Positions 1-64,000 of a stretch of DNA of 64,000 nucleotides are shown one piece after another. A program made the translations under genes and the position numbers. Under the pieces are notes generated by a model. That model was not told the origin of the DNA, searched no databases, and saw only the letters and a list, made by a program, of their open reading frames with translations. The number at the start of each line of letters is the position of its first letter. Positions within the stretch are counted from its first letter, which is position 1. This DNA comes from Leisingera aquimarina DSM 24565 (GTDB lineage Bacteria; Pseudomonadota; Alphaproteobacteria; Rhodobacterales; Rhodobacteraceae): positions 1,270,501 through 1,334,500 of the forward strand of contig NZ_KI421504.1 of NCBI RefSeq assembly GCF_000473165.1. The letters run 5' to 3'.

Positions 1-322
1 AAAATGCATTGCCGGCCAGTTTCAGATCGCCCTGCAGCAGCGCATTGACCATCTGGCCGGGCATCGACAGGTTCTCGGCAAAATGCGAGAAACTGGTCAC
101 CATCGGCGCCGGCACGATTGCCACATACCCTTTGGAGGCAGGGCGGAAGGCCAGCCGGTCAACGCCGCGGTTGAAGCTGTGAATGGTGCGGTTGGTGCGC
201 TCATAAGGATCAAAGACCTCACCCGAGGCCCGTGCAACCGGATCCTGCGTAGCGCAGCCGGCCGCAAAACCGGCCAAAATCAGCGCAGATACAAATTTCA
301 GCGGTCGCAAATGAAAAGGCAT
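1..322 (-). CDS. mlaA: MlaA/VacJ-family lipoprotein, 5' part only
   Basis: The first 107 codons of a gene that continues beyond the left edge. The ATG at 320-322 gives a short basic start, a hydrophobic stretch and a cysteine in the context AAGC at about residue 23, as in a lipoprotein signal. It is followed by the DPYERTNR motif and the FNRGVDRLAFRP block typical of MlaA/VacJ. Family members sit in the outer membrane and remove misplaced phospholipids from its outer leaflet, passing them to the Mla ABC system. The rest of the protein and any neighbouring mla genes lie outside the window. The family call rests on the N-terminal third only. Confidence 0.75.
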   Translation of the reverse strand, partial: MPFHLRPLKFVSALILAGFAAGCATQDPVARASGEVFDPYERTNRTIHSFNRGVDRLAFRPASKGYVAIVPAPMVTSFSHFAENLSMPGQMVNALLQGDLKLAGNAF

Positions 323-409
323 TCGGGTAAGTGTCCACTTAATGCTGGAACAGACGGGTCGGAGGGCAAATAAGGGTTCCTCAGCCTATTTCCAGAGCGA
401 TTACATTTA

Positions 410-439
410 TTCACCAGCTTGTGTCTGTTCTGATACAAT
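410..439 (+). promoter_or_regulatory. possible sigma-70 promoter for the type I secretion genes
   Basis: TTCACC (410-415) and TACAAT (434-439) are separated by 18 bases and lie 46 bases before the ABC transporter start. The -10 element is good and the -35 weak. The stretch between mlaA and the transporter is otherwise AT-richer than its surroundings. Assigned by eye only. Confidence 0.3.
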
Positions 440-484
440 TTCAGGCACTACCAATGGCCCGGGAACTTCTATTGCAGACTGACC

Positions 485-2218
485 ATGAATAAAAGCATTT
501 ATAAGAGCGGTTATGACGAGCTCCGGGCGGTGCGGCGGCAGAGCCGGGGGCTGTACTGGTTCACCGGCATCTTCAGCTTTTTTGTGAACCTGCTGATGCT
601 GACCGGGCCTCTGTATATGATGCAGGTCTATGACCGGGTGCTGGGCAGCCGGTCGGAGGCGACGCTGCTGGCGCTGTCGCTGCTGGTGGTGTTCCTCTAC
701 GGCATGATGGGGTTTCTGGATTACGCCCGCGGCCGGATCATGGCGCGGGTCGGGGCGCGGCTGCAGGCGGCGCTGGACCACCGGGTGTTCGATGCGATGA
801 TCCGGCGCTCGGCGGTGGCGCAGGATCCGGCGGCGCAGACCGGGCTGCAGGATCTGGAATCGGTGCAGCGGCTGATCTCCTCGCCGGTGCTGACCGCCGC
901 CTTCGACTTGCCCTGGACGCCAATCTTTCTGGCCGGCATTGCCCTGTTCCACCCCTGGCTGGGCCTGCTGGCGCTGGCGGGCGGCGCGGTGCTGGTGATG
1001 ATTGCCGTGCTCAACCAGCTGTTCACCAGGCTGCCGGTGCAAAAGGCCAATATGACCGGCCACAAGGCCAATCTGATGTCCGAGGAGATCCGCAACGAGG
1101 CCGAGATGATCCAGTCGATGGGCATGCGCGGCGCTGCTTTCGGGCGCTGGAAGCAAGGCCGCGATGCGGCGCTCACCGACAGTGTGACGGCCAATGACAC
1201 CGGCGGCGGCTTCACCACGCTGACCAAGACGCTGCGGCTGTTCCTGCAGTCGGCGATGCTGGGCCTGGGCGCCTATCTGGTGCTGCAGGGCGAGGTGACG
1301 CCGGGGGCGATGATTGCGGGCTCCATCCTGATGGGCCGCGCCCTGGCGCCGATCGAGCTGGGCCTGGGCCAATGGGCGATGGTGCAGCGGGCGCTGAAGG
1401 GCTGGCACAGCCTGGCCGAGCTGCTGGCCAAAGTGCCGGAGGAGGCCGAGCGCACGGCGCTGCCGAAGCCCAAGGCGCTCTTGGATGTGCAGGGCATGGC
1501 GGTGGTGCCGCCGGGCAGCAAGACGCCGCTGTTGCGCAACGTGAATTTCCGGGTGCAGCCGGGCCAGGCGATCGGGGTGATCGGGCCGTCCGGTTCCGGC
1601 AAATCGACCCTGGCGCGGGCGCTGACCGGGGTCTGGGCGCCGGCCGCGGGCTCGGTGCGGCTGGACGGGGCGGCGCTGGATCAATACGCGCCGGATGTGC
1701 TGGGCGGCCATATCGGCTATCTGCCGCAGCGGGTGCAGGTGTTTGACGGCACCATTGCCCAGAACATCGCCCGGCTGCAGCAGCAGCCCGATGCCGAAAA
1801 GGTGGTGGATGCCGCCAAAAAGGCCGCCGCCCATGAGATGATCCTGAAACTGCCCGAAGGCTATGACACCAAGGTCACCGCCACCGGCGGGCGGCTGTCG
1901 GGCGGCCAGATGCAGCGGGTCGGCCTGGCCCGGGCGCTTTATGCCGATCCGGTGATCGTGATCCTGGACGAGCCGAACTCCAACCTCGACAACGAAGGCT
2001 CGGTCGCGCTCAATCAGGCGATCAAGCAGATCAAGGCCGAAGGGCGCTCGGTGCTGATCATGGCGCACAGGCCCGCGGCGATCCAGGAATGCGACATGCT
2101 TCTGGTGATCGACAAGGGCACCCAGACCGCCTTTGGCCCCAAGGACAAGGTGCTGCAGGAAATGGTCGCCAACCACCAGAACATCCGCCAGGCCACTGGC
2201 ACAGGAGGCGTGCGATGA
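485..2218 (+). CDS. type I secretion system permease/ATPase (PrtD/AprD-like)
   Basis: A 577-residue inner-membrane ABC exporter with a fused membrane domain (about residues 20-310, several hydrophobic helices) and ATPase domain (about 330-560). The Walker [10 protein letters not shown] lies near residue 366, the LSGGQ signature near 470 and the Walker B ILDEP near 493. The N-terminus begins directly before the first helices, so there is no C39 peptidase domain; this points to RTX-type or similar substrates with C-terminal signals rather than double-glycine peptides. Its stop overlaps the start of the HlyD partner (ATGA), so they are co-translated. No substrate gene or TolC-type outer-membrane factor is seen nearby. 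No strong Shine-Dalgarno precedes the ATG at 485. Confidence 0.9.
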
Positions 2219-3519
2219 GCGGGCAAAGCAACTGGCCCGCACGGCGGCCGCTGATCATCGGCCTCCTGGCGCTGCTGGTGCTGGTGGGCGGCTTCGGCTC
2301 CTGGTCGGTGCTGTCGTCGATTTCCGGCGCGGTGGTGGCGACGGGGCGCATCGAGGTCGACCGCAACCGCCAGATCGTGCAGCATCTGGACGGCGGCATC
2401 GTTGCCGAGATCCTGGTTGACGAGGGCGACACGGTGGCCGAAGGCGCCACGCTGATCCGGCTGGATGCCAATGAGCTGACCTCGCAGCTGGTGATCACCG
2501 AGGGCCAGCTGTTCGAGCTGATGGCGCGCCGCGGCCGGCTGGAAGCCGAGCGCGACACCGCCGCCGCGATCACCTTTGAGCCGGAGCTGCTGCAGGCGGC
2601 TGAAGTGCAGCCGGATGTCAGCGATCTGGTGCAGGGTCAGCGCCGCCTGTTCCAGGCCCGCAAGGACACCACCGCCCGCGAGATCGAGCAGCTGGAGAAG
2701 CGCCGCACCCAGATCCAGGAGCAGATCCGCGGCGTCGAGGCGCAGCAGACCTCGATGAATGTGCAGCTTGAGCTGATCGGCGAGGAGCTGGAGAGCCAGC
2801 AATCGCTCCTGGACCGCGGGCTGGCGCAGGCGGCGACGGTGCTGAACCTGCGCCGCACCCAGGCCGACCTGCAGGGCCGGCTGGGTGAGCTGGTGGCCTC
2901 GGAAGCGCAGTCCGAGGGCCGCATCACCGAGATCGACATCGAGATCCTGAAGCTGGCCACCAGCCAGCGCGAGGAGGCGATCAGCCGGTTGCGCGACCTG
3001 CGCTACCAGGAGCTGGAGCTGGCCGAAAACCGCCGCTCGCTGCAGGGCCGCCTGGCGCGGCTGGACATCACCGCGCCGGTTTCCGGCATTGTCTACGGGC
3101 TGCAGGTGCAGACGCCGCGCTCGGTGATCCGCCCCGCGGATCCGGTTTTGTACCTGGTGCCGCAGGACCGGCCCCTGGTGATTGCGGCGCAGGTGGCGCC
3201 GACCGATATCGACCAGCTGTACACCGGCCAGGAGGTCACTTTGCGGTTCTCGGCGCTGGATCAGCGCTCGACGCCCGAACTCTTTGGCCATGTCACCCAG
3301 GTCTCGGCGGATTCCTTTGAGGATCAGGGCAGCGGCATCTCTTATTACCGCGCCGAGATCGAGCTCAACCCCGGCGAGCGCGGCCGCCTGCCTGCGGGCA
3401 CCGTGCTGATTCCGGGGATGCCGGTGGAAAGCTACATCCGCACCGCCGACCGCTCGCCGCTGGCCTATCTGGTCAAACCGCTCGCGGATTATTTCAACAA
3501 GGCCTTCCGCGAAAGCTGA
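2215..3519 (+). CDS. HlyD-family type I secretion periplasmic adaptor
   Basis: A 434-residue membrane-fusion protein. A short cytoplasmic tail is followed by one transmembrane helix (about residues 12-33), a biotinyl-lipoyl-like half motif around HLDGGIV and EGDTV, a long Gln/Glu/Arg-rich alpha-helical coiled coil (about 80-270), and the second lipoyl half plus beta-barrel region starting at DITAPVSG. It links the ABC exporter to an outer-membrane channel across the periplasm. The ATG at 2215 overlaps the transporter stop by four bases. The combination identifies a complete inner-membrane type I secretion pair; the TolC component must be encoded elsewhere. Confidence 0.9.
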
Positions 3520-3525
3520 CGGCGC

Positions 3526-3595
3526 TCTGAAACCGGCGCGGTTTCAGACCATGAAAAATCGATTTTTCATGGCCGTTTCCCTGGCCGGGAAACGG
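3526..3595. repeat. array of three consecutive perfect hairpins
   Basis: Three perfect inverted repeats stand back to back after the HlyD gene. The first has 9-bp arms TCTGAAACC/GGTTTCAGA with a 5-base loop (3526-3548). The second is a 24-bp uninterrupted palindrome at 3549-3572 with an A5/T5 core. The third has 9-bp arms CCGTTTCCC/GGGAAACGG with a 5-base loop (3573-3595). There is no clear T-run outside the second palindrome. It could act as a transcript end, an mRNA 3' stabiliser or a REP-like mobile palindrome cluster. Confidence 0.75.
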
Positions 3596-3716
3596 CGCCC
3601 GGCTCTCAGCAAAACCAAGAGTGCGCAAAGCCGCGCAGGCGCTTGCATTTGCTCTTTCCGAATTCCGCCTGTCCGGGTAGCGTCCCGGCCAGCAAAGACT
3701 CGGAAGGAAATCGGCC

Positions 3717-4175
3717 ATGAGCATTGAAGCAAAACTGAAAGAGTTGGGTGTGACCTTGCCCGACGCACCGGCACCGGCGGCAAATTATGTGCCTTATGTC
3801 GTTGCAGGCGACATGGTCTATATCTCCGGCCAGATTTCAGCCGATGACAACGGGCTGATCACCGGTAAGCTGGGCGCTGATCTGGACGTCGAGGCCGGCC
3901 AGGCCGCAGCCAAGCGCTGTGCAATCGCGCTTCTGGCCCAGCTCAAGGCAGCTTGCGGCGGTGATCTGGACCGGCTGGTGCGCGTCGTCAAGCTGGGCGC
4001 ATTTGTAAATTCGGCCCCTGATTTCACCGGCCAGCCGATGGTGGTGAATGGCGCCTCCGACTTCCTGGTCGAAGCCCTTGGCGATATCGGCCGCCATGCC
4101 CGTTCGGCGGTCGGCTCGGTGTCGCTGCCGCTGGGTGTTTCGGTGGAAATCGATGGCGTTTTCCAGATCAAATGA
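3717..4175 (+). CDS. RidA-family protein (YjgF/YER057c/UK114)
   Basis: A 152-residue protein with the RidA fold throughout. It carries an ISGQ motif near residue 38 and a conserved C-terminal HARSAVG block, where the arginine usually binds the carboxylate of the enamine or imine intermediate. The length fits the longer RidA subfamily (about 150 residues) often called endoribonuclease L-PSP in older databases. RidA proteins hydrolyse reactive 2-aminoacrylate-type intermediates released by PLP enzymes. A GGAAG Shine-Dalgarno precedes the ATG. The stop overlaps the start of the phosphodiesterase gene (ATGA), so it heads a four-gene set that ends at 6486. Confidence 0.85.
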   Translation: MSIEAKLKELGVTLPDAPAPAANYVPYVVAGDMVYISGQISADDNGLITGKLGADLDVEAGQAAAKRCAIALLAQLKAACGGDLDRLVRVVKLGAFVNSAPDFTGQPMVVNGASDFLVEALGDIGRHARSAVGSVSLPLGVSVEIDGVFQIK

Positions 4176-4945
4176 ATCCTGTTCTGCCTGCCGCTATCCT
4201 GACTGTCCCGCTGGCCCATCGTGCGCTGCATGATGCCGCGGACGGGCGCCCGGAGAACAGCCGCGCTGCCATCCGGGCAGCGATTGCGGCGGGCTATGGG
4301 GTTGAGATCGATTTGCAGCTGTCCAGCGACGGCTGCGCCATGGTCTTTCATGACAATGATCTGGACCGGCTGGCGGAAGCCTCTGGTCCGATCCGCGCCA
4401 AGACCTGCAGTGAGTTGCAGGCAATTCCGCTGAAAGGCGGCGACGGGGAAGGCATTCCGGAGCTGTCTGAAGTGCTGGAGGCGGTGGCAGGCCAGGTGCC
4501 GCTGCTGATAGAGCTGAAGGATCAAGACGGGGAAATGGGCCTCACCGATGGCGCGCTGGAGCGGGCCACGGCTGAGGCGCTGAAGGGCTACGCCGGCCCT
4601 GTGGCTGTGATGTCCTTCAATCCCAATTCGGTTGCTGAGCTGGCACAGCTGGCGCCGGAAATTGCCCGCGGCATCACCACCAGCGCCTATGATCCCGCGG
4701 AATGGCCGGAGCTGCCCAAGGCGGTCTGCGACGGCCTGCGCGGCATCCCGGATTTCGCACGCACGGGGGCGAGCTTTATCAGCCACGAGGCCGGCGATCT
4801 GCCCCGTCCGCGGGTGCAGGCGCTGCGCAACGACGGGGTGCCGGTGCTGTGCTGGACCGTGACCTCAGCGGTGGAAGAAAGCGCGGCGCGCGTCTTTGCC
4901 GATAATGTGACGTTTGAACAGTACCTCTCGCCGCTAACACCTTGA
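4172..4945 (+). CDS. glycerophosphodiester phosphodiesterase
   Basis: A 257-residue cytoplasmic GDPD TIM-barrel enzyme; no signal peptide is visible. Catalytic signatures appear in order: AHR near residue 15, the ENS and EIDLQL metal-ligand region around residues 27-48, and FHD near 59. The family hydrolyses glycerophosphodiesters to glycerol 3-phosphate and an alcohol, and needs a divalent metal. It is translationally coupled to ridA upstream and separated by about 48 bases from the next gene. The cytoplasmic form suggests recycling of phospholipid headgroups, but the exact substrate cannot be read from the sequence. Confidence 0.85.
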   Translation: MNPVLPAAILTVPLAHRALHDAADGRPENSRAAIRAAIAAGYGVEIDLQLSSDGCAMVFHDNDLDRLAEASGPIRAKTCSELQAIPLKGGDGEGIPELSEVLEAVAGQVPLLIELKDQDGEMGLTDGALERATAEALKGYAGPVAVMSFNPNSVAELAQLAPEIARGITTSAYDPAEWPELPKAVCDGLRGIPDFARTGASFISHEAGDLPRPRVQALRNDGVPVLCWTVTSAVEESAARVFADNVTFEQYLSPLTP

Positions 4946-4993
4946 TCCCGCAGGCGCAGACCCCACATCTTTGAAGCGGTGCGGAGGAGTTGC

Positions 4994-6181
4994 ATGACCC
5001 AGGCGCAAATCGAAATCCGGGTGCTGGCTTCACTGTCGCAGATCGCGGCAGAGGACTGGGATGCCTGCGCCTGCCCGGAAGGGGCGGACGGCAGCCGCCC
5101 GCTGGATCCGTTCACCACCCATCGGTTTCTAAGCGCGCTGGAGGACAGCGGCTCGGTCGGGCCGGGCACCGGGTGGCAGCCCCAGTATCTGACCGCCTAT
5201 CAGGGAGGGCTGCTGATCGCCTGCGCGCCGCTTTATGCCAAGGGACATAGCCAGGGCGAATACATCTTCGATCATAATTGGGCGCATGCTTATGAGCAGG
5301 CAGGCGGGCATTATTACCCCAAGCTGCAGGTCGCGGTGCCCTTTACCCCGGCCACGGGGCGGCGGTTCCTGGTGCGTCCTGGCTTCGACGGCATCGGTCA
5401 TTCGGCGCTGCTGCAGGGGGCGGTCCAACTGGCAGCCGACAACCGCCTGTCCTCGCTGCATGTGACTTTTTGCACCGCTGACGAGGCGCGGATGGGGGCA
5501 GAGATGGGGCTGATGCGCCGTTCTACCCAGCAGTTTCACTGGCAAAACGACGGCTATGCTGATTTCGAAGCCTTCATGCGGGCGCTGTCCTCGCGTAAGC
5601 GCAAAAACATCCGTAAGGAGCGGATGCAGGCACAGTGCTTTGGCGGCGAGATCCGGGTCTTTCAGGGGGACAGCCTGCAGCCCGAGCATTGGGACGCCTT
5701 CTGGGAATTCTATCAGGACACCGGCGCGCGCAAATGGGGCGCGCCTTACCTGACCCGGCAATTCTTCGATACCGTGCATGAAACGATGGCGCAGGACATG
5801 GCGCTGATTCTGGCGGAGCGCAACGGGCGCTATGTAGCGGGCGCCTTGAATTTCATAGGCCGCGAAACGCTTTACGGGCGTTATTGGGGCTGTGCCGAGC
5901 ACCATCCCTGCTTGCATTTCGAACTGTGCTACTATCAGGCGATTGAGCTGGCGATTGCCCTGGGGCTTGACCGGGCTGAGGCCGGCGCGCAGGGTGAACA
6001 TAAGCTGGCACGCGGCTATCTGCCGTGCGAGACCCACAGCTTGCACTGGATCGGCGATCCCGGCTTTGCCGGGGCCGTCGAACGCTACCTCGAGGCTGAA
6101 CGGGCCGCCACCGAGGAGGAGATTGAAATCCTGACCGATTACGGCCCGTTCCGCAAAACACATGTGGAGGAGCAAGAATGA
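4994..6181 (+). CDS. GNAT-like protein of the COG3146 / DUF482 family
   Basis: About 395 residues. The ATG at 4994 is preferred over a GTG at 4979 because GGAGGAG (4983-4989) lies just before it. Hallmarks of the family are the [17 protein letters not shown] block, the lysine/arginine-rich [15 protein letters not shown] stretch and the C-terminal [13 protein letters not shown] motif. Members are predicted acyltransferases related to FemABX/peptidoglycan interpeptide ligases, but the reaction is not established. Its stop overlaps the start of the PCD gene by four bases, so the two are made together. Confidence 0.8.
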
Positions 6182-6486
6182 CGGAAAAACTGTCCGATGC
6201 CACCCGCGGCCCGCTGCTGGAGCCGCTGTTTGCCACCGGCTGGGAAATGGTGGAAGGCCGGGATGCCATCACCAAGACCTTCAAGTTCGGCAATTTCGCC
6301 GATGCCTTCGGCTGGATGACCCGCGCCGCGATCTGGGCCGAAAAATGGAACCACCACCCCGAGTGGAGCAATGTCTATAACCGGGTGACAGTGGTTCTCT
6401 CCACCCATGACGTGGACGGTGTCAGCGCTTTGGACGCAAAGCTGGCGCGCAAGATGGACGGGCTGTTCGGCGAACCGCAGACCTGA
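6178..6486 (+). CDS. phhB: pterin-4a-carbinolamine dehydratase
   Basis: A 102-residue protein matching the whole PCD/DCoH family. The active-site signature is the [14 protein letters not shown] segment near residues 58-71 followed by the LSTHDVDG block. It dehydrates 4a-hydroxytetrahydrobiopterin, regenerating the cofactor of aromatic amino-acid hydroxylases; in bacteria without such hydroxylases it may serve in molybdopterin or other pterin metabolism. No phenylalanine hydroxylase is present in the window. The start overlaps the upstream GNAT-like gene. Confidence 0.9.
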
Positions 6487-6542
6487 ACTGACGCTCTGAC
6501 AGCATGGCTGACCTAATTTTTTACCATTTATTAGGGGTTGGA

Positions 6543-6570
6543 CGGCGGCTGCCTGTGCAGACAGCCGCCG
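6543..6570. terminator. hairpin between convergent genes
   Basis: Perfect 9-bp arms CGGCGGCTG/CAGCCGCCG with a 10-base loop lie between the PCD gene (ending 6486) and the peroxiredoxin gene (ending 6583 on the other strand). No long T-run follows immediately, so it may act as a bidirectional but weak terminator. Confidence 0.45.
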
Positions 6571-6582
6571 CCAAGGCTGGTT

Positions 6583-7071
6583 TCAGCCCATAGACTCCAG
6601 CAAGCCTTCGCCGGCGGAAAGTTCGCACTGGCCGGGGTTTTCTTCCTTGTTGAGAACTTTCACTTCACCGTCCTCCACCAGCATCGCATAGCGCAGCGAG
6701 CGGCCGATCAGACCAGCTGAGGGCACGTCCAGACGCATGCCGATTGCCTCGGTAAGGGAGCATTCTGCGTCCGACAGCATGGTGATCCCGGCCTCGGTCG
6801 CACCGGTGTTTTCGCCCCAGATATTCATGACAAACGGATCATTTCCCGCCAGGCAGATGATTTCCTCGACACCCTTGGCGGCAAACTGATCCTTGGTGCG
6901 AATGAAGCTGGGCACATGCGCAGAATGGCAGGTGCTGGTAAAGGCGCCGGGAACCGCGAACAGCACGACTTTCCGCCCCTTCAGCTTGTCTGACAGCTGC
7001 ACCTGCTCGGGGCCGTTGTCTCCGATGAGCGTCAGTGTCGCGTCCGGCAGTTGGTCTCCAACAGAAATCAT
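6583..7071 (-). CDS. Prx5-type peroxiredoxin
   Basis: A 162-residue cytoplasmic thiol peroxidase. The peroxidatic cysteine sits in GAFTSTCHSAHVPSF near residue 49 and a second cysteine in NPGQCELS near residue 148 is a candidate resolving residue, as in atypical two-cysteine Prx5 enzymes. These reduce hydrogen peroxide and alkyl peroxides using glutaredoxin or thioredoxin. No fused glutaredoxin domain is present. It is divergent from the ferredoxin-reductase-like gene; the roughly 95 bases between them must hold both promoters. Confidence 0.92.
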   Translation of the reverse strand: MISVGDQLPDATLTLIGDNGPEQVQLSDKLKGRKVVLFAVPGAFTSTCHSAHVPSFIRTKDQFAAKGVEEIICLAGNDPFVMNIWGENTGATEAGITMLSDAECSLTEAIGMRLDVPSAGLIGRSLRYAMLVEDGEVKVLNKEENPGQCELSAGEGLLESMG

Positions 7072-7166
7072 CGCAGGTTCCTCTTTCTCATGATTGCGTT
7101 TTGGAGCCCCGGGTATATAGGGTCCGGTGAAAGCGTGACGGGAACTGCTGAGGGAGGCAAGGGATT

Positions 7167-8378
7167 ATGTCCCACATCGTCGTTATTGGAGCAGGGCAGG
7201 CCGGGTCCTCGCTGGTGGCAAAACTGCGTAAGGACGGGTTCGACGGGGAGATTACCCTGATTGGTGCGGAGGACGCACTGCCCTATCAGCGCCCGCCCTT
7301 GTCCAAGGCCTATTTGCTGGGCGAGATGGAGCTGGAACGCCTGTTCCTGCGGCCTGAGAGTTTTTATGTCGAGAACAATATCACCTTGAAGCTGGGCCAG
7401 CGGGTCACCGGGATCGATCCGGCAGCCAAGACTGTGAGCCTGGGCGAGGAGGTAATCCCGTACGACCAGTTGGCGCTGACCACCGGTTCCGACCCGCGCC
7501 GCTTGCCGGCTGCGATCGGCGGCGATCTGGATGGCGTTTATGTGGTGCGCGGATTGACCGACGTGGATGCGATGGCGCCGCATGTGGCCGAGGGCCAGCG
7601 TGCGCTGATCGTCGGCGGCGGCTACATCGGGCTGGAAGCAGCCGCGGTCTGTTCCAAGCGCGGCGTGCAAGTGACGCTCGTCGAGATGGCTGACCGTATC
7701 CTACAGCGGGTTGCAGCGCCGGAAACCTCGGATTTCTTCCGCAGCCTGCATTCTTCCCGCGGAGTGGACATCCGCGAAGGCGTCGGTCTGGAACGGCTGG
7801 AGGGGGAGGACGGCAAGGTGATCCGCGCGGTGCTGAGCGGCGGCGAAGCCATTGATGTGGATTTTGTCGTGGTTGGTGTCGGCATCACCCCGTCATCGCA
7901 ATTGGCTGAAATGGCGGGGCTTGAGCTGGACAACGGCATCAAGGCAGACGCCAAGGGCCGCACCTCGGATGCCGCGATCTGGTCGGCGGGCGATTGTGCC
8001 TCCTTCCCGTTTCAGGGCAAGCGCATCCGCCTGGAAAGCGTGCCGAACGCCATTGATCAGGCCGAAGTGGTGGCGCAGAACATGCTGGGCGCGGACAAGG
8101 ATTACGTCGCAACGCCCTGGTTCTGGTCCGATCAGTATGACGTCAAATTGCAGATTGCGGGCCTGAATACCGGCTATGACAATGTGGTTACCCGCCAGGG
8201 CGAGGGCCAGCAGGTGTCGTTCTGGTACTACAAGGGCGATCAGTTGGTTGCAGTGGACGCGATGAATGACCCGCGCGCCTATATGGTGGGCAAACGCCTG
8301 ATCGATATGGGTAAGACAGCGGACAAAGCGGTGGTTGCCGACCCCGCTGCCGATCTGAAGCCGATGCTGAAAGCGTGA
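7167..8378 (+). CDS. FAD/NAD-dependent ferredoxin reductase
   Basis: A 403-residue two-dinucleotide-binding flavoprotein. The FAD Rossmann motif GAGQAGSS lies near residue 7, the NAD(P) motif VGGGYIGLE near 150 and the FAD-proximal WSAGDCASF near 272. A C-terminal reductase domain follows. The arrangement matches putidaredoxin/rhodocoxin reductases, which pass electrons from NADH to a [2Fe-2S] ferredoxin serving a P450 or Rieske oxygenase. No such partner lies in the window, so the electron acceptor is unknown. It overlaps rsmD by four bases. Confidence 0.88.
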   Translation: MSHIVVIGAGQAGSSLVAKLRKDGFDGEITLIGAEDALPYQRPPLSKAYLLGEMELERLFLRPESFYVENNITLKLGQRVTGIDPAAKTVSLGEEVIPYDQLALTTGSDPRRLPAAIGGDLDGVYVVRGLTDVDAMAPHVAEGQRALIVGGGYIGLEAAAVCSKRGVQVTLVEMADRILQRVAAPETSDFFRSLHSSRGVDIREGVGLERLEGEDGKVIRAVLSGGEAIDVDFVVVGVGITPSSQLAEMAGLELDNGIKADAKGRTSDAAIWSAGDCASFPFQGKRIRLESVPNAIDQAEVVAQNMLGADKDYVATPWFWSDQYDVKLQIAGLNTGYDNVVTRQGEGQQVSFWYYKGDQLVAVDAMNDPRAYMVGKRLIDMGKTADKAVVADPAADLKPMLKA

Positions 8379-8929
8379 GGATCATCGCAGGAGACTTCCG
8401 TGGCCGTGCCTTGGCCGCGGTGGGCAAGGGCGACGCGGGCGCCCATCTGCGCCCGACCACCGACCGGGTGCGCGAAAGCCTGTTCAACGTGCTGATGCAC
8501 ACCGGCGCCATCCCCGGCGCCCGGGTTCTGGACCTGTTTGCAGGCACCGGCGCGCTGGGGTTGGAGGCGCTGTCGCGCGGTGCGGCGGAGGCGGTTTTCG
8601 TGGACGACGGGCGTGTCTCAACCGGTTTGATCCGCAAAAACATCGGCATCTGCCGGGCCGAAGACCGCTGCACCTTGGCCCGTCGCGATGCGCTGAAGCT
8701 GGGGCAGAACCCGGAGGCTCCGTTTGATCTGATCTTCCTTGATCCGCCTTATGGCAAAGGGCTGGGGGAAAAGGCTCTGACCGTGGCTGTGGCTGGCGGC
8801 TGGGTGGCAGAAGACGCGCTGGTGGTCTGGGAAGAAAACGCGCCTGTCGCCGTGCCGGAAGGGTTCGAGCTGCAGGACAGCCGCAAATACGGCGACACCC
8901 ATATTGCGCTGATGTGGAAAGCCACCTGA
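8375..8929 (+). CDS. rsmD: 16S rRNA (guanine966-N2)-methyltransferase RsmD
   Basis: A 184-residue Rossmann-fold methyltransferase. It begins with a GTG at 8375 that overlaps the previous stop (GTGA), giving the family's MRIIAGDFRGR start. The SAM motif DLFAGTGALGLEALSRGA lies near residues 50-67 and the catalytic DPPY motif near 124. It methylates N2 of G966 in 16S rRNA during 30S assembly. Coupling to a flavin reductase gene looks accidental and carries no functional message. Confidence 0.93.
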   Translation: MRIIAGDFRGRALAAVGKGDAGAHLRPTTDRVRESLFNVLMHTGAIPGARVLDLFAGTGALGLEALSRGAAEAVFVDDGRVSTGLIRKNIGICRAEDRCTLARRDALKLGQNPEAPFDLIFLDPPYGKGLGEKALTVAVAGGWVAEDALVVWEENAPVAVPEGFELQDSRKYGDTHIALMWKAT

Positions 8930-8933
8930 GGCA

Positions 8934-8952
8934 GCTTGCTGCAAGCCCTTTT
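8934..8952 (+). terminator. short possible terminator after rsmD
   Basis: A small GCTTG/CAAGC stem with a 3-base loop is followed by CCTTTT five bases after the rsmD stop. The stem is short. The remaining 235 bases up to the LysR start show no gene I can support. Confidence 0.35.
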
Positions 8953-9187
8953 AGGGAAGCCGAAAACAATGAGTTCTCCGTGCCGATCCGGCGCAGTTTC
9001 ACTGTGCGGGCCGCCATCCTTTGGCATGTGACAGCTGCGGACCATCTGCAGGGTTGCCAAGGTTCTTGCCGTTTCCACAGCGAAAACGATCCCCGCGAAA
9101 CCTCGCAATTATCCCACCCTTGCCCCGATCTTGCCTGATTTCACCCGCAACACTGGGGGCAACACGGATACACGAGGATGGGTGAAT

Positions 9188-10099
9188 ATGGACCGACTGA
9201 CCGAGATGGAGGCCTTTGCCAATGTGGTGGACCAGGGCGGCTTCACCGATGCGGCACGCAAGATGGGGATCTCGAAATCCGCAGTCTCCAAGCATGTTTC
9301 GAGCCTGGAAACCCGGCTTGGCGCGCGGCTGTTGAACCGCACCACCCGCCGGGTGTCGCCGACCGAGATCGGGCTGGCCTATTATGACCGCGCCCGCCGG
9401 GTGCTGAATGACGCCGGCGAAGCGGATGCGCTGGTCACATCGATGCAATCGGCCCCCTCGGGACTGCTGAGGATTTCGGTCGCCACCGATTTCGGGGTCA
9501 ATCATCTGTCTCCGGTACTGTCGGATTTCCTGCAGGATTTTCCGGATATCACCGTCAACATGGTGCTGAACAACCGCTATGTGGAGCTGATTTCCGAAGG
9601 GTTCGACATGGCGGTTCGGATCGGCGAGCTGGAAGACAGCAGCTTGCGCGCCCGCAAGCTGACCGAGACGTCCAAACGGATGATCGCCTCTCCTGCATAT
9701 CTGGAGAAATACGGCCGTCCGCAGAAAATCGACGAATTGAATACCCACAAGCTGCTGCATTATTCCAGCCAGTCCAGCGGCAACGTCTGGAAGATCACCG
9801 CGCCGTCCGGAGAAAAACGCCAGGTGCGCACATCGGGCTGGCTGTCGGTGAATGACGGGCAATCGCTGCTGAACGCTGCAATCTCCGGTCTCGGCATCGC
9901 CTACCTGCCCAGCTATCTGTATTCGGAGGCGCTGGAAGAAGGGCTGGTCGAAGACGTCATGCCCAGCCTGCCGGTGGAAACCCAGGGTATCTATGCGGTC
10001 TACCCGCCAGGCAAATTCACCCAGCCCAAAGTGCGGGCTTTCATCGATTTTCTGGTGCAGGCCTTTGCCGACCGCGACCCGTCGGAATGGAAAACCTGA
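9188..10099 (+). CDS. LysR-family transcriptional regulator
   Basis: About 303 residues. The ATG at 9188 starts the usual MDRLTEMEAF sequence; an upstream in-frame TTG would add 19 unlike residues. The winged helix-turn-helix spans residues 1-60 (FTDAARKMGISKSAVSKHVSSLE, LLNRTTRR) and a periplasmic-binding-like effector domain follows. It belongs to the large group whose targets are unrelated housekeeping or detoxification genes, and no divergent partner lies beside it to suggest a target. A good terminator follows. Confidence 0.9.
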   Translation: MDRLTEMEAFANVVDQGGFTDAARKMGISKSAVSKHVSSLETRLGARLLNRTTRRVSPTEIGLAYYDRARRVLNDAGEADALVTSMQSAPSGLLRISVATDFGVNHLSPVLSDFLQDFPDITVNMVLNNRYVELISEGFDMAVRIGELEDSSLRARKLTETSKRMIASPAYLEKYGRPQKIDELNTHKLLHYSSQSSGNVWKITAPSGEKRQVRTSGWLSVNDGQSLLNAAISGLGIAYLPSYLYSEALEEGLVEDVMPSLPVETQGIYAVYPPGKFTQPKVRAFIDFLVQAFADRDPSEWKT

Positions 10100-10143
10100 A
10101 CCGGTTCTACGGAAAACCGGACCAAGACATCCCTCGAAGACCT

Positions 10144-10173
10144 GCCCCCGCACCATTTGCGGGGGCCTTTTTT
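10144..10173 (+). terminator. rho-independent terminator of the LysR gene
   Basis: Perfect 8-bp GC stem (10144-10151 with 10159-10166), 7-base loop, then C and six T. It lies 45 bases after the LysR stop and is the clearest intrinsic terminator in this part of the window. Confidence 0.88.
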
Positions 10174-10206
10174 AGAGCCGAACACTCTCGAAACACAGCG
10201 GGAAGG

Positions 10207-10301
10207 CTCCCGCCCGCCCCGGATCAATCAACGATTGACCCTGGCCCAACACCGTCAAGAGGTCTTGGCTTAGCCAATGCACCTGCGGGGGCGGGAGTTT
10301 T
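10207..10301. repeat. nested inverted repeats, branched fold
   Basis: Outer 9-bp arms CTCCCGCCC (10207-10215) and GGGCGGGAG (10289-10297) enclose two small hairpins, TCAATC/GATTGA (10224-10238) and TTGGCT/AGCCAA (10265-10277), and TTTT follows the outer arm. The branched fold could be a second terminator or a small structured RNA between two convergent genes. It lacks tRNA invariant bases. Confidence 0.4.
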
Positions 10302-10325
10302 CCGGCGCGCATCTATTGCAGGGCC

Positions 10326-11258
10326 TCACTCGGCGAGCAGCACCGCTTCCACCCGCCGGTTGGCTTCGCGCCCCTCCGGGGTCAGATTGCTGGCTATCGG
10401 GGCCAAAAAACCGGCGCCGGCGACCTTGATCCGCGCCGTATCTGCGCCTTGCCCCTCGACCAAACGGTCCTTCACTGATTGCGCGCGGCGTTTGGAGATA
10501 CCGATGTTCTGCTGCTGCGAGCCCACCGTGTCAGTATGGCCGACCAGCAGCAGCCGGTACTGCGGGTTGGCGGCGAGATAATCCGCCAGCTCGCGCAAGC
10601 TGGCATAGGAGCCGTCCTGCAGCCGGGCGGAGCCGCTTTGAAACACCAGATCCGTCAGAACGGCGTGGCCGCGCACCTCCAGCACTTTGGCCAGTTCCAC
10701 CGGTCGCACCGTGCCGGGCTTCTCAGCGTCAGGTTTCACCACCACGGGCGCGGCTGTTGCCGTTGCAGCCGATCCAGGTGGATGCACTGTGATCATTTGC
10801 ATAAAAGCCGCGCCGCCTGCGCGTGACACCAGGAGCGAGACTGCCTCGGTTCCTTTGGCTGCGGACAGGAAGTGATAACTGGAGATATCCACCATCATGT
10901 CCGGCGACGGCACCACCTCAATCCCGAAGCGGAAGCCGAAGCCGCCGCAATCGCGCGCCGTACAGTCCAACAGCACCTCATAGCCGGCAGCCTGCAGCTG
11001 ATCCCGCAAGGGTGCCAGGATTTGCAGCACGGTGCTGTTCCCTCCCACCCGCCAGGTCCGGCGCAGAATCCGCCCTTCGAACCGGCGCGAGGGGACTTTG
11101 TCCGCCTCTTCCGGCCCGATCGGCAGCTGGTAGACACCAAGCGCCGTGACCCGTTCCGAAACAGCATCTGCACCAGCTGGCAGGGTGATTTCGGCCGCCG
11201 CCGGCAAAGCCGGAAGCAGCATCACCGCGGCTGCCGAAATGAAACGTCTTAGCGGCAC
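10326..11258 (-). CDS. OmpA-family protein with signal peptide
   Basis: About 310 residues. I chose the GTG at 11256-11258, which yields a basic-hydrophobic Sec signal ending in PALPAAA; it overlaps the end of the upstream gene by 10 bases. The N-terminal half is family-specific and contains paired cysteines (DCTARDCGG). The C-terminal half is an OmpA peptidoglycan-binding domain with FQSGSARLQ, VGHTDTVGS and SKRRAQSVKDRL, ending in REANRRVEAVL. Such proteins anchor the envelope to peptidoglycan. The GTG start is inferred from the signal sequence and spacing. Confidence 0.85.
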   Translation of the reverse strand: MPLRRFISAAAVMLLPALPAAAEITLPAGADAVSERVTALGVYQLPIGPEEADKVPSRRFEGRILRRTWRVGGNSTVLQILAPLRDQLQAAGYEVLLDCTARDCGGFGFRFGIEVVPSPDMMVDISSYHFLSAAKGTEAVSLLVSRAGGAAFMQMITVHPPGSAATATAAPVVVKPDAEKPGTVRPVELAKVLEVRGHAVLTDLVFQSGSARLQDGSYASLRELADYLAANPQYRLLLVGHTDTVGSQQQNIGISKRRAQSVKDRLVEGQGADTARIKVAGAGFLAPIASNLTPEGREANRRVEAVLLAE

Positions 11259-11821
11259 TGGCTGTGGTATTCCGGGTTGGGAACCATGGCAGTGGCGCTG
11301 GCCACCCGGTTGGACATGTTGAAAAAGCCCGCAACATTGGCAATGTCCCAGATGTCCCGGTCGCTGAAGCCCGCATCGCGCAGACCCTGCCGGTCCGTCT
11401 CCCCGATTTCCGCGCTGGCGATGGTCATTTTGGCCGCAAAATCCAGCATTGCGCGCTGACGTGCTTCCAAGGGCGCCACCCGGTAGTTCATCACCAGCAT
11501 CTCGCCCAGAGCCGGATCGCCCGACAGCTGCCGCACTGCGGCGCCATGCGCCACCAGGCAATAGAAACAGCGGTTAATCGCCGAGACCACCACCGCGATC
11601 ATCTCCCGCTCCAGCTTGCTGAGGCCGCTGTCCGCCAGCATCAGGTCGTTGTACATGGCAGTAAACGCATTCAGCTTTTCGAGGTCAAAGGCATTGGCCT
11701 TGAGCACGTTGGGCACAAAGCCCAGCTTCTCGACGCAGATGTCAAAATACTTCTGTGTCTCCGGAGGCAACGGGTCCACCATCGGCAGATCAAGGGCTGT
11801 GGGCGGGGTCTGGTCACGCAT
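11249..11821 (-). CDS. peroxidase-related AhpD-like protein (CMD family)
   Basis: A 190-residue carboxymuconolactone decarboxylase/AhpD-like protein. The reactive motif CFYCLVAHG near residue 84 gives the CxxC plus histidine signature used for thiol-dependent peroxide reduction. The length and the N-terminal LPPETQKYFDICVEKLGFVPNVLKA region fit the uncharacterised peroxidase-related subfamily. It sits four bases after the GNAT gene stop region and overlaps the OmpA gene, so cinA-GNAT-AhpD-like-ompA form a single leftward transcription unit. Confidence 0.82.
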   Translation of the reverse strand: MRDQTPPTALDLPMVDPLPPETQKYFDICVEKLGFVPNVLKANAFDLEKLNAFTAMYNDLMLADSGLSKLEREMIAVVVSAINRCFYCLVAHGAAVRQLSGDPALGEMLVMNYRVAPLEARQRAMLDFAAKMTIASAEIGETDRQGLRDAGFSDRDIWDIANVAGFFNMSNRVASATAMVPNPEYHSQCR

Positions 11822-11824
11822 CGG

Positions 11825-12550
11825 TCAATGGCCTTCCTGTAAAATCCGGTAGTGGTACTGTCCGGCGCATTTCATGCCGAGGGAAGCATAAAGCCCGTTG
11901 GCGCCCTCGTTACGTTTCGTGCAAAGAACCGCCAGCTCGCCGGCGCCGTTCTCCAGCGCCCAGAATGCCGCCTGGCGCATCATCCAGGCGCCCATGCCGG
12001 CCCGGCGCTGATGCGGCAGGATTTCCAGCGCATGGACCATTGCCACCCCGTTGTGAATGGCCACGAACGCCGCGCCTGCCGGTTTGTCCTTGTGACGGGC
12101 CAGCAGCCCGGTCTTTGGCCCTGTGACCCGCCGCATCACCGCCAGGCGTTCAGGCCCGATGCCGCCCTGCTCCCAGATCTCGCGCTGAATCGCCAGCGGT
12201 TCCCAAACGCAAAAGGCCGTGACGCGGGGCACCGGAATGTCCGTCAACTGCTCGGCCGGGCAAGTCCACAGGTTTACCGGGTCTTTGACCGCATAACCGC
12301 GTGCCGCCAACTGCGCGTCCAGATCGGTCTCGCCGTCGCGGATCATGAACAGGCAGTCCTGGCCCATCGCGCGCTTCGCCTCTTCCGCAGCGGCGATCTC
12401 CGCATCAGAGGCCGTGCCTTGCACCGTCGCCGCAGACACCCGGCTGCCGCCGCCTTGGCCATCGCGCAAGGTCACAGGCCCCAGGCTGCGGGTGGAGGCA
12501 GGCGGCCATGTCGCTTCGGTCACGGCGTAGTAACGGGGATCGGTGGTCAC
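11825..12550 (-). CDS. GNAT-family N-acetyltransferase
   Basis: About 241 residues, beginning with a GTG at 12548-12550 that overlaps the cinA-like stop. The acetyl-CoA-binding region is the C-terminal part: VHALEILPHQRRAGMGAWMMRQAAFWALENG, with the R-x-x-G-x-G/A type loop, followed by LYASLGMKC. The N-terminal half is divergent. The substrate is unknown. Position in a tight unit with cinA and an AhpD-like gene gives no clear clue. Confidence 0.75.
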   Translation of the reverse strand: MTTDPRYYAVTEATWPPASTRSLGPVTLRDGQGGGSRVSAATVQGTASDAEIAAAEEAKRAMGQDCLFMIRDGETDLDAQLAARGYAVKDPVNLWTCPAEQLTDIPVPRVTAFCVWEPLAIQREIWEQGGIGPERLAVMRRVTGPKTGLLARHKDKPAGAAFVAIHNGVAMVHALEILPHQRRAGMGAWMMRQAAFWALENGAGELAVLCTKRNEGANGLYASLGMKCAGQYHYRILQEGH

Positions 12551-13269
12551 TGCTCCAGCTCCTTTGCCAATTCTGTCATCGCGGCATCAATTCGCGCGCC
12601 ATCGGTGCCGCGGATCACGATATTGGCGCCAAATGCGCCGTCTTTCTGAAACGGGTAGCAGCCGACTGACAGGTCTTCATAGGCTTCGGCCAGCGTGCGC
12701 AGCGGTCCGGCAATCTCGCCCTCGCCGCGCAGCACGCGCAGGGTCTGGGACAGCATCGGCTGGCCGCCGGTCAGGGTCGGCATCACGCTGGCCACCATCG
12801 CCTGAAATATCAGCGGCACCCCGGCCATCACATGCACATTGCCAAGAGTGAACCCGGGTGCGGCTGAGACCGGATTGTCGATCAGCGCGGCGCCCGCCGG
12901 AATGCGTGCCATACGCAGGCGGGCCTCGTTCAATTCCAACCCTTGAGTGTCGTAATGCGCCTGCAGGATCGCGCGGGCGTCGCCGCGCACGTCCAGATGC
13001 GCGTCAAACGCCTTGGCGATGCAATCGGCAGTGATGTCGTCATGGGTCGGCCCGATACCGCCGCTGGTGAAAACATGGCCGTACCCTGCAGCGAGCGCCT
13101 GAACCGCGGCAATGACCGCAGCCTCATTATCGCTGACGATGCGTACTTCCTGCAGGTCGATGCCGTGTTTGGCCAGTTCGCCTGCCAGGTAATGCATATT
13201 GGCATCGCGGGTGCGGCCCGACAGGATTTCATCCCCGATGACCAGCATGGCAGCTGTCGGATTGGCCAT
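12547..13269 (-). CDS. CinA N-terminal / molybdopterin-binding domain protein
   Basis: A 240-residue protein from the ATG at 13267-13269, consisting only of the MoCF/COG1058 domain. Signatures are IGDEILSGRTRDAN near residues 11-24 and TSGGIGPTHDDIT near 68-80. The C-terminal nicotinamide-nucleotide amidohydrolase domain of full CinA is absent. COG1058 domains act as ADP-ribose pyrophosphatases in studied CinA proteins; single-domain versions are common in alphaproteobacteria. It is the first gene of the leftward unit and is divergent from sfsA. Confidence 0.85.
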   Translation of the reverse strand: MANPTAAMLVIGDEILSGRTRDANMHYLAGELAKHGIDLQEVRIVSDNEAAVIAAVQALAAGYGHVFTSGGIGPTHDDITADCIAKAFDAHLDVRGDARAILQAHYDTQGLELNEARLRMARIPAGAALIDNPVSAAPGFTLGNVHVMAGVPLIFQAMVASVMPTLTGGQPMLSQTLRVLRGEGEIAGPLRTLAEAYEDLSVGCYPFQKDGAFGANIVIRGTDGARIDAAMTELAKELEQ

Positions 13270-13317
13270 GATCTTCCTCCCTTGATACCTCACCCCGGCA
13301 GATATAGGCCTAAGCCC

Positions 13318-14022
13318 ATGCGCTTTGAAACCCCTCTGATCCCCGCCGTGCTGATCCGCCGCTACAAACGCTTTCTTGCCGATTGCCGGCTGGAGGACGG
13401 GCGCGAGGTCACCGCCCATTGCGCCAATCCCGGCAGCATGATGGGTCTGGCGGAGTCGGGCATGAAGATCTGGCTGGAGCCGAACGACGACCCCAAGAAA
13501 AAACTGAAATACGGCTGGCGCCTGGTCGAACACGCAAACGGGCATTTCACCGGCGTCGATACCTCGGTGCCGAACCGCGCGCTGCGGGCGGCGCTTGAGG
13601 CAGGGGAGGTTGCCGGGCTTTCGGCCTATAAATCCGTGCGGCCCGAGGTGAAATACGGCGAGAAAAGCCGCATTGATTTTCTGCTGCAGCAGGACGGGTT
13701 GCCTGATTGCTATGTCGAAGTGAAAAGCGTGACGCTGTCGCGGGAACCGGGTCTGGCGGAATTCCCCGACAGCGTCACCGCGCGCGGCACCAAACACCTG
13801 TGCGAACTGGCCAATATGGCGGCCCAGGGCCACCGCGCGGTGATGCTGTATCTGGTGCAGCGCACCGACTGCGGCCGGTTTCAGCTGGCCGCAGATATCG
13901 ACCCGGCCTATGCGGCCGCCTTTGCCAGTGCCCGGGCCGCAGGGGTAGAACGGCTGGTACTGGGCACCAGGATCACGCCGCAGGGGATCGAGGCCGGCGC
14001 ACCGATAGCCGCTGCACACTAG
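13318..14022 (+). CDS. sfsA: SfsA family protein
   Basis: A 234-residue SfsA protein starting at the ATG at 13318. Family blocks are present over the full length: CANPGSM near residue 35, LVEHANG..TGVDTSVPN, the nuclease-like YVEVKSVTL near 136 and FPDSVTARGTKHL. SfsA was named for sugar fermentation stimulation in E. coli and contains an OB-like part and a PD-(D/E)XK-like nuclease core. Its cellular function in alphaproteobacteria is not known. It converges on the MscS gene. Confidence 0.9.
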   Translation: MRFETPLIPAVLIRRYKRFLADCRLEDGREVTAHCANPGSMMGLAESGMKIWLEPNDDPKKKLKYGWRLVEHANGHFTGVDTSVPNRALRAALEAGEVAGLSAYKSVRPEVKYGEKSRIDFLLQQDGLPDCYVEVKSVTLSREPGLAEFPDSVTARGTKHLCELANMAAQGHRAVMLYLVQRTDCGRFQLAADIDPAYAAAFASARAAGVERLVLGTRITPQGIEAGAPIAAAH

Positions 14023-14039
14023 CAACGCCGGCTTTCTGT

Positions 14040-14651
14040 TCAGGCGGCCTTGCTGGCCTCGTCTTCTTGGCTGGCAGGTTCGGCGTGAACCAGCGTTCGG
14101 GTCGGAAAGGGGATATCGACCCCGGTCGCATCCAGCGCTTCTTTGGCCTTGCGCTTCATGTCGGCCTGATACTGAAAGTACTCGGCCGCATCGACCCAGA
14201 CACGCACCAGAAAATCCACCGAGCTGCTGTTCAGCGCATTGACCTGAATGAAGGGGCGGAACAGGATGATCATCACGCCCGCAGCCACATTCGACAGCGC
14301 CCCCTGCATGGCCAGGCCGATCGCCAGGCCGGCGGCACCGATGGCCGCCACAATCGAGGTGGTCTTGACACCAAAGGTATTCAGAACAAACAGCACCGCA
14401 AAGGCGAGGATGACATGGCGCGCAAGAGTGCCGAGGAAATGAAATAGGGTCACGTCGAGCTTGGCGTGGGTATCGCCCAGTGCCACGATCCGCCGCTTGA
14501 CCCAGCGCGCGGCGACGAAGCCCGCCAGAAGAATGACAGTTGCAGCCAGCACGTTGCCCAAGGCCTGCGCCAGAAATTCCAGCGTCACCAGATCGGCCAG
14601 TGACTTTCCACCGTAAATCTCGGTCTTCATCAGGTCATTGATTTCATCCAT
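14040..14651 (-). CDS. MscS-family channel lacking the beta domain
   Basis: A 203-residue protein from the ATG at 14649-14651, which has AGGAGG upstream. It keeps the pore helix region AAIGAAGLAIGLAMQGALSNVAAGVMIILFRPF and the last alpha/beta segment DFLVRVWVD..GVDIPFPTRT. In MscS relatives about 90 residues (the beta domain and the start of the alpha/beta domain) lie between these; here RPFIQV runs straight into NALNSSS. The reading frame is kept, so this looks like an in-frame internal deletion near 14240. The gene may encode a non-functional or altered channel; normal members are about 280-290 residues. Confidence 0.8.
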   Translation of the reverse strand: MDEINDLMKTEIYGGKSLADLVTLEFLAQALGNVLAATVILLAGFVAARWVKRRIVALGDTHAKLDVTLFHFLGTLARHVILAFAVLFVLNTFGVKTTSIVAAIGAAGLAIGLAMQGALSNVAAGVMIILFRPFIQVNALNSSSVDFLVRVWVDAAEYFQYQADMKRKAKEALDATGVDIPFPTRTLVHAEPASQEDEASKAA

Positions 14652-14791
14652 GCCGCTGCATTCCTCCTGGTTTGTGCTATTTCCTCTCTCTCGGCCCAAC
14701 GCAGAAAGGTTGAAAAAGTTCCAAGGAGCCGCCGCTGCTGCCTCTGGCCCTTTGGGGCAAGACCCCTTAGATAGCTACGCAACAACACCCG

Positions 14792-15616
14792 ATGGAGCTC
14801 CGCCTGATGAGATCGAAAGACGGCCGCACAACCAAGGACGGCATCCGCATTCATGAAGCCGGCGATTTTGCCGGCATGCACAAGGCGGGTGCCTTGGCGG
14901 CGCGTATTCTGGATGAGATTGCCGCGCATGTGTTTCCGGGCCAGACCACTGGCGAGATCGACCGCCGTATCACCCGGATGGTCGAGGATGCCGGCGCCAC
15001 CTCGGCCACTATCGGCTACAAGGGCTATCAGCACGCCAGCTGCATCTCGGTGAACCATGTGGTTTGCCACGGTATCCCCGGCGACAAGAAGCTGAAGGAT
15101 GGCGACATCCTGAACATTGACGTGACTGTGATTGTCGACGGCTGGTTCGGCGACACGTCGCGCATGTTTGTGGCCGGTAAGCTGCCGCGCAAAGCCGAGC
15201 GGCTGATTCAGGTCACCCATGATTCGCTGATGGTGGGCATTGAGGCGGTGAAACCTGGCAATACCTTTGGCGACATCGGCCATGCGATTCAGGTTTACGC
15301 CGAAAGCCAGCGGATGAGCGTGGTGCGCGATTTCTGCGGCCATGGCCTTGGTCAGGTGTTCCACGCGCCGCCGAACGTGCTGCACTATGGCCGCCCCGGA
15401 ACCGGTCCGGTGCTGGAGGAAGGCATGTTCTTCACCATTGAGCCGATGATCAACTTGGGCCGTCCGGAGACCAAGATCCTGGCCGACGAGTGGACCGCCG
15501 TCACCCGCGACAAGTCGCTGTCGGCGCAGTTCGAGCATTCGATCGGGGTCACTGCAGACGGGGCCGATATTTTCACCCTGTCGCCGGCCGGGAAATTCCA
15601 CCCGACCTACGGGTAA
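14792..15616 (+). CDS. map: type I methionine aminopeptidase
   Basis: About 274 residues; an internal ATG at 14807 is an alternative start with GGAG before it. The pita-bread fold metal ligands are visible: NIDVTVIVDGWFGDTSRMF carries the two aspartates, GHGLGQVFH a histidine, FTIEPM and FEHSIGVT the glutamates, and CHGIPGD the substrate-contacting histidine. It removes the initiator methionine from nascent proteins in the cytoplasm. Transcribed away from the MscS gene with about 140 bases between them. Confidence 0.95.
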   Translation: MELRLMRSKDGRTTKDGIRIHEAGDFAGMHKAGALAARILDEIAAHVFPGQTTGEIDRRITRMVEDAGATSATIGYKGYQHASCISVNHVVCHGIPGDKKLKDGDILNIDVTVIVDGWFGDTSRMFVAGKLPRKAERLIQVTHDSLMVGIEAVKPGNTFGDIGHAIQVYAESQRMSVVRDFCGHGLGQVFHAPPNVLHYGRPGTGPVLEEGMFFTIEPMINLGRPETKILADEWTAVTRDKSLSAQFEHSIGVTADGADIFTLSPAGKFHPTYG

Positions 15617-15633
15617 ACTGTCAGGATGGCGAC

Positions 15634-15679
15634 GGGGGCCGGCCCCCGCACCCCCGGAGTATTTTCAACCAGAAAGAAG
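15634..15679 (+). repeat. Roseobacter-type intergenic repeat, copy 1
   Basis: A 14-bp palindrome GGGGGCC/GGCCCCC (15634-15647) is followed by CCCCCGGAGTATTTT and then AACCAGAAAGAAG. The same plan, a GC hairpin followed by CCCGG-n-nTATT, CCAGA and GAAG, recurs at 39122-39168 and on the other strand at 35871-35919. It lies 18 bases after map and may act as its transcript end. Confidence 0.7.
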
Positions 15680-15697
15680 CAGCAGTGGACTTCGGCT

Positions 15698-15880
15698 TTA
15701 ACCGTCCCGGTCCTCTGCTTCCTGCTGCCGCCACAAGGCCAGCAGCATGGTGCTGTCTGCCCATGGGGTCACCGCGTCTTGAATGAACAGCGGTGCCCGC
15801 AGCGGTTTCGGCTTGGGTCTTGCCCTGGTTTCAGTCTCTGCAAGGGGGGACAGAAACGGGGTGCGCAATGTCTGCTCCAT
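15698..15880 (-). CDS. possible small protein of 60 residues
   Basis: An ATG at 15878-15880 opens a 60-codon frame that follows the HAD gene by 24 bases in the same direction. The product is proline- and arginine-rich in the middle and ends with an amphipathic, acidic MLLALWRQQEAEDRDG tail. No ribosome site is convincing and I recognise no family. It may be a real short gene in the 288-base gap between map and HAD, or chance. Confidence 0.3.
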   Translation of the reverse strand: MEQTLRTPFLSPLAETETRARPKPKPLRAPLFIQDAVTPWADSTMLLALWRQQEAEDRDG

Positions 15881-15904
15881 GCGGGCGACAATACCACAAC
15901 GGCC

Positions 15905-16567
15905 TCAGATCGACAAAAGGGCCGGTACTTCTGCCATATCGCTGAACACTTCAGCCCCCAGCGCGGCAAGCCTGTTACCGCTGCCCTGCGGGGCAAATCC
16001 CAAGCAGCGCATGCCGGCCCGCACCGCGGCGATGACACCGCTGCCGCTGTCCTCGATCACCAGGCAATCGCGCGCCTGCACGCCGAAATGGCTGGCGGCG
16101 GCCAGGAACAATCCCGGTTCCGGCTTGGCCACGCCCAGCGAGTGGGCTGAGAACATTGCCTGCGGGTGGAACCGGTCCCACAGCCCGTTCTGGCCTAAAG
16201 TGATGCGCATCTTTTCCTCGCTGCCGTTAGAGGCCACGCAGGCCGGGATGCCATGTGCGTCGAGCCGTGCCAGCAGATCAGGAATGCCCGGTGTGAGCGG
16301 CACGCCCTGTTCCAGCCGGGCATAGGTCTCAGCATAAATTCCCGCGATCCAGTTTTCTGGCAGGTCCGCGCCCAGGCTGCGAGCCTTTGCCATCACACCC
16401 GCCATGGTCCCGCCGGTAAAATGCGCCATCGACTGTTCCACCGTCAGCACCAGCCCGTGGCGCGCGAGGTTGTCTGCGATCGCCTGGTTCGAGGCCGGTT
16501 CACTGTCCACCAGCACGCCGTCGCAGTCGAAGATCACCAGTTCCGGTGTGGGACAGGTCTTGGGCAT
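15905..16567 (-). CDS. HAD-superfamily IA hydrolase (phosphoglycolate phosphatase-like)
   Basis: About 220 residues starting at the ATG at 16565-16567; an upstream ATG at 16579 would place the GGGGA ribosome site inside the gene. Motif I FDCDGVLVDSEP (nucleophile DxD) lies near residue 13, motif II SNGS near 114, the lysine of motif III in AKPEPGLFL near 149 and motif IV IEDSGSG near 170. These proteins dephosphorylate small sugar phosphates such as 2-phosphoglycolate or beta-phosphoglucose, or isomerise the latter. The substrate cannot be chosen from sequence alone. Confidence 0.85.
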   Translation of the reverse strand: MPKTCPTPELVIFDCDGVLVDSEPASNQAIADNLARHGLVLTVEQSMAHFTGGTMAGVMAKARSLGADLPENWIAGIYAETYARLEQGVPLTPGIPDLLARLDAHGIPACVASNGSEEKMRITLGQNGLWDRFHPQAMFSAHSLGVAKPEPGLFLAAASHFGVQARDCLVIEDSGSGVIAAVRAGMRCLGFAPQGSGNRLAALGAEVFSDMAEVPALLSI

Positions 16568-17017
16568 AATTCCCCGCATTGGAAGAGTTCAAGTCAAACT
16601 CCGATGGTAGCTCAACGCCGCACTTCCAAAAAGCGCTCCTGTTGCTGCGCCCGTATTTTCTGATCACCCGCAATCATTTTCGGTGTCGGTTGTGATTGCA
16701 AGGGCGCTGCTATCTAGCTGCGCGGATTGCCAAAGACTGACTGGCGGCATGGCGGGTGCAGTAGGGGCACTGACAGGTTCAGAAAAGTGTTTAAAGGCAA
16801 AGCATTGGCGCCGTCGCTCTGGCCGGATGTCTTGCTGCCCGCCGGCCGTACCGTTGGGCCTGCCGGTGCCGGCAAACAAGTGGAATAGGAGAAATGCGGC
16901 TGCTTTGGGCGGCTCTGCCGTTTTTGCATCTGTTCACGGCAGCGGGCCAGGATTGCCAGGGGGCGGCTTGCCGCTGGCTATAGATTGGTGACTGAGTGTT
17001 CTGCTGGAGGACCGAAA
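16568..17017. other. 450-base gap without a supported gene
   Basis: Between the HAD gene and the DUF4399 relic no clear gene is seen. A 29-codon frame at 16894-16983, with AGGAG only two bases before its ATG and a hydrophobic start (MRLLWAALPFL), is the only candidate; the spacing is poor. The region may hold the remains of genes, as the neighbouring stretch is decaying. Confidence 0.4.
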
Positions 17018-17471
17018 ATGAGACTTCTGATTGCCGCTGCGCTGTCTGTCTGCCTGGCAGTCCTGGTATGGACCCCAGCTCGAGCCGGAGGGGAGACCCC
17101 GTCGAACCAGGAGGCCAAAGTCCATTTTGCAAACATCCAGAACGGGGAGACGGTGTCGTCACCGGTGACACTGATATTTTGGCCTGTCGGGGATGGGGGT
17201 GGCCCCATCGGGGGGTGAGAAGGATTTCATCGGCCATCACCACCTGCTGATCGACTGCCCGCCGCTGGGCGAGGGGGAGGATGGCGCTGATGAGCTGGCC
17301 TTTGGCCTGCCATCGGACGAAAATCATCTGCATTTCGGCGGTGGCCAGGCCGAGGTGACGCTGGAGCTGCCGCCGCGGCGTCATACGTTGCAGCTGATGC
17401 TGGGGGATGCAGGCCATATGCTGCATGCCACGCCGATTGTTTCAGAATTGATCACCATAACTGTGGAGCAA
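17018..17471 (+). pseudogene. DUF4399 protein, frameshifted
   Basis: The ATG at 17018 encodes a Sec signal (LLIAAALSVCLAVLVW..ARA) and the start of a DUF4399 domain, ...GETVSSPVTLIF. In the run TTTT at 17177-17180 one T is extra. Removing it continues the domain perfectly in the other frame: GLSGMGVAPSGGEKDF, GHHHLLID, DENHLHFGGGQ, HTLQL and VSELITITVE. At the place where family members stop there is CAA (17469-17471), one transition from TAA, so the frame also runs on to 17678. Two lesions suggest a genuine pseudogene, though the first could be a sequencing error in a homopolymer. A CTTCGGT/ACCGAAG hairpin follows at 17474-17491. Confidence 0.82.
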
Positions 17472-17547
17472 CACTTCGGTCTGCACCGAAGCATCCAGGC
17501 CGGGGTGCGGGCTAGGCAGAAGATCCTGAACAAACTGAGGGCTTCTC

Positions 17548-17868
17548 ATGCTGACTTGTATCATCCGTTACCGCATCGATCCCGCCAAAAAGGCACAGTT
17601 CGAACACTATGCCCGCAATTGGGGGCAGGCGATTCCGCGCTGCGGAGCGGATCTGGTCGGGTATTTTGCGCCGCATGAAGGGTCGTCGACACTGGCTTAT
17701 GGCATCTACAATGTGGAGAGCCTTGCCGCCTATGAAGCGTACCGTGCCCGGCTGGCGGCGGATTCTTTGGGGCGCGAAAACTATGAGTTTGCGCAGAAAG
17801 AGCGGTTTCTGCTGCGCGAGGACCGGACCTGGCTGAAACTGGCCTCAGCGCCGCATGGGATTGGTTGA
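17548..17868 (+). CDS. NIPSNAP-family protein
   Basis: A 106-residue ferredoxin-like dimeric alpha-beta barrel protein of the NIPSNAP family, with YRIDPAKKAQFEHYARNWG near the start and GYFAPHEGSSTLAYGIYNV and YEAYRARLAAD in the middle. Small bacterial NIPSNAP proteins have no assigned reaction. The start lies inside the read-through tail of the DUF4399 relic. It is followed after 9 bases by a truncated monooxygenase-like gene with the same fold, so the two probably formed a unit. Confidence 0.82.
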   Translation: MLTCIIRYRIDPAKKAQFEHYARNWGQAIPRCGADLVGYFAPHEGSSTLAYGIYNVESLAAYEAYRARLAADSLGRENYEFAQKERFLLREDRTWLKLASAPHGIG

Positions 17869-17877
17869 GGGGTGGAT

Positions 17878-20381
<2,504 letters not shown>

Positions 20382-20415
20382 CTAAGGTTGTGCAACGCAT
20401 GCCGAGGAGAGCCAG

Positions 20416-20898
20416 ATGACGCCGGAAGAAATTGCCAAGCTGCCCTACCGCCCCAATGTCGGGGTGATGCTGATCAATGCAGATGGCGCGGTTTTTGTCG
20501 GCCAGCGCAAGGACCGTTACAAGGACGCCTGGCAGATGCCGCAAGGCGGGATTGATGCGGGCGAGGACCCGCGCGCGGCGGCCTTACGCGAACTGGAAGA
20601 GGAAACCGGCGTGGCGCCGGAGCTGGTCGAGATCATCGCCGAGAGCGATGGCTGGCTGCCCTATGACCTGCCGCAGGACGTGGTGCCCAAGTTCTGGGGC
20701 GGCAAGTACCGGGGGCAGGAGCAGAAGTGGTATCTGATGCGGTTTCAGGGCCGCGATGATCAGGTCAATATCGAGACGGATCACCCGGAGTTTTCGGCCT
20801 GGTGCTGGCAGCCAGTGGAGCAGCTGGTGGAGAAGATCGTGCCTTTCAAGCGCGAGGTTTATGCACGGGTGGTAGCTGAGTTCAGGGAGTATTTGTGA
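20416..20898 (+). CDS. rppH: RNA pyrophosphohydrolase
   Basis: A 160-residue Nudix hydrolase of the RppH/IalA type. The Nudix box [23 protein letters not shown] (about residues 44-66) is complete and is followed by the GWLPYDLP and [18 protein letters not shown] blocks that are typical of RppH. The enzyme removes pyrophosphate from the 5' end of triphosphorylated RNAs and so starts mRNA decay; the invasion-associated IalA protein of Bartonella is an orthologue. Confidence 0.93.
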
Positions 20899-20899
20899 G

Positions 20900-21499
20900 A
20901 TGGGATCGCGCCGGCTTCTCTTAAGCTGTTCAGTCCGGCCGAAAGGCCGGGCGGCGCCTGACTTTCCCCGCGGGAATGCGCTTTGCACCTCCCCAAGGTC
21001 AGGCGCCGCCCTAAGCGTTCTGATCGCAGCCATGGTTGTGACAATATTCGCCAACTCTGCTGCCGCCCTCAGCTGCCTTCCTTGGGGACCGGCAGATGCC
21101 TATCTGCAGGCCGCGAAGTCGGACAGCGTCTACAATATCATCGCGGGCGAGCTGCGTTTCGACGAAAGCCTGCTGCCACAATCCCATACGGACAATCCCA
21201 ATGACACACCGCAGCTGACCCGCATCCCGGCGCAGCTGTCGGGCAAGATGCTGGACGGCAGGTATTTCTCCAAACGGATCAACGTGCAGGCAGTGCTGGA
21301 GGTGGAATGCCTTGGCCCCTGGTGCGGCGGCATGGCCACGGGGGGGGGGCAGGTGTTCTTTGCCGAACAGCGCGGGCAGGAGTTGGTTATCCGGGCCAAT
21401 GCCTGTGGCGGGTTTGTATTTGCCGATACGCCCGAAGTGCGGCGACAGGTTCTGGATTGTCGCCGCGGCAAGGCGTGCGAGCCTGCAATGCCGCGGTGA
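20900..21499 (+). CDS. uncharacterised exported protein
   Basis: I do not recognise a family. The mature part has six or more cysteines (LSCLPWGP, VECLGPWCGG, NACGGF, VLDCRRGKACEP) and a DGRYFSKRINVQAVLEVEC stretch, fitting an exported disulfide-bonded protein. A hydrophobic segment SVLIAAMVVTIFANSAAA precedes it and looks like a signal peptide. The start at 20900, one base after rppH, would add about 40 odd residues before that segment, encoded by a 14-bp inverted repeat element; the true start is probably internal (no ATG fits) or the 5' end was altered by the repeat. Confidence 0.55.
   Translation: MGSRRLLLSCSVRPKGRAAPDFPRGNALCTSPRSGAALSVLIAAMVVTIFANSAAALSCLPWGPADAYLQAAKSDSVYNIIAGELRFDESLLPQSHTDNPNDTPQLTRIPAQLSGKMLDGRYFSKRINVQAVLEVECLGPWCGGMATGGGQVFFAEQRGQELVIRANACGGFVFADTPEVRRQVLDCRRGKACEPAMPR
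20949..21011. repeat. 14-bp perfect inverted repeat, 35-base spacer
   Basis: GGGCGGCGCCTGAC (20949-20962) and GTCAGGCGCCGCCC (20998-21011) are exact reverse complements. The element lies directly upstream of the signal-peptide-coding segment of the exported protein and within its longest frame, so it may be a miniature palindromic insertion or a structured leader. Confidence 0.65.
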
Positions 21500-21505
21500 C
21501 TTTGG

Positions 21506-22381
21506 TTACTCCGCCGGAGTTGCGGGCGGTTTGGCGCGCAGGCGCAGCCGGGACTGGCCAAGCCACAGGCTGAACAGGGCCAGTACGGCGCCCAGCATCT
21601 GGTTGGGTGTCAGGCTCTCGGCCAGCAGCAGCCAGCCCAGGATCACTGCTGACAGCGGGCTGAGCACTCCGAGCAGCGACACCTGCGAGGGTTCGATCCG
21701 GGCCAGGCCGCGGAACCACAGGATATAGGTCAGCGCACCGCCAATCAGGCTCATGTAGGCTAGGCCGGCGATGTTGGCCGCGGTGAAAACGGGGATCTCC
21801 GGCACCATCCACAGCGTCGCCGGCACCAGCAGCAGCCCGCCTGCGGTCAACTGCCAGGCAGTGAAGGTGAGCGGCGGCACCGGCGGCTGCCATTTGCGGC
21901 TCAGAACCACACCGCCGGCCATCGACAGCGCCCCGCCAAGGCCGGCCAGAACGCCCAATGTGTCGAGTTCGGCCGCAGGGGTCAGCACCAAAAGGGCAAC
22001 GCCCGCGATGCTTAGCAGGGCGGCGGCAATGGCGGCGGCGCGGATCTGTGTTTTCAGCAGCAGGGCTGACAGAAACACCACGATCAACGGCTGCACCGCA
22101 CCCAGCGTGGCGGCAACTCCGCCCGGCAGGCGGTAGGCGGACACAAACAGCAGCACCCAGAACAGCGAGAAATTCAGCGCCCCCAGCACCGCAAGGCGCG
22201 GCAGCCAGTTCAGCGGCGGCAGCCGGCGCACCAGCAGCAGCAGCAAGAGCCCGGCAGGCAGCGCCCGCAGCAAGGCCACCACCAGCGGCGAATGGCCGGG
22301 CAGAAGGGTTGTCGTCACAATGTAGCTGCTGCCCCAGACGGCAGGGGCAAGCGCGGTCAGTAGAAGGGTCTGGATGGGCAT
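21506..22381 (-). CDS. EamA/DMT-family transporter
   Basis: A 291-residue inner-membrane protein with ten predicted helices in two EamA repeats (residues about 5-135 and 145-280). Features include LAPAVWGSSYIVTT at the start and the PLIVVFLSALLL and SPLSAVILGWLLLAESLT segments. DMT transporters mostly export amino acids, nucleosides or drugs. AAGGAGA lies before the ATG. It is divergent from a MarR gene, and two MarR-type palindromes lie in the 52 bases between them, so it is probably the MarR target and may expel a toxic ligand. Confidence 0.88.
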   Translation of the reverse strand: MPIQTLLLTALAPAVWGSSYIVTTTLLPGHSPLVVALLRALPAGLLLLLLVRRLPPLNWLPRLAVLGALNFSLFWVLLFVSAYRLPGGVAATLGAVQPLIVVFLSALLLKTQIRAAAIAAALLSIAGVALLVLTPAAELDTLGVLAGLGGALSMAGGVVLSRKWQPPVPPLTFTAWQLTAGGLLLVPATLWMVPEIPVFTAANIAGLAYMSLIGGALTYILWFRGLARIEPSQVSLLGVLSPLSAVILGWLLLAESLTPNQMLGAVLALFSLWLGQSRLRLRAKPPATPAE

Positions 22382-22392
22382 GTCTCTCTCCT

Positions 22393-22435
22393 TATCTTGA
22401 CATCGAGATAATGGATTTTATCTTGACGTCAAGAT
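22393..22435. promoter_or_regulatory. twin MarR operator overlapping divergent promoters
   Basis: Site 1, 22393-22410, is TATCTTGA/TCGAGATA type (imperfect). Site 2, 22420-22435, is the perfect 16-bp palindrome ATCTTGAC/GTCAAGAT. Their centres are 26 bases apart. TTGACA (22397-22402) with TATCTT 16 bases later can serve the rightward marR gene, and the mirror sequence TTGACG with TATCTC can serve the leftward transporter, so bound MarR would cover both promoters. Confidence 0.75.
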
Positions 22436-22943
22436 GCAATCGCCTAAACCGTTTGCCATGGACCATGTGGATTTTATCACCCAGCAATGGGAACGGGAGC
22501 GGCCGGACCTTGATGTCACGGCCATGGGCGTGATCGGCCGGGTGGCACGGCTGTACCTGGCGTATCAGCGCGGAATGCATGCGACCTTTGCGGAGTTCGG
22601 GCTGAATGCGGCCAAATTCGATGTTCTGGCCACGCTGCGCCGGTCAGGAGCGCCTTACACGCTGTCGCCGGGGGATTTGCTGAAGGCAACCATGGTGGCC
22701 TCAGGCACGATGACCAACCGGATCGACCGGCTGGAAGCGGACGGTCTGGTCAAGCGCGAGGTGAACCCGGAGGACAGCCGCAGCTTTCTGGTGGGTCTGA
22801 CAGAGGAAGGTCTGGCCCTGGTTGACCGGGCGGTAACTGCACATGTGCAGACTCAAGCCCAGCTGTTGGAGGGGTTGGAAACGCAGGAGGTCGAGACCTT
22901 CAAAGAGCTTTTGAGCAAAGCCCAGGCGGCCGCAAACAGCTGA
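22434..22943 (+). CDS. MarR-family transcriptional regulator
   Basis: A 169-residue winged-helix regulator. DNA-binding elements are KFDVLATLRRSG, SPGDLLKATMVASGTMTNRIDRLEADGLVKRE and the wing NPEDSRSFLVGLTEEG. The ATG at 22434 lies within operator site 2; the ATG at 22458 is an alternative that would leave the operator fully in the untranslated region. It most likely represses itself and the divergent DMT transporter, and is released by a small ligand. Confidence 0.9.
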   Translation: MQSPKPFAMDHVDFITQQWERERPDLDVTAMGVIGRVARLYLAYQRGMHATFAEFGLNAAKFDVLATLRRSGAPYTLSPGDLLKATMVASGTMTNRIDRLEADGLVKREVNPEDSRSFLVGLTEEGLALVDRAVTAHVQTQAQLLEGLETQEVETFKELLSKAQAAANS

Positions 22944-23005
22944 CGTCAAGAAACTCGAAAAACCAATAGTGCTGATGCAAGGAGGCTGCGCGGGCTGGCG
23001 CCCTT

Positions 23006-23071
23006 GCGTCCTGCGCCCGACGGGAGAGACAGCACCGTCAGGTGCTGGTTCGACGGGCGGGAGCAGGACGC
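23006..23071. terminator. branched hairpin between marR and the PfkB gene
   Basis: GCGTCCTGCGCCCG (23006-23019) pairs with CGGGCG and CAGGACGC (23054-23071, with a GGAG bulge) around an inner AGCACC/GGTGCT hairpin (23031-23046). It lies between two convergent genes and ends 5 bases before the PfkB stop. There is no long T-run, so its role as terminator is inferred from position. Confidence 0.5.
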
Positions 23072-23076
23072 TGAAA

Positions 23077-24069
23077 TCAGGCCAGTCCGGCCTCTTCCAG
23101 CAGGTGCAGCACATTGGTTTCGGGGCGCGGGCCGATGTGGCGGATCACTTCGCCGGCGCAGACGCAGCCCATCCGGGCACAGATTTCCATGCTGCGGCCG
23201 GTGGCCATGCCGAACAGGAACCCGGCGGCAAACTGGTCGCCCGCGCCGGTGGCATCCACAGGCACAATGGCTTCGACCGGGACATCGATGCGCACGCCGT
23301 CATTCAGCACTGTTACCCCGTCGCTGGATCGGGTGCAGACCACCAGCGGGCAGATCGCGGCGGTCTTGGCCATAGCCGCTTCCAGATCATCGGTTTCAAA
23401 CAGCGCGCATATCTCGTCCTGATTGCCGATCACAAAGTCCAGTTCGTTTCCGATCAGGCTCAGGAAGCTGTCCCGGTGCCGTTCAACGCAGAACGGGTCG
23501 GAAATCGAGAGGCCGACCCGGCCGCCGCCCTCGCGGCACTTGCGGGCCGCTTCCATGAAGGCGGTCTTGCCCTTGTCTTTGTCGAACAGATAACCCTCCA
23601 GAAACATGATCCGGGCCTTGCCGGCGGCGTCTTGGGGAACATCCTCCGAACTCAGCTCGGAAGAAATCCCCAGATAAGTGTTCATTGAGCGTTCACCGTC
23701 GGGCGACACAAAGATCATTGACCGTGACGTCGGCTGCTCGCCATCCGCCACCGGCGGGTTCACGAAGGCGACGCCTTCGTTGTTCATCGCATCGGCGTAG
23801 AATTGCCCCAGCGCATCGCCGCGGACCCGGCCGATAAAGGCAGCCTGCAGCCCCAGCGCGCCGGCGCCGGCGATGGTATTGGCGACCGAGCCGCCCGGGG
23901 TCAGCACCCGGTTGCCCATTGCGGCATAAAGATCCTCGCAGCGGTCGCGTTCGATCAGCTGCATGATGCCTTTTTCGATGCCCTGTTCTGCCAGAAAGCT
24001 GTCTTCGCATTGTGCAATCACATCGACGACGGCGTTGCCGATACCGACGAGCTGATAGGTTTTGGTCAT
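23077..24069 (-). CDS. PfkB-family kinase, adenosine kinase-like
   Basis: A 330-residue ribokinase-fold enzyme. Its N-terminus GIGNAVVDVIAQCEDSFL, the GGSVANTIAGAGALG substrate loop near residue 60 and the C-terminal PfkB signature DATGAGDQFAAGFLFG near residue 273 (catalytic Asp) are all present. The sequence is closest in character to the bacterial adenosine kinase/sugar kinase subgroup common in Rhodobacteraceae. It phosphorylates a ribonucleoside or sugar with ATP; adenosine is the likely substrate but inosine/guanosine cannot be excluded. Confidence 0.8.
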   Translation of the reverse strand: MTKTYQLVGIGNAVVDVIAQCEDSFLAEQGIEKGIMQLIERDRCEDLYAAMGNRVLTPGGSVANTIAGAGALGLQAAFIGRVRGDALGQFYADAMNNEGVAFVNPPVADGEQPTSRSMIFVSPDGERSMNTYLGISSELSSEDVPQDAAGKARIMFLEGYLFDKDKGKTAFMEAARKCREGGGRVGLSISDPFCVERHRDSFLSLIGNELDFVIGNQDEICALFETDDLEAAMAKTAAICPLVVCTRSSDGVTVLNDGVRIDVPVEAIVPVDATGAGDQFAAGFLFGMATGRSMEICARMGCVCAGEVIRHIGPRPETNVLHLLEEAGLA

Positions 24070-24220
24070 TTACTGCCCTCCTCGGGGGAAGTTGCGCCGG
24101 GTCCGTGTCCGGCGTGCTTGTCTGAATGAATAGCCTGGCCTGCCATGCCTAAGGTTGAGGCCGGATGGAAAACACCGGCCGGCACCGGCGCGAAACTGCC
24201 AGAACGGTTGCCGCCGCCGA

Positions 24221-24865
24221 TCACAGGTTTTTGTCCTCGAACATGCACAGATCGCGGATCAGGCAGCTGCCGCACATCGGCTTGCGCGCCTTGCAATGAT
24301 AGCGGCCGTGCAGGATCAGCCAGTGGTGGGCGTGCTGCTGGAAATCCGCCGGGATGTTATCCTCCACCGCGCGTTCCACGGCGTCCACATCCTTGCCCGG
24401 GGCAATGCCGGAGCGGTTGCCGACGCGGAAGATATGGGTGTCCACTGCTTGTGCGGGCTGCTTCCACCACATGTTCAGCACCACATTGGCGGTTTTGCGG
24501 CCTACCCCCGGCAGCGATTGCAATGCGGCGCGGGAATTGGGCACCTCGCCGCCGTAGTCATCAACCAGGATTTGGCTGAGCTTGATCACGTTCTTGGCCT
24601 TTTGGCGGAACAGGCCGATGGTTTTGATATGTTCGGTCAGCCCTTCAAGGCCCAGTTCCAGCATTTTTTGCGGGGTGTCGGCGATCTTGAACAGCGCGCG
24701 GGTTGCCTTGTTCACGCCGGCATCGGTCGCCTGCGCCGACAGTGCCACCGCCACCACCAGCGTGTAGACATTGACATGCTCCAGCTCGCCCTTGGGTTCG
24801 GGCTCAGCTGCCTGGAACCGCGTGAAGATCTCGCGGAGCGTATGATAATCGAGTTGCTTTGCCAT
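24221..24865 (-). CDS. nth: endonuclease III
   Basis: A 214-residue DNA glycosylase/AP lyase. The helix-hairpin-helix LPGVGRKTANVVLN carries the catalytic lysine near residue 120 and VDTHIFRVGNR the aspartate near 138. The C-terminal [4Fe-4S] loop C-x6-C-x2-C-x5-C is CKARKPMCGSCLIRDLC. It removes oxidised pyrimidines in base-excision repair. The upstream PfkB gene is in the same direction but 150 bases away. Confidence 0.95.
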   Translation of the reverse strand: MAKQLDYHTLREIFTRFQAAEPEPKGELEHVNVYTLVVAVALSAQATDAGVNKATRALFKIADTPQKMLELGLEGLTEHIKTIGLFRQKAKNVIKLSQILVDDYGGEVPNSRAALQSLPGVGRKTANVVLNMWWKQPAQAVDTHIFRVGNRSGIAPGKDVDAVERAVEDNIPADFQQHAHHWLILHGRYHCKARKPMCGSCLIRDLCMFEDKNL

Positions 24866-24961
24866 GGCAGCGCTTTTGTACAGGTCAGACCTTAAAGAGC
24901 AATTGAAATTGCGATGCCATGGCAGTTTGCGGCGGCATTTAAGAGAGCAGGCCGGCAGCTT

Positions 24962-25657
24962 TTAATGCTGCGTTTGCGGCTGCGAATTCGGCAGGGGCTT
25001 CAGTTCTGCCTTCACAGAAAGCAGCCGCGGGCCGTTCCGCATCTGCTGATCCAGCATCTTGCCGCGGGAGGAAGGGCAAAGCAGGGCCCCTTCCAGCAGC
25101 GCGTGCAGCAACCGCACGGCATCCGCGGCGGTTCCCATCAGACAGCCATGATACACCCAGCCCGGGTGATAGCCCCTTGTATCCCAATGAAGGCCTTCAA
25201 AGTCCTCACGCGTTCCGGCCGGCCGGGCGCCAAGCCCTAGCGGCTGCAGGATGTCGTGCTGCATGATGTGTGCCAGATCGCAGCCGTGCAGCCGCTCCAG
25301 CTCCAGAGGCAGCAGCAGGTATCCGATGTTGGAGTAGAGCCAGCCCTGGCCGGGCGGATAGACGAGGTCGCTGGCATGCGCCTCTGCGAGCAGCCGGCTG
25401 GCGGGCCAAGGTGTCTCGCGGGCGGCAACTGCGGCTTTGTAAGCGGGCAGCGGGCCATAGTCGCGCAGCCCTGCGCGGTGCTGCAGCAGCTGGCGTGAGG
25501 TAAAGGGCCAGCCGGCCAAAGCGGCATCAAGGTCCAGCGGACCGTCCTCAGCCGCGCGCAGCACAAGTGCGGCAATCACCGGCTTGGTAAAGCTCCACCA
25601 GGGAAAGACAGCGTCTGGTGCATCATTGCGCAGGAGATTTCCGGCGCCGTCCAGCAC
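24962..25657 (-). CDS. short serine beta-lactamase-fold hydrolase
   Basis: A 231-residue protein of the serine hydrolase (Beta-lactamase, class C-like) family. The SxxK motif SFTK lies near residue 22, with W before it, and YSNIGY near 110 matches the YxN element. This is much shorter than typical members (330-400 residues). The only usable start in frame is a GTG at 25655-25657, about 18 bases from an AGGGAGA site; an ATG well placed behind that site (at 25668) opens another frame that stops after three codons, so the 5' end may have been shifted by one base. Function is unknown. Confidence 0.65.
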   Translation of the reverse strand: MLDGAGNLLRNDAPDAVFPWWSFTKPVIAALVLRAAEDGPLDLDAALAGWPFTSRQLLQHRAGLRDYGPLPAYKAAVAARETPWPASRLLAEAHASDLVYPPGQGWLYSNIGYLLLPLELERLHGCDLAHIMQHDILQPLGLGARPAGTREDFEGLHWDTRGYHPGWVYHGCLMGTAADAVRLLHALLEGALLCPSSRGKMLDQQMRNGPRLLSVKAELKPLPNSQPQTQH

Positions 25658-25783
25658 TGCTATGACATCACACGGTCTCCCTTTCCCAATCTATCGCGCG
25701 GGTCAGGGGAATTCGCAAGTTCCGGGTCGATTGGCAAGCGCATGCGTATTACTTTGATCCGCAAGTCAGAACAGGTTGGGCCG

Positions 25784-26653
25784 ATGAATATCGAAACACG
25801 GGAAAACACCTATCATTACGGCGTCATGCGCCGGGCGATTGAGTTGATTGACGATGGTGGCGAGGATTTGACGCTGGAGCAGCTGGCCGCCCGTATGGAC
25901 ATGAGCCCGGCGCATTTCCAGCGGCTGTTCTCGTCCTGGGTCGGGGTTTCGCCCAAACGCTACCAGCAATATCTGCGGCTGGGCCATGCCAAGGCGCTGC
26001 TGCGTGAGCGGTTCACCACGCTGGAGGCCTCGCATGCGGTGGGGCTGTCCGGCTCGGGCCGGCTGCATGACCTGTTCCTGCGCTGGGAGGCGATGAGCCC
26101 CGGCGAATATGCCCGCAAGGGCGTTGGCCTGCGGATCTTCTGGGGTTGGTTTGACAGCCCGTTTGGCCTGGCGCTGGTGATGGGCACGGAAAAGGGCATC
26201 TGCGGGCTGGGTTTTGCCGCCGAAACCGGGGCTGAGCCGGCCATGGCGGACATGCGTGCGCGGTGGCCGCAGGCGGAATTCGTCGAGGATCCCGCAGCCC
26301 TGCGCCCGCTGGCGGAGGCGGCCTTAGCCCAAAAAGGCGAGACTGCCCTGCACATGATCGGCGCCCCCTTGCAGATCAAGGTCTGGGAAGCGCTGCTGCG
26401 CATCCCATCAGGCCATGTCACCACCTATTCCGAGCTGGCCCAGGCAATCGGCGCGCCCAAGGCCGTGCGCGCGGTGGGAACAGCCGTCGGGCGCAACCCG
26501 GTCAGCTGGCTGATCCCCTGTCACCGGGCCTTGCGCAAATCAGGAGCGCTGGGCGGCTATCACTGGGGCCTGCCGGTCAAGCGCGCGATGCTTGCTTATG
26601 AGGCGGCACGGGACGAGGAGGCTGCGGCAGATGATATGCGCGCTGCCGGCTGA
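25784..26653 (+). CDS. AraC-DNA-methyltransferase fusion (Ada-like, no N-terminal phosphotriester domain)
   Basis: About 289 residues from the ATG at 25784 (an ATG at 25742 is also possible). The first part is an AraC-type HTH (LTLEQLAARMDMSPAHFQRLFSSWVGVSPKRY). The second is an O6-alkylguanine transferase domain with IPSGHVTTYSELA, the acceptor-cysteine motif PCHRAL near residue 247 and GGYHWGLPVKRAML. The zinc cysteine domain of E. coli Ada that senses methylphosphotriesters is missing. It repairs O6-methylguanine by transfer to its own cysteine and may regulate transcription. Its 3' end overlaps a small gene on the other strand. Confidence 0.88.
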   Translation: MNIETRENTYHYGVMRRAIELIDDGGEDLTLEQLAARMDMSPAHFQRLFSSWVGVSPKRYQQYLRLGHAKALLRERFTTLEASHAVGLSGSGRLHDLFLRWEAMSPGEYARKGVGLRIFWGWFDSPFGLALVMGTEKGICGLGFAAETGAEPAMADMRARWPQAEFVEDPAALRPLAEAALAQKGETALHMIGAPLQIKVWEALLRIPSGHVTTYSELAQAIGAPKAVRAVGTAVGRNPVSWLIPCHRALRKSGALGGYHWGLPVKRAMLAYEAARDEEAAADDMRAAG

Positions 26654-26819
26654 ACAGGCGCTGCAGCAGGCCGGGGCCTGATGGTTTGGGCGCTATTCGG
26701 GCTTTGTGCCGCAGGCGGGCGGATTCGCGTTCGATCTCATAAGGTTTTGGGCAGTGATGCTGCGTACCCCAGCGCTCCTTGCCCAGCGTGATCATGGAAA
26801 TCCATTCGTAGGTCAGCAT
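26577..26819 (-). CDS. small uncharacterised basic protein
   Basis: An 80-residue frame starting at the ATG at 26817-26819, with AAGGAGA about 8 bases before it, a very good ribosome site. The product is rich in Arg, Pro and His (LRHKARIAPKP) with no hydrophobic segment. It overlaps the 3' end of the Ada-like gene by 77 bases on the opposite strand and is divergent from the WYL regulator, with operator-like repeats between. I do not recognise the family; the regulatory arrangement makes it a likely target of the neighbouring regulator. Confidence 0.5.
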   Translation of the reverse strand: MLTYEWISMITLGKERWGTQHHCPKPYEIERESARLRHKARIAPKPSGPGLLQRLFSRQRAYHLPQPPRPVPPHKQASRA

Positions 26820-26860
26820 GGTGTTTCTCCTTTTCTGAGGGTCAGATAACCAGACCACTG

Positions 26861-26909
26861 CTGACAGGCTGTTGTCAGTGGTATGTGCTAGGGTGTCAGC
26901 AGACTGTCA
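26861..26909. promoter_or_regulatory. CTGACA/TGTCAG operator between small gene and WYL regulator
   Basis: CTGACA (26861-26866) and TGTCAG (26873-26878) form an inverted pair with a 6-base spacer. A second group TGTCAG (26894-26899) and CTGTCA (26904-26909) lies just before the regulator start at 26923. This is the arrangement expected for an autoregulated divergent promoter bound by the YafY/WYL-type regulator. Confidence 0.6.
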
Positions 26910-26922
26910 CTGGAGCCTGCCC

Positions 26923-27612
26923 ATGCCCCGTACCGGACGCCTGTTCGAAATCATCCAGATCCTGCGCACTGCCACTTCGCCGGTGCGGGCAGAGGACCTT
27001 GCAGAGAAGCTGGAGGTTTCCAAACGCACGATCTACCGCGATATCTCCGCCTTGCAGGCGATGCGCACTCCGGTCGAAGGTGAGGCAGGGATCGGCTATA
27101 TGCTGCGCAAGGGCTATGACCTGCCGCCGCTGAATTTCGACGAGGAGGAGCTGGAAGCGCTGCATGTCGGCCTGGCAATGCTGATGCGCACGGGTGATGG
27201 CGCCTTGCAAAAAGCCGCAGAACGGGTCAGCCACAAGATTAAGGATGTGCATGCCACCGCGGACTGGCTGCAGGTGGCCCCCTGGGGCGCGCCGTTGGAT
27301 GACCCGGAACAAGGTTGTGTGTCTAAGGCGCTGCTGCGCCAAGCGGTGCGGGACAGCCGCAAGCTGAAGATCACCTATGTCAGCCCCGAACGCGGCGAGA
27401 CCTGCCGCACCCTGCGCCCCTTGGCGCTGATCTATCATATTGAATGCACAATGCTGGCTGCCTGGTGTGAGCTGCGCGGCGGATTCCGCCATTTCCGCAC
27501 CGACCGGATGTTCGCGGCTGAGATGCTGGAGGGCGGGTTTGTCCCCGAAGCCGGCGCCCTGCGCAAATTGTGGATGGAGCAGGAAGGCTGGGACTTTGCC
27601 TTTGCGCCTTAA
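26923..27612 (+). CDS. YafY/WYL-type HTH regulator
   Basis: A 229-residue protein. An HTH_11-like winged helix (residues 1-55: EDLAEKLEVSKRTIYRDISALQ) is followed by a WYL domain (ending ...LALIYHIECTMLAAWCELRGGFRHFRTDRM). WYL domains bind small ligands or nucleic acids and often regulate stress genes. The ATG at 26923 is preferred over 26872 because the latter lies inside operator-like repeats. It is divergent from the small basic-protein gene. Confidence 0.9.
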   Translation: MPRTGRLFEIIQILRTATSPVRAEDLAEKLEVSKRTIYRDISALQAMRTPVEGEAGIGYMLRKGYDLPPLNFDEEELEALHVGLAMLMRTGDGALQKAAERVSHKIKDVHATADWLQVAPWGAPLDDPEQGCVSKALLRQAVRDSRKLKITYVSPERGETCRTLRPLALIYHIECTMLAAWCELRGGFRHFRTDRMFAAEMLEGGFVPEAGALRKLWMEQEGWDFAFAP

Positions 27613-27746
27613 GGGGGGCTTAGGCGGATTTTGCGCGGTATTTCGCCCATGCAGGGTGATCCCGCCTTGAGATGGCGGCGCGGCACCCCGATATTCGTGC
27701 GGAATGCCGGACGTTGTCCGGGTTTGAGAAAACAGAAGGCAATTTG

Positions 27747-28406
27747 ATGATGCAGATGAAACTCACCACGGCAGGTATTGTTGCCGCAGCACTGGGCCTG
27801 GGCGCCTGCACCGATCCGGCTACCATCGGCACGCCGGGCAGCAACACCCAGCAGGGCGCGATCCTGGGCGGCATCATCGGTGCCGGCGTCGGCGCCATTG
27901 CCAATGATTCGGACCGCGGTCTGGGGGCTGTGACCGGCGCGCTGGTCGGGGCGACCGCCGGCGGGGTGATCGGCAACCAGCTGGACGCGCAGGAGCGTGA
28001 GCTGCGCCAGACCCTGGCCAATGACGACATTACCATCGTCAACACCGGCGACCGGCTGATCCTGTCCTTCCCGAACGATCTGACATTTGCCACAGACAGC
28101 GCCGCGGTGGCGCCGGCTGTGCAGGGCGACCTGCGCCGGGTGGCCGACAGTCTGGTGCGCTATCCCAACAGCACCATCCAGGTGATCGGCCATACCGACA
28201 GCGATGGCGATGCCGGGTATAATCAGGGACTGTCCGAGCGCCGCGCCAATGCGGTGGCCAGCCAGATCCAGGCCGGCGGTGTGCCCTATCACCGGATGCG
28301 CATCATCGGCCGCGGCGAGGAGCAGCCGGTGGCCTCGAACCTGACGGCAGACGGCAAAGCCCGTAACCGCCGCGTCGAGGTGGTGGTGATTCCGCAGGCT
28401 GCCTGA
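27747..28406 (+). CDS. OmpA-family lipoprotein (YiaD/Pal-like)
   Basis: About 219 residues from the ATG at 27747. A signal with the lipobox LGAC (cysteine near residue 21) is followed by a glycine-zipper region AILGGIIGAGVGAIANDS...GALVGATAGGVIGNQLD and a C-terminal OmpA peptidoglycan-binding domain with FATDSAAVAP, VIGHTDSDGDA and SERRANAVASQI, ending KARNRRVEVVVIP. This is the YiaD type, an outer-membrane lipoprotein that binds the cell wall. It ends in a good terminator. Confidence 0.88.
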   Translation: MMQMKLTTAGIVAAALGLGACTDPATIGTPGSNTQQGAILGGIIGAGVGAIANDSDRGLGAVTGALVGATAGGVIGNQLDAQERELRQTLANDDITIVNTGDRLILSFPNDLTFATDSAAVAPAVQGDLRRVADSLVRYPNSTIQVIGHTDSDGDAGYNQGLSERRANAVASQIQAGGVPYHRMRIIGRGEEQPVASNLTADGKARNRRVEVVVIPQAA

Positions 28407-28430
28407 TCCGTCAGGTTGCGGCATGTTTGG

Positions 28431-28460
28431 CGGCCCGTCCCTCTGAGGGCGGGCCGTTTT
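28431..28460 (+). terminator. terminator after the OmpA lipoprotein gene
   Basis: CGGCCCG and CGGGCCG arms, extended inwards by CCC/GGG with a bulged T, are followed by TTTT (28457-28460). It lies 25 bases after the stop. Confidence 0.8.
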
Positions 28461-28577
28461 CGTTGAATCCCGGTTTGCGTAACGCTGCACATGGCCTGCG
28501 CGGCGATTGCTGTTTCTTCGCGAGGCCAGCCTCATACATGATAGGCGCAACAGAGACGCGAACAAAGAGGAACTCCC

Positions 28578-29120
28578 ATGGCTGACCCTGTCTTGCTGAC
28601 TCTTTCCGGCTCCCTGCGCCGCGAGGCCACCAACCGCAAACTGCTGGCCGAAGCTGCGCGGGTATTCGGGCCTGCGACCGTGGTCGAGGCGGATCTGCAT
28701 TTCCCGCTGTATGACGGCGACGCCGAGGCGGCGGACGGCATCCCGCCTGCTGTGCAGCTGCTGGCGGATCAGATCGCGGCGGCGGATGCGGTGGCGATCT
28801 CCACCCCGGAATACAACAAAGGCCCGTCCGGCGTGCTGAAAAATGCGCTCGATTGGGTGAGCCGCACCGAGGGCAACCCCTGGGCGGATAAGCCGGTGGC
28901 GGTGATGTCGGCGGCGGCCGGCCGGGCCGGGGGCGAGCTGGCGCAGGCGCTTCTGCGCGGCTTTCTGGTGCCGTTTCAGCCGCGCTTGCTGATCGGCCCG
29001 GGCGTGCATCTTGCGGGGTCCAGCAAGGAATTCGACGAGAGCGGGCGGCTGACCAGCGATCATTATGAGGCGACGCTCACCAAGCTGATGCAGAAACTGC
29101 GGGCGGAGATTGGCGGCTGA
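28578..29120 (+). CDS. NADPH-dependent FMN reductase-family protein
   Basis: A 180-residue flavodoxin-like protein. It has LSGSLRREATNRKLL for the FMN phosphate near residue 9 and STPEYNKGPSGVLKNALDWVS, the family signature, near residue 75. GAGGAA lies before the ATG. Related proteins reduce quinones, azo compounds, chromate or FMN with NADPH. Substrate is unknown; it lies 36 bases upstream of the dehydratase gene in the same direction. Confidence 0.87.
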   Translation: MADPVLLTLSGSLRREATNRKLLAEAARVFGPATVVEADLHFPLYDGDAEAADGIPPAVQLLADQIAAADAVAISTPEYNKGPSGVLKNALDWVSRTEGNPWADKPVAVMSAAAGRAGGELAQALLRGFLVPFQPRLLIGPGVHLAGSSKEFDESGRLTSDHYEATLTKLMQKLRAEIGG

Positions 29121-29156
29121 ACTTGCCTCGCGGCCGGGCGCGGCTATGGTGACGGC

Positions 29157-29978
29157 ATGAAAAATGACATGGCGCTCACTCCGGCGCAGCATTCCACGGA
29201 CATGATGGACCCGGCGCGGGCGGCTGCCTTTCAGGCGGCGCTGGGCCGGCGGGCGGATATTTCGGCGGGCAGTGTGCTGCCGCCGTTTTTTCATCAGCTT
29301 TACTTTTGGGCGCCGCTGCCGCCCAAGGGTCTGGGCCGTGACGGCCACCCCAAGGTGGGCGGTGCCGGGCTGATCCCGGACATGGGCCTGCCGCGGCGGA
29401 TGTGGGCCGGCGGGCGGCTGCGGTTCGAGGTGCCATTGAGGGCCGGGATTGCGGCAGAAAAGACGTCGGTTCTGGAAAAGTCAGAGAAAAAAACGGGTCG
29501 CACCGGACCGTTGGGGCTGGTTACGCTGAAGCATGAGATCCGCCAGCAGGGGGCGCTGTGCCTGACGGAATGGCATGATCTGGTTTTCCGCGAAGACCCG
29601 GATCCGGCGTCACCCAAGCCGGTGCCGCCTGCGGCCCGCACCGATGAGACAGAGATGCGGCAGGTCTCGTTCAGCTCGACCCTTCTGTTCCGGTATTCTG
29701 CGCTGACTTTCAACGGGCACAGGATCCACTATGACCTGGAATATGCCCGCAAAACAGAGGGCTACGCGGGGCTGGTTGTTCACGGGCCGCTGCTGGCGCA
29801 GCATCTGCTGCTGCTGGCGGAAGAGCTGATGGGGCCGCTGGCGGAATTTTCCTTCCGCGCGTCCTCGCCGCTGATGCATTTCGAGACTGCATCCCTGTGC
29901 TGCAATGGCCAGGACCTGTGGGTGCGCGGCCCGGACGGGCAGCAGTGCATGAGCGCAGTAGCAGTGCCCAGAGGCTGA
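29157..29978 (+). CDS. FAS1-like/MaoC dehydratase (mesaconyl-C4-CoA hydratase-like)
   Basis: A 273-residue protein of the HTD2/itaconate-type family. The N-terminal half is a MaoC_dehydrat_N domain (LPPFFHQLYFWAPLPP, LGRDGHPK, GGLIPDMGLPRRMWAGGRL) and the second half a hot-dog domain with YSALTFNGHRIHYDLEYAR near residue 178 and GYAGLVVHGPLLAQHL. The set matches proteins annotated as 3-methylfumaryl- or mesaconyl-C4-CoA hydratase, but no CoA-ester pathway genes are beside it. Substrate therefore remains open. Confidence 0.82.
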   Translation: MKNDMALTPAQHSTDMMDPARAAAFQAALGRRADISAGSVLPPFFHQLYFWAPLPPKGLGRDGHPKVGGAGLIPDMGLPRRMWAGGRLRFEVPLRAGIAAEKTSVLEKSEKKTGRTGPLGLVTLKHEIRQQGALCLTEWHDLVFREDPDPASPKPVPPAARTDETEMRQVSFSSTLLFRYSALTFNGHRIHYDLEYARKTEGYAGLVVHGPLLAQHLLLLAEELMGPLAEFSFRASSPLMHFETASLCCNGQDLWVRGPDGQQCMSAVAVPRG

Positions 29979-30092
29979 AACGGGGGGCTCCCGCGCCCCA
30001 AGCTACCCTTCCGGGCAGATTAGGGGCTTGGGCGTGGCGCCGCTTCGCGGCGCAAGGTTTCCGCTGAGAAGCGTTGAAGAGGTGCGGGCCGT

Positions 30093-30122
30093 CCTGGAAT
30101 TGATCCGGGAGATCAATTCAGG
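30093..30122. repeat. inverted repeat in a 222-base gap between convergent genes
   Basis: GAATTGATC (30097-30105) and GATCAATTC (30111-30119) with a 5-base loop, extended by CCT/AGG on both sides. A second hairpin, GCGCCGC/GCGGCGC, lies at 30037-30053. They occupy the non-coding gap after the dehydratase gene (29979-30200); no gene was found in it. A role as bidirectional terminator is inferred. Confidence 0.5.
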
Positions 30123-30200
30123 CGCAAACGGGCGGAACCCTGCTTTTCGAAGCGCGCATTCGATTGCAAGGCGCCCATAGCCGCCTCAAGGGTGCGGGGA

Positions 30201-31241
30201 TCAAAGGTTGTCTTCCACCCGGAACCCTTCGGGGATGCTGTCCGCATCCTCCAGCAGCAGGTCCGCCATCACATGGGCCGCTTTGGGGGCCATGCCAAAA
30301 CCGATCTTGAAACCGCCGTTGGCGATGAAATGGCCGTCGCGGCCAGGCCAGGCGCCCAGCATCGGGGCGCGGGATTTGGCACGGGGACGCACGCCGGCCC
30401 AGCGTTCGATCACTTCGGCTCCGTGCAGCACCGGCACTGCGGTGCGGGCGCGCTCGACGATATCGTCAAGCTGCGCGTCCGTGCTCTTGCCATCCTCGAA
30501 TTTGCGCTCGCTGGTGGAGCCGATGGCCAGGGTGCCGTCGGCGTGCGGAATGATATGCAGACTGTCGGCAAAAAGCTGCGGTACCGCGCCCTCGTGAAAG
30601 CGCAGGAGCGCGGCTTGGCCCTTGACGCCACCGCCCACAGTTTTGCCGAATGCCTTGTTCAGCTCCAACAGGCCCGCGTAGCCTTTGGCATGAACCACCT
30701 TGCCCTGATCGGCGGCCTCCGGCTGCACCTCGACCCCCATCACAGCCAGGGCAGAGACCAGCGCCGCACAAGCGCGGCGGGGGTGCATCCGGGCGCTGAG
30801 GGTGTCGCGGATGACATAGCCAGTCGCACTGGGCGGCACCCAGGGGCCGAGGCTGTCCGCCTTGCAGACGGTCCATTCAGCTGCGTCCTTCCACAGATCG
30901 CGGGCGGTCGCTTCGCGCTGGCGGGCAAGCTCCAGAGTACGCGCGTCATTAATGGGCTGCAGCCGCCCGGTGCGGCCATAGCCGGGGGAGACGCCGCCAG
31001 TGGCCTCGACCTCGGCCCAGAAGCTTCCGGCCATCAGCAGGCTTTCGAGCTGAAATTGTTTCTTGGGGTTCCAGTTTTCCGGCACATGCGGGGCCAGCGC
31101 GCCGATAAGACCGCCGCTGGAACCGGCGCCGGCTCCGAACAGGTCCGCGATCTGTACACGCGCGCCGCGCCGCGCACAGATCCAGGCGATTGACAGGCCG
31201 AATATGCCAGCCCCGTGCACCGTTACATCTGCCATTGCCAT
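30201..31241 (-). CDS. FAD-dependent oxidoreductase, MnmC1-like (DAO family)
   Basis: About 346 residues from the ATG at 31239-31241. The GxGxxG-like start VTVHGAGIFGLSIAWICARRGA (FAD) and the C-terminal GVRPRAKSRAPMLGAWP and ANGGFKIGFGMAP are D-amino acid oxidase-family marks. In E. coli MnmC the FAD oxidase domain that removes the carboxymethyl group from cmnm5s2U34 is fused to the methyltransferase MnmC2; here the equivalent of the latter (mnmD) is the divergent next gene. The divergent pairing supports a role in tRNA wobble uridine modification, though glycine/D-amino acid oxidation cannot be excluded. Confidence 0.72.
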   Translation of the reverse strand: MAMADVTVHGAGIFGLSIAWICARRGARVQIADLFGAGAGSSGGLIGALAPHVPENWNPKKQFQLESLLMAGSFWAEVEATGGVSPGYGRTGRLQPINDARTLELARQREATARDLWKDAAEWTVCKADSLGPWVPPSATGYVIRDTLSARMHPRRACAALVSALAVMGVEVQPEAADQGKVVHAKGYAGLLELNKAFGKTVGGGVKGQAALLRFHEGAVPQLFADSLHIIPHADGTLAIGSTSERKFEDGKSTDAQLDDIVERARTAVPVLHGAEVIERWAGVRPRAKSRAPMLGAWPGRDGHFIANGGFKIGFGMAPKAAHVMADLLLEDADSIPEGFRVEDNL

Positions 31242-31299
31242 TCGGGGATCCTTTCGCCAGTGTCGCGCCGTTCCGGACAACCACTTAGGGGATTATAGC

Positions 31300-31968
31300 A
31301 TGGCAGACCAGCAGGCCCGCCTCAGCTGGCGCGATGGCACCGTGCCGGTGTCGGATCAGTTTGATGACCCCTATTTCTCAATCCAGGACGGGCTGGCGGA
31401 GACAGAGCATGTCTTTCTGGCCGGTAACGGCCTGCCTGCACGCTTTGCCCCGGGTTTTCAGATTGCCGAACTGGGGTTTGGAACCGGGTTGAACATGCTG
31501 GCCGCCTGGCGCGCCTGGGAGGCGGCAGGGCAGGCAGGGCCATTGCAATTCACCAGTTTCGAGGCCTTTCCCGTGGCGCCCGCCGACATGGCCAAGGCGC
31601 TGGAGGCCTTCCCCGCGGTGGCCCCTTGGGCAGAGCGGTTTCTGGAGAAATGGCAAGGCACTGGCAGCTGTGATCTGGGCAGCCTGCAGCTGGAGGTGAT
31701 TACCGGCGACGCGCGCGTGTCGCTGCCGGAGTGGACAGGGCAGGCGGATGCCTGGTTTCTGGACGGGTTCTCTCCGGCCAAGAATCCCGAATTGTGGGAA
31801 GAGGCGCTGATGGGCGAGGTTGCGGCGCATACCGCGCCGGGCGGCTCGGCGGCGACCTACACTGCGGCGGGATTTGTGCGCCGCGGGTTGGAGGCAGCAG
31901 GATTTGAGGTGACCCGCATCCCCGGCTACGGGCGCAAGCGGCATATGACAAAGGCAGTGAAGGCATGA
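31300..31968 (+). CDS. mnmD: tRNA (mnm5s2U34)-methyltransferase MnmD
   Basis: A 222-residue methyltransferase from the ATG at 31300. The SAM motif AELGFGTGLNML lies near residue 53 and the domain ends with VITGDARVSLPEW, WFLDGFSPAKNPELW and GYGRKRHM; this is the MnmC N-domain in free-standing form. It methylates the 5-aminomethyl-2-thiouridine of tRNA wobble positions. It overlaps the DMT transporter gene by four bases and is divergent from the FAD-oxidoreductase gene. Confidence 0.85.
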   Translation: MADQQARLSWRDGTVPVSDQFDDPYFSIQDGLAETEHVFLAGNGLPARFAPGFQIAELGFGTGLNMLAAWRAWEAAGQAGPLQFTSFEAFPVAPADMAKALEAFPAVAPWAERFLEKWQGTGSCDLGSLQLEVITGDARVSLPEWTGQADAWFLDGFSPAKNPELWEEALMGEVAAHTAPGGSAATYTAAGFVRRGLEAAGFEVTRIPGYGRKRHMTKAVKA

Positions 31969-32855
31969 CCCAGGCAATCCCGGCCAAGGCCCAGACCAAT
32001 AACGTGCCGTTGGGCATTTTGCTGATGGTCGGGGCCACAGTGGTCTTTGCCTTGCAGGATGGTATCTCGCGGCATCTGGCGGGCACCTACAACACTTACA
32101 TGGTAGTGATGGTGCGCTACTGGTTTTTTGCCGCCTTTGTGATGTTCCTGGCGGCGCGTGCACCGGGCGGCATCCGGGCTGCGGCGCGGACCGATCAGCT
32201 GTGGTTGCAGATATTCCGCGGCGTGCTGCTGGTTGGTGAAATCTGCGTGGCGGTTTACGGCTTCACCGTGCTGGGCTTGATCGAGAGCCAGGCGGTCTTC
32301 ATCTGCTATCCGCTGCTGGTGGCGGCCCTCAGCGGGCCGGTGCTGGGGGAAAGTGTCGGCTGGCGGCGCTGGGCGGCTATCGGCGTCGGGTTGATCGGGG
32401 TGCTGATCATCCTGCAGCCGGGCATGGGGGTGTTCAACCCCGCGGCAATCATCCCGTTTGTCTCGGCGCTGATGTTTGCCGTCTACGGGCTGGTTACCCG
32501 CTATGCGGCGCGTAAGGACAGCACCGCCACCAGTTTCTTCTGGACCGGGGTTGCCGGCATGGTCTTCATGACCACCATCGGTATTTGGTACTGGGAGCCG
32601 ATGAGCCAGAGCGACTGGTTCTGGATGGCGCTGTTGTGCGTGTCCGGCGTGACCGGCCACTGGCTGCTGATCAAATGCTACGAGATGGCCGAGGCCAGCG
32701 CAGTGCAGCCCTTTGCTTATTTCCACCTGATCTGGGCGGCGATGCTGGGCATGGCAGTGTTTGGCGAGGTGATCCGCACCAATGTCGCCATTGGCGCCGG
32801 CATCATCATCGCGGCGGGTCTGTTCACCCTATGGCGCGAACGCGTGAAGGGTTGA
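31965..32855 (+). CDS. EamA/DMT-family transporter
   Basis: A 296-residue protein with two EamA repeats and about ten hydrophobic helices, beginning PLGILLMVGATVVFALQDGISRHL. The second repeat starts near residue 150. It is translationally coupled to mnmD (ATGA). Its 3' end overlaps the end of the convergent lytic transglycosylase gene by 27 bases. The substrate is unknown; S-adenosylmethionine transport has been shown for some DMT proteins, and coupling to a methyltransferase is suggestive but nothing more. Confidence 0.86.
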   Translation: MTQAIPAKAQTNNVPLGILLMVGATVVFALQDGISRHLAGTYNTYMVVMVRYWFFAAFVMFLAARAPGGIRAAARTDQLWLQIFRGVLLVGEICVAVYGFTVLGLIESQAVFICYPLLVAALSGPVLGESVGWRRWAAIGVGLIGVLIILQPGMGVFNPAAIIPFVSALMFAVYGLVTRYAARKDSTATSFFWTGVAGMVFMTTIGIWYWEPMSQSDWFWMALLCVSGVTGHWLLIKCYEMAEASAVQPFAYFHLIWAAMLGMAVFGEVIRTNVAIGAGIIIAAGLFTLWRERVKG

Positions 32856-34796
32856 GCCGCGCAGCTCCTGTGAGAACGGGACAGGCAGCGGCGCCTTGCC
32901 CAGCCGCGCCCGATAGACAGGCAGGCTTTCGGTGACCCGCATCACGTAGTTGCGGGTCTCGTTGAAAGGGATGTGCTCGATCCAGTCGACGATATCCGGG
33001 CTGCCGTCGCGCGGGTCGCCATAGCGCTGCACCCAGGCCGCGGGCCGGTGCGGACCGGCGTTGTAGCCCGCTGCCATCATCACCACATTACCGCGGAATT
33101 TGCCGGCCAGCCCAGCGAGGTAATTGGCCCCCAGCTTGGCATTGTAATCCCACTCGGCGGTCAAGCGTGAGGTCTTGTGGCCTGCAAGAATGCCCAGTTC
33201 GGTCGCGACCAGCTTGGCGGTGGCAGGCATTACCTGCATCAGTCCGCGCGCGCCTGCATGGCTGACGACGCCTGGATCAAACTCGCTTTCGCGGCGGGCA
33301 ATGGCCAGGGTCATTTCCTCGGCCATCGGCAGTTGCCGCTTGGCGACCGGATGCAGCGGGTAATAGGCGCCTTCCAGCTCCACCCCGCCGCGGGCCGCGC
33401 GTTTCGAGATCATCACTGCCAGATGCGGCTGGTTCAACTCCACCGCCATCTGCCCCAACTGGCGCGCCTGCACCGGCGGCAGGGTTTCGACCAGATGGGT
33501 CAGGAACCGTTCAGCCTGCTCCAGATCGCCAGCCTTGAGCAGCAGCAAGCCGGCCTCGGTGACCGAGGATTTGGCAAAGGCGGCCTGGCGCCAGTCTGGC
33601 AGCGCTGCCGGTTTCACCAGCGCCGGATCAAACGGACGGCCCAGCTGTTCGGCGGCCAGCAGCCCATAGAAAGACGTTTGGTATTCCGCGCCTTTGGCAT
33701 AGGCATCGTGCGCGTCGTCTGCCTGGCCCATCTCGGCATAGGCGCGACCCAGCCAATAGCCGCCGCGTCCAATCGAGATCGGGGTCTCGACCGAGGCCAG
33801 AAAACGCTGGAAATGCACTGCGGCCAGCTCCGGATCGTGCAGCTTTTGCAGGGCGATGTAACCGGCCAGCCATTCGCAGTCCGAGTAGCCATAACCGTCT
33901 TCTGCAGAGGAGAAATGATAGGCGGCCAGTTGATAGGCGCGCTCGTAATCTTTGTCCCGCATCACTTGCCGTGCCAAATCGCGGCGGCGCCGCAGCCATT
34001 TCGCCGGTTCGCCCAGTTTTTCGGCGCTGGTGCTGCGTTCCATCAGCATCTGAATGGCGCCATCCTGCAACCGCTTGCGGTCGCGCCAGGCAAACCGGTC
34101 ATAGGCAAGCCCGGCAGATCCTTTCAGCCGGTCGGGAACCGCTTCGATCTTGGCGTCCACTCCGGGTGCGCGTTCCTGCAGGGCGATGCGCGCCTCCGCC
34201 AGCTTGCGTTCGCCTTCGGGCACCAGCGGCAGCATCCGCTTGGAGCTGACCAGATGATCCTCCCACAAAAGCCGGTCCAGCCGCGCCGTGTGATGCGGTT
34301 TCAGCAGCTTGGCGAAATCGCGCAGGAACGCCTTTTGTATGGCGCTGCCCATTGCCTTGGTGCGCCAGGCCAGCACGATCTCCGCTTCGCCGTCACCGCG
34401 CCGCCCGGCGGCAATCAGCGCCTTGCCCAGGCTCAGCGCGCCTTCGGCGGTCTGCGGGCGTTCGCTGGCGTAAAAAGCCAGGATGGCGTCGCGGCCGGCG
34501 CCCGCAATCGCATCTTCATTCTGGCGCCGCAGATAGGCAAGGCCGGGCCAATCCCCCCGCCGCTCCAGAAATGAGATCACGTCGCGGGCAGACCCCAGCC
34601 CGGCCCGCAGCCGGTGCCACTCGATGATATCGCGGGCGGTGCTGTGCCGCTGCCCGGCTTCGCGGGCGGCCTGATCCCATTTCTCTGCCCGCATCAGATC
34701 CAGCGCGGTCCCGACGTCGCGCGCCAGGGCCGGCGCCCCGGGCAGGGCCGCCGAGATAAGCAGAATAAGGGCCAGGATGCGTGTCATCTCTTGCAT
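32829..34796 (-). CDS. Slt-type soluble lytic transglycosylase
   Basis: A 655-residue periplasmic enzyme. A Sec signal (ILALILLISAALPGAPALA) is followed by a long alpha-superhelical region made of helical repeats (about residues 40-460) and a C-terminal SLT catalytic domain with the acid ARRESEFDPG near residue 502, GARGLMQVMPATA and MMAAGYNAGPHR. It cleaves peptidoglycan glycan strands with formation of 1,6-anhydro ends. An ATG nine bases further in (34787) is an alternative start. Convergent with the DMT gene. Confidence 0.9.
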   Translation of the reverse strand: MQEMTRILALILLISAALPGAPALARDVGTALDLMRAEKWDQAAREAGQRHSTARDIIEWHRLRAGLGSARDVISFLERRGDWPGLAYLRRQNEDAIAGAGRDAILAFYASERPQTAEGALSLGKALIAAGRRGDGEAEIVLAWRTKAMGSAIQKAFLRDFAKLLKPHHTARLDRLLWEDHLVSSKRMLPLVPEGERKLAEARIALQERAPGVDAKIEAVPDRLKGSAGLAYDRFAWRDRKRLQDGAIQMLMERSTSAEKLGEPAKWLRRRRDLARQVMRDKDYERAYQLAAYHFSSAEDGYGYSDCEWLAGYIALQKLHDPELAAVHFQRFLASVETPISIGRGGYWLGRAYAEMGQADDAHDAYAKGAEYQTSFYGLLAAEQLGRPFDPALVKPAALPDWRQAAFAKSSVTEAGLLLLKAGDLEQAERFLTHLVETLPPVQARQLGQMAVELNQPHLAVMISKRAARGGVELEGAYYPLHPVAKRQLPMAEEMTLAIARRESEFDPGVVSHAGARGLMQVMPATAKLVATELGILAGHKTSRLTAEWDYNAKLGANYLAGLAGKFRGNVVMMAAGYNAGPHRPAAWVQRYGDPRDGSPDIVDWIEHIPFNETRNYVMRVTESLPVYRARLGKAPLPVPFSQELRGSTLHAFAP

Positions 34797-34926
34797 TTTC
34801 CAGCGGTCCGGGGATAGAGGCTTGAACGTTACTCATTGGCGTGCCGGTATCAACTCAAATCCCCGGCATTCTATATCTTGACGGCGGCGGATTGCCGCCT
34901 GCACCTGCAGCAAAGGGAGCGTGCCC

Positions 34927-35799
34927 ATGTTCAAAGGCTCTATGCCAGCACTCGTCACCCCGTTTTCGAACGGCGAGCTGGATCTGGATGCGCTCAAACG
35001 CTTGGTGGAATGGAATATTGCCGAAGGCTCAACCGGTCTGGTGCCCGTCGGCACCACTGGCGAAAGCCCGACGCTGACCCATGACGAGCATGAGCTGGTC
35101 ATCGAGGAAGTGGTCAAGGCGGCGGCAGGCCGGGTGCCGGTGATTGCCGGTGCGGGCTCCAATAACACCGTCGAGATGATTCGATTCGTCGAGTTTGCCA
35201 AGAAGGTGGGTGCCGATGCGGCACTTGTTGTGACCCCGTATTACAACAAGCCGACCCAGCGCGGTATGCTGCAGCATTTTACCGCAGCCCATGACTGCGC
35301 GGATCTGCCGATCATCATCTACAACATCCCGGGCCGTTCGATCGTGGACATGACCCCTGCCACTATGGGCGAGCTGGCCAAACTGCCGCGCATTGTGGGT
35401 GTGAAGGATGCAACCGGCGATATTGCCCGCGTCAGCCAGCAGCGCGCCTCCTGCGGTGCGGATTTCGTGCAACTGTCCGGCGAAGACGCCACCGCGCTGG
35501 GCTTCAACGCCCATGGCGGGGTGGGCTGCATTTCGGTCACTGCCAATGTAGCGCCGAAGCTTTGCGCCGAGTTCCAGGCTGCAACACTGGCAGGTGACTA
35601 CGCATCGGCACTGGCCTATCAGGACAAACTGATGCCGCTGCATGAGGCGATCTTCATCGAGCCGGGCCTGGCTGGTGCCAAATACGGTCTGTCGAAACTC
35701 GGCATGTGCAGCGAAGAGGTCCGCTCGCCGCTGACCACGCTGGAAGACAGCACCAAGGCCGCAATTGATGCTGCCATGGCCTACGCCGGCCTGGTCTGA
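34927..35799 (+). CDS. dapA: 4-hydroxy-tetrahydrodipicolinate synthase
   Basis: About 290 residues. The ATG at 34927 is chosen over a GTG at 34921, which would be too close to the AGGGAG site. Key residues: GTTGES near 43-48, YNIPGRS (Tyr) near 133 and the Schiff-base lysine in GVKDATG near 161. It condenses pyruvate with aspartate semialdehyde in lysine and diaminopimelate synthesis. It is divergent from the transglycosylase gene, both serving the cell wall. Confidence 0.95.
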
Positions 35800-35823
35800 A
35801 GCCAGACACAATCAGACAGCAGC

Positions 35824-35855
35824 GGGCGGCCTCCCAGCGGAGTGCCGCCCGTTTG
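35824..35855 (+). terminator. terminator-like hairpin after dapA
   Basis: GGGCGGC (35824-35830) and GCCGCCC (35844-35850), 13-base loop, then GTTTG. It lies 24 bases after dapA. The T-run is short. Confidence 0.55.
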
Positions 35856-35870
35856 CGCCCTGGGTCCCGT

Positions 35871-35919
35871 CTTCATCTGGCCGGAAATACCCCGGGGTGA
35901 ATTGCCCCTTCAGGGGCAA
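35871..35919 (-). repeat. Roseobacter-type intergenic repeat, copy 2 (reverse)
   Basis: On the minus strand: TTGCCCC/GGGGCAA hairpin (35902-35919), then CACCCCGGGGTATTT, then GGCCAGA and GAAG. Same order and sequence pattern as copies at 15634 and 39122. It lies downstream of the sigma factor gene on that strand. Confidence 0.65.
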
Positions 35920-35942
35920 GAGGGGCTGGGCCTCCCGTCCGT

Positions 35943-36824
35943 TTAATCCAGTGCTTTGACCAGATGCCGCGTCTTTTCCGGATTCCGGGTCACGTAGATC
36001 CGGGAAATCCGGCCTTCCCGGATTTCCAGCGCTGTCGCTTGCAGAATGCCGTCCTCTGCCCAGTTCAATATGGCCGGCAGGCCGTTCAACTGGCAGAACC
36101 GCCAGCGATCCGGCGTCCTGCAGCCGGATTTGCGGGCAATCCCCTCAAGCAGCCGCAGCACCTTGTCCCGCCCGTAGATCGGATTGAGAGCCGCCATTGC
36201 CTTGCCGCCGCCGTCGGAGATGAGCTGAACTTCCTGTGTCAGCAGCCGGGTCAGTACCGCGGTGTCGCCGGTCTTGGATGCGCGGAAAAAGGCTTCAGTC
36301 AGATCGCGTCCCTGGTCCGGGTCTGCAGGGGCATGCGGTTGAAGTTTCTGCACTTTGCGCCGGGCTCTTGCCGCGAGTTGGCGGCAGGCGTCCGGGGTTC
36401 GGTTCAGCGCTGCGGAAATGTCCTCATAGGCGCTGTCGAAGATGTCGTGCAGCAGAAAGGCGGCGCGTTCCAGCGGCGACAGGGTTTCCAGCGCCAGCAG
36501 CAGCGCGACCGTGACATCGTGATCCAGAAGCTCGGTCGCGTCGTCTGTCAGAATGGGTTCGGGCAACCATTCACCGGGGTAGGTTTCGCGCCGGGCGCGC
36601 GCCGATTTCAGCTGGTCCAGACACAGCCGCGTGGTGATCCGCATCAGATAGCCGGTCGGATCCTGCACCTGCGTTTGCGGGGCTGTCTGCCAGCGCAGAA
36701 AGGCGTCCTGCAGAATGTCCTCGGCGTCGCTCACACTGCCCAGCATCCGGTAAGCGGCCGCAAACAATCGCGGCCGCGCCTTCTGAAACGCATCGGTTTC
36801 ATCTGTTTTGGGGTTTGCACTCAC
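35943..36824 (-). CDS. ECF41-type RNA polymerase sigma factor (SigJ-like)
   Basis: A 293-residue sigma factor. Region 2 (residues 13-80, RPRLFAAAYRMLGSVSDAEDILQDAFLRW) and region 4 (about 105-160, TLSPLERAAFLLHDIFDSAYEDISAAL) are followed by a C-terminal SnoaL-like domain. The domain carries DGGGK near residue 208 and NPEK near the C-terminus, as expected for ECF41, in which this domain controls activity in place of an anti-sigma factor. It overlaps its AhpD-like partner by four bases. ECF41 genes next to carboxymuconolactone decarboxylase-like genes are a classic arrangement, and the promoter upstream fits. Confidence 0.9.
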   Translation of the reverse strand: MSANPKTDETDAFQKARPRLFAAAYRMLGSVSDAEDILQDAFLRWQTAPQTQVQDPTGYLMRITTRLCLDQLKSARARRETYPGEWLPEPILTDDATELLDHDVTVALLLALETLSPLERAAFLLHDIFDSAYEDISAALNRTPDACRQLAARARRKVQKLQPHAPADPDQGRDLTEAFFRASKTGDTAVLTRLLTQEVQLISDGGGKAMAALNPIYGRDKVLRLLEGIARKSGCRTPDRWRFCQLNGLPAILNWAEDGILQATALEIREGRISRIYVTRNPEKTRHLVKALD

Positions 36825-37285
36825 GCGGCACTTGCCTCCTGTCCGGCAGGATGGGGGGTGCGGAAGCCGATTGCAATCCGGTTCCAGGCGTTGATGGTGG
36901 AGACCACCAATGTCAGTGCCGCCTGTTCACGCGGGGAAAACTGCTGTGCGACCAGATCATAGTCCGCGTCCGGCGCCGCAGTGGCCTCAATTCTTGTCAA
37001 GGCTTCGGTCCAGGCCAGGGCCGCCTGTTCCCGCGCGGAGTATAGCGAAGACTCCCGCCAGGCATTCAGGAGGTGCATCCGGTCTTCGCTCTCACCTTTC
37101 GAGCGCATGTCATGCGTGTGCATGTGGATGCAATACGCACAGCCATTGATTTGCGAGGCGCGCAGTTTCACCAATTCAATCAGGCTGTGTTCCAGGCCGC
37201 TGTCTTTCAGCGTGGCTTCAAGCGCCAGCATCGGTTGAAACAAGTCCGGTGCGATAGCGAAGTAATCAAGGCGCTGGGTCATCAT
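36821..37285 (-). CDS. AhpD-like carboxymuconolactone decarboxylase-family protein (ECF41 partner)
   Basis: A 154-residue protein with the reactive motif CAYCIHMHTHD near residue 50, a CxxC plus histidine typical of AhpD-type alkylhydroperoxidases. The frame has two adjacent ATG codons at its start (37285 and 37282). It heads the two-gene unit and is the likely target of the sigma factor encoded downstream, and the two are translationally coupled. A role in disposal of organic peroxides or other oxidised compounds is inferred from the family. Confidence 0.88.
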   Translation of the reverse strand: MMTQRLDYFAIAPDLFQPMLALEATLKDSGLEHSLIELVKLRASQINGCAYCIHMHTHDMRSKGESEDRMHLLNAWRESSLYSAREQAALAWTEALTRIEATAAPDADYDLVAQQFSPREQAALTLVVSTINAWNRIAIGFRTPHPAGQEASAA

Positions 37286-37316
37286 TCTGTTCCTTTTCAG
37301 ATGGCTTCAGGAACAG

Positions 37317-37343
37317 GACGAGGCAGCAAGGGCGTTTGTGACC
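37317..37343 (-). promoter_or_regulatory. ECF41-type promoter
   Basis: On the minus strand, GGTCACA (37337-37343) is followed after exactly 16 bases by CGTC (37317-37320), 32 bases upstream of the AhpD-like start. The published ECF41 consensus is TGTCACA-N16-CGTC, so only the first base differs. It implies that the sigma factor activates its own operon. Confidence 0.8.
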
Positions 37344-37362
37344 TGCTGCCGGAAAAACACTC

Positions 37363-37397
37363 AAAAAAAGCCGGGGCGCCTGGATTGGGCGCCCCGG
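37363..37397 (-). terminator. intrinsic terminator of the soeABC operon
   Basis: On the minus strand a perfect 10-bp stem (CCGGGGCGCC 37371-37380 with GGCGCCCCGG 37388-37397), 7-base loop, is followed by seven T (37363-37369). It lies 8 bases after the soeC stop. Confidence 0.9.
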
Positions 37398-37404
37398 ATC
37401 CGTG

Positions 37405-38292
37405 TCAGCGTTTGCCGTAGTAAAGGCCGACGACATGTTCCGCCTGAGCAAAGAACAGCCAGCGCGAGGTTGCGATACCTGCAATGTGCGACAGCGCCGC
37501 GAGGGCGGCAAACACATGTTTGATCACAACGCCCTGAACCGGGGTCAGGAGCAGCAAAAGCGGCAGGGCGAAACCCAGCACAAATGCAATCATCCGGAGC
37601 TTCTGGGCGTGTTTACGGCCGACCACATGCACGAACTCGCGCAACAGGTAGTTCGACCCGGTGTGCGGCGGCTCAAACGCGCGCACCGCGCCGCGGTCGC
37701 CGAGGCCGGTGGCGGTGCCGATGTCGGTGCCGGACGCCTCCAGCGCCTTGTCGCCTTTGGCCCAATAGGCCAGCTGCACCGAACCTGCGATCGCCAGCAG
37801 CCAGGGCGCCACGGCTTCGGCACCGGCCAGCAGTGCGCCGCCTGCCAGGCTGAACGACAGGAAGACCGCCGGGGTCAGCTCCATATTCCAGCGCGGGATG
37901 GTCTTGAGCTGGGTGTAGATCATCGAGGTGGTGAAGACGGTGGCAAGGCTGAGGGCAGCACCAATCCAGCCCAGCAATGTCCACTGGCTGTCGAAGAACA
38001 CCGCGCCAAGCGCATAAAGTCCCATGAAAAGCAGGGCTCCAACGGCGCAGACGCCCTCGCGCGACAGCCAGCTGGTCTTCCACTGGGTGAAAGCGCGCCA
38101 GGCCCGTTCCGGGCGGCCCAGGTGGAAGGTGGAGGCCAGCAGGCCGCCGCAGGCCAGGCCAAAGGCGATGGCGTAGAACACAAAGGCCACAGCGCCGGTC
38201 ACCGCAGGCTGGCCGAGGCCGAGGAAGGCCAGCAGGCCAAAGCCAAGACCCGACAGGGTGGTGAAGATAATGACGGATGGTGCGGGATGCAT
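37405..38292 (-). CDS. soeC: sulfite dehydrogenase membrane subunit SoeC (DmsC-like)
   Basis: A 295-residue integral membrane protein with eight or nine hydrophobic helices and no signal peptide; the ATG at 38290-38292 overlaps the soeB stop. It belongs to the DmsC-type anchor family (conserved FHLGRPERAWRAF and WKTSWLSREG). It carries electrons from the iron-sulfur subunit to quinone and fixes the complex to the inner membrane. Assignment to Soe rather than DMSO reductase rests on the neighbouring xsc, pta and tauE genes and on the large subunit lacking a Tat signal. Confidence 0.78.
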   Translation of the reverse strand: MHPAPSVIIFTTLSGLGFGLLAFLGLGQPAVTGAVAFVFYAIAFGLACGGLLASTFHLGRPERAWRAFTQWKTSWLSREGVCAVGALLFMGLYALGAVFFDSQWTLLGWIGAALSLATVFTTSMIYTQLKTIPRWNMELTPAVFLSFSLAGGALLAGAEAVAPWLLAIAGSVQLAYWAKGDKALEASGTDIGTATGLGDRGAVRAFEPPHTGSNYLLREFVHVVGRKHAQKLRMIAFVLGFALPLLLLLTPVQGVVIKHVFAALAALSHIAGIATSRWLFFAQAEHVVGLYYGKR

Positions 38293-39086
38293 CAGTGCGC
38301 CCCCCCTGAAGAAGTGCCTGGAAGTTTGTCGAGTGCCTTGTCGAGCCAGCCGAGGAACCCTTGCGGCTCTTCCGCGACCGGGGCCAGCAGCGGCGCGAGG
38401 ATGTCGATCTGATCCTCGATCTGGTCCTTGGGCCGGGGCGGCAGGTATTTGTTTACTGGCTTGGTGCCCATCTCCGGCATCAGATCCATACCGCCGCGCT
38501 CCTCTACGAGTTTGGAGACATCGCTGTCCGGATCGCCCAAATCGCCGAAATGGCGCGCGCCGGCCGGGCAGGTCCGCACGCACGAAGGAACGCGGTCCAC
38601 TTCCGGCAGGTTCTCGTTATAGATCCGGTCCACACAGAGCGTGCATTTCTTCATCACACCCTCGGCCAGATCCAGTTCCCGCGCGCCGTAAGGGCAGGAC
38701 CACGCACACAGGCCGCAGCCTATACAGTGGTCTTCGTTCACCAGGACGATGCCGTCCTCGACACGTTTATAACTGGCGCCGGTGGGGCAGACGGTGACGC
38801 AAGGTGCGTCCTCGCAATGAAGGCAGGACTTGGGGAAATGGATCAGCTGCGCCGCCGGATCCGGCTGGCTGCTGCAGGGGGTCGGCTTCACCTCATAGGA
38901 ATGCACCCGGTTCAGGAAGGTGCCCGAGGGATCGCCGCCGTAGGGGTCCTGATCCGACAAGGGCGCGCCGTAGTTTTCGGTGTTCCAGCCTTTGCAGGAA
39001 ATCACACAGGCATGGCAGCCGACGCAGGTGTCCAGGTCGATGACCAGACCCATTTTGCGCTCTGTGGAGTTGGGGAGCTGGGTCAC
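38292..39086 (-). CDS. soeB: sulfite dehydrogenase iron-sulfur subunit SoeB
   Basis: A 264-residue DmsB-like electron-transfer protein. The GTG at 39084-39086 is preferred, with GGAGG nine bases before it; a TTG further upstream would contain that site. Four [4Fe-4S] sites are visible: CVGCHACVISC, CLHCEDAPCVTVC, CIGCGLCAWSC and CTLCVDR...CVRTC. It passes electrons from the molybdenum subunit to SoeC. It overlaps soeC by one base and is separated from soeA by an intergenic repeat of the Roseobacter type. Confidence 0.8.
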   Translation of the reverse strand: MTQLPNSTERKMGLVIDLDTCVGCHACVISCKGWNTENYGAPLSDQDPYGGDPSGTFLNRVHSYEVKPTPCSSQPDPAAQLIHFPKSCLHCEDAPCVTVCPTGASYKRVEDGIVLVNEDHCIGCGLCAWSCPYGARELDLAEGVMKKCTLCVDRIYNENLPEVDRVPSCVRTCPAGARHFGDLGDPDSDVSKLVEERGGMDLMPEMGTKPVNKYLPPRPKDQIEDQIDILAPLLAPVAEEPQGFLGWLDKALDKLPGTSSGGAH

Positions 39087-39121
39087 GTCAGCGTACCTCC
39101 GCAATATTGGTGAAGGCAGGT

Positions 39122-39168
39122 TGGGGCGCTGCCCCAGACCCCGGGATATTGGGGGCCAGAAGAAGAAG
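39122..39168 (+). repeat. Roseobacter-type intergenic repeat, copy 3
   Basis: TGGGGC/GCCCCA hairpin with a 3-base loop (39122-39136), then ACCCCGGGATATT and GGCCAGAAGAAG. It lies in the 87-base space between soeA and soeB, inside an operon, so it cannot be a complete terminator on the coding strand without separating soeBC from soeA. Confidence 0.7.
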
Positions 39169-39173
39169 CCGGA

Positions 39174-41996
39174 TCATTTGCCTACTTTCCATTTCAATTC
39201 TTTGGGGCCGGTGCCGACCGGCGACTCCTGTGCCGGGAAGGCTGGCTGGCTTTCCTGCAGATCTGCGGGTGCAGCGGCCTTTTCAATTTTCACTTTCAGA
39301 TCGAACCAGGCAGCCTGGCCGGTGATCGGGTCCGAGTTGGCCCACCGCATGCCGTCGCCTTTGGGTGGCAGCAGCTCGTGGATCAGGTGATTGAGCAGGA
39401 AGCCCTTGGTGGCCTCCGGTGCGTCCTCTTCCAGCGCCCAGGCGCCCTTGCGCTTGCCGATGGCGTTCCAGGTCCAGACGGTGTTTTCGTTCAGCGCGGC
39501 CATCTCCATTACCGGCACGGTGATCTCGCCATGCGGCGAGGTGACCTTGGCCCAGTCGCCGTCCTGCAGCCCGTTCTCCTGCATCAGCTTGGTCGGCACA
39601 TACAGCGGGTTGCGGCCATGCAGCTGGCGCAGCCAGGCGTTCTGGGTGCCCCAGGAGTGGTACATTGCCATCGGGCGCTGTGTCAGCGCATTGACGGTGA
39701 AGCCCTCGTTACCCTGCTGGTCGGTCTCGTACCAGATCGGCAGCGGGTCCATCACGTCCTTGACCCGCTGGCGCAGGTGGTCCGGCGGCTGGCGGTCGCC
39801 GTGGCCTTCGGCGGCGAGCTGGAACTTGCGCATCGGCTCCACATAAAGCTGGAACAGATAGGGCTGCGGGCTGTCATAGATGCCCATGTCCACCGCCCAG
39901 TCCTGATAGGTGGTGTTCCAGGGTTTGTAGTAACCTGCCTCTTCTGGAATGTGGGCCACATGGAAGCCGCCGTTTTCTATGTATTGTTTCAGCTGCTCCG
40001 GGTTCACCTCGCCGCGGCCGGTTTTGCTGCCGTCTTCACCGCGAAAACCGGACAACGGGCCAATTCCCGGCTTGCGCTCGTGGTTGACGATGTAGTCGGC
40101 GTAGTCTTTCCACTTGGCGGTGCGGTCCTCGTTGGTGAAGCCGGGCAGCTTCATCCGGTTGGCGAGCTGGACCAGCACGGTCTGGAAGCCGCGCACGTCG
40201 CGGTCGGGCTCGATCACCGGCCAGCGGATCGCATCCGCCGCCGCATCCGCCTCGCAGATCGGGCGGTCCAGCAGCGAGATACAGTCGTGGCGTTCCAGAT
40301 AGGTGGTGTCAGGCAGGATCAGGTCGGCAAAAGCCACCATCTCGGACGAATAGGCGTCTGAGTAGATGATATGCGGGATCTTGTAGTCGCCGTTCTCATC
40401 CTTGTCGGTCAGCATCTCCATTACACCCTTAGTGTTCATGGAGGAGTTCCACGACATGTTGGCCATATACATGAACAGCGTGTCGATCTTATAGGGATCA
40501 CCCGCATGCGCGTTGGAGATCACCATGTGCATCAGCCCATGCGCCGACATCGGGTTTTCCCAGGTGAACGCCTTGTCGATCCGCGCCGGGCTGCCGTCTT
40601 CCTTCAGCGCCAGATGCTCGGGGCCGCGCACAAAGCCCAGATGCGGGCCGTCCAGCGGGGTGTCGGGGGTCGCCTTGCAGTGCGGGGTCGGGTGCGCCTC
40701 GACCGGTTTGGGGTAGGGCGGTTTGAAGCGGAAGCCGCCGGGGACCTCAACCGTGCCAAGGATGATCTGCAGCACATGCAGCGCGCGGCAGGTCTGAAAG
40801 CCGTTGGCGTGCGCAGAGACGCCCCGCATCGAGTGCATCGAGACCGGGCGGCCGGTCATCTTGGTGTGTTTCTCTCCGCGGAAATCTGTCCATTCGACGT
40901 CCAGCTCAAACGCCTCGTCAAAGGCGACGCGGGCCAGCTCGCCGGCAATGGCGCGGATACGCTTGGCCGGGATGCCGCATTTCTCGGCGATGGCTTCGGG
41001 GGCGTATTCATCGGCCAGATAGCGTTCGGCCATCTGGTGAAACACCGGGCGGTGTGTGACACCGTCTTTTTCATAGACTGCCGACAGGTCGGGGCGCACG
41101 CCGGGCTGGTCAAACGGAGTCAGTTTGCCGGTGTTGCGGTCAATGACCAGCATTTTGTCGTCATCATCGCGCAGGAACAGACCCTTGTCCGGTCCTTCGG
41201 CAGCGTTCACCAGCACCGGCGCATTAGTATAGCGGCTGAGGTAATCCAGGTCGATCTTGCCGGCCTTCATCAGCACATGGATCATCGACAGGATGAACAG
41301 CCCGTCGGTGCCCGGCGTGATACCGACCCATTCATCTGCAATCGCGTTATAGCCGGAGCGGATCGGATTGACGCCGATCACCCGCGCGCCGCGCTTTTTG
41401 ATCTTGCCCAGCCCCATCTTGATCGGGTTGGAATCGTGATCCTCGGCCACGCCAAACAGCATGAACAGCTTGGTGTGGTCCCAGTCGGGCTGGCCGAACT
41501 CCCAGAACGCGCCGCCCATGGTGTAGATACCGGCCGTGGCCATGTTGACCGAGCAGAAACCGCCATGCGCCGCATAGTTCGGGGTGCCGAAGCTTTGCGC
41601 CCAGAAGCTGGTGAAGCTTTGCGACTGGTCACGTCCGGTGAAAAACGCCAGCTGCTCGGGCGCCTCGTGGCGGACCGGCTCCAGCCAGCCCACTGCAATC
41701 GCCAGTGCTTCGTCCCAGGAGATTTCCTTGTACTGGCCGGAGCCGCGCGGGCCGGTGCGTATCATCGGCGCCTTCAAGCGTGACGGCGCGTTGACCTGCA
41801 TGATGCCGGCCGACCCTTTGGCGCAGAGCACGCCTTTGTTCACCGGGTGGTCGCGGTTGCCTTCAATGTACGCAACCTTGCCGTCTTTCATATGCACATT
41901 GATGCCGCAGCGGCAGGCGCACATGTAACAGGTGGTTTGCCGGATCTCGTCCGAGACCTTGGGCGACGTGTTCAGGATTGGCTGCTGATGGGTCAT
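39174..41996 (-). CDS. soeA: sulfite dehydrogenase molybdenum subunit SoeA
   Basis: A 940-residue molybdo-bis(MGD) oxidoreductase of the DMSO reductase family. The N-terminal [4Fe-4S] cysteines are C23, C26, C30 and C58, and the molybdopterin domains run to about residue 780 with a dinucleotide-binding domain at the end. There is no twin-arginine signal, so it is cytoplasmic, unlike DmsA or PsrA. In Roseobacter relatives the same three genes next to xsc/pta encode SoeABC, which oxidises sulfite to sulfate and reduces quinone. It follows pta after about 96 bases in the same direction, fitting sulfite disposal after Xsc. Confidence 0.82.
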   Translation of the reverse strand: MTHQQPILNTSPKVSDEIRQTTCYMCACRCGINVHMKDGKVAYIEGNRDHPVNKGVLCAKGSAGIMQVNAPSRLKAPMIRTGPRGSGQYKEISWDEALAIAVGWLEPVRHEAPEQLAFFTGRDQSQSFTSFWAQSFGTPNYAAHGGFCSVNMATAGIYTMGGAFWEFGQPDWDHTKLFMLFGVAEDHDSNPIKMGLGKIKKRGARVIGVNPIRSGYNAIADEWVGITPGTDGLFILSMIHVLMKAGKIDLDYLSRYTNAPVLVNAAEGPDKGLFLRDDDDKMLVIDRNTGKLTPFDQPGVRPDLSAVYEKDGVTHRPVFHQMAERYLADEYAPEAIAEKCGIPAKRIRAIAGELARVAFDEAFELDVEWTDFRGEKHTKMTGRPVSMHSMRGVSAHANGFQTCRALHVLQIILGTVEVPGGFRFKPPYPKPVEAHPTPHCKATPDTPLDGPHLGFVRGPEHLALKEDGSPARIDKAFTWENPMSAHGLMHMVISNAHAGDPYKIDTLFMYMANMSWNSSMNTKGVMEMLTDKDENGDYKIPHIIYSDAYSSEMVAFADLILPDTTYLERHDCISLLDRPICEADAAADAIRWPVIEPDRDVRGFQTVLVQLANRMKLPGFTNEDRTAKWKDYADYIVNHERKPGIGPLSGFRGEDGSKTGRGEVNPEQLKQYIENGGFHVAHIPEEAGYYKPWNTTYQDWAVDMGIYDSPQPYLFQLYVEPMRKFQLAAEGHGDRQPPDHLRQRVKDVMDPLPIWYETDQQGNEGFTVNALTQRPMAMYHSWGTQNAWLRQLHGRNPLYVPTKLMQENGLQDGDWAKVTSPHGEITVPVMEMAALNENTVWTWNAIGKRKGAWALEEDAPEATKGFLLNHLIHELLPPKGDGMRWANSDPITGQAAWFDLKVKIEKAAAPADLQESQPAFPAQESPVGTGPKELKWKVGK

Positions 41997-42092
41997 GGGC
42001 GGGTCCTGTTGGGTGTTTCGGGCGACCGTATGACGGAAAGCCTCAATTTGGGAATAGTGTTCTGCAAGGGTTCGGATTTTTGGGAGGATGGT

Positions 42093-43127
42093 TCAAATAT
42101 CCGGACCTGATGCGCCTGCGGCCTGCAGGATGGTGACGGCGATGATCTGGGTGACATCTTCGGCGCTGCAGCCGCGCGACAGGTCGTTGGCGGGTTTGGC
42201 CAGCCCCTGCAGCACCGGTCCGATGGCGGAATAACCACCCAGCCGCTGGGTGATCTTATAGCCGATATTGCCTGCATCCAGATTGGGGAAGATCATCACA
42301 TTGGCCTGGCCCGCAACCCTGGAGCCGGGCGATTTCCGTTCTCCGATCGCGGGCACAAAGGCGGCGTCGAACTGCAGTTCGCCATCGGCCTGCAGATCAG
42401 GGTGCGCGTCCTGGAACAGGCGGAGGGCCTCGGTTACCTTGTCCACGGCCGGATGCTTGGCGCTGCCCTTAGTGGAGAAGCTGAGGAATGCCAGTTTCGG
42501 ATCCGCCCGCAGCAGCGCTTGCGCGGATCGGGCCGAAGCTGCAGCGATCGAGACCATCTCGGCCGGTTTCGGATCAATCACCAGGCCGCAATCGGAATAG
42601 AGCATCGCGCGGGCGCCATCCGGGGCGCCATCAGGCGGGTACATCAGGAAAAAGGAGGACACCATGCCGGCATCCGGCGCCATGCCGATTACCTGAATGG
42701 CGCTGCGCACCACGTCGCCGGTGGTGTGAACCGCGCCGCCGACGGTGCCGGTGGCATGGCCCAGACGCACCAGCATGGCGGCATAGGCCAGCGGAGTTTC
42801 AGCGGCTGCGCGGGCGGCGGCCTCATCCACGCCCTTGTGCTTGCGAAGCTCAAGGTATTCAGCGGCGAAGGTTCCAGTCAGCCCGGATGTGGCCGGGTCA
42901 TGAACCGCGACGCCCTTGCTTGCGCTGGCGCCTTCGGCTTGCAGGGCTGCTTCGACTTCTGCCTGCGGGCCGATCAGGATCACATCGGCGATACCGGCCT
43001 GATGCGCGGCCAGGGCACCCGCCACGACGCGGGGGTCAGTGCCTTCGCTAAGGGCAACAACAGGACGGATGGCCGGGGCTTCGGCCTGCAGCAGTTCGAG
43101 GGGCGAGAGTGTTTTGGTCACGGGCAT
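42093..43127 (-). CDS. pta: phosphate acetyltransferase
   Basis: A 344-residue enzyme consisting only of the PTA_PTB domain, as in sulfonate-associated Pta, without the long N-terminal regulatory part of E. coli Pta. The family blocks SEGTDPRV near residue 28, VHTTGDVVRSAIQVIG near 145 and FPNLDAGNIGYKI near the end are present. It turns acetyl phosphate made by Xsc into acetyl-CoA. The xsc-tauE-pta set is tightly spaced (5 and about 35 bases), so it is one transcript. Confidence 0.92.
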   Translation of the reverse strand: MPVTKTLSPLELLQAEAPAIRPVVALSEGTDPRVVAGALAAHQAGIADVILIGPQAEVEAALQAEGASASKGVAVHDPATSGLTGTFAAEYLELRKHKGVDEAAARAAAETPLAYAAMLVRLGHATGTVGGAVHTTGDVVRSAIQVIGMAPDAGMVSSFFLMYPPDGAPDGARAMLYSDCGLVIDPKPAEMVSIAAASARSAQALLRADPKLAFLSFSTKGSAKHPAVDKVTEALRLFQDAHPDLQADGELQFDAAFVPAIGERKSPGSRVAGQANVMIFPNLDAGNIGYKITQRLGGYSAIGPVLQGLAKPANDLSRGCSAEDVTQIIAVTILQAAGASGPDI

Positions 43128-43162
43128 TGGTCCTGTAGCTGCGGTTCGGGGCGTCGGGGCGT

Positions 43163-43909
43163 TCAGAACGCTAGCCGCGCGATATTGATCAGCGAAAAGG
43201 CGGTCAGCATCAGCACCACCGCGCGCCGGAACAGTCTTTGCGAGACCGCATGAAAACTGCGGGAGCCGGCCCAGATGCCGAGCCCCAGAATGGGAAAGGC
43301 CAGCAGGATGCCGGTCAGCGTTTCCGGACCCACCAGCCCGTTTGCGGCCATCACCGGCAGCGCCATCAGGTCGATGCCCGTCAGAAACACGATCATCGTC
43401 GCGCGGAACACCGCAGGCGGCACCGGCTGCGCGGTCAGAAAAGCCGCCACTGGAAGCCCGCCGACACCGGCACTGTTGGCGATGCCTGCGATGGCGCCGA
43501 CACCCGCGGTGCCATTGCGCCCGACCGGGCGTTCCAGCTGCCAGCCGCTTAGCAAAACCAGGCTCAGCACCAGAATCAGGCAGGAGATCGCCATCCGCGC
43601 CTCGTATTCTCCCAGCCGGGCCATGATGGCGATGGCGGGAACAGTGGCGACGGCGGCACCGGCCAGCAGGGCAAAGGCGCGGCGCCAGTCGATATGCGGG
43701 CGGATGCCGCGCGCCTGAAAGACGGTCATGGCGATTTCGCAGGAAAACACCACCGGGATCAGCGGCAGCGGATTGGTGGTCAGCGCTGCCAGAATGATAA
43801 AGATCGCGGAAAATCCAAAGCCGGAAAAGCCGCGGATCAAGGCCGCCGCGAATAACGCGGCGGCCAGATAGGCCCCCTGGCCCATTGAAAGGTCAAAGGG
43901 CAGGGGCAT
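43163..43909 (-). CDS. TauE/SafE-family sulfite exporter-like permease
   Basis: A 248-residue integral membrane protein of eight hydrophobic segments belonging to the TauE/SafE family. It begins MPLPFDLSMGQGAYLAAALFAAALIRGFSGFGFS, with the GFSGFGF motif near residue 28. Members near sulfonate genes are thought to export sulfite or other sulfonate products. It lies five bases after xsc and before pta, so it belongs to the sulfonate operon. Transport direction and substrate are inferred. Confidence 0.8.
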   Translation of the reverse strand: MPLPFDLSMGQGAYLAAALFAAALIRGFSGFGFSAIFIILAALTTNPLPLIPVVFSCEIAMTVFQARGIRPHIDWRRAFALLAGAAVATVPAIAIMARLGEYEARMAISCLILVLSLVLLSGWQLERPVGRNGTAGVGAIAGIANSAGVGGLPVAAFLTAQPVPPAVFRATMIVFLTGIDLMALPVMAANGLVGPETLTGILLAFPILGLGIWAGSRSFHAVSQRLFRRAVVLMLTAFSLINIARLAF

Positions 43910-43914
43910 CAGGT

Positions 43915-45687
43915 TCAGACCTGCTGCGGACGCATGTCGTCTTTGCTGATGCCAGCAACGGCGACCGGTTTCTTCATTGCGTCGCGGCGGAAGGGTTCAC
44001 CCAGTTCCTGGTTGATCATCGCTTCGATCAGCGTGGTGATGCCTTTCTTCTGGTCTTCGCAAGCCTGGCGCAGGGCGTCGGTCAGCTCGTCCTGAGTACG
44101 GGCAATCACACCTTTCAGGCCGCAGGCATTGGCGATACCGGCATAAGACACCTGGGTGTCCAGCTCGGTGCCGACAAAGTTGTCGTCGAACCACAGGGTG
44201 GAGTTACGCTTTTCCGCGCCCCACTGGTAGTTGCGGAAGACAACCTGGGTCACGGCGGGCCATTCTTCGCGGCCAATCGCGGTCAGCTCGGTCACTGCGA
44301 TGCCGAAGGCGCCGTCGCCCGAGAAGCCGACAACCGGAACGTCCGGACAGCCGATTTTCGCGCCGACAACCGCCGGCAGGCCGTAGCCGCAGGGGCCGAA
44401 CAGGCCGGGGGCCAGGTATTTGCGGCCGTCCTCAAACGACGGGTAGGCGTTGCCGATGGCGCAGTTGTTGCCGATGTCCGAGGAGATGATCGCGTCCTTG
44501 GGCAGGCCAGCCTGGATCGCACGCCATGCACGGCGCGGCGACAGCCAGTCGGGCTTGGCATCGCGGGCACGCTGGTTCCAGGTGGTGCCGGGATCGTCCT
44601 GCTCGCTGTCCATCGAAGACAGTTCCTGTGCCCAGGCAGACTTGGTGTGCGAGATCAGCGCCTTGCGCTCATCGCGGCCTGCGTCGCCTGCGGTGTCCGC
44701 CAGTTGGCCAAGGATGGTGTCTGCAACGGTTTTTGCGTCGCCAACGATGCCGACGGTGACTTTCTTGGTCAGGCCGATGCGGTCCGGATTGATGTCAACC
44801 TGGATGATTTTCGCGTCGGTCGGCCAGTAGTCAATGCCATAGCCGGGCAGGGTCGAGAACGGGTTCAGGCGGGTGCCCAGTGCCAGCACGACGTCAGCCT
44901 TGGAGATCAGCTCCATGCCGGCCTTGGAACCATTGTAGCCCAGCGGGCCTGCAAACAGTGGGTGCGAGCCGGGGAAGGCGTCGTTGTGCTGGTAGCCAAC
45001 GCAAACCGGGGCATCCAGACGCTCGGCCAGAGCCATCGAAGCAGGGATCGCGCCGCCGATGACAACGCCGGCACCGTTCAGGATGACCGGGAATTTGGCG
45101 TTCGACAGCAGCTCGGCTGCCTGGCTCACCGCATCCGCACCGCCGGAGGGCAGTTCAAAGTCGACGATTGCGGGCAGGTCGATGTCGATGACCTGAGTGA
45201 AGTAGTCGCGCGGCACGTTGATCTGGGCCGGCGCCGAGTTGCGCTTGGCCTGCATGATCACGCGGTTCAGGACTTCCGCCATGCGGGAGGGGTCGCGCAC
45301 TTCTTCCTGGTAGCAGACGCAGTCGGCAAACATGCGCATCTGTTCCATTTCCTGGAAACCGCCCTGACCCATGGTCTTGTTCGCGGCCTGCGGGGTGACC
45401 AGCAGCAGCGGGGTGTGGTTCCAGTAGGCGGTTTTCACGGCGGTGACGAAGTTGGTGATGCCGGGACCGTTCTGGGCGATCATCATCGACATCTTGCCGG
45501 TGGCGCGGGTGTAGCCGTCCGCCATCATGCCGCCGGACCCTTCGTGGGCGCAGTCCCAGAAGGTGATGCCTGCCGGCTCAAAGATATCGGAAATCGGCAT
45601 CATGGCCGAGCCGATGATGCCAAAGGCGTGTTCGATGCCGTGCATTTGCAGGGTTTTGACGAAGGCTTCTTCGGTGGTCATTTTCAT
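43915..45687 (-). CDS. xsc: sulfoacetaldehyde acetyltransferase
   Basis: A 590-residue thiamine diphosphate enzyme of the Xsc family. The N-terminal TEEAFVKTLQMHGIEHAFGIIGSAMMPISD, the GPGITNFVTAVKTAYWNHTPLLLVTP region and the ThDP/magnesium motif GDGAFG...RNYQWGAEK (about 457-485) are complete. It converts sulfoacetaldehyde and phosphate to acetyl phosphate and sulfite, the key step for taurine and other C2 sulfonates. The leader (45688-45947) contains TauR boxes; it is the first gene of xsc-tauE-pta-soeABC. Confidence 0.96.
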   Translation of the reverse strand: MKMTTEEAFVKTLQMHGIEHAFGIIGSAMMPISDIFEPAGITFWDCAHEGSGGMMADGYTRATGKMSMMIAQNGPGITNFVTAVKTAYWNHTPLLLVTPQAANKTMGQGGFQEMEQMRMFADCVCYQEEVRDPSRMAEVLNRVIMQAKRNSAPAQINVPRDYFTQVIDIDLPAIVDFELPSGGADAVSQAAELLSNAKFPVILNGAGVVIGGAIPASMALAERLDAPVCVGYQHNDAFPGSHPLFAGPLGYNGSKAGMELISKADVVLALGTRLNPFSTLPGYGIDYWPTDAKIIQVDINPDRIGLTKKVTVGIVGDAKTVADTILGQLADTAGDAGRDERKALISHTKSAWAQELSSMDSEQDDPGTTWNQRARDAKPDWLSPRRAWRAIQAGLPKDAIISSDIGNNCAIGNAYPSFEDGRKYLAPGLFGPCGYGLPAVVGAKIGCPDVPVVGFSGDGAFGIAVTELTAIGREEWPAVTQVVFRNYQWGAEKRNSTLWFDDNFVGTELDTQVSYAGIANACGLKGVIARTQDELTDALRQACEDQKKGITTLIEAMINQELGEPFRRDAMKKPVAVAGISKDDMRPQQV

Positions 45688-45773
45688 GGCGGGTTCTCCT
45701 GAGTGAGACGCGGAATTCCCCCGGGCGCAGTGCCGGGAATTGACTCTGGTTTAGGGGGCGGGGGGAGGCCGGG

Positions 45774-45818
45774 TTAGGGCCAGTTATCAAACCCGGATAG
45801 GTCCAAAACTGGACCTAT
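45774..45818. promoter_or_regulatory. TauR boxes before xsc
   Basis: TTAGGGCCAG (45774-45783) and the palindromic pair ATAGGTCCA (45797-45805) and TGGACCTAT (45810-45818). These match the CTGGACYTAA-type motif reported for TauR of Rhodobacter capsulatus. They lie 87-131 bases upstream of the xsc start, the position of an activator. Confidence 0.72.
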
Positions 45819-45881
45819 GAAAATAGCAGGACAGGATTTTCACATAAGCTTCAGTTGGTCACGTGATGCGGGCACATGAAT

Positions 45882-45932
45882 GCGATTGGCGCGGCAAATG
45901 ATACGTTTGGTATCATTTGCCGCGCCAATCGC
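45882..45932. terminator. 23-bp perfect hairpin between tauR and the xsc promoter
   Basis: Arms 45882-45904 and 45910-45932 are exact reverse complements of 23 bases with a 5-base GTTTG loop. The tauR gene ends at 45948 on the minus strand, so this is its transcript end, 16 bases downstream. No T-run follows on either side. The stem is unusually long for a plain terminator. Confidence 0.72.
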
Positions 45933-45947
45933 CGTTGGCTCTGGGAT

Positions 45948-47417
45948 TCAGCTCTGCTTCAGTGCCTTGGCAATCAGTGCCAGGCCAGGTTCGATTCTTG
46001 TGGCGGGAATCGAAGAATAGCCAAGCCGGTAATAGTTCTGCTGGCGGTGCTCGGCACCAAAGAACGGTGCGCCGGGTTCGATGATGACGCTCTTTTCCTT
46101 CAGCCGGTCTGCAACAGCGGTGGTATCCACCCCGTCCGGCGCGCGCATCCACAGGGCCGAGCCGCCAAAGCTGCCGACACCAGCAATGGTGAGGCCGTGC
46201 TTGCGGATGGCATCCTCGATCACTGCGCGGCGGTCATGCAGAACCTTTGCAGTCCGGCGGATCTGGGCGTCGTAGTGTCCCAGCGACAGGAAATAGGCGA
46301 CCGTGCGCTGGACATGGCCCGGCGGATGCCGCAGCACGCTGGCGCGCAATGCCCTGGCCTGGCGGATAAACGGTTCCGAGCCGACCAGATACCCAAGCCG
46401 CAGCCCGGGAAACAGCGATTTGGAGAAACTGCCGGCATAGATCACCCGTCCTTCGGTATCGAGAGACTTCAGCGAAGGGGAAGGCGCGCCAAGAAAGGAC
46501 ATTTCGAATTCGTAATCATCCTCGACAATCACCGCGTCGATTTCGCTCGCCCGCTGCAGCAGCTCCTTGCGCCGTTCCATCGGCATGGTGAAGGTGGTCG
46601 GGCTTTGGTGGCTGGGTGTGCAAAAGATCACATCGGTGTCTTGCGAAATCTGCTCTGGCGGCAGCCCGCCGTCATCGACCGGAATGCAGTCCACCTGGCA
46701 GCGGGTCTGCACCACCTGGTCGCGCAGAGTGTAATAGGCCGGATCCTCCACCGCAGCCCGCCGCCCTCGGTTCAACAGCAGTTGCGAGGTGATCCACAGC
46801 GCATTCTGGGCGCCCAGGGTGATCAAAACTTCTTCAGGCCGGGCGGTGATCCCGCGCCGCGGCAGCGTGTGGCGGGCGATGTATTCGATCAGCAGCGGAT
46901 CGTCCTGATCGAAGTAATCATTTGCCAGGGCGGCAAAATCCTTCTGCCCCAATGCCCGCAGCGCGCACAGCCGCCAGTTGGCATGGTCAAACAGCGAAGC
47001 ATCGGCCTGACCGTAGATGAAGGGATAGCGGTACTCGCGCCAGTCCTGTGGTTTGCGCGGGGTGTCGCCGCCGGTAAAGCTGCGCGCCAGCACCTTGCCC
47101 CAATCCATTGCATCGCCGGACTTCTGCTGCGGCGTATAGGAGGGCGGCACCGGCGCATTGTCTGAAACGAAGTATCCCGAGCGCCCGCGCGAGGTGAGAT
47201 AGTCATTGGCCAAGAGCTCGGTATAGGCCAGCGTCACGGTGATCCGGCTGATCCCCAGATGCGCCGCCAGCTTGCGCGAGGACGGCAGCTTTTCCCCGAC
47301 CCGGAACCGGCCGGACAAAATGCCCTCGGCAATCATTTCCTGGATCTGCGCCTGCAGCGTGCCCTGAGCGTCCGGGTTGAGGAAGAAGGTATCGACGGAA
47401 ATGGCCATGCGCGCCAC
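45948..47417 (-). CDS. tauR: MocR-type taurine regulator TauR
   Basis: A 489-residue fusion of a GntR winged helix (residues 20-90, IAEGILSGRFRVGEKLPSSRKLAAHLGISRITVTLAYTEL) and an aminotransferase fold (about 130-489) with the PLP lysine in AGSFSKSLFPGLRLGY. The start is a GTG at 47415-47417 or an ATG at 47406-47408. It activates taurine degradation genes in response to taurine and PLP in R. capsulatus. Boxes upstream of its own start suggest autoregulation. Confidence 0.9.
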   Translation of the reverse strand: MARMAISVDTFFLNPDAQGTLQAQIQEMIAEGILSGRFRVGEKLPSSRKLAAHLGISRITVTLAYTELLANDYLTSRGRSGYFVSDNAPVPPSYTPQQKSGDAMDWGKVLARSFTGGDTPRKPQDWREYRYPFIYGQADASLFDHANWRLCALRALGQKDFAALANDYFDQDDPLLIEYIARHTLPRRGITARPEEVLITLGAQNALWITSQLLLNRGRRAAVEDPAYYTLRDQVVQTRCQVDCIPVDDGGLPPEQISQDTDVIFCTPSHQSPTTFTMPMERRKELLQRASEIDAVIVEDDYEFEMSFLGAPSPSLKSLDTEGRVIYAGSFSKSLFPGLRLGYLVGSEPFIRQARALRASVLRHPPGHVQRTVAYFLSLGHYDAQIRRTAKVLHDRRAVIEDAIRKHGLTIAGVGSFGGSALWMRAPDGVDTTAVADRLKEKSVIIEPGAPFFGAEHRQQNYYRLGYSSIPATRIEPGLALIAKALKQS

Positions 47418-47424
47418 CTTAGGG

Positions 47425-47461
47425 TGGACTTAAATAGGGTGCAATCTGGACTTAGGGCCAG
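47425..47461. promoter_or_regulatory. TauR boxes between tauR and the SDR gene
   Basis: TGGACTTAA (47425-47433), CTGGACTTAG (47446-47455) and TTAGGGCCAG (47452-47461) overlap. They are 8-40 bases upstream of the tauR start and about 165 bases before the divergent SDR gene, so both genes may respond to TauR. Confidence 0.68.
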
Positions 47462-47625
47462 TTTGGAGAAAACTGCGGCTTGCTGTGGTCTGGCAACCAG
47501 TTCCAGCCGCATCCGACCTGTTTCTTGCGGTTTCCAGCAAGGGACAGCGGCAAGCGCAGGAACCGGGTCGCCGTTGGTCACGGCAGTTCTCTAGTCGTTC
47601 CAGCACAGCCATTCAGGAGATGATT

Positions 47626-48381
47626 ATGGAACTGAAAAACAAGACACTCATCATTACCGGCGCCAGCAGCGGCATTGGCGCCGCTGCAGCGCTGCTGTTT
47701 GCGGCAGAAGGGGCCAATGTCGTGCTGGGGGCCCGGCGGCAGACTGAACTGCAGACCCTTGCCGGGCAGATCAACCAAAGCGGCGGCAAAGCGGCCTGTC
47801 TTGCCGGCGATGTCACCAGCGAAGCCTATTCGGCAAACCTGGTGGCGCTTGCGGTGGAAGAATTCGGCGGGCTCGACGGGGCCTTCAATAATGCGGGCAT
47901 GATGGGCGATATGGGACCCGTGGATCAAATGGATGCTGCCAATTGGAACGCGGTGATTGCTGCCAACCTCACTGGGGCGTTTTTCTCGGCCAAGGCGCAG
48001 ATACCGGCGCTAAGGGCGCGGGGCAGCGGGTCGCTTGTCTTTACCGGATCCTTTGTTGGCTTCAGCAACGGCGGCATGCCGGGGATGGGCGCCTATGCCG
48101 CGTCAAAGGCCGGGCTGGCCGGGCTGGTCCAGTCGCTGGCCTCTGATCACGCGGCAGAAGGCATCCGGGTGAATGCCTTGCTGCCCGGCGGGACCAAGAC
48201 CGCCATGGCGGGAGACGATCCGGAGACGCACAGCTTTATCGCCGGGCTGCACCCGATGAAGCGGATGGCCGCCCCGTCTGAAATAGCCCAGGCCGCAATG
48301 TTCCTGTTGTCGGACCGGTCCAGCTTCGTAACCGGAACCCCAATGGCGGTGGACGGCGGGGTTGCCGTGCGGCTGGTCTAG
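47626..48381 (+). CDS. short-chain dehydrogenase/reductase
   Basis: A 251-residue classical SDR from the ATG at 47626 (AGGAG at 47615-47619). The cofactor motif TGASSGIG lies near residue 13, NNAG near 89, and the catalytic Ser-Tyr-Lys is seen in GSFVG and YAASK near 153-157. The glucose-1-dehydrogenase-like family name gives no substrate. Position between tauR and tpa with shared TauR boxes suggests sulfonate metabolism, for instance reducing sulfoacetaldehyde to isethionate as IsfD does, but its sequence does not prove this. Confidence 0.85.
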   Translation: MELKNKTLIITGASSGIGAAAALLFAAEGANVVLGARRQTELQTLAGQINQSGGKAACLAGDVTSEAYSANLVALAVEEFGGLDGAFNNAGMMGDMGPVDQMDAANWNAVIAANLTGAFFSAKAQIPALRARGSGSLVFTGSFVGFSNGGMPGMGAYAASKAGLAGLVQSLASDHAAEGIRVNALLPGGTKTAMAGDDPETHSFIAGLHPMKRMAAPSEIAQAAMFLLSDRSSFVTGTPMAVDGGVAVRLV

Positions 48382-48387
48382 GCCCCA

Positions 48388-48416
48388 GCACCTAAAACGA
48401 ATGCACCTAAAACGAA
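48388..48416. repeat. tandem direct repeat, 15-bp unit
   Basis: GCACCTAAAACGAA occurs at 48388-48401 and again at 48403-48416, separated by a T. It lies between the SDR stop and the terminator of tpa and looks like a recent local duplication. Confidence 0.75.
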
Positions 48417-48442
48417 AAAGCGCCCCGGAAAATCCGGGGCGC
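48411..48442 (-). terminator. terminator of tpa
   Basis: On the minus strand a perfect 9-bp stem (GCGCCCCGG 48420-48428 with CCGGGGCGC 48434-48442) with a 5-base loop is followed by TTTTTCGTT. It lies 28 bases after the tpa stop and also before the convergent SDR end. Confidence 0.88.
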
Positions 48443-48469
48443 AGTTTGATCGTCCAACAGGGAGAGATG

Positions 48470-49867
48470 TCAGCCGAATACTTTGGTCAGGGCATTGTCG
48501 ACCGCATCGCAGATCTGGTCGATGTCGTCTGCGGTGGCGATCAGCGCGGGGCTGAAGCAAAGGGTGTTGTTGCGGCCCGGCAGCGAGCGGTTGGTTACAC
48601 CGATGATCACGCCCTGCGCGCCGCATTCTGCGACAACCTGCTGGGCCAGCTTCTCGTCCACGGGTTCCTTGGTGTCACGGTCTGCGACCAACTCGGCGCC
48701 CAGGAACAGGCCCTTGCCGCGCACATCGCCGATCACGGCGTGCTTTTCTTTCAGCGCGGCCAGGTTGCTGAGCATGCGCTCGCCCATGGCGGTGCAGTTG
48801 TCCAGCAGGTTCTCTTCCTCGATGATGCGCATGTTTTCCAACGCCGCAGCGGGGCCGGCCGTGCAGCCGCCAAAGGTCGAGATGTCGCGGAAATAGCCCA
48901 TTGGGTCCGAGGCGTCTTCCTTGAACATGTTGAAGACTTCCTCGGTGGTCACCATGCAGGCAATCGCCGCATAACCTGAAGCCACACCTTTGGCCATGGT
49001 CACAAAGTCGGGTTTGATGCCGTACTGCTGGTAGCCGAACCATTTGCCGGTGCGGCCAACGCCGCAGACCACTTCGTCGATGTGCAGCAGCACGTCGTGC
49101 TTCTTGCAGATCTCCTGCACGCGCTCCCAGTAGCCTTCGGGTGCCTCAATGACGCCGCCGCCAGCGGTCACCGGCTCCAGGCACAGGGCGCCAACGGTTT
49201 CCGGGCCTTCGCGCAGGATGACTTCTTCGATGGCGTCTGCTGCAGCGATGCCGAATTCGCGGCCGGACAGGTGTTCCAGCCCCAGCTCATGCTTGCGGTA
49301 CTCCATGCAGTGCGGCACGCGGACAAAGTCCGGCGCAAAGGGGCCGTACTGCGCATTGCGCTCGTCCTGACCGCCGGCCGACATGGTCGCCAGGGTGGAG
49401 CCGTGATAGTCGCGGTCGCGGTACAGGATCTTGGTTTTCTTGCCGCCGTATTTCTTGTGGGCGATCTGACGGATCATCTTGAAGGCCTTCTCGTTGGCCT
49501 CGGATCCGGAGTTGGTGTAGTAGACGCGGGTCATACCCGGCATCTTCTCGATCAGCTTTTCGGCAAACAGCGCACCGGGGATGGAACCGGCGGAGTTGGC
49601 GAAATAGCAGAGCTTCATCATCTGCTCATAGACAGCTTTGCAGACGCTTTCGCGGCCATAGCCGACGTTGACAGTCCAGACACCGCCGGACACCGCATCC
49701 AGGAACTCCTTGCCGTTCTGATCCCAGACGCGCATGCCCTTGCCTTCGACAATGATGCGCGGGTCAGTGGTTTCCAGCGCCTTGTGCTGGAACAGGTGAT
49801 GCCACATGTGGGCCTTGTCGGCCTCGACCACACGGGAGAGATCGTTTTCGTTGAACGTGCCGTCCAT
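48470..49867 (-). CDS. tpa: taurine:pyruvate aminotransferase
   Basis: A 465-residue class III PLP aminotransferase. The PLP lysine lies in FVTMAKGVASGY near residue 290; GSEANEKAFKMIR, YHGSTLATMSAGG and DEVVCGVGRTG match Tpa over its full length. It transfers the amino group from taurine to pyruvate, giving sulfoacetaldehyde and L-alanine, and feeds Xsc. Boxes upstream (49968-50000) suggest TauR control although it is transcribed separately from xsc. Confidence 0.93.
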   Translation of the reverse strand: MDGTFNENDLSRVVEADKAHMWHHLFQHKALETTDPRIIVEGKGMRVWDQNGKEFLDAVSGGVWTVNVGYGRESVCKAVYEQMMKLCYFANSAGSIPGALFAEKLIEKMPGMTRVYYTNSGSEANEKAFKMIRQIAHKKYGGKKTKILYRDRDYHGSTLATMSAGGQDERNAQYGPFAPDFVRVPHCMEYRKHELGLEHLSGREFGIAAADAIEEVILREGPETVGALCLEPVTAGGGVIEAPEGYWERVQEICKKHDVLLHIDEVVCGVGRTGKWFGYQQYGIKPDFVTMAKGVASGYAAIACMVTTEEVFNMFKEDASDPMGYFRDISTFGGCTAGPAAALENMRIIEEENLLDNCTAMGERMLSNLAALKEKHAVIGDVRGKGLFLGAELVADRDTKEPVDEKLAQQVVAECGAQGVIIGVTNRSLPGRNNTLCFSPALIATADDIDQICDAVDNALTKVFG

Positions 49868-49967
49868 GACATGTCCTTTCGGCGTTAGAAGTGAATCAGG
49901 CTGCCCGGAACCCTACAGGGCTTCAGAGGCGTATTATGTACCAGAAACGTCAGATTTCGGGAATTGG

Positions 49968-50000
49968 TTAGGGCCAGAGCATGTGCTTGCTTAGGTCCAG
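49968..50000. promoter_or_regulatory. TauR boxes between tpa and the BKACE gene
   Basis: TTAGGGCCAG (49968-49977) and TTAGGTCCAG (49991-50000) stand in the same direction, 23 bases apart from start to start. They are 101-133 bases before tpa and 163-195 before the divergent BKACE gene. Confidence 0.7.
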
Positions 50001-50086
50001 AGCTACCCGGCTCAAGCAGTTCAGCGGCGGATCACGGGGTGCAGAATCGTCGTAAAACAAACGTTCTGAAATGACGGCCTTGAGAG

Positions 50087-50162
50087 CGGTTGTCCCGGGC
50101 CGCAGGCTGCAGTCATCCTGAACGCGAGTCGCGGCAGGGCAGGCTGCAGAGGGGGACAACCG
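50087..50162 (+). promoter_or_regulatory. structured leader of the BKACE gene
   Basis: CGGTTGTCCC (50087-50096) and GGGACAACCG (50153-50162) are exact inverted repeats. The right arm covers part of the GGGGGA ribosome site and ends at the base before the GTG start, so the fold would hide initiation. Inside are two copies of GCAGGCTGCAG (50102-50112 and 50140-50150) and a GCGAGTCGC hairpin. It resembles a switch leader in form but matches no class known to me. Confidence 0.5.
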
Positions 50163-50939
50163 GTGGCAGAATACAGATTGATGGCGGCCCCGAACGGAGC
50201 CCGGCGCGGGCGCGGGGATCACCCGCAGCTGCCGGTGACGCCACAGCAGACGGCCCGGACAGCGGCAGCCTGTTTTGCGGCCGGCGCCCAGGCGCTGCAT
50301 CTGCATGTGCGCGACGATGAGGGCCGCCATTCGCTGGACGCGGGCCGCTACCGCGAAGCCCTTGATGCGGTGCGGGAAAGCGTGACGGGGATGGCGGTGC
50401 AGATCACCACCGAAAGCGCCGGTCTCTATGATGTGGCTGACCAGCTCGCCTGCCTGGAGGCGCTGCGCCCTGCCGCAGCTTCGGTTTCGGTGCGGGAAAT
50501 GGCACGGGACCCGCAACTGGCCGCGCGTGCCTACGCGCTGAGCTTGGAGGCGGGCACCCAGGTGCAGCACATTCTTTACGGACCCGACTGCATCGCCCGG
50601 CTGCGGGCCTGGTATCAGGACGGCACCGTACCCAGCACCCTGCGCGATGCGATCTTTGTTCTGGGCAAGTACAATCCGCCGGTTCTGGCGCAGCCCGAAG
50701 GCCTGGCAGCCTTCCGTGACGCTACGGCAGACTTGCGCCTCGGCTGGACCGTCTGCGCCTTTGGCCGCCACGAGCGCGCCTGCCTGCTGGCCGCCGTCGC
50801 TGCGGGCGGGAATGCGCGAATCGGATTTGAGAATAACATCGAAACACCGGAAGGCGGGCTGCTGGCAGACAATGCAGCCTCGGTTGCCGCCTTCGTCCAG
50901 GCCGCGCGGGATGCGGGCCATAGCCTCAAGGAGTGCTGA
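50163..50939 (+). CDS. BKACE-family beta-keto acid cleavage enzyme (DUF849)
   Basis: A 258-residue TIM-barrel protein starting with a GTG at 50163. Characteristic features are APNGARRGRGDHPQLPVTP near residue 8, LHLHVRDDEGRHS near 47 (metal and substrate ligands) and QITTESAG. BKACE enzymes cleave a beta-keto acid with acetyl-CoA to acetoacetate and a new CoA ester; the best known acts on 3-keto-5-aminohexanoate. The next gene, an aminotransferase two bases on, could supply the keto acid. Divergent from tpa. Confidence 0.88.
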   Translation: MAEYRLMAAPNGARRGRGDHPQLPVTPQQTARTAAACFAAGAQALHLHVRDDEGRHSLDAGRYREALDAVRESVTGMAVQITTESAGLYDVADQLACLEALRPAAASVSVREMARDPQLAARAYALSLEAGTQVQHILYGPDCIARLRAWYQDGTVPSTLRDAIFVLGKYNPPVLAQPEGLAAFRDATADLRLGWTVCAFGRHERACLLAAVAAGGNARIGFENNIETPEGGLLADNAASVAAFVQAARDAGHSLKEC

Positions 50940-50941
50940 TC

Positions 50942-52285
50942 ATGAGCGCCCAAATCAAAAGCCACGTCTTTCCCCGCCACACCAAGGCCACGCTGCCCAC
51001 CGCGGTTTCCGGCGACGGCTGTTATCTGATCGACGCGGACGGCAAGCGCTATTTCGACGGCTCCGGCGGCGCCGCGGTCTCCTGCCTCGGCCACTCCGAC
51101 GCCGATGTGATCAAGGCGGTGCAGGACCAGGTGGGCAAGCTGGCCTTTGCCCATACCGGCTTTCTCACCTCGGACCCCGCCGAGGAACTGGCCGACCTGC
51201 TGGTGGCCAATGCGCCGGGCGATATCGACCGCGTCTATTTTGTCTCCGGCGGCTCCGAGGCGACCGAGGCGGCAATCAAGCTGGCACGCCAATACCACCT
51301 GGAGCGCGGCGAGCCGCAGCGCCGCCACATCATCGCCCGCAAGCAAAGCTACCACGGCAACACCCTTGGCGCGCTGGCCGCAGGCGGCAACGAATGGCGC
51401 CGCACGCAATTTGCGCCGCTGCTGATCGACATTTCACACATCTCGGCCTGTTACGAATACGTGGGCCGGGCCGAGGGTGAGAGCAGCTTTGACTATGGTC
51501 AGCGGGTGGCGAATGAGCTGGAAACGGAAATCCTGCGCCTTGGCCCCGAAACCGTGATGGCCTTCATGGCCGAACCTGTGGTCGGTGCCACCTCAGGTGC
51601 GGTGCCGGCGGTTGCTGGCTACTTCAAGCGCATCCGCGAGATTTGCGACCAATACGGCGTGCTGCTGATTCTGGACGAGGTGATGTGCGGCATGGGCCGT
51701 ACCGGGCATCTGTTTGCCTGCGAGGCGGATGGCGTGGTGCCGGATATTCTGTGCATCGCCAAGGGTCTTGGCGCCGGTTATCAGCCGATTGGTGCAATGC
51801 TTTGTACCCGCCAGATCTATGAGGCGATCGAGCATGGATCCGGGTTTTTCCAGCACGGCCACACCTATATCGGCCACCCGGTGGCCACCGCTTCTGGCCT
51901 CGCCGTGGTCAAGGCGATGCTGGAACGCGGGTTGGTGCAGCGCTGTGCTGAAATGGGTGAAAAGCTGCAGGCGGCGCTGGAGGACCGGTTCGGCCAGCAC
52001 GCACACGTCGGAGACATCCGCGGCCGCGGGCTGTTCCGCGGGGTCGAGCTGGTGGCTGACCGCGACACCAAGGAACCCTTCGATCCGGCGCTGGGCTTGG
52101 CCAAGAACATCAAGAAGGCTGCGTTTCAGGCGGGTCTGATCTGCTATCCGATGTCCGGCACCCGCGACGGCCAGAACGGCGACCACATCCTGTTGGCCCC
52201 ACCCTTCATCATCACCGATGAACAAATCACCGAGGTGGTGGACAAGCTGGAAACGGCGATCTCCCAGTGTTTGCCGCAGGGGTGA
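50942..52285 (+). CDS. class III aminotransferase
   Basis: A 447-residue PLP enzyme from the ATG at 50942 (AGGAG upstream). GGSEATEAAIKLARQYH, SYHGNTLGALAAGG, DEVMCGMGRTG and the lysine in CIAKGLGAGYQPIG near residue 274 are present. It is of the omega-amino acid/aspartate aminotransferase family subgroup, distinct from tpa though homologous. Co-translated with the BKACE gene, it probably forms the beta-keto or oxo acid that BKACE cleaves. The substrate is not known. Confidence 0.88.
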   Translation: MSAQIKSHVFPRHTKATLPTAVSGDGCYLIDADGKRYFDGSGGAAVSCLGHSDADVIKAVQDQVGKLAFAHTGFLTSDPAEELADLLVANAPGDIDRVYFVSGGSEATEAAIKLARQYHLERGEPQRRHIIARKQSYHGNTLGALAAGGNEWRRTQFAPLLIDISHISACYEYVGRAEGESSFDYGQRVANELETEILRLGPETVMAFMAEPVVGATSGAVPAVAGYFKRIREICDQYGVLLILDEVMCGMGRTGHLFACEADGVVPDILCIAKGLGAGYQPIGAMLCTRQIYEAIEHGSGFFQHGHTYIGHPVATASGLAVVKAMLERGLVQRCAEMGEKLQAALEDRFGQHAHVGDIRGRGLFRGVELVADRDTKEPFDPALGLAKNIKKAAFQAGLICYPMSGTRDGQNGDHILLAPPFIITDEQITEVVDKLETAISQCLPQG

Positions 52286-52335
52286 ACAGCCCAGTAAGAG
52301 GAGGTAGCCGCCCGGCGGTTGGCCGGGTGCTGTTG

Positions 52336-53004
52336 TCAGGTGAATGTGTTTCCGGTGTAGCCTAGCTGCTCCAAAACGCTGGCGTAATTTTCGACGCCCT
52401 GCGCGCCGGTCACCAGATGGCGGCCATCAAACACCATCGCGGGTACGCCGCGGATGCCCTGGTTCACCCAGAACGCCGCGCGCTGGCGCACGCTGTCCGC
52501 GTGTTTGCCGCTGTCCAGCGCGGCACGGGCTTCTGAGCCGTCAAGGCGGAGATTTTCGGCAGCCTGTGTCAGAACCTCCGGGTCCGAGACATTTTTGCCA
52601 TCGGTGAAATAGGCCGCCAGCAGCGCCTGCTTCATCTCATGACCCTTGCCGCGTTCCTCTGCCCATTCGATCAGCTGATGTGCCTGGAACGTGTTGTAGA
52701 TCCGCATCCCTTCAAAGAAGCGGAAGGTGAAGCCCAAGGCCTCTCCGAGTTTGGTCAGCTGTGCCCGCACCTGTGCCGATTGTTCCGCCGTGCTGCCGTA
52801 TTTCGCCGCCAGATGCTCTCGCAGGTCCTCGCCTTCCGGCACCATGCCCGGGTTCAATTCAAACGGTTGCCAGTGGATGCCGAGCTGAACTCCGGCGCGG
52901 CGGGCGGCAAAAGCCAGCTGGTTGTAGCCGACCGCGCACCAGGGGCAAACAACATCTGAAATTATATCGACCCTGAGGACGGGCCGGTTAGGGGTCTCTG
53001 CCAT
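52336..53004 (-). CDS. DsbA-family (FrnE-like) thiol oxidoreductase
   Basis: A 222-residue cytoplasmic thioredoxin-fold protein from the ATG at 53002-53004; no signal peptide. The active site is CPWC near residue 22 (DVVCPWCAVG), and the C-terminal cis-proline loop is GVPAMVFDG. Similar to polyketide-related FrnE and 2-hydroxychromene isomerase-like DsbA proteins. The substrate is unknown. It converges on the aminotransferase gene. Confidence 0.87.
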   Translation of the reverse strand: MAETPNRPVLRVDIISDVVCPWCAVGYNQLAFAARRAGVQLGIHWQPFELNPGMVPEGEDLREHLAAKYGSTAEQSAQVRAQLTKLGEALGFTFRFFEGMRIYNTFQAHQLIEWAEERGKGHEMKQALLAAYFTDGKNVSDPEVLTQAAENLRLDGSEARAALDSGKHADSVRQRAAFWVNQGIRGVPAMVFDGRHLVTGAQGVENYASVLEQLGYTGNTFT

Positions 53005-53358
53005 GGGGCTGGTCCTTTGGTTTTCAGAGTCTCTCAGTGGAAATGGGGGCAAAGCGACGGGAAAACAACAGTTGCAGCAGTGCTTACCTGCAGAGCGTTT
53101 CATTCCCGGTGCCGCCCGGCGCAAGCAAGGCCTGTGGCAGTCTTAAGCATCCCCTGTGCGAAAACGCCGTTCCGGCCCGCACTCCGCACATCTGTGCCAA
53201 GGCGCGCCTTATCTGCCGGGACAGGCAGGTGGAGCACATCACCCGCAATATGCTGGACCGGCTCGGCGCGTGGCGGCCCTCGCGCAGATTTTTGTTGACC
53301 TGCAATGCTTCGGCTTCAGTGTCAGTCTGCGGACAGCCTGATCCCGCCAAAGGAGACC

Positions 53359-54390
53359 GCCATGCCCCGGATCGATACGCTCCTCTCTGCCTTTCCCCGT
53401 GCCAGCCTGCTTGGACAGCCCACGCCGTTGGAACGTCTCGGCCGACTGTCGGAGGAACTGGATATTGACCTCTGGATCAAGCGGGACGATCTGACCGGTC
53501 TCAGCTTTGGCGGCAACAAGACGCGCCAGTTGGAGTATTACATCGGTGCCGCGCGGGCGGCTGCGGCCGATACCATCCTGATCACCGGCGCGGTGCAGTC
53601 TAATTTCGCCCGTACCGCCGCCGCGGCGGCGGCGAAATACGGGATGCACGCGGTGCTGCAGCGAGAGGAGCGGGTGGCTGGCATGGATCCGCTCTACTAC
53701 AGTTCGGGCAATATCTTTCTGTCGGACATCCTTGGTGCCGATGTGATGCGCTATCCTGATGGCGAGGATGAGGTCGGCGCGGATGCTGCCCTGGAAGCCT
53801 GCGCCGAAGACCTGCGCGCCAAGGGCCGCAGCTCTTACATTATTCCGCTTGGCCTTGGTCATCCGCCGCTTGGCGCGCTTGGGTATGTGCAGGGCGGGGC
53901 GGAGCTGGCAGCGCAGATTGGCGGTTTTGATGCAGCCGTGGTGCCGTCGGGGAGCGGAGCGACCCACGGCGGGTTCTTGACCGGGGTGCGCCTCGCAGGC
54001 ATCACCGCGCCGGTCTTTGGCATCTGTGTGCGCCGTGATGCTGCGTTGCAGAAGGCGCGGCTGGAGCAAGTGGCGGATGCGCTGGCCACCCTGATGGGTA
54101 TCCCGCGTCCATTTGGCTGCGATGACATTTTCACCTGGGACGGTGCGCTGGCTCCTGGCTATGGCCGCGCAGGCCCTGCCACCCGCACTGCGCTCCAGCG
54201 GATGGCCAGAACCGAAGGGATCCTGCTGGACCCGGTCTATTCTGCCAAGACCTTTGCAGGGCTGCTGGGCTTGTTGAAGGAGGGGGCAATCACCAAGGGC
54301 CAGAAAATTCTGCTGCTGCATACCGGCGGGCTGCCGGCGCTGTTTGCCTATCAAAACGATCTTGGTTTCGGTGGAGCCGGCGCGCTATGA
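53359..54390 (+). CDS. D-cysteine desulfhydrase / L-cysteate sulfo-lyase-like PLP enzyme
   Basis: About 343 residues from the ATG at 53359 (AGGAGA upstream). The PLP lysine is in FGGNKTRQLEY near residue 51, with WIKRDDLTGLS before it; GAVQSNFARTAAAAA and PSGSGATHGG bind the PLP phosphate. The family includes 1-aminocyclopropane-1-carboxylate deaminase, D-cysteine desulfhydrase (DcyD) and CuyA, the L-cysteate sulfo-lyase of R. pomeroyi. Sequence alone does not separate DcyD from CuyA; the sulfonate region nearby keeps CuyA open. CuyA would release sulfite, which SoeABC could oxidise. Confidence 0.78.
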   Translation, partial: AMPRIDTLLSAFPRASLLGQPTPLERLGRLSEELDIDLWIKRDDLTGLSFGGNKTRQLEYYIGAARAAAADTILITGAVQSNFARTAAAAAAKYGMHAVLQREERVAGMDPLYYSSGNIFLSDILGADVMRYPDGEDEVGADAALEACAEDLRAKGRSSYIIPLGLGHPPLGALGYVQGGAELAAQIGGFDAAVVPSGSGATHGGFLTGVRLAGITAPVFGICVRRDAALQKARLEQVADALATLMGIPRPFGCDDIFTWDGALAPGYGRAGPATRTALQRMARTEGILLDPVYSAKTFAGLLGLLKEGAITKGQKILLLHTGGLPALFAYQNDLGFGGAGAL

Positions 54391-54530
54391 TCCGCTGCCA
54401 GTGGATTGCGCAGGCCCCAGAGGATCTTTTGCAGCGCCGCCCCCGCGGGGACACGGCGGAATAACTACGGGCCGTGAAAAGGCCGCCGGTCATGGCAGGA
54501 GCAGAGCCGACCGGTGGGTTTTGCGGTGGC

Positions 54531-55184
54531 TTAACTTTTGCCGAGCCGGCTTGCGTCCCGCGCAATCGCTTCGATTGCGGCCCAATTGCCAGCCTCGACC
54601 AGATCGGGTGGCGCCACCCAGCTGCCGCCGGCGCAGACCACGTTGGGCAGGCTTAGATAGGTTTCCGCATTGGCGGGGCTGATGCCGCCAGTGGGGCAGA
54701 AGGAGATTTGCGGCAAGGGCGCGCCGATCGCTTTCAGCGCGGGCGCACCGCCTGAGGCTTCAGCCGGGAAAAACTTCAGCATGCCATAACCGCGCGCCAG
54801 CAGGCGCATCGCCTCGGTTGCTGTTGCAGCACCGGGTAACAGCGGCAGGCCGATGGATTCGCAGGCGTCCAGCAAGTCATCCGTCGCGCCGGGGGAGACG
54901 CCGAACTGCGCGCCGGCCTCCTTGGCGGCTTCGGCGTCTTTGGGGGTGATCAGCGTGCCGGCTCCGACCACACCGCCCTTCACCTGTGCCATTTCGCGGA
55001 TCACATCCAGCGCAGCACTTGTGCGCAGGGTGACTTCCAGTGCCGGCAATCCGCCGGCGATCAGTGCTTCGGCTAGTGGCCGGGCATGGGCTGCATCCTC
55101 CACCACCAGCACCGGCATCACCGGCGCCAGGGTGCAGATCCCGCATGTGCGCAGGCTGGAGTCCTGAGGGGTTATCCGCGTCAT
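54531..55184 (-). CDS. eda: KDPG aldolase
   Basis: A 217-residue 2-dehydro-3-deoxyphosphogluconate aldolase from the ATG at 55182-55184, which lies one base after the edd stop. The catalytic Glu in ALEVTLRT near residue 50 and the Schiff-base lysine in MLKFFPAE near residue 137 are present. It splits KDPG into pyruvate and glyceraldehyde 3-phosphate. Confidence 0.95.
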   Translation of the reverse strand: MTRITPQDSSLRTCGICTLAPVMPVLVVEDAAHARPLAEALIAGGLPALEVTLRTSAALDVIREMAQVKGGVVGAGTLITPKDAEAAKEAGAQFGVSPGATDDLLDACESIGLPLLPGAATATEAMRLLARGYGMLKFFPAEASGGAPALKAIGAPLPQISFCPTGGISPANAETYLSLPNVVCAGGSWVAPPDLVEAGNWAAIEAIARDASRLGKS

Positions 55185-55185
55185 A

Positions 55186-56994
55186 CTAAACTCCAAAAAC
55201 GCTGGCGCCTTCGTCGGCCGAAGCGACCGAGCGGCGGAACAGGGAAAACAGCTCACGCCCGGTGCCGTGCTGATAGGCGCTGAGGTCGGCAGTGGCGGCG
55301 TCGCGCTCCAGCACGCCGCCGGTGAGGATTTCCAGCGTGCCGCGCACCGCGTCCAGCCGCAGCAGGTCGCCGTCCTGGAGTTTGGCAATCGGGCCGCCGT
55401 CCAGCGCTTCGGGCACCACATGGATTGCGGCGGGGATCTTGCCGGAGGCTCCAGACATCCGCCCGTCGGTGACCAGCGCCACCTTCTGGCCCTTGCCCTG
55501 CATGATACCCAGCATCGGGGTCAGACTGTGCAGTTCCGGCATGCCGTTGGCCTTGGGGCCCTGAAAGCGCACCACAACGATCACGTCGCCGGTGAGTTCC
55601 CCTGCCTTGAAGGCGGCCTTGGCTTCCTCTTGGTCATGAAAGACGCGGGCGGTGGCCTGGATCACCTGGTGTTCCCTGGCCACTGCCGAGACCTTGATCA
55701 CCGACGTGCCCAGGTTGCCGGTCAGCCGCTTCAATCCGCCGGTCGCCTGGAACGGTGCGTCCACCGGGCGCAGCACCGCGTCATTCAGGCTTTGCCCCGG
55801 ACCGGCGCGGAAGGTCAGGCCGTCCTCGGACAGGAACGGCTCCATCACGTAGTTCTCCAACCCTTCGCCCGCCACGGTTTTGGTGTCAGGGTGGAGGCCG
55901 CCGGCCTTCAGCAGTTCGCCGATCATGTAGCCGAGGCCGCCGGCTGCGTGGAAATGGTTCACGTCAGCAAGGCCGTTGGGATAGACCTTTGCCAAAAGCG
56001 GTACCGCTTCGGACAGATCTGCAAAGTCCTGCCAGTCCAGCAGGATGCCGCCCGCACGGGCCATTGCGATCAGGTGGATCAGCAAGTTGGTGGAGCCGCC
56101 GGTGGCCATCAGCCCGACGATGCCATTGGCATAGGCTTTCTCGTCCAGAACGTCGCAGACCGGGGTGTAATTATTTCCCAATGCACTGAGCGACAGCGCG
56201 CGTTTGGCGCCCTCAACAGTCAGCGCCTCGCGCAGCGGTGTGCCGGGTGTGACAAAAGAGGAGCCGGGCAAGTGCAGACCCATGAACTCCATCAGCATCT
56301 GGTTGGTGTTAGCAGTGCCGTAGAAGGTGCAGGTGCCGGGCCCATGATAGGCCGCCATTTCTGCCTTCAGCAATTCCTCGCGGCTGATTTCTCCGGCCGC
56401 AAATCTCTGGCGGATCTTGGCTTTGTCATCGTTGGCGAGGCCGCTGATCATCGGGCCTGCCGGCAGGAAAACCGCCGGGATGTGGCCGAACGCCTGCGCG
56501 CCGATCACCAGCCCCGGCACGATCTTGTCGCAGACGCCAAGAAAGACCGCAGCGTCGAATACATTATGGCTAAGCGCGATTCCTGCGGCCATGGCAATGG
56601 TGTCGCGGGAAAACAGGCTCAGCTCCATGCCGGCCTCTCCTTGGGTGACGCCGTCGCACATGGCAGGCACCCCGCCGGCCACTTGGGCGGTGCCGCCGCC
56701 TTTGCGCACCGCGTCGCGGATCAGGGCCGGGTAGGTCTCAAATGGCTGGTGCGCCGAAAGCATGTCGTTGTAGGCGGTGACAATGCCGAGGTGGCCCTTG
56801 GAACCTTGGGCCAGCTTCTGTTGGTCGGGACCGGTTGCGGCATAGGCGTGAGCCTGGCCAGAGCAGGACAGATGCGCCCGCGCAGGCCCTTTCCCGCGTG
56901 CCGCCCGCATCCGCTCCAAATAGGCCGCACGGGTGGCCTCGCTGCGGGCGATGATGCGATCGGTGACGGCGGCCAGGGTGGGGTTCAGGGTCAT
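55186..56994 (-). CDS. edd: phosphogluconate dehydratase
   Basis: A 602-residue enzyme of the IlvD/Edd family from the ATG at 56992-56994. Iron-sulfur cysteines and signatures are [22 protein letters not shown] near 120, [11 protein letters not shown] near 160 and [15 protein letters not shown] near 220. It dehydrates 6-phosphogluconate to KDPG in the Entner-Doudoroff pathway. It lies between zwf and eda with short spacing, so the three form an operon. Confidence 0.95.
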
Positions 56995-57042
56995 GGGGTG
57001 CCTTTGTAGCAAACTGCGGGGGCAAAGGGGAGGGCGGTCATT

Positions 57043-58503
57043 TTAGGTTCCGATACTGCGCCAGCGGCGGCCGTCGCGGTGGATCAGCAGCAACGAGTCA
57101 TCGGGGCCGGCGCTGCCGCTGTCGTAGGGCTGCGGGGCCTCGCCGGCGTCCTGCCACCCGGCGATGATCGGATCAGCCCAGGCCCAGGCGGCCTCGACCT
57201 CATCGCCGCGCATGAAAAGGGTCTGGTTGCCACGGATCACATCCATGATCAGCCGTTCATAGGCATCCTGCGGGCGGCCCGATTCAGGCAGCTCATCAGC
57301 GAATGTCATGTCCAGGTTGGCGCCGGTCAGGCGCATGCCGCCGGGGCCGGGGTCCTTGATGGTGGTTTTCAGCGTGATGCCCTCATCCGGTTGCAGGCGG
57401 ATCACCAGCACATTTCCATGCACGGTGCCGGAGCCTTCAAAGATGTTGTGCGGCGGATCGCGGAAATAGACCGCGATCTCGCTCATCCGCTCGCGCAGGC
57501 ATTTGCCGGTGCGCAAGTAGAACGGGATCCCGGCCCAGCGCCAGTTTGCCACCTCCGCCTTCAGCGCGATATAGCTTTCGGTGCGGCTGGAGGGATTGCC
57601 GGCATGATCGCGGTAGCTGTCGCCGGATTTGTCCCCGTTCCGGCCCCGGTACTGGCCGCGGGCGATGCTGGACTGGGGAACCGGGCGCAGGGCCTCGATC
57701 ACCTTGACCTTCTCGTCGCGCACCGCATTGGGGGTGAATTGCGCGGGCGGCTCCATTGCAGTGAGGCACAGAAGCTGCATCAGGTGGTTCTGCACCATAT
57801 CCCGCATGGCGCCGGATTTGTCGTAGTACTCGCCACGTCCTTCGACCCCGATGCTTTCGGCCACGGTGATCTGCACATGGTCGATGTGAGAGGAGTTCCA
57901 CAAAGGTTCAAACAGCGAATTGGCAAAGCGCAGAGCCATCAGGTTCTGCACCGTTTCTTTGCCCAGATAATGGTCGATCCGGTAGATCTGCTGTTCTTCA
58001 AAATGCGCCCGCAGCGCGGTGTTCAGGGATTGGGCCGAGGCTAGGTCGTGGCCAAAGGGTTTTTCCAGCACTATGCGGCTGTCGGGGGTGGCGATGCCGG
58101 TCTCGCTGAGGCGGCGGGCAATGTCGGTGAACAGCGACGGGCCGACCGACAAGTAGAAGGCGCGCACCGCATCGTCGCGCAGTTTCCCGTGAATCACATC
58201 CCAGCCGCTGTCGCCGCGCGCATCCACCGCGACATAATCCAGAAGCGCCGTGAAACCGGCGATTTCCTCGGGTGTCGTCTCCACGTCCTGGCCGAAATCG
58301 CGGACCGCGTCGGCAGTCTGGGCGCGGAACTCCTCGGCCGTCAGATCGCTGCGGGAGCTGCCGATGATGCGGCAGTCCGCGCTGAACTGGCCGATCTGGA
58401 AACGGTGAAACAAGGCCGGCAAGATTTTGCGGCGGGCCAGATCACCGGTCGCGCCAAACAGCACGAGGTCAAAGGGTTCAACGGGGATGACGCGGGAAAC
58501 CAT
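57043..58503 (-). CDS. zwf: glucose-6-phosphate dehydrogenase
   Basis: A 486-residue enzyme. The NADP-binding GATGDLARRK lies at residues 17-26 and the substrate/catalytic RIDHYLGKE near 178. It oxidises glucose 6-phosphate to 6-phosphogluconolactone, feeding edd. The operon runs zwf-edd-eda, and the lactonase gene pgl that usually stands next to zwf is not in the gap (48 bases), so lactone hydrolysis is supplied from elsewhere or occurs spontaneously. Confidence 0.95.
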   Translation of the reverse strand: MVSRVIPVEPFDLVLFGATGDLARRKILPALFHRFQIGQFSADCRIIGSSRSDLTAEEFRAQTADAVRDFGQDVETTPEEIAGFTALLDYVAVDARGDSGWDVIHGKLRDDAVRAFYLSVGPSLFTDIARRLSETGIATPDSRIVLEKPFGHDLASAQSLNTALRAHFEEQQIYRIDHYLGKETVQNLMALRFANSLFEPLWNSSHIDHVQITVAESIGVEGRGEYYDKSGAMRDMVQNHLMQLLCLTAMEPPAQFTPNAVRDEKVKVIEALRPVPQSSIARGQYRGRNGDKSGDSYRDHAGNPSSRTESYIALKAEVANWRWAGIPFYLRTGKCLRERMSEIAVYFRDPPHNIFEGSGTVHGNVLVIRLQPDEGITLKTTIKDPGPGGMRLTGANLDMTFADELPESGRPQDAYERLIMDVIRGNQTLFMRGDEVEAAWAWADPIIAGWQDAGEAPQPYDSGSAGPDDSLLLIHRDGRRWRSIGT

Positions 58504-58599
58504 TGATTTTACATCGCTGTTCTACAGGGGCCGGGCTATTGTGCCGTTTGGGGCGGGGCAATTCAATTGCGTCTGTTGCAATACGGCTGGCTAAAGTTG

Positions 58600-58613
58600 A
58601 GTTAACGCTAACA
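58600..58613. promoter_or_regulatory. LacI-type operator-like palindrome upstream of zwf
   Basis: AGTTAACGCTAACA at 58600-58613 is close to the TGTTAGCGCTAACA sites of GntR/LacI-type sugar regulators (12 of 14 bases). It lies 97 bases upstream of zwf. It would fit control by a gluconate or glucose regulator, none of which is encoded in the window. Confidence 0.5.
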
Positions 58614-58750
58614 TGCGGGGTCGGTGAGGGCCATCCGAAAAAATGCGGCTGCCGGCCCGCTTGCAAATAGGTCAACAGTGCTGATCAATTGTTGCCCTGT
58701 CCCGGACTTCCCGCTTGAATTGATTGCGGGCTTAAGGAATTGGGTAGTCA

Positions 58751-59355
58751 TGAGCACGTTTCACTGCCCCAATTGCGCCAGCCCGGTGACCCCGGCGGCG
58801 GCCGCGGTCAAGCTGACAGCCTGCGAGTCCTGCGGCACCACCCTATTCATCGAGGATGCGCAGGCGCGGCTGGCGGGCGAAGCAGGCATCATGCACGCGA
58901 CGCCGATGCTGTTCGGCCTGGGTGGAACGACCCGGCTAGGCGGCCGGAGTTTGCAGATCCTGGGCCATGCGCGGTTTGCTTACGGGCGCGGATTTTGGGA
59001 TGAATTCTGGGCTTTGGACACTAGCGGTACCCCTTTCTAGGCGTCTTTGGACGAGGGCGATATCGTGCTGCAAGGGCGCTGACGCGCTCTGGCTGGCTGC
59101 GGTATGATGGCTATCATCCTCTCAGGCAGCGCATTGACTATGACAGCGTTGAGTTCGCCGTCACCTAAGAAGACAACGCCGAATGCGTCGCAGTGCGGGC
59201 AGTCTCGATCAGTCCCTGCTGTTGAAGCGCGCTACCGTTTTGTGAACTTGCTGGGCGACGACGGCACGCTGTTGTCCGGTGAGTTCCAGGGGAGCAGCCG
59301 CGAATGGTACCGCGGCCACTGGTTCGATCCGTTTGAGGTCGAGGTGCTGGCATGA
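58751..59355 (+). pseudogene. DUF4178 protein, multiply frameshifted
   Basis: The ATG at 58751 opens a good N-terminus with two CxxC pairs (FHCPNCASP, ACESCGTTLF), then the GRGFWDEFWALD start of the DUF4178 domain. A stop appears at 59038. Beyond it homologous pieces remain in other frames: DEGDIVLQ near 59050, DYDSVEFAV near 59138, EDNAECVAV near 59171 and, in the last frame, YRFVNLLGDDGTLLSGEF through HWFDPFEVEV ending at 59355. At least three shifts are needed to join them, so the gene is dead. Confidence 0.78.
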
Positions 59356-59849
59356 CACGCAAAGCTGGGCTGACGGCGGCCATCTGGTTTTCACCCGCCG
59401 CTACCGCCGCCCGGTGTCGGTGCATTGGTTGGAACGCTTGGAACACCGGTCAAAAGTGCCTGCGGAATCCCGCTTCTTCCGCTATTGCGACACCTCCACC
59501 AGTCGGGTTGCCTTCGCCGAACGGGAGCTCACCTGGTCTCCCAGGAAAAGGTGAAAAGACCACCGCGGTCAAGACGCTAGCTGATGACGCAATGCTGAGC
59601 GCTGCCAATACGCTGAGATTCCATGCGCTGGCGGGCTACTATCAGGACGGATGGGATCAGTGGATTGAGGCGGGCCGTCTCCCGGCATGGGAAACGAACC
59701 GGAAACCCCGGTTTTCCGCGCCGGAGTTTTGGTGAAATTCCGGTGCCGCTGACGGCGGGCCTTTATGTATTTGATCAAATCTTGCGGGAACGTGCTGCAG
59801 CCGCTAAGCATGATCCGAAGGACACAGGCACCAACAGGGAGGAATGCCC
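59356..59849. other. relic region without a supported gene
   Basis: After the DUF4178 relic several overlapping short frames of 60-130 codons exist on the plus strand (for example one ending ...DGWDQWIEAGRLPAWETNRK at 59735), but none has a ribosome site, a recognised domain or consistent codon use over its length. The stretch probably holds decayed remains of one or two genes that stood between DUF4178 and the CoA-transferase gene. Confidence 0.4.
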
Positions 59850-60953
59850 ATGACCCCGCTAGCCGGCCTTAAGGTGGTTGAACTTGCCCGTATCCTGGCC
59901 GGGCCCTGGATCGGCCAGTCGCTGGCGGATCTGGGCGCCGAAGTGGTGAAGGTGGAAAGCCCGGACGGCGACGATACCCGCAAATGGGGGCCGCCGTTCA
60001 TTGAGCGGGACGGTGACAAGACCGCCGCCTATTATTATGCCGCCAACCGGGGCAAGGACTGTGTAATAGCTGACTTCCGGACTGAAGGCGGCAAGCAGGC
60101 GGTGATCGATCTGATCCGGGATGCTGACATCCTGATCGAGAACTTCAAGGTTGGCGGCCTGAAGAAATACGGATTGGATTACGACAGCCTGGCGCAGATC
60201 AACCCACGGCTGATCTACTGCTCCGTCACCGGTTTTGGCCAGGACGGGCCTTATGCCAAACGGGCAGGCTATGACTTTCTGCTGCAGGGGATGTCAGGTC
60301 TGATGTCGATCACCGGCGCGCAGGACGGCCAGCCGCAAAAGGTCGGCGTGGCGATCACCGATATTGTCACCGGGCTTTATGGCACCATCGGCATCCTGGC
60401 GGCAGTGGAGCAGCGCCACACAACGGGCCGCGGCCAGCATCTGGATATGTCGCTGATGGATTGCGCGACGGCCCTGCTGGCAAACCAGGCAATGAACTAT
60501 CTGGCAACCGGCGACAGTCCGGTGCGGCTGGGCAATGATCATCCGAATATCGCGCCCTATCAGGTGATGGCGGTGAAAGACGGCCATGTGATCCTGGCGG
60601 TGGGCAATGACGGGCAGTTCCAGCGGCTGTGCGATGTGTTGGGGCTGGCAGAAGCCAAGGCGGACGCACGGTTCCAGACCAACCAGCTGCGGGTTGCCAA
60701 CCGCAAGGTGCTGACGGCGGTTCTGGAGGAAGTGCTGGCGGACTGGGCGCAAACGGAGCTTCTGGCGGCGCTGGAAGCGGCGACGGTGCCTGCCGGGCCG
60801 ATCAACACTATCGGGCAGGCCTTTGAGGATCCGCAGATACAGCACCGGCAGATGCAGATCGCACCGGAAGGCGTGCCAGGAGTGCGGGGTCCGTGGAAGT
60901 TTTCCGAAGCGGAACTTGCGTTGGATAAATCGGCGCCGAAGCTGCCGGAGTAA
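59850..60953 (+). CDS. CaiB/BaiF-family CoA-transferase
   Basis: About 367 residues from the ATG at 59850 (GGGAGGA seven bases before; an ATG at 59844 is too close). Family III CoA-transferase features: VELARILAGPWIGQSLADLGAEVVKVE at the start, NFKVGGLKKYGLDYDSL, the catalytic aspartate in RAGYDFLLQGMSG near 149 and DHPNIAPYQ. It moves CoA between carboxylic acids; the acids are not known here. Confidence 0.88.
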   Translation: MTPLAGLKVVELARILAGPWIGQSLADLGAEVVKVESPDGDDTRKWGPPFIERDGDKTAAYYYAANRGKDCVIADFRTEGGKQAVIDLIRDADILIENFKVGGLKKYGLDYDSLAQINPRLIYCSVTGFGQDGPYAKRAGYDFLLQGMSGLMSITGAQDGQPQKVGVAITDIVTGLYGTIGILAAVEQRHTTGRGQHLDMSLMDCATALLANQAMNYLATGDSPVRLGNDHPNIAPYQVMAVKDGHVILAVGNDGQFQRLCDVLGLAEAKADARFQTNQLRVANRKVLTAVLEEVLADWAQTELLAALEAATVPAGPINTIGQAFEDPQIQHRQMQIAPEGVPGVRGPWKFSEAELALDKSAPKLPE

Positions 60954-60986
60954 CCCGCAGCCCGGCGTGCAGCGGACCGGATGCGG

Positions 60987-61775
60987 TTATTCCTGAAGGC
61001 CTGCGCTCAGGCTGAGTGGCGGCTGTTCTCCCAGCAGGCGCCGTACCTTCGGGTCAATGCGGGTGCTGGCCTCGGGGTAAGCACCGGTTGCGGCCAGCGC
61101 TTCGCGGGCCGAGGTCCTTTCGCCGATCCGTACCCAGACGGTGCTGGTGGCGAACGGTGCCTGGCCGGGGCCAGCGGAGATCCCCAAAGTCAGCCCCTGC
61201 AAGAAGGAGACCTGCTGCGGATGGGCGGGCATTAGAACCGTTTCTGACAGGTAGCCGCCGCCGCGGCGGGGCGTTTCATACATGCAGATGCGGTTGTTGC
61301 GGAGGGTGGCCATGCCGGCATAGCGGCTGCGCTGGCGAATGCTGCCGTCGCGGGCAATGGCACGCTCAAACGTGTGGGTAACGGCGCAACCGTCCTGCGG
61401 GCGCAGCCAGATCAGCGTGCGCACGATCTGGCCGGGCCAGGTTGGGGTGCGGAAGTAACCGTGGTAGACCCCCATGAAACGGCGCAGGCGCCGGGCCTGG
61501 TCGCGGAACAGGCTGCCGAATTGCAAAGCCGGGGCCGACACTGCGGTGGCTGCGCCCCTTTGCTGGCGAAAGTCCTGATGCGGGACAAACAGCGCCTCCT
61601 CCTCCAGGCCGAAGTAACGCGCGATGCGGTGCAGATTGTGAGCCGAAGGCAGGCCGTGCCCGTTGAGATACCGGTTAAACTGCTGCCGGTTCATACCGAT
61701 CTCGCGGCAGACCTGGGCGATGCTGCCGGTATCGGCGCACAACCTTCGCAAATTGCGGGAAAAATCGTTTGGCAT
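60987..61775 (-). CDS. XRE-type HTH regulator with C-terminal sensor domain
   Basis: A 262-residue protein starting MPNDFSRNLRRLCADTGSIAQVCREIGMNRQQFNRYLNGHGLPS, an atypical XRE-like helix-turn-helix in residues 18-45, followed by about 190 residues without a named domain (GYFRTPTWPG, SRYAGMATLRNNRICMYETP). Divergent from the CocE-type hydrolase gene with 141 bases between, so that gene is its probable target. The upstream region has the short repeat TTGCATACAA. Confidence 0.75.
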   Translation of the reverse strand: MPNDFSRNLRRLCADTGSIAQVCREIGMNRQQFNRYLNGHGLPSAHNLHRIARYFGLEEEALFVPHQDFRQQRGAATAVSAPALQFGSLFRDQARRLRRFMGVYHGYFRTPTWPGQIVRTLIWLRPQDGCAVTHTFERAIARDGSIRQRSRYAGMATLRNNRICMYETPRRGGGYLSETVLMPAHPQQVSFLQGLTLGISAGPGQAPFATSTVWVRIGERTSAREALAATGAYPEASTRIDPKVRRLLGEQPPLSLSAGLQE

Positions 61776-61916
61776 CGGTGCGGGCTTTCACGGAGTGACT
61801 GATTGAGTGCGTACCTTCGCTTACATTTGCATACAAGTGCTCGCTTTTCATACGGTGCCAGTTTGGCAAGAGTGCCGCCAAAGGGCACCGCCCGGAACTG
61901 AGACAAGGAAGACTAA

Positions 61917-63902
61917 ATGGCCGGCGCATTCAGCATCATTGAAAACACTTGGATCACCCTGCCGGACGGGCGCAAGCTGTCGGCGCGGATGTGGATGCCG
62001 GAGGGCGAGGGGCCGTTTCCGGCAATTTTGGAGTATTTGCCCTACCGCAAGCGCGACGGCACCGCGCCCCGCGATGAGACCACACATCCGGTTTTCGCCG
62101 CCGAAGGCTATGCCTGCATCCGGGTGGATATTGCCGGCACCGGCGACAGCGAGGGGGTGTTTGACGACGAATACTCCGAGCAGGAGCTGAGCGACGGCGA
62201 GGCGGTGCTGGCTTGGATTGCTGCGCAGTCCTGGTGCACCGGCAGTATCGGTATGATCGGCATCTCTTGGGGCGGTTTCAACGGGCTGCAGCTGGCGTTT
62301 CGCCGCCCGGCGGCTTTGAAGGCGGTGGTGTCGGTGGCCTCGACCGTGGACCGTTATGCCGATGATATCCACTACATGGGCGGCTGCCTCTTGAGCGACA
62401 ATGCCAACTGGGGCAGCCAGATGTTTGCCTACCAGTCGCGCCCCGCGGATCCGGAGCTGCGCCCGGACTGGCGCGCGGACTGGATCAAGCGGATCGAAGA
62501 GATGCCTTTTATGCCCGCTGAATGGCTGCGGCATCAGGAGCGGGACGGGCAGTGGAAGCATGGCTCGGTCTGCGAGGATTGGTCCGCAATCCAAGCGCCG
62601 GTGCTGGCGATCACCGGCTGGGCGGATGCCTATGTGAACGCGCCGCCCGCGCTGGCAGCGAACTTGCAGGTGCCCGCCAAGGCGATGATCGGCCCGTGGG
62701 AGCACCGCTATGCCCATATTGCCAAGCTGGACCCGGTGGATTTCCATGGCGAGGTGCTGGCCTGGTTCGGCAAATGGCTGAAGGGAGAAGAGACCGGGGC
62801 CGAGGATCTGCCCGGCTACCGCGTCTACATGCAAGAGCATTTCAACCCCGCGATGCAGAACAAGCCGCGCCAGGGGCGCTGGGTGGCAGAGGCGCAGTGG
62901 CCCTCGCCCAATGTGCAGGAGCGGGTGATGCATCTGGGTGCGGGCGTGCTGGCAGGGGAGGCTGCAAGCGGCACGCAGGCGGTCAGCAGCCCCGCGACGG
63001 TGGGGCAGGCGTCGGGCTACTTCTGTCCAGGGATGAGGTTCGACAATGAGCTGGCGGGCGATCAGGCTGGCGACGATGCGCTTTCAGCCTGTTTTGACAG
63101 CGCACCGCTGGAAAGCCCGCTGGAGCTGCTGGGCCGGCCGCGGGTCAAGGTGGCGTTCAGCGTCGACAGGCCGGTGGCGCAGCTGGTGGCGCGGCTGTGT
63201 GATGTCTCGCCTGAGGGCGTGTCGCAACGGATCACTTTCCGTCCTTTGAATCTGACCTGCCGTAACGGGTTTGAGGCGCCCCGGAAGCTGGTGCCGGGTG
63301 AGCGGTACGAGGCGGAGATCGAGCTGAATGAATGCGCGCACCGTCTGAAGGCGGGGCACATGCTGCGGCTGGCGCTATCGACGTCCTACTGGCCGATTGT
63401 CTGGCCCGCGCCGGAAGCGGCGGAAGTCACGCTGCATCTGGAAAGTTGTACGCTGGCGCTGCCGGAGCGGCGGGTTTCGCAAGAGATCGCGCCGCAGAAC
63501 CCCGGCGCACCGCGCGCCTACCCGCTGCTGCAGGCGGAGCAGCTGCGCGATGCGGGCGGCACCTCCAAGACCTGGACCCGGGAGGACGGCGCGCTGGTGC
63601 TGGATACCTTTGACGATTACGGCAAGGCGGTGGATCCCTACCACAGCATGTGCGTAGGCAGCCATGTCTCCATGCACTACGAGGTGCATCCGGATGATCC
63701 GGCCACGGCTGCCTTTGCAAGCGACTGGAATTTCGAATTCGAGCGTGGCGGCTGGCAGGTGTCGATTGATACTGAAAACAAGGTGACCTGCGACCGGGAT
63801 AATTTCTATCTCTGGCGCCGGGTGACCGCCCTTGAAGGCGTGAATAAGGAAGTTGTCCTGGTCAAGGAGTGGAAAGAGACGATTCCCCGAGGGGTGCTGT
63901 AA
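61917..63902 (+). CDS. CocE/NonD-family hydrolase
   Basis: A 661-residue alpha/beta hydrolase of the X-Pro dipeptidyl peptidase S15 group. The nucleophile elbow is GISWGGFNG near residue 118, with DIAGTGDSEG and TGWADAYVNAP holding other catalytic parts and GPWEHRYAH the histidine near 265. The C-terminal beta-sandwich (X-Pro C domain, about 410-640) contains the jelly roll. Cytoplasmic; no signal peptide. It cleaves esters or amides such as cocaine-like esters or acyl-prolines in relatives; substrate unknown. AAGGAAG precedes the ATG. Confidence 0.88.
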   Translation: MAGAFSIIENTWITLPDGRKLSARMWMPEGEGPFPAILEYLPYRKRDGTAPRDETTHPVFAAEGYACIRVDIAGTGDSEGVFDDEYSEQELSDGEAVLAWIAAQSWCTGSIGMIGISWGGFNGLQLAFRRPAALKAVVSVASTVDRYADDIHYMGGCLLSDNANWGSQMFAYQSRPADPELRPDWRADWIKRIEEMPFMPAEWLRHQERDGQWKHGSVCEDWSAIQAPVLAITGWADAYVNAPPALAANLQVPAKAMIGPWEHRYAHIAKLDPVDFHGEVLAWFGKWLKGEETGAEDLPGYRVYMQEHFNPAMQNKPRQGRWVAEAQWPSPNVQERVMHLGAGVLAGEAASGTQAVSSPATVGQASGYFCPGMRFDNELAGDQAGDDALSACFDSAPLESPLELLGRPRVKVAFSVDRPVAQLVARLCDVSPEGVSQRITFRPLNLTCRNGFEAPRKLVPGERYEAEIELNECAHRLKAGHMLRLALSTSYWPIVWPAPEAAEVTLHLESCTLALPERRVSQEIAPQNPGAPRAYPLLQAEQLRDAGGTSKTWTREDGALVLDTFDDYGKAVDPYHSMCVGSHVSMHYEVHPDDPATAAFASDWNFEFERGGWQVSIDTENKVTCDRDNFYLWRRVTALEGVNKEVVLVKEWKETIPRGVL

Positions 63903-64000
63903 ACCCGGGCGGGATACGGGCGGATTTTTGGCAATTCGTCCGCATTTGCCTTGGTTTTGACATAGTGCGTTACCAAAAGCACACAGGGCCTTAACCATTT
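63903..64000. other. non-coding right edge
   Basis: Ninety-eight bases after the CocE gene. A TTGACA element is visible at 63957-63962, but a convincing -10 partner is not inside the window. Nothing else is seen. Confidence 0.3.

Follow-up and report, generated by a model that had tools for sequence, protein, structure and literature searches.

The window analysed here is a 64-kb stretch of contig NZ_KI421504.1 from Leisingera aquimarina DSM 24565, whose genome comprises 5.34 Mb. Genes with predicted roles in taurine use lie in it close together (Table 1). The genes soeC, soeB, soeA, pta, a permease gene, xsc, tauR, and tpa are all on the minus strand, and an SDR gene and a BKACE gene are on the plus strand. 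The common direction of xsc, the TauE-like permease gene, pta, and soeABC given in the preliminary description was thus correct. It also placed tauR after them, which is true of the coordinates; in the direction of transcription, tauR comes before xsc, with which it shares the strand.

Table 1. Genes, paired TauR-type boxes, and other sites at the taurine locus (positions within the window).
Feature	Position	Strand	Evidence or description
soeC, DmsC-type membrane anchor	37405..38292	-	PF04976, 48.7 bits
soeB, 4Fe-4S subunit (ORF)	38292..39104	-	Fer4_11 and other Fer4 families
soeA, molybdopterin subunit, 940 aa	39174..41996	-	PF00384, PF04879, PF01568
pta, phosphate acetyltransferase	42093..43127	-	TIGR00651, 332.9 bits (cut-off 311.2)
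TauE/SafE-family permease, predicted sulfite exporter	43163..43909	-	PF01925, 60.7 bits
xsc, sulfoacetaldehyde acetyltransferase	43915..45687	-	TIGR03457, 929.2 bits (cut-off 676.4)
TauR-type direct-repeat pair, xsc gap	45774..45806	-	23-bp period; toward xsc, 87 bp before ATG
Half-sites, xsc gap	45774-45783, 45797-45806, 45809-45818	-, -, +	
tauR, GntR winged-helix and aminotransferase-like domain	45948..47417	-	PF00392, PF00155
TauR-type direct-repeat pair, tauR/SDR gap	47424..47455	+	22-bp period; away from tauR, about 16 bp before ATG 47408
Half-sites, tauR/SDR gap	47424-47433, 47446-47455, 47452-47461	+, +, -	
tpa, predicted taurine:pyruvate aminotransferase	48470..49867	-	PF00202
TauR-type direct-repeat pair, tpa/BKACE gap	49968..50000	-	23-bp period; toward tpa, 101 bp before ATG
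Half-sites, tpa/BKACE gap	49968-49977, 49991-50000	-, -	
Degenerate palindrome GAACA-N2-TGTTC, BKACE side	50055..50066	+	2 mismatches

The molybdopterin, 4Fe-4S, and DmsC-type subunits are encoded side by side, which is the make-up of SoeABC. SoeA is 88% identical to a protein (P0052) that one source names SoeA; most of the named homologues among the 120 matches listed carry generic or other names. Sulfite oxidation by SoeABC is predicted from homology and context. The likely start of soeC is position 38292, where it overlaps the stop codon of soeB by one base (junction TGATG). Judged by eye, the true start of soeB is likely near 39086. The tauR reading frame opens at a GTG (47417), and the ATG at 47408 is its likely start. 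Both domains of TauR score above the gathering threshold, and the protein therefore has the domain make-up of the MocR subfamily. NCBIfam names it PdxR (345.4 bits, cut-off 320), and no model called TauR was found among the best 25 of 67 matches. For Tpa, none of the best 25 of 67 matches to NCBIfam models was above cut-off, and the name is predicted from the genomic context. The SDR was considered as a sulfoacetaldehyde reductase and rejected; it has general SDR matches only.

The route from taurine to sulfate had been described as complete. This holds for the enzymes; for uptake it does not, as there is no taurine importer within the locus. A TauA-like gene lies at a distance of 0.4 Mb, but with 157.6 bits it falls short of the TIGR01729 cut-off (304.25). 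Its neighbours look unrelated to taurine by eye, and no box pair (up to one mismatch) was found in the 12 kb around it. It was rejected as a member of the regulon.

All eight matches to TGGMCYTA in the window fall in the xsc, tauR/SDR, and tpa/BKACE gaps, to which the boxes had been said to be confined. Shuffled sequences average 2.98 matches and reach eight in 2 of 100 cases, which makes the count itself only mildly unusual. The stricter YTGGMCYTA has seven matches, a number reached in none of 100 shuffles. Of the additional inverted half-sites, the one in the xsc gap is present in 2 of 18 relatives, and an exact copy of the one overlapping the tauR pair occurs in 10 of 18. A promoter scan of positions 45500–50300 found none (shuffle mean 1.2).

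The distinctive feature is the direct-repeat pair and not the single box. Across the whole genome, the single box CTGGMCYTAA has 18 matches, compared with 42 for the reversed control, and is uninformative for finding a regulon. The genome contains two exact pairs with a 23-bp period, in the xsc and tpa gaps, and one with a 22-bp period, in the tauR gap; no other exact pairs occur at either period. The genome-wide search for TauR sites proposed earlier therefore returns the same three gaps when pairs are used, and nothing useful when single boxes are used. In this genome, looser pairs are no commoner than those of the reversed control (23 bp: 4 vs. 5 with up to one mismatch, 13 vs. 39 with up to two; 22 bp: 9 vs. 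33 with up to two). A wider TauR regulon is for this reason not claimed.

We then compared the pairs across 120 genomes of the family, one per genus and with this genome included (loci L161 and L162 lie outside the analysed set). Exact 23-bp pairs number 48, compared with 3 in the reversed control. Outside this genome there are 46, of which 42 precede tpa (23) or xsc (19) in the same orientation as the gene; the four exceptions are at L109, L165, L170, and L171. Direct repeats of the CTGGACYTAA type at tpa and xsc, a trait of TauR targets, are thus present both here and in the family. Pairs with a 22-bp period number 26, compared with 5 in the reversed control. Outside this genome, 18 of 25 stand at the start of tauR and read against it; the remaining seven read with xsc (four) or tpa (three). 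A Fisher test of spacing against gene gives 6e-10 from 43 of the 46 and all 25 pairs, although it omits three 23-bp pairs near none of these genes and treats genera that are not independent by descent. In a scan of the genus, three further exact 23-bp pairs lie away from those at tpa and xsc (one each in G127, G128, and G135).

Relatives were also chosen by tauR regardless of boxes, with up to one mismatch in all and periods of 12–39 bp allowed. This set overlaps considerably with the 22-bp set. A pair was found at tauR in 15 of 28 usable relatives and not found by this criterion in the other 13. All 15 are antisense to tauR, with a period of 22 bp in 12, 23 bp in two, and 21 bp in one. Spacing alone, as judged from these counts, is not what defines function, because 7 of the 25 pairs with a 22-bp period belong to tpa or xsc and 2 of the 15 tauR pairs have 23 bp.

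We read the locus as a taurine locus of the Roseobacter type, in which TauR likely switches on tpa together with the xsc-tauE-pta-soeABC unit and likely keeps its own gene repressed, and in which the SDR and BKACE genes are probably outside the regulon. We give this reading, which rests on sequence comparison, a probability of about 0.7. Taurine would enter the cell and, together with PLP, act on TauR, which would bind as a dimer to two half-sites 22–23 bp apart (about two helical turns). Pairs in the same orientation as the target gene, about 90–100 bp before its start, would bring about activation, and the pair oriented against tauR at the start of that gene would bring about autorepression. 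Tpa would make sulfoacetaldehyde, Xsc would make acetyl phosphate and sulfite, and Pta would make acetyl-CoA. SoeABC would oxidise the sulfite to sulfate, and the TauE-family permease is a possible sulfite outlet.

In Rhodobacter capsulatus, tpa and xsc are reportedly TauR targets. We take xsc of Ruegeria pomeroyi DSS-3 to be SPO3561. The genes soeC, soeB, soeA, and pta of that organism are annotated as SPO3557–SPO3560 and tauR, the taurine regulator, as SPO3562 (PMC4334477); these five genes occur in Leisingera in the same arrangement. Its tpa and tauABC are elsewhere (SPO0673–SPO0676), away from tauR (SPO3562) and pta-soeABC (SPO3560–SPO3557), whereas Leisingera has tpa near tauR, no tauABC adjoining tpa, and a TauE-family permease gene between xsc and pta. 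Activation by TauR and CTGGACYTAA direct repeats are published (PMC5320631), and the R. capsulatus regulon (Wiethaus 2008), as presented there, has the same repeats and a MocR-type activator of taurine use. Different from that regulon are soeABC in the xsc unit and, possibly, the counter-oriented 22-bp pair at tauR described here. The TauR regulons of Suvorova and Rodionov (2016) include tpa, xsc, pta, and tauE, and in some Rhodobacterales bisC/dmsC/hybA (PMC5320631), which are probably soeABC. The core of the circuit, as we analyse it, is known biology, since the R. pomeroyi arrangement is similar and the published regulon holds such genes. The family roles cited from other organisms in the preliminary description are in line with this, and its placement of tpa and the xsc-tauE-pta-soeABC unit in the TauR regulon fits both the comparative pair data and the published precedent.

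The strongest competing view is that TauR also controls the BKACE-aminotransferase operon, acting divergently from the gap shared with tpa, as had been proposed. We consider this improbable, though worth weighing. The two genes adjoin in 18 loci of several genera, and a Tpa-related COG161 aminotransferase, which may be the gene behind BKACE, belongs to some Rhodobacterales TauR regulons described in PMC5320631. In five relatives tpa and a TauA-like gene diverge from a gap that holds a lone tpa-directed pair, and in L127 another BKACE-family gene is divergent from tpa. Reading direction is therefore no proof of one-sided control, because such shared gaps exist and tauABC is among the TauR-regulon genes of PMC5320631. 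However, the pair here faces tpa, at a distance that is kept in relatives, and the gap has no half-site facing BKACE; by contrast, an exact half-site faces the TauA-like gene in three of the five gaps. None of 56 BKACE loci without tpa, taken regardless of tauR, has a 22- or 23-bp pair with up to one mismatch, so the operator is not conserved with BKACE and the aminotransferase. The aminotransferase (at least 61% identity) stands beside BKACE in 44 of these loci. The box in this gap probably belongs to tpa, because 42 of 46 pairs serve tpa or xsc and the BKACE loci without tpa are unpaired.

The BKACE side of the gap has a recurrent palindrome that is not a TauR box and is possibly the site of another regulator. 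With up to two mismatches it occurs in 17 of 19 related gaps, compared with 359 of 3800 gaps in letter shuffles, for a pattern that was picked after the alignment had been viewed. The window itself has 34 such near matches (shuffle mean 15.6). Clustering of the neighbours around BKACE was noisy owing to antisense reading frames. In L095, TRAP-type transporter genes lie near the BKACE-aminotransferase genes.

It is quite unlikely that SoeABC serves not for sulfite but to take electrons from a taurine dehydrogenase. Suvorova and Rodionov suggest that bisC-dmsC-hybA, probably the same genes, accept electrons from TauXY in this way (PMC5320631). In Leisingera, however, the soe genes come after xsc-tauE-pta, and the locus encodes a predicted transaminase for the deamination of taurine. 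In R. pomeroyi, the homologues carry the annotation sulfite dehydrogenase (PMC4334477). We prefer sulfite oxidation here.

Control of the SDR gene from the tauR gap, which had also been put forward, is very unlikely. The pair does read toward the SDR gene and lies about 170 bp before its likely start. However, among 18 loci the pair is exact in 16 and has one mismatch in two, although the SDR gene is present in only four of these and the pair is retained where it is absent. In L030 and L037, only about 270–330 bp separate tauR and tpa, and in L032 and L038, two of the four loci with an SDR gene, about 2.4 kb lie between that gene and the pair. The operator does not track the SDR gene, and throughout the family tauR has this antisense pair beside it. 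The box probably belongs to tauR, because it is antisense at the start of tauR in 18 of 25 family loci with a 22-bp pair and is kept without the SDR gene. We predict that it is an autoregulatory operator. Least probable is the view that another MocR regulator of this genome, and not the adjacent TauR, acts at the pairs: two further MocR-type proteins of this genome do pass the PdxR cut-off, but in genomes of the family the pairs go with tauR, tpa, and xsc, and their consensus is the TauR one published in PMC5320631.

The orientation of the pairs, which read with the targets but against tauR, is perhaps new. A general rule for the family, in which pairs reading with tpa or xsc (mostly 23 bp) would switch the gene on, pairs reading against tauR (mostly 22 bp) would switch it off, and orientation and the one-base difference in spacing would together set the mode, is tentative, and we would sooner expect it to fail than to hold. 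It is a testable operator rule. If it holds, TauR would offer a simple model of how a MocR dimer changes from activator to repressor, and the rule could help annotators decide to which flanking gene a box in a shared gap belongs. The earlier description took the position of the SDR and BKACE genes beside these gaps as a sign of common regulation, and this is corrected here. That one regulator can govern the use of taurine carbon and nitrogen and the disposal of sulfite in a marine bacterium of the Roseobacter type is largely in print.

One pair with a single mismatch precedes a small YCII-like gene beside argS and, judged by its spacer, recurs in 18 of 21 genomes of the genus. In nine aligned rows the block is conserved including the spacer, with TATGAT or TATCAT. 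It may be a promoter, given this conserved spacer and hexamer.

On the minus strand of the window, the transcription order is tauR, xsc, a TauE-family permease gene, pta, soeA, soeB and soeC, with tpa on the same strand farther upstream than tauR. An SDR gene lies on the plus strand between tauR and tpa. The BKACE gene and a class-III aminotransferase gene, also on the plus strand, point away from tpa. The xsc unit is likely a single transcript, because its gaps are short (5, 35, 96 and ~69 bp) and soeB and soeC overlap by 1 base. Among named organisms, Leisingera gave the nearest relatives when BKACE was searched. The regulator is named PdxR by NCBIfam, at a cut-off that two more proteins of this genome also pass, and the Tpa name is predicted from context. 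No importer belonging to the circuit was found by profile match or box-pair search in this genome.

The preliminary description placed TauR-type boxes in three gaps (before xsc, tauR/SDR and tpa/BKACE) and nowhere else in the 64 kb. This was borne out, as 8/8 TGGMCYTA half-sites of the window lie there. A count of eight is only mildly unusual (equalled in 2/100 shuffles); the seven matches to the stricter YTGGMCYTA were reached in 0/100. In the genome-wide motif search that it called for, the single 10-mer is rarer than its control (18 forward vs 42 with the pattern reversed), and exact direct repeats occur at a 23-bp period before xsc and before tpa, and at a 22-bp period at tauR. No further exact pairs at these two periods were found in the 5.34-Mb genome. 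The informative signal is the direct-repeat pair rather than the lone box. When 1 or 2 mismatches are allowed, pairs in this genome are no more frequent than those of the reversed control, so we claim no additional regulon members.

Locations of individual features
Feature	Position	Locus or genome
Carboxymuconolactone-decarboxylase-family gene and overlapping ECF sigma factor gene	35943-37285	window
BKACE-side palindrome	50055-50066	window
One-mismatch pair before YCII-like gene	G000:C1:2616311-2616341	L011; L210
TauE/SafE-family gene adjoining exact 23-bp pair	L109:1501-2536	G041
Different BKACE-family gene, divergent from tpa	L127:589-1588	G030

The pairs were followed through 120 family genomes, with each genus represented once and our own genome included; these are related by descent, so that the counts are not independent. 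Exact 23-bp pairs number 48 in 41 genomes (3 in the reversed control), and those with the 22-bp period number 26, spread over 25 genomes (5 in the control). The neighbours of all 46 exact 23-bp pairs outside our genome were inspected. They lie upstream of tpa (23/46) or xsc (19/46), every one reading with its gene. One (L171) lies at tauR, antisense to it, with a class-III aminotransferase gene on the opposite side, and three (L109, L165, L170) have no tpa, xsc or tauR nearby. The L109 pair reads away from the adjoining TauE/SafE-family gene. The 22-bp pairs outside our genome mostly lie at the tauR start, reading against tauR (18/25); four read with xsc and three with tpa.

Both sets were selected by box. 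A set anchored on tauR was gathered regardless of boxes; tauR was found in 31/61 genomes, and 28 relatives were usable. Allowing at most one mismatch per pair and any period of 12-39, 15/28 have a pair and 13/28 have none. All 15 pairs are antisense to tauR, with periods of 22 (12 pairs), 23 (two) and 21 (one), a count not independent of the 22-bp set, with which it overlaps in many genomes.

The SDR gene had been proposed as a further regulon member. Eighteen loci combine tauR, tpa and BKACE. Their tauR pair matches exactly in 16 cases and carries a single mismatch in the other two. SDR is present in four, ~2.4 kb from the pair in two of them (L032, L038). Elsewhere other genes fill the interval, such as that of an ArsP-family permease in L089; in L030 and L037 the tauR-tpa interval is merely ~270-330 bp. 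Since the pair is kept in 18/18 loci and SDR in only 4/18, the pair tracks tauR, and membership of SDR is not supported. In four relatives (L139, L146, L148, L149) tpa ends ~90-360 bp ahead of tauR on the same strand, therefore leaving little space for a box-driven divergent gene. TauR would repress its own gene through this pair, whose location at the tauR start and counter-orientation fit autorepression, which for this tauR we infer. Autorepression is common among MocR regulators, according to PMC5320631.

The tpa-side pair is exact in 13/18 loci. Its distance to tpa is 101 bp in 12 and 89 bp in L039, against tpa/BKACE gaps of 260-438 bp across all 18. The other five loci keep the tpa-proximal half and have a degenerate distal half at unchanged period. 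This conservation was calculated from all 19 alignment rows, 8 of which were inspected. Among BKACE loci without tpa, taken irrespective of tauR in the genome, 0/56 have a pair, and 44/56 have the same aminotransferase beside BKACE as in the window. A tpa-directed pair may influence the divergent gene as well. A TauA-like gene, labelled by eye with one Pfam check, is divergent from tpa in five relatives (L110, L118, L121, L124, L125), and the sole exact pair of the shared gap reads toward tpa; PMC5320631 lists tauABC in TauR regulons, joined in some Rhodobacterales by an aminotransferase related to Tpa. However, an exact half-site reads toward the TauA-like gene in 3/5 of these gaps, and none reads toward BKACE in the window's gap. 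With the pair keeping its distance to tpa and absent from BKACE loci without tpa, the proposed inclusion of BKACE is only weakly supported. In L127, an exact pair between tpa and the different BKACE-family gene reads toward tpa; a frame resembling 3-hydroxyacyl-CoA dehydrogenase (by eye) follows that gene.

A GAACA-N2-TGTTC-like palindrome stands on the BKACE side with at most two mismatches in 17/19 related gaps, and in 14 of these it precedes BKACE by ~100 bp. The palindrome is only a lead to another regulator, because the pattern was picked after the alignment was viewed and near matches are frequent in the window (34 vs a shuffle mean of 15.6).

The mechanism is of an already known kind. 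PMC5320631 describes TauR, its repeats and a regulon of tpa, xsc, pta, tauE and bisC/dmsC/hybA. The last three, which we read by family type as soeABC, are suggested there as an electron acceptor for TauXY. In this locus the deaminating enzyme is the predicted transaminase and soeABC follow xsc and pta, which favours a role for SoeABC in sulfite oxidation. In R. pomeroyi, soeC, soeB, soeA and pta are SPO3557-3560 and tauR is SPO3562 (PMC4334477). What is possibly new is an operator rule, whereby pairs reading with their target would activate and pairs reading against tauR would autorepress. It is a testable, unproven proposal.

The carboxymuconolactone-decarboxylase-family/ECF sigma pair beyond soeC resembles ECF41 modules. 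COG2128 is among the members of some TauR regulons (PMC5320631), and other sulfite-oxidising enzymes are under sulfite-responsive ECF control (PMC6527743).

In 21 genomes of the genus, three exact 23-bp pairs lie away from those of tpa and xsc, one each in G127, G128 and G135. A block TGGCNTTAA...TGGCCTTA with a 23-bp period recurs away from tpa and xsc in G126, G127, G128, G130, G133, G137 and G139. It is exact in G127 and G128, contains an inverted repeat, and is perhaps another regulator's site. The one-mismatch pair precedes by ~55 bp a small gene of YCII-like type (Pfam 20.1 bits, below the cut-off of 24) that adjoins argS (by eye). The pair recurs in 18/21 genus genomes with a conserved spacer containing TATGAT or TATCAT, and may be a promoter or a fourth operator.
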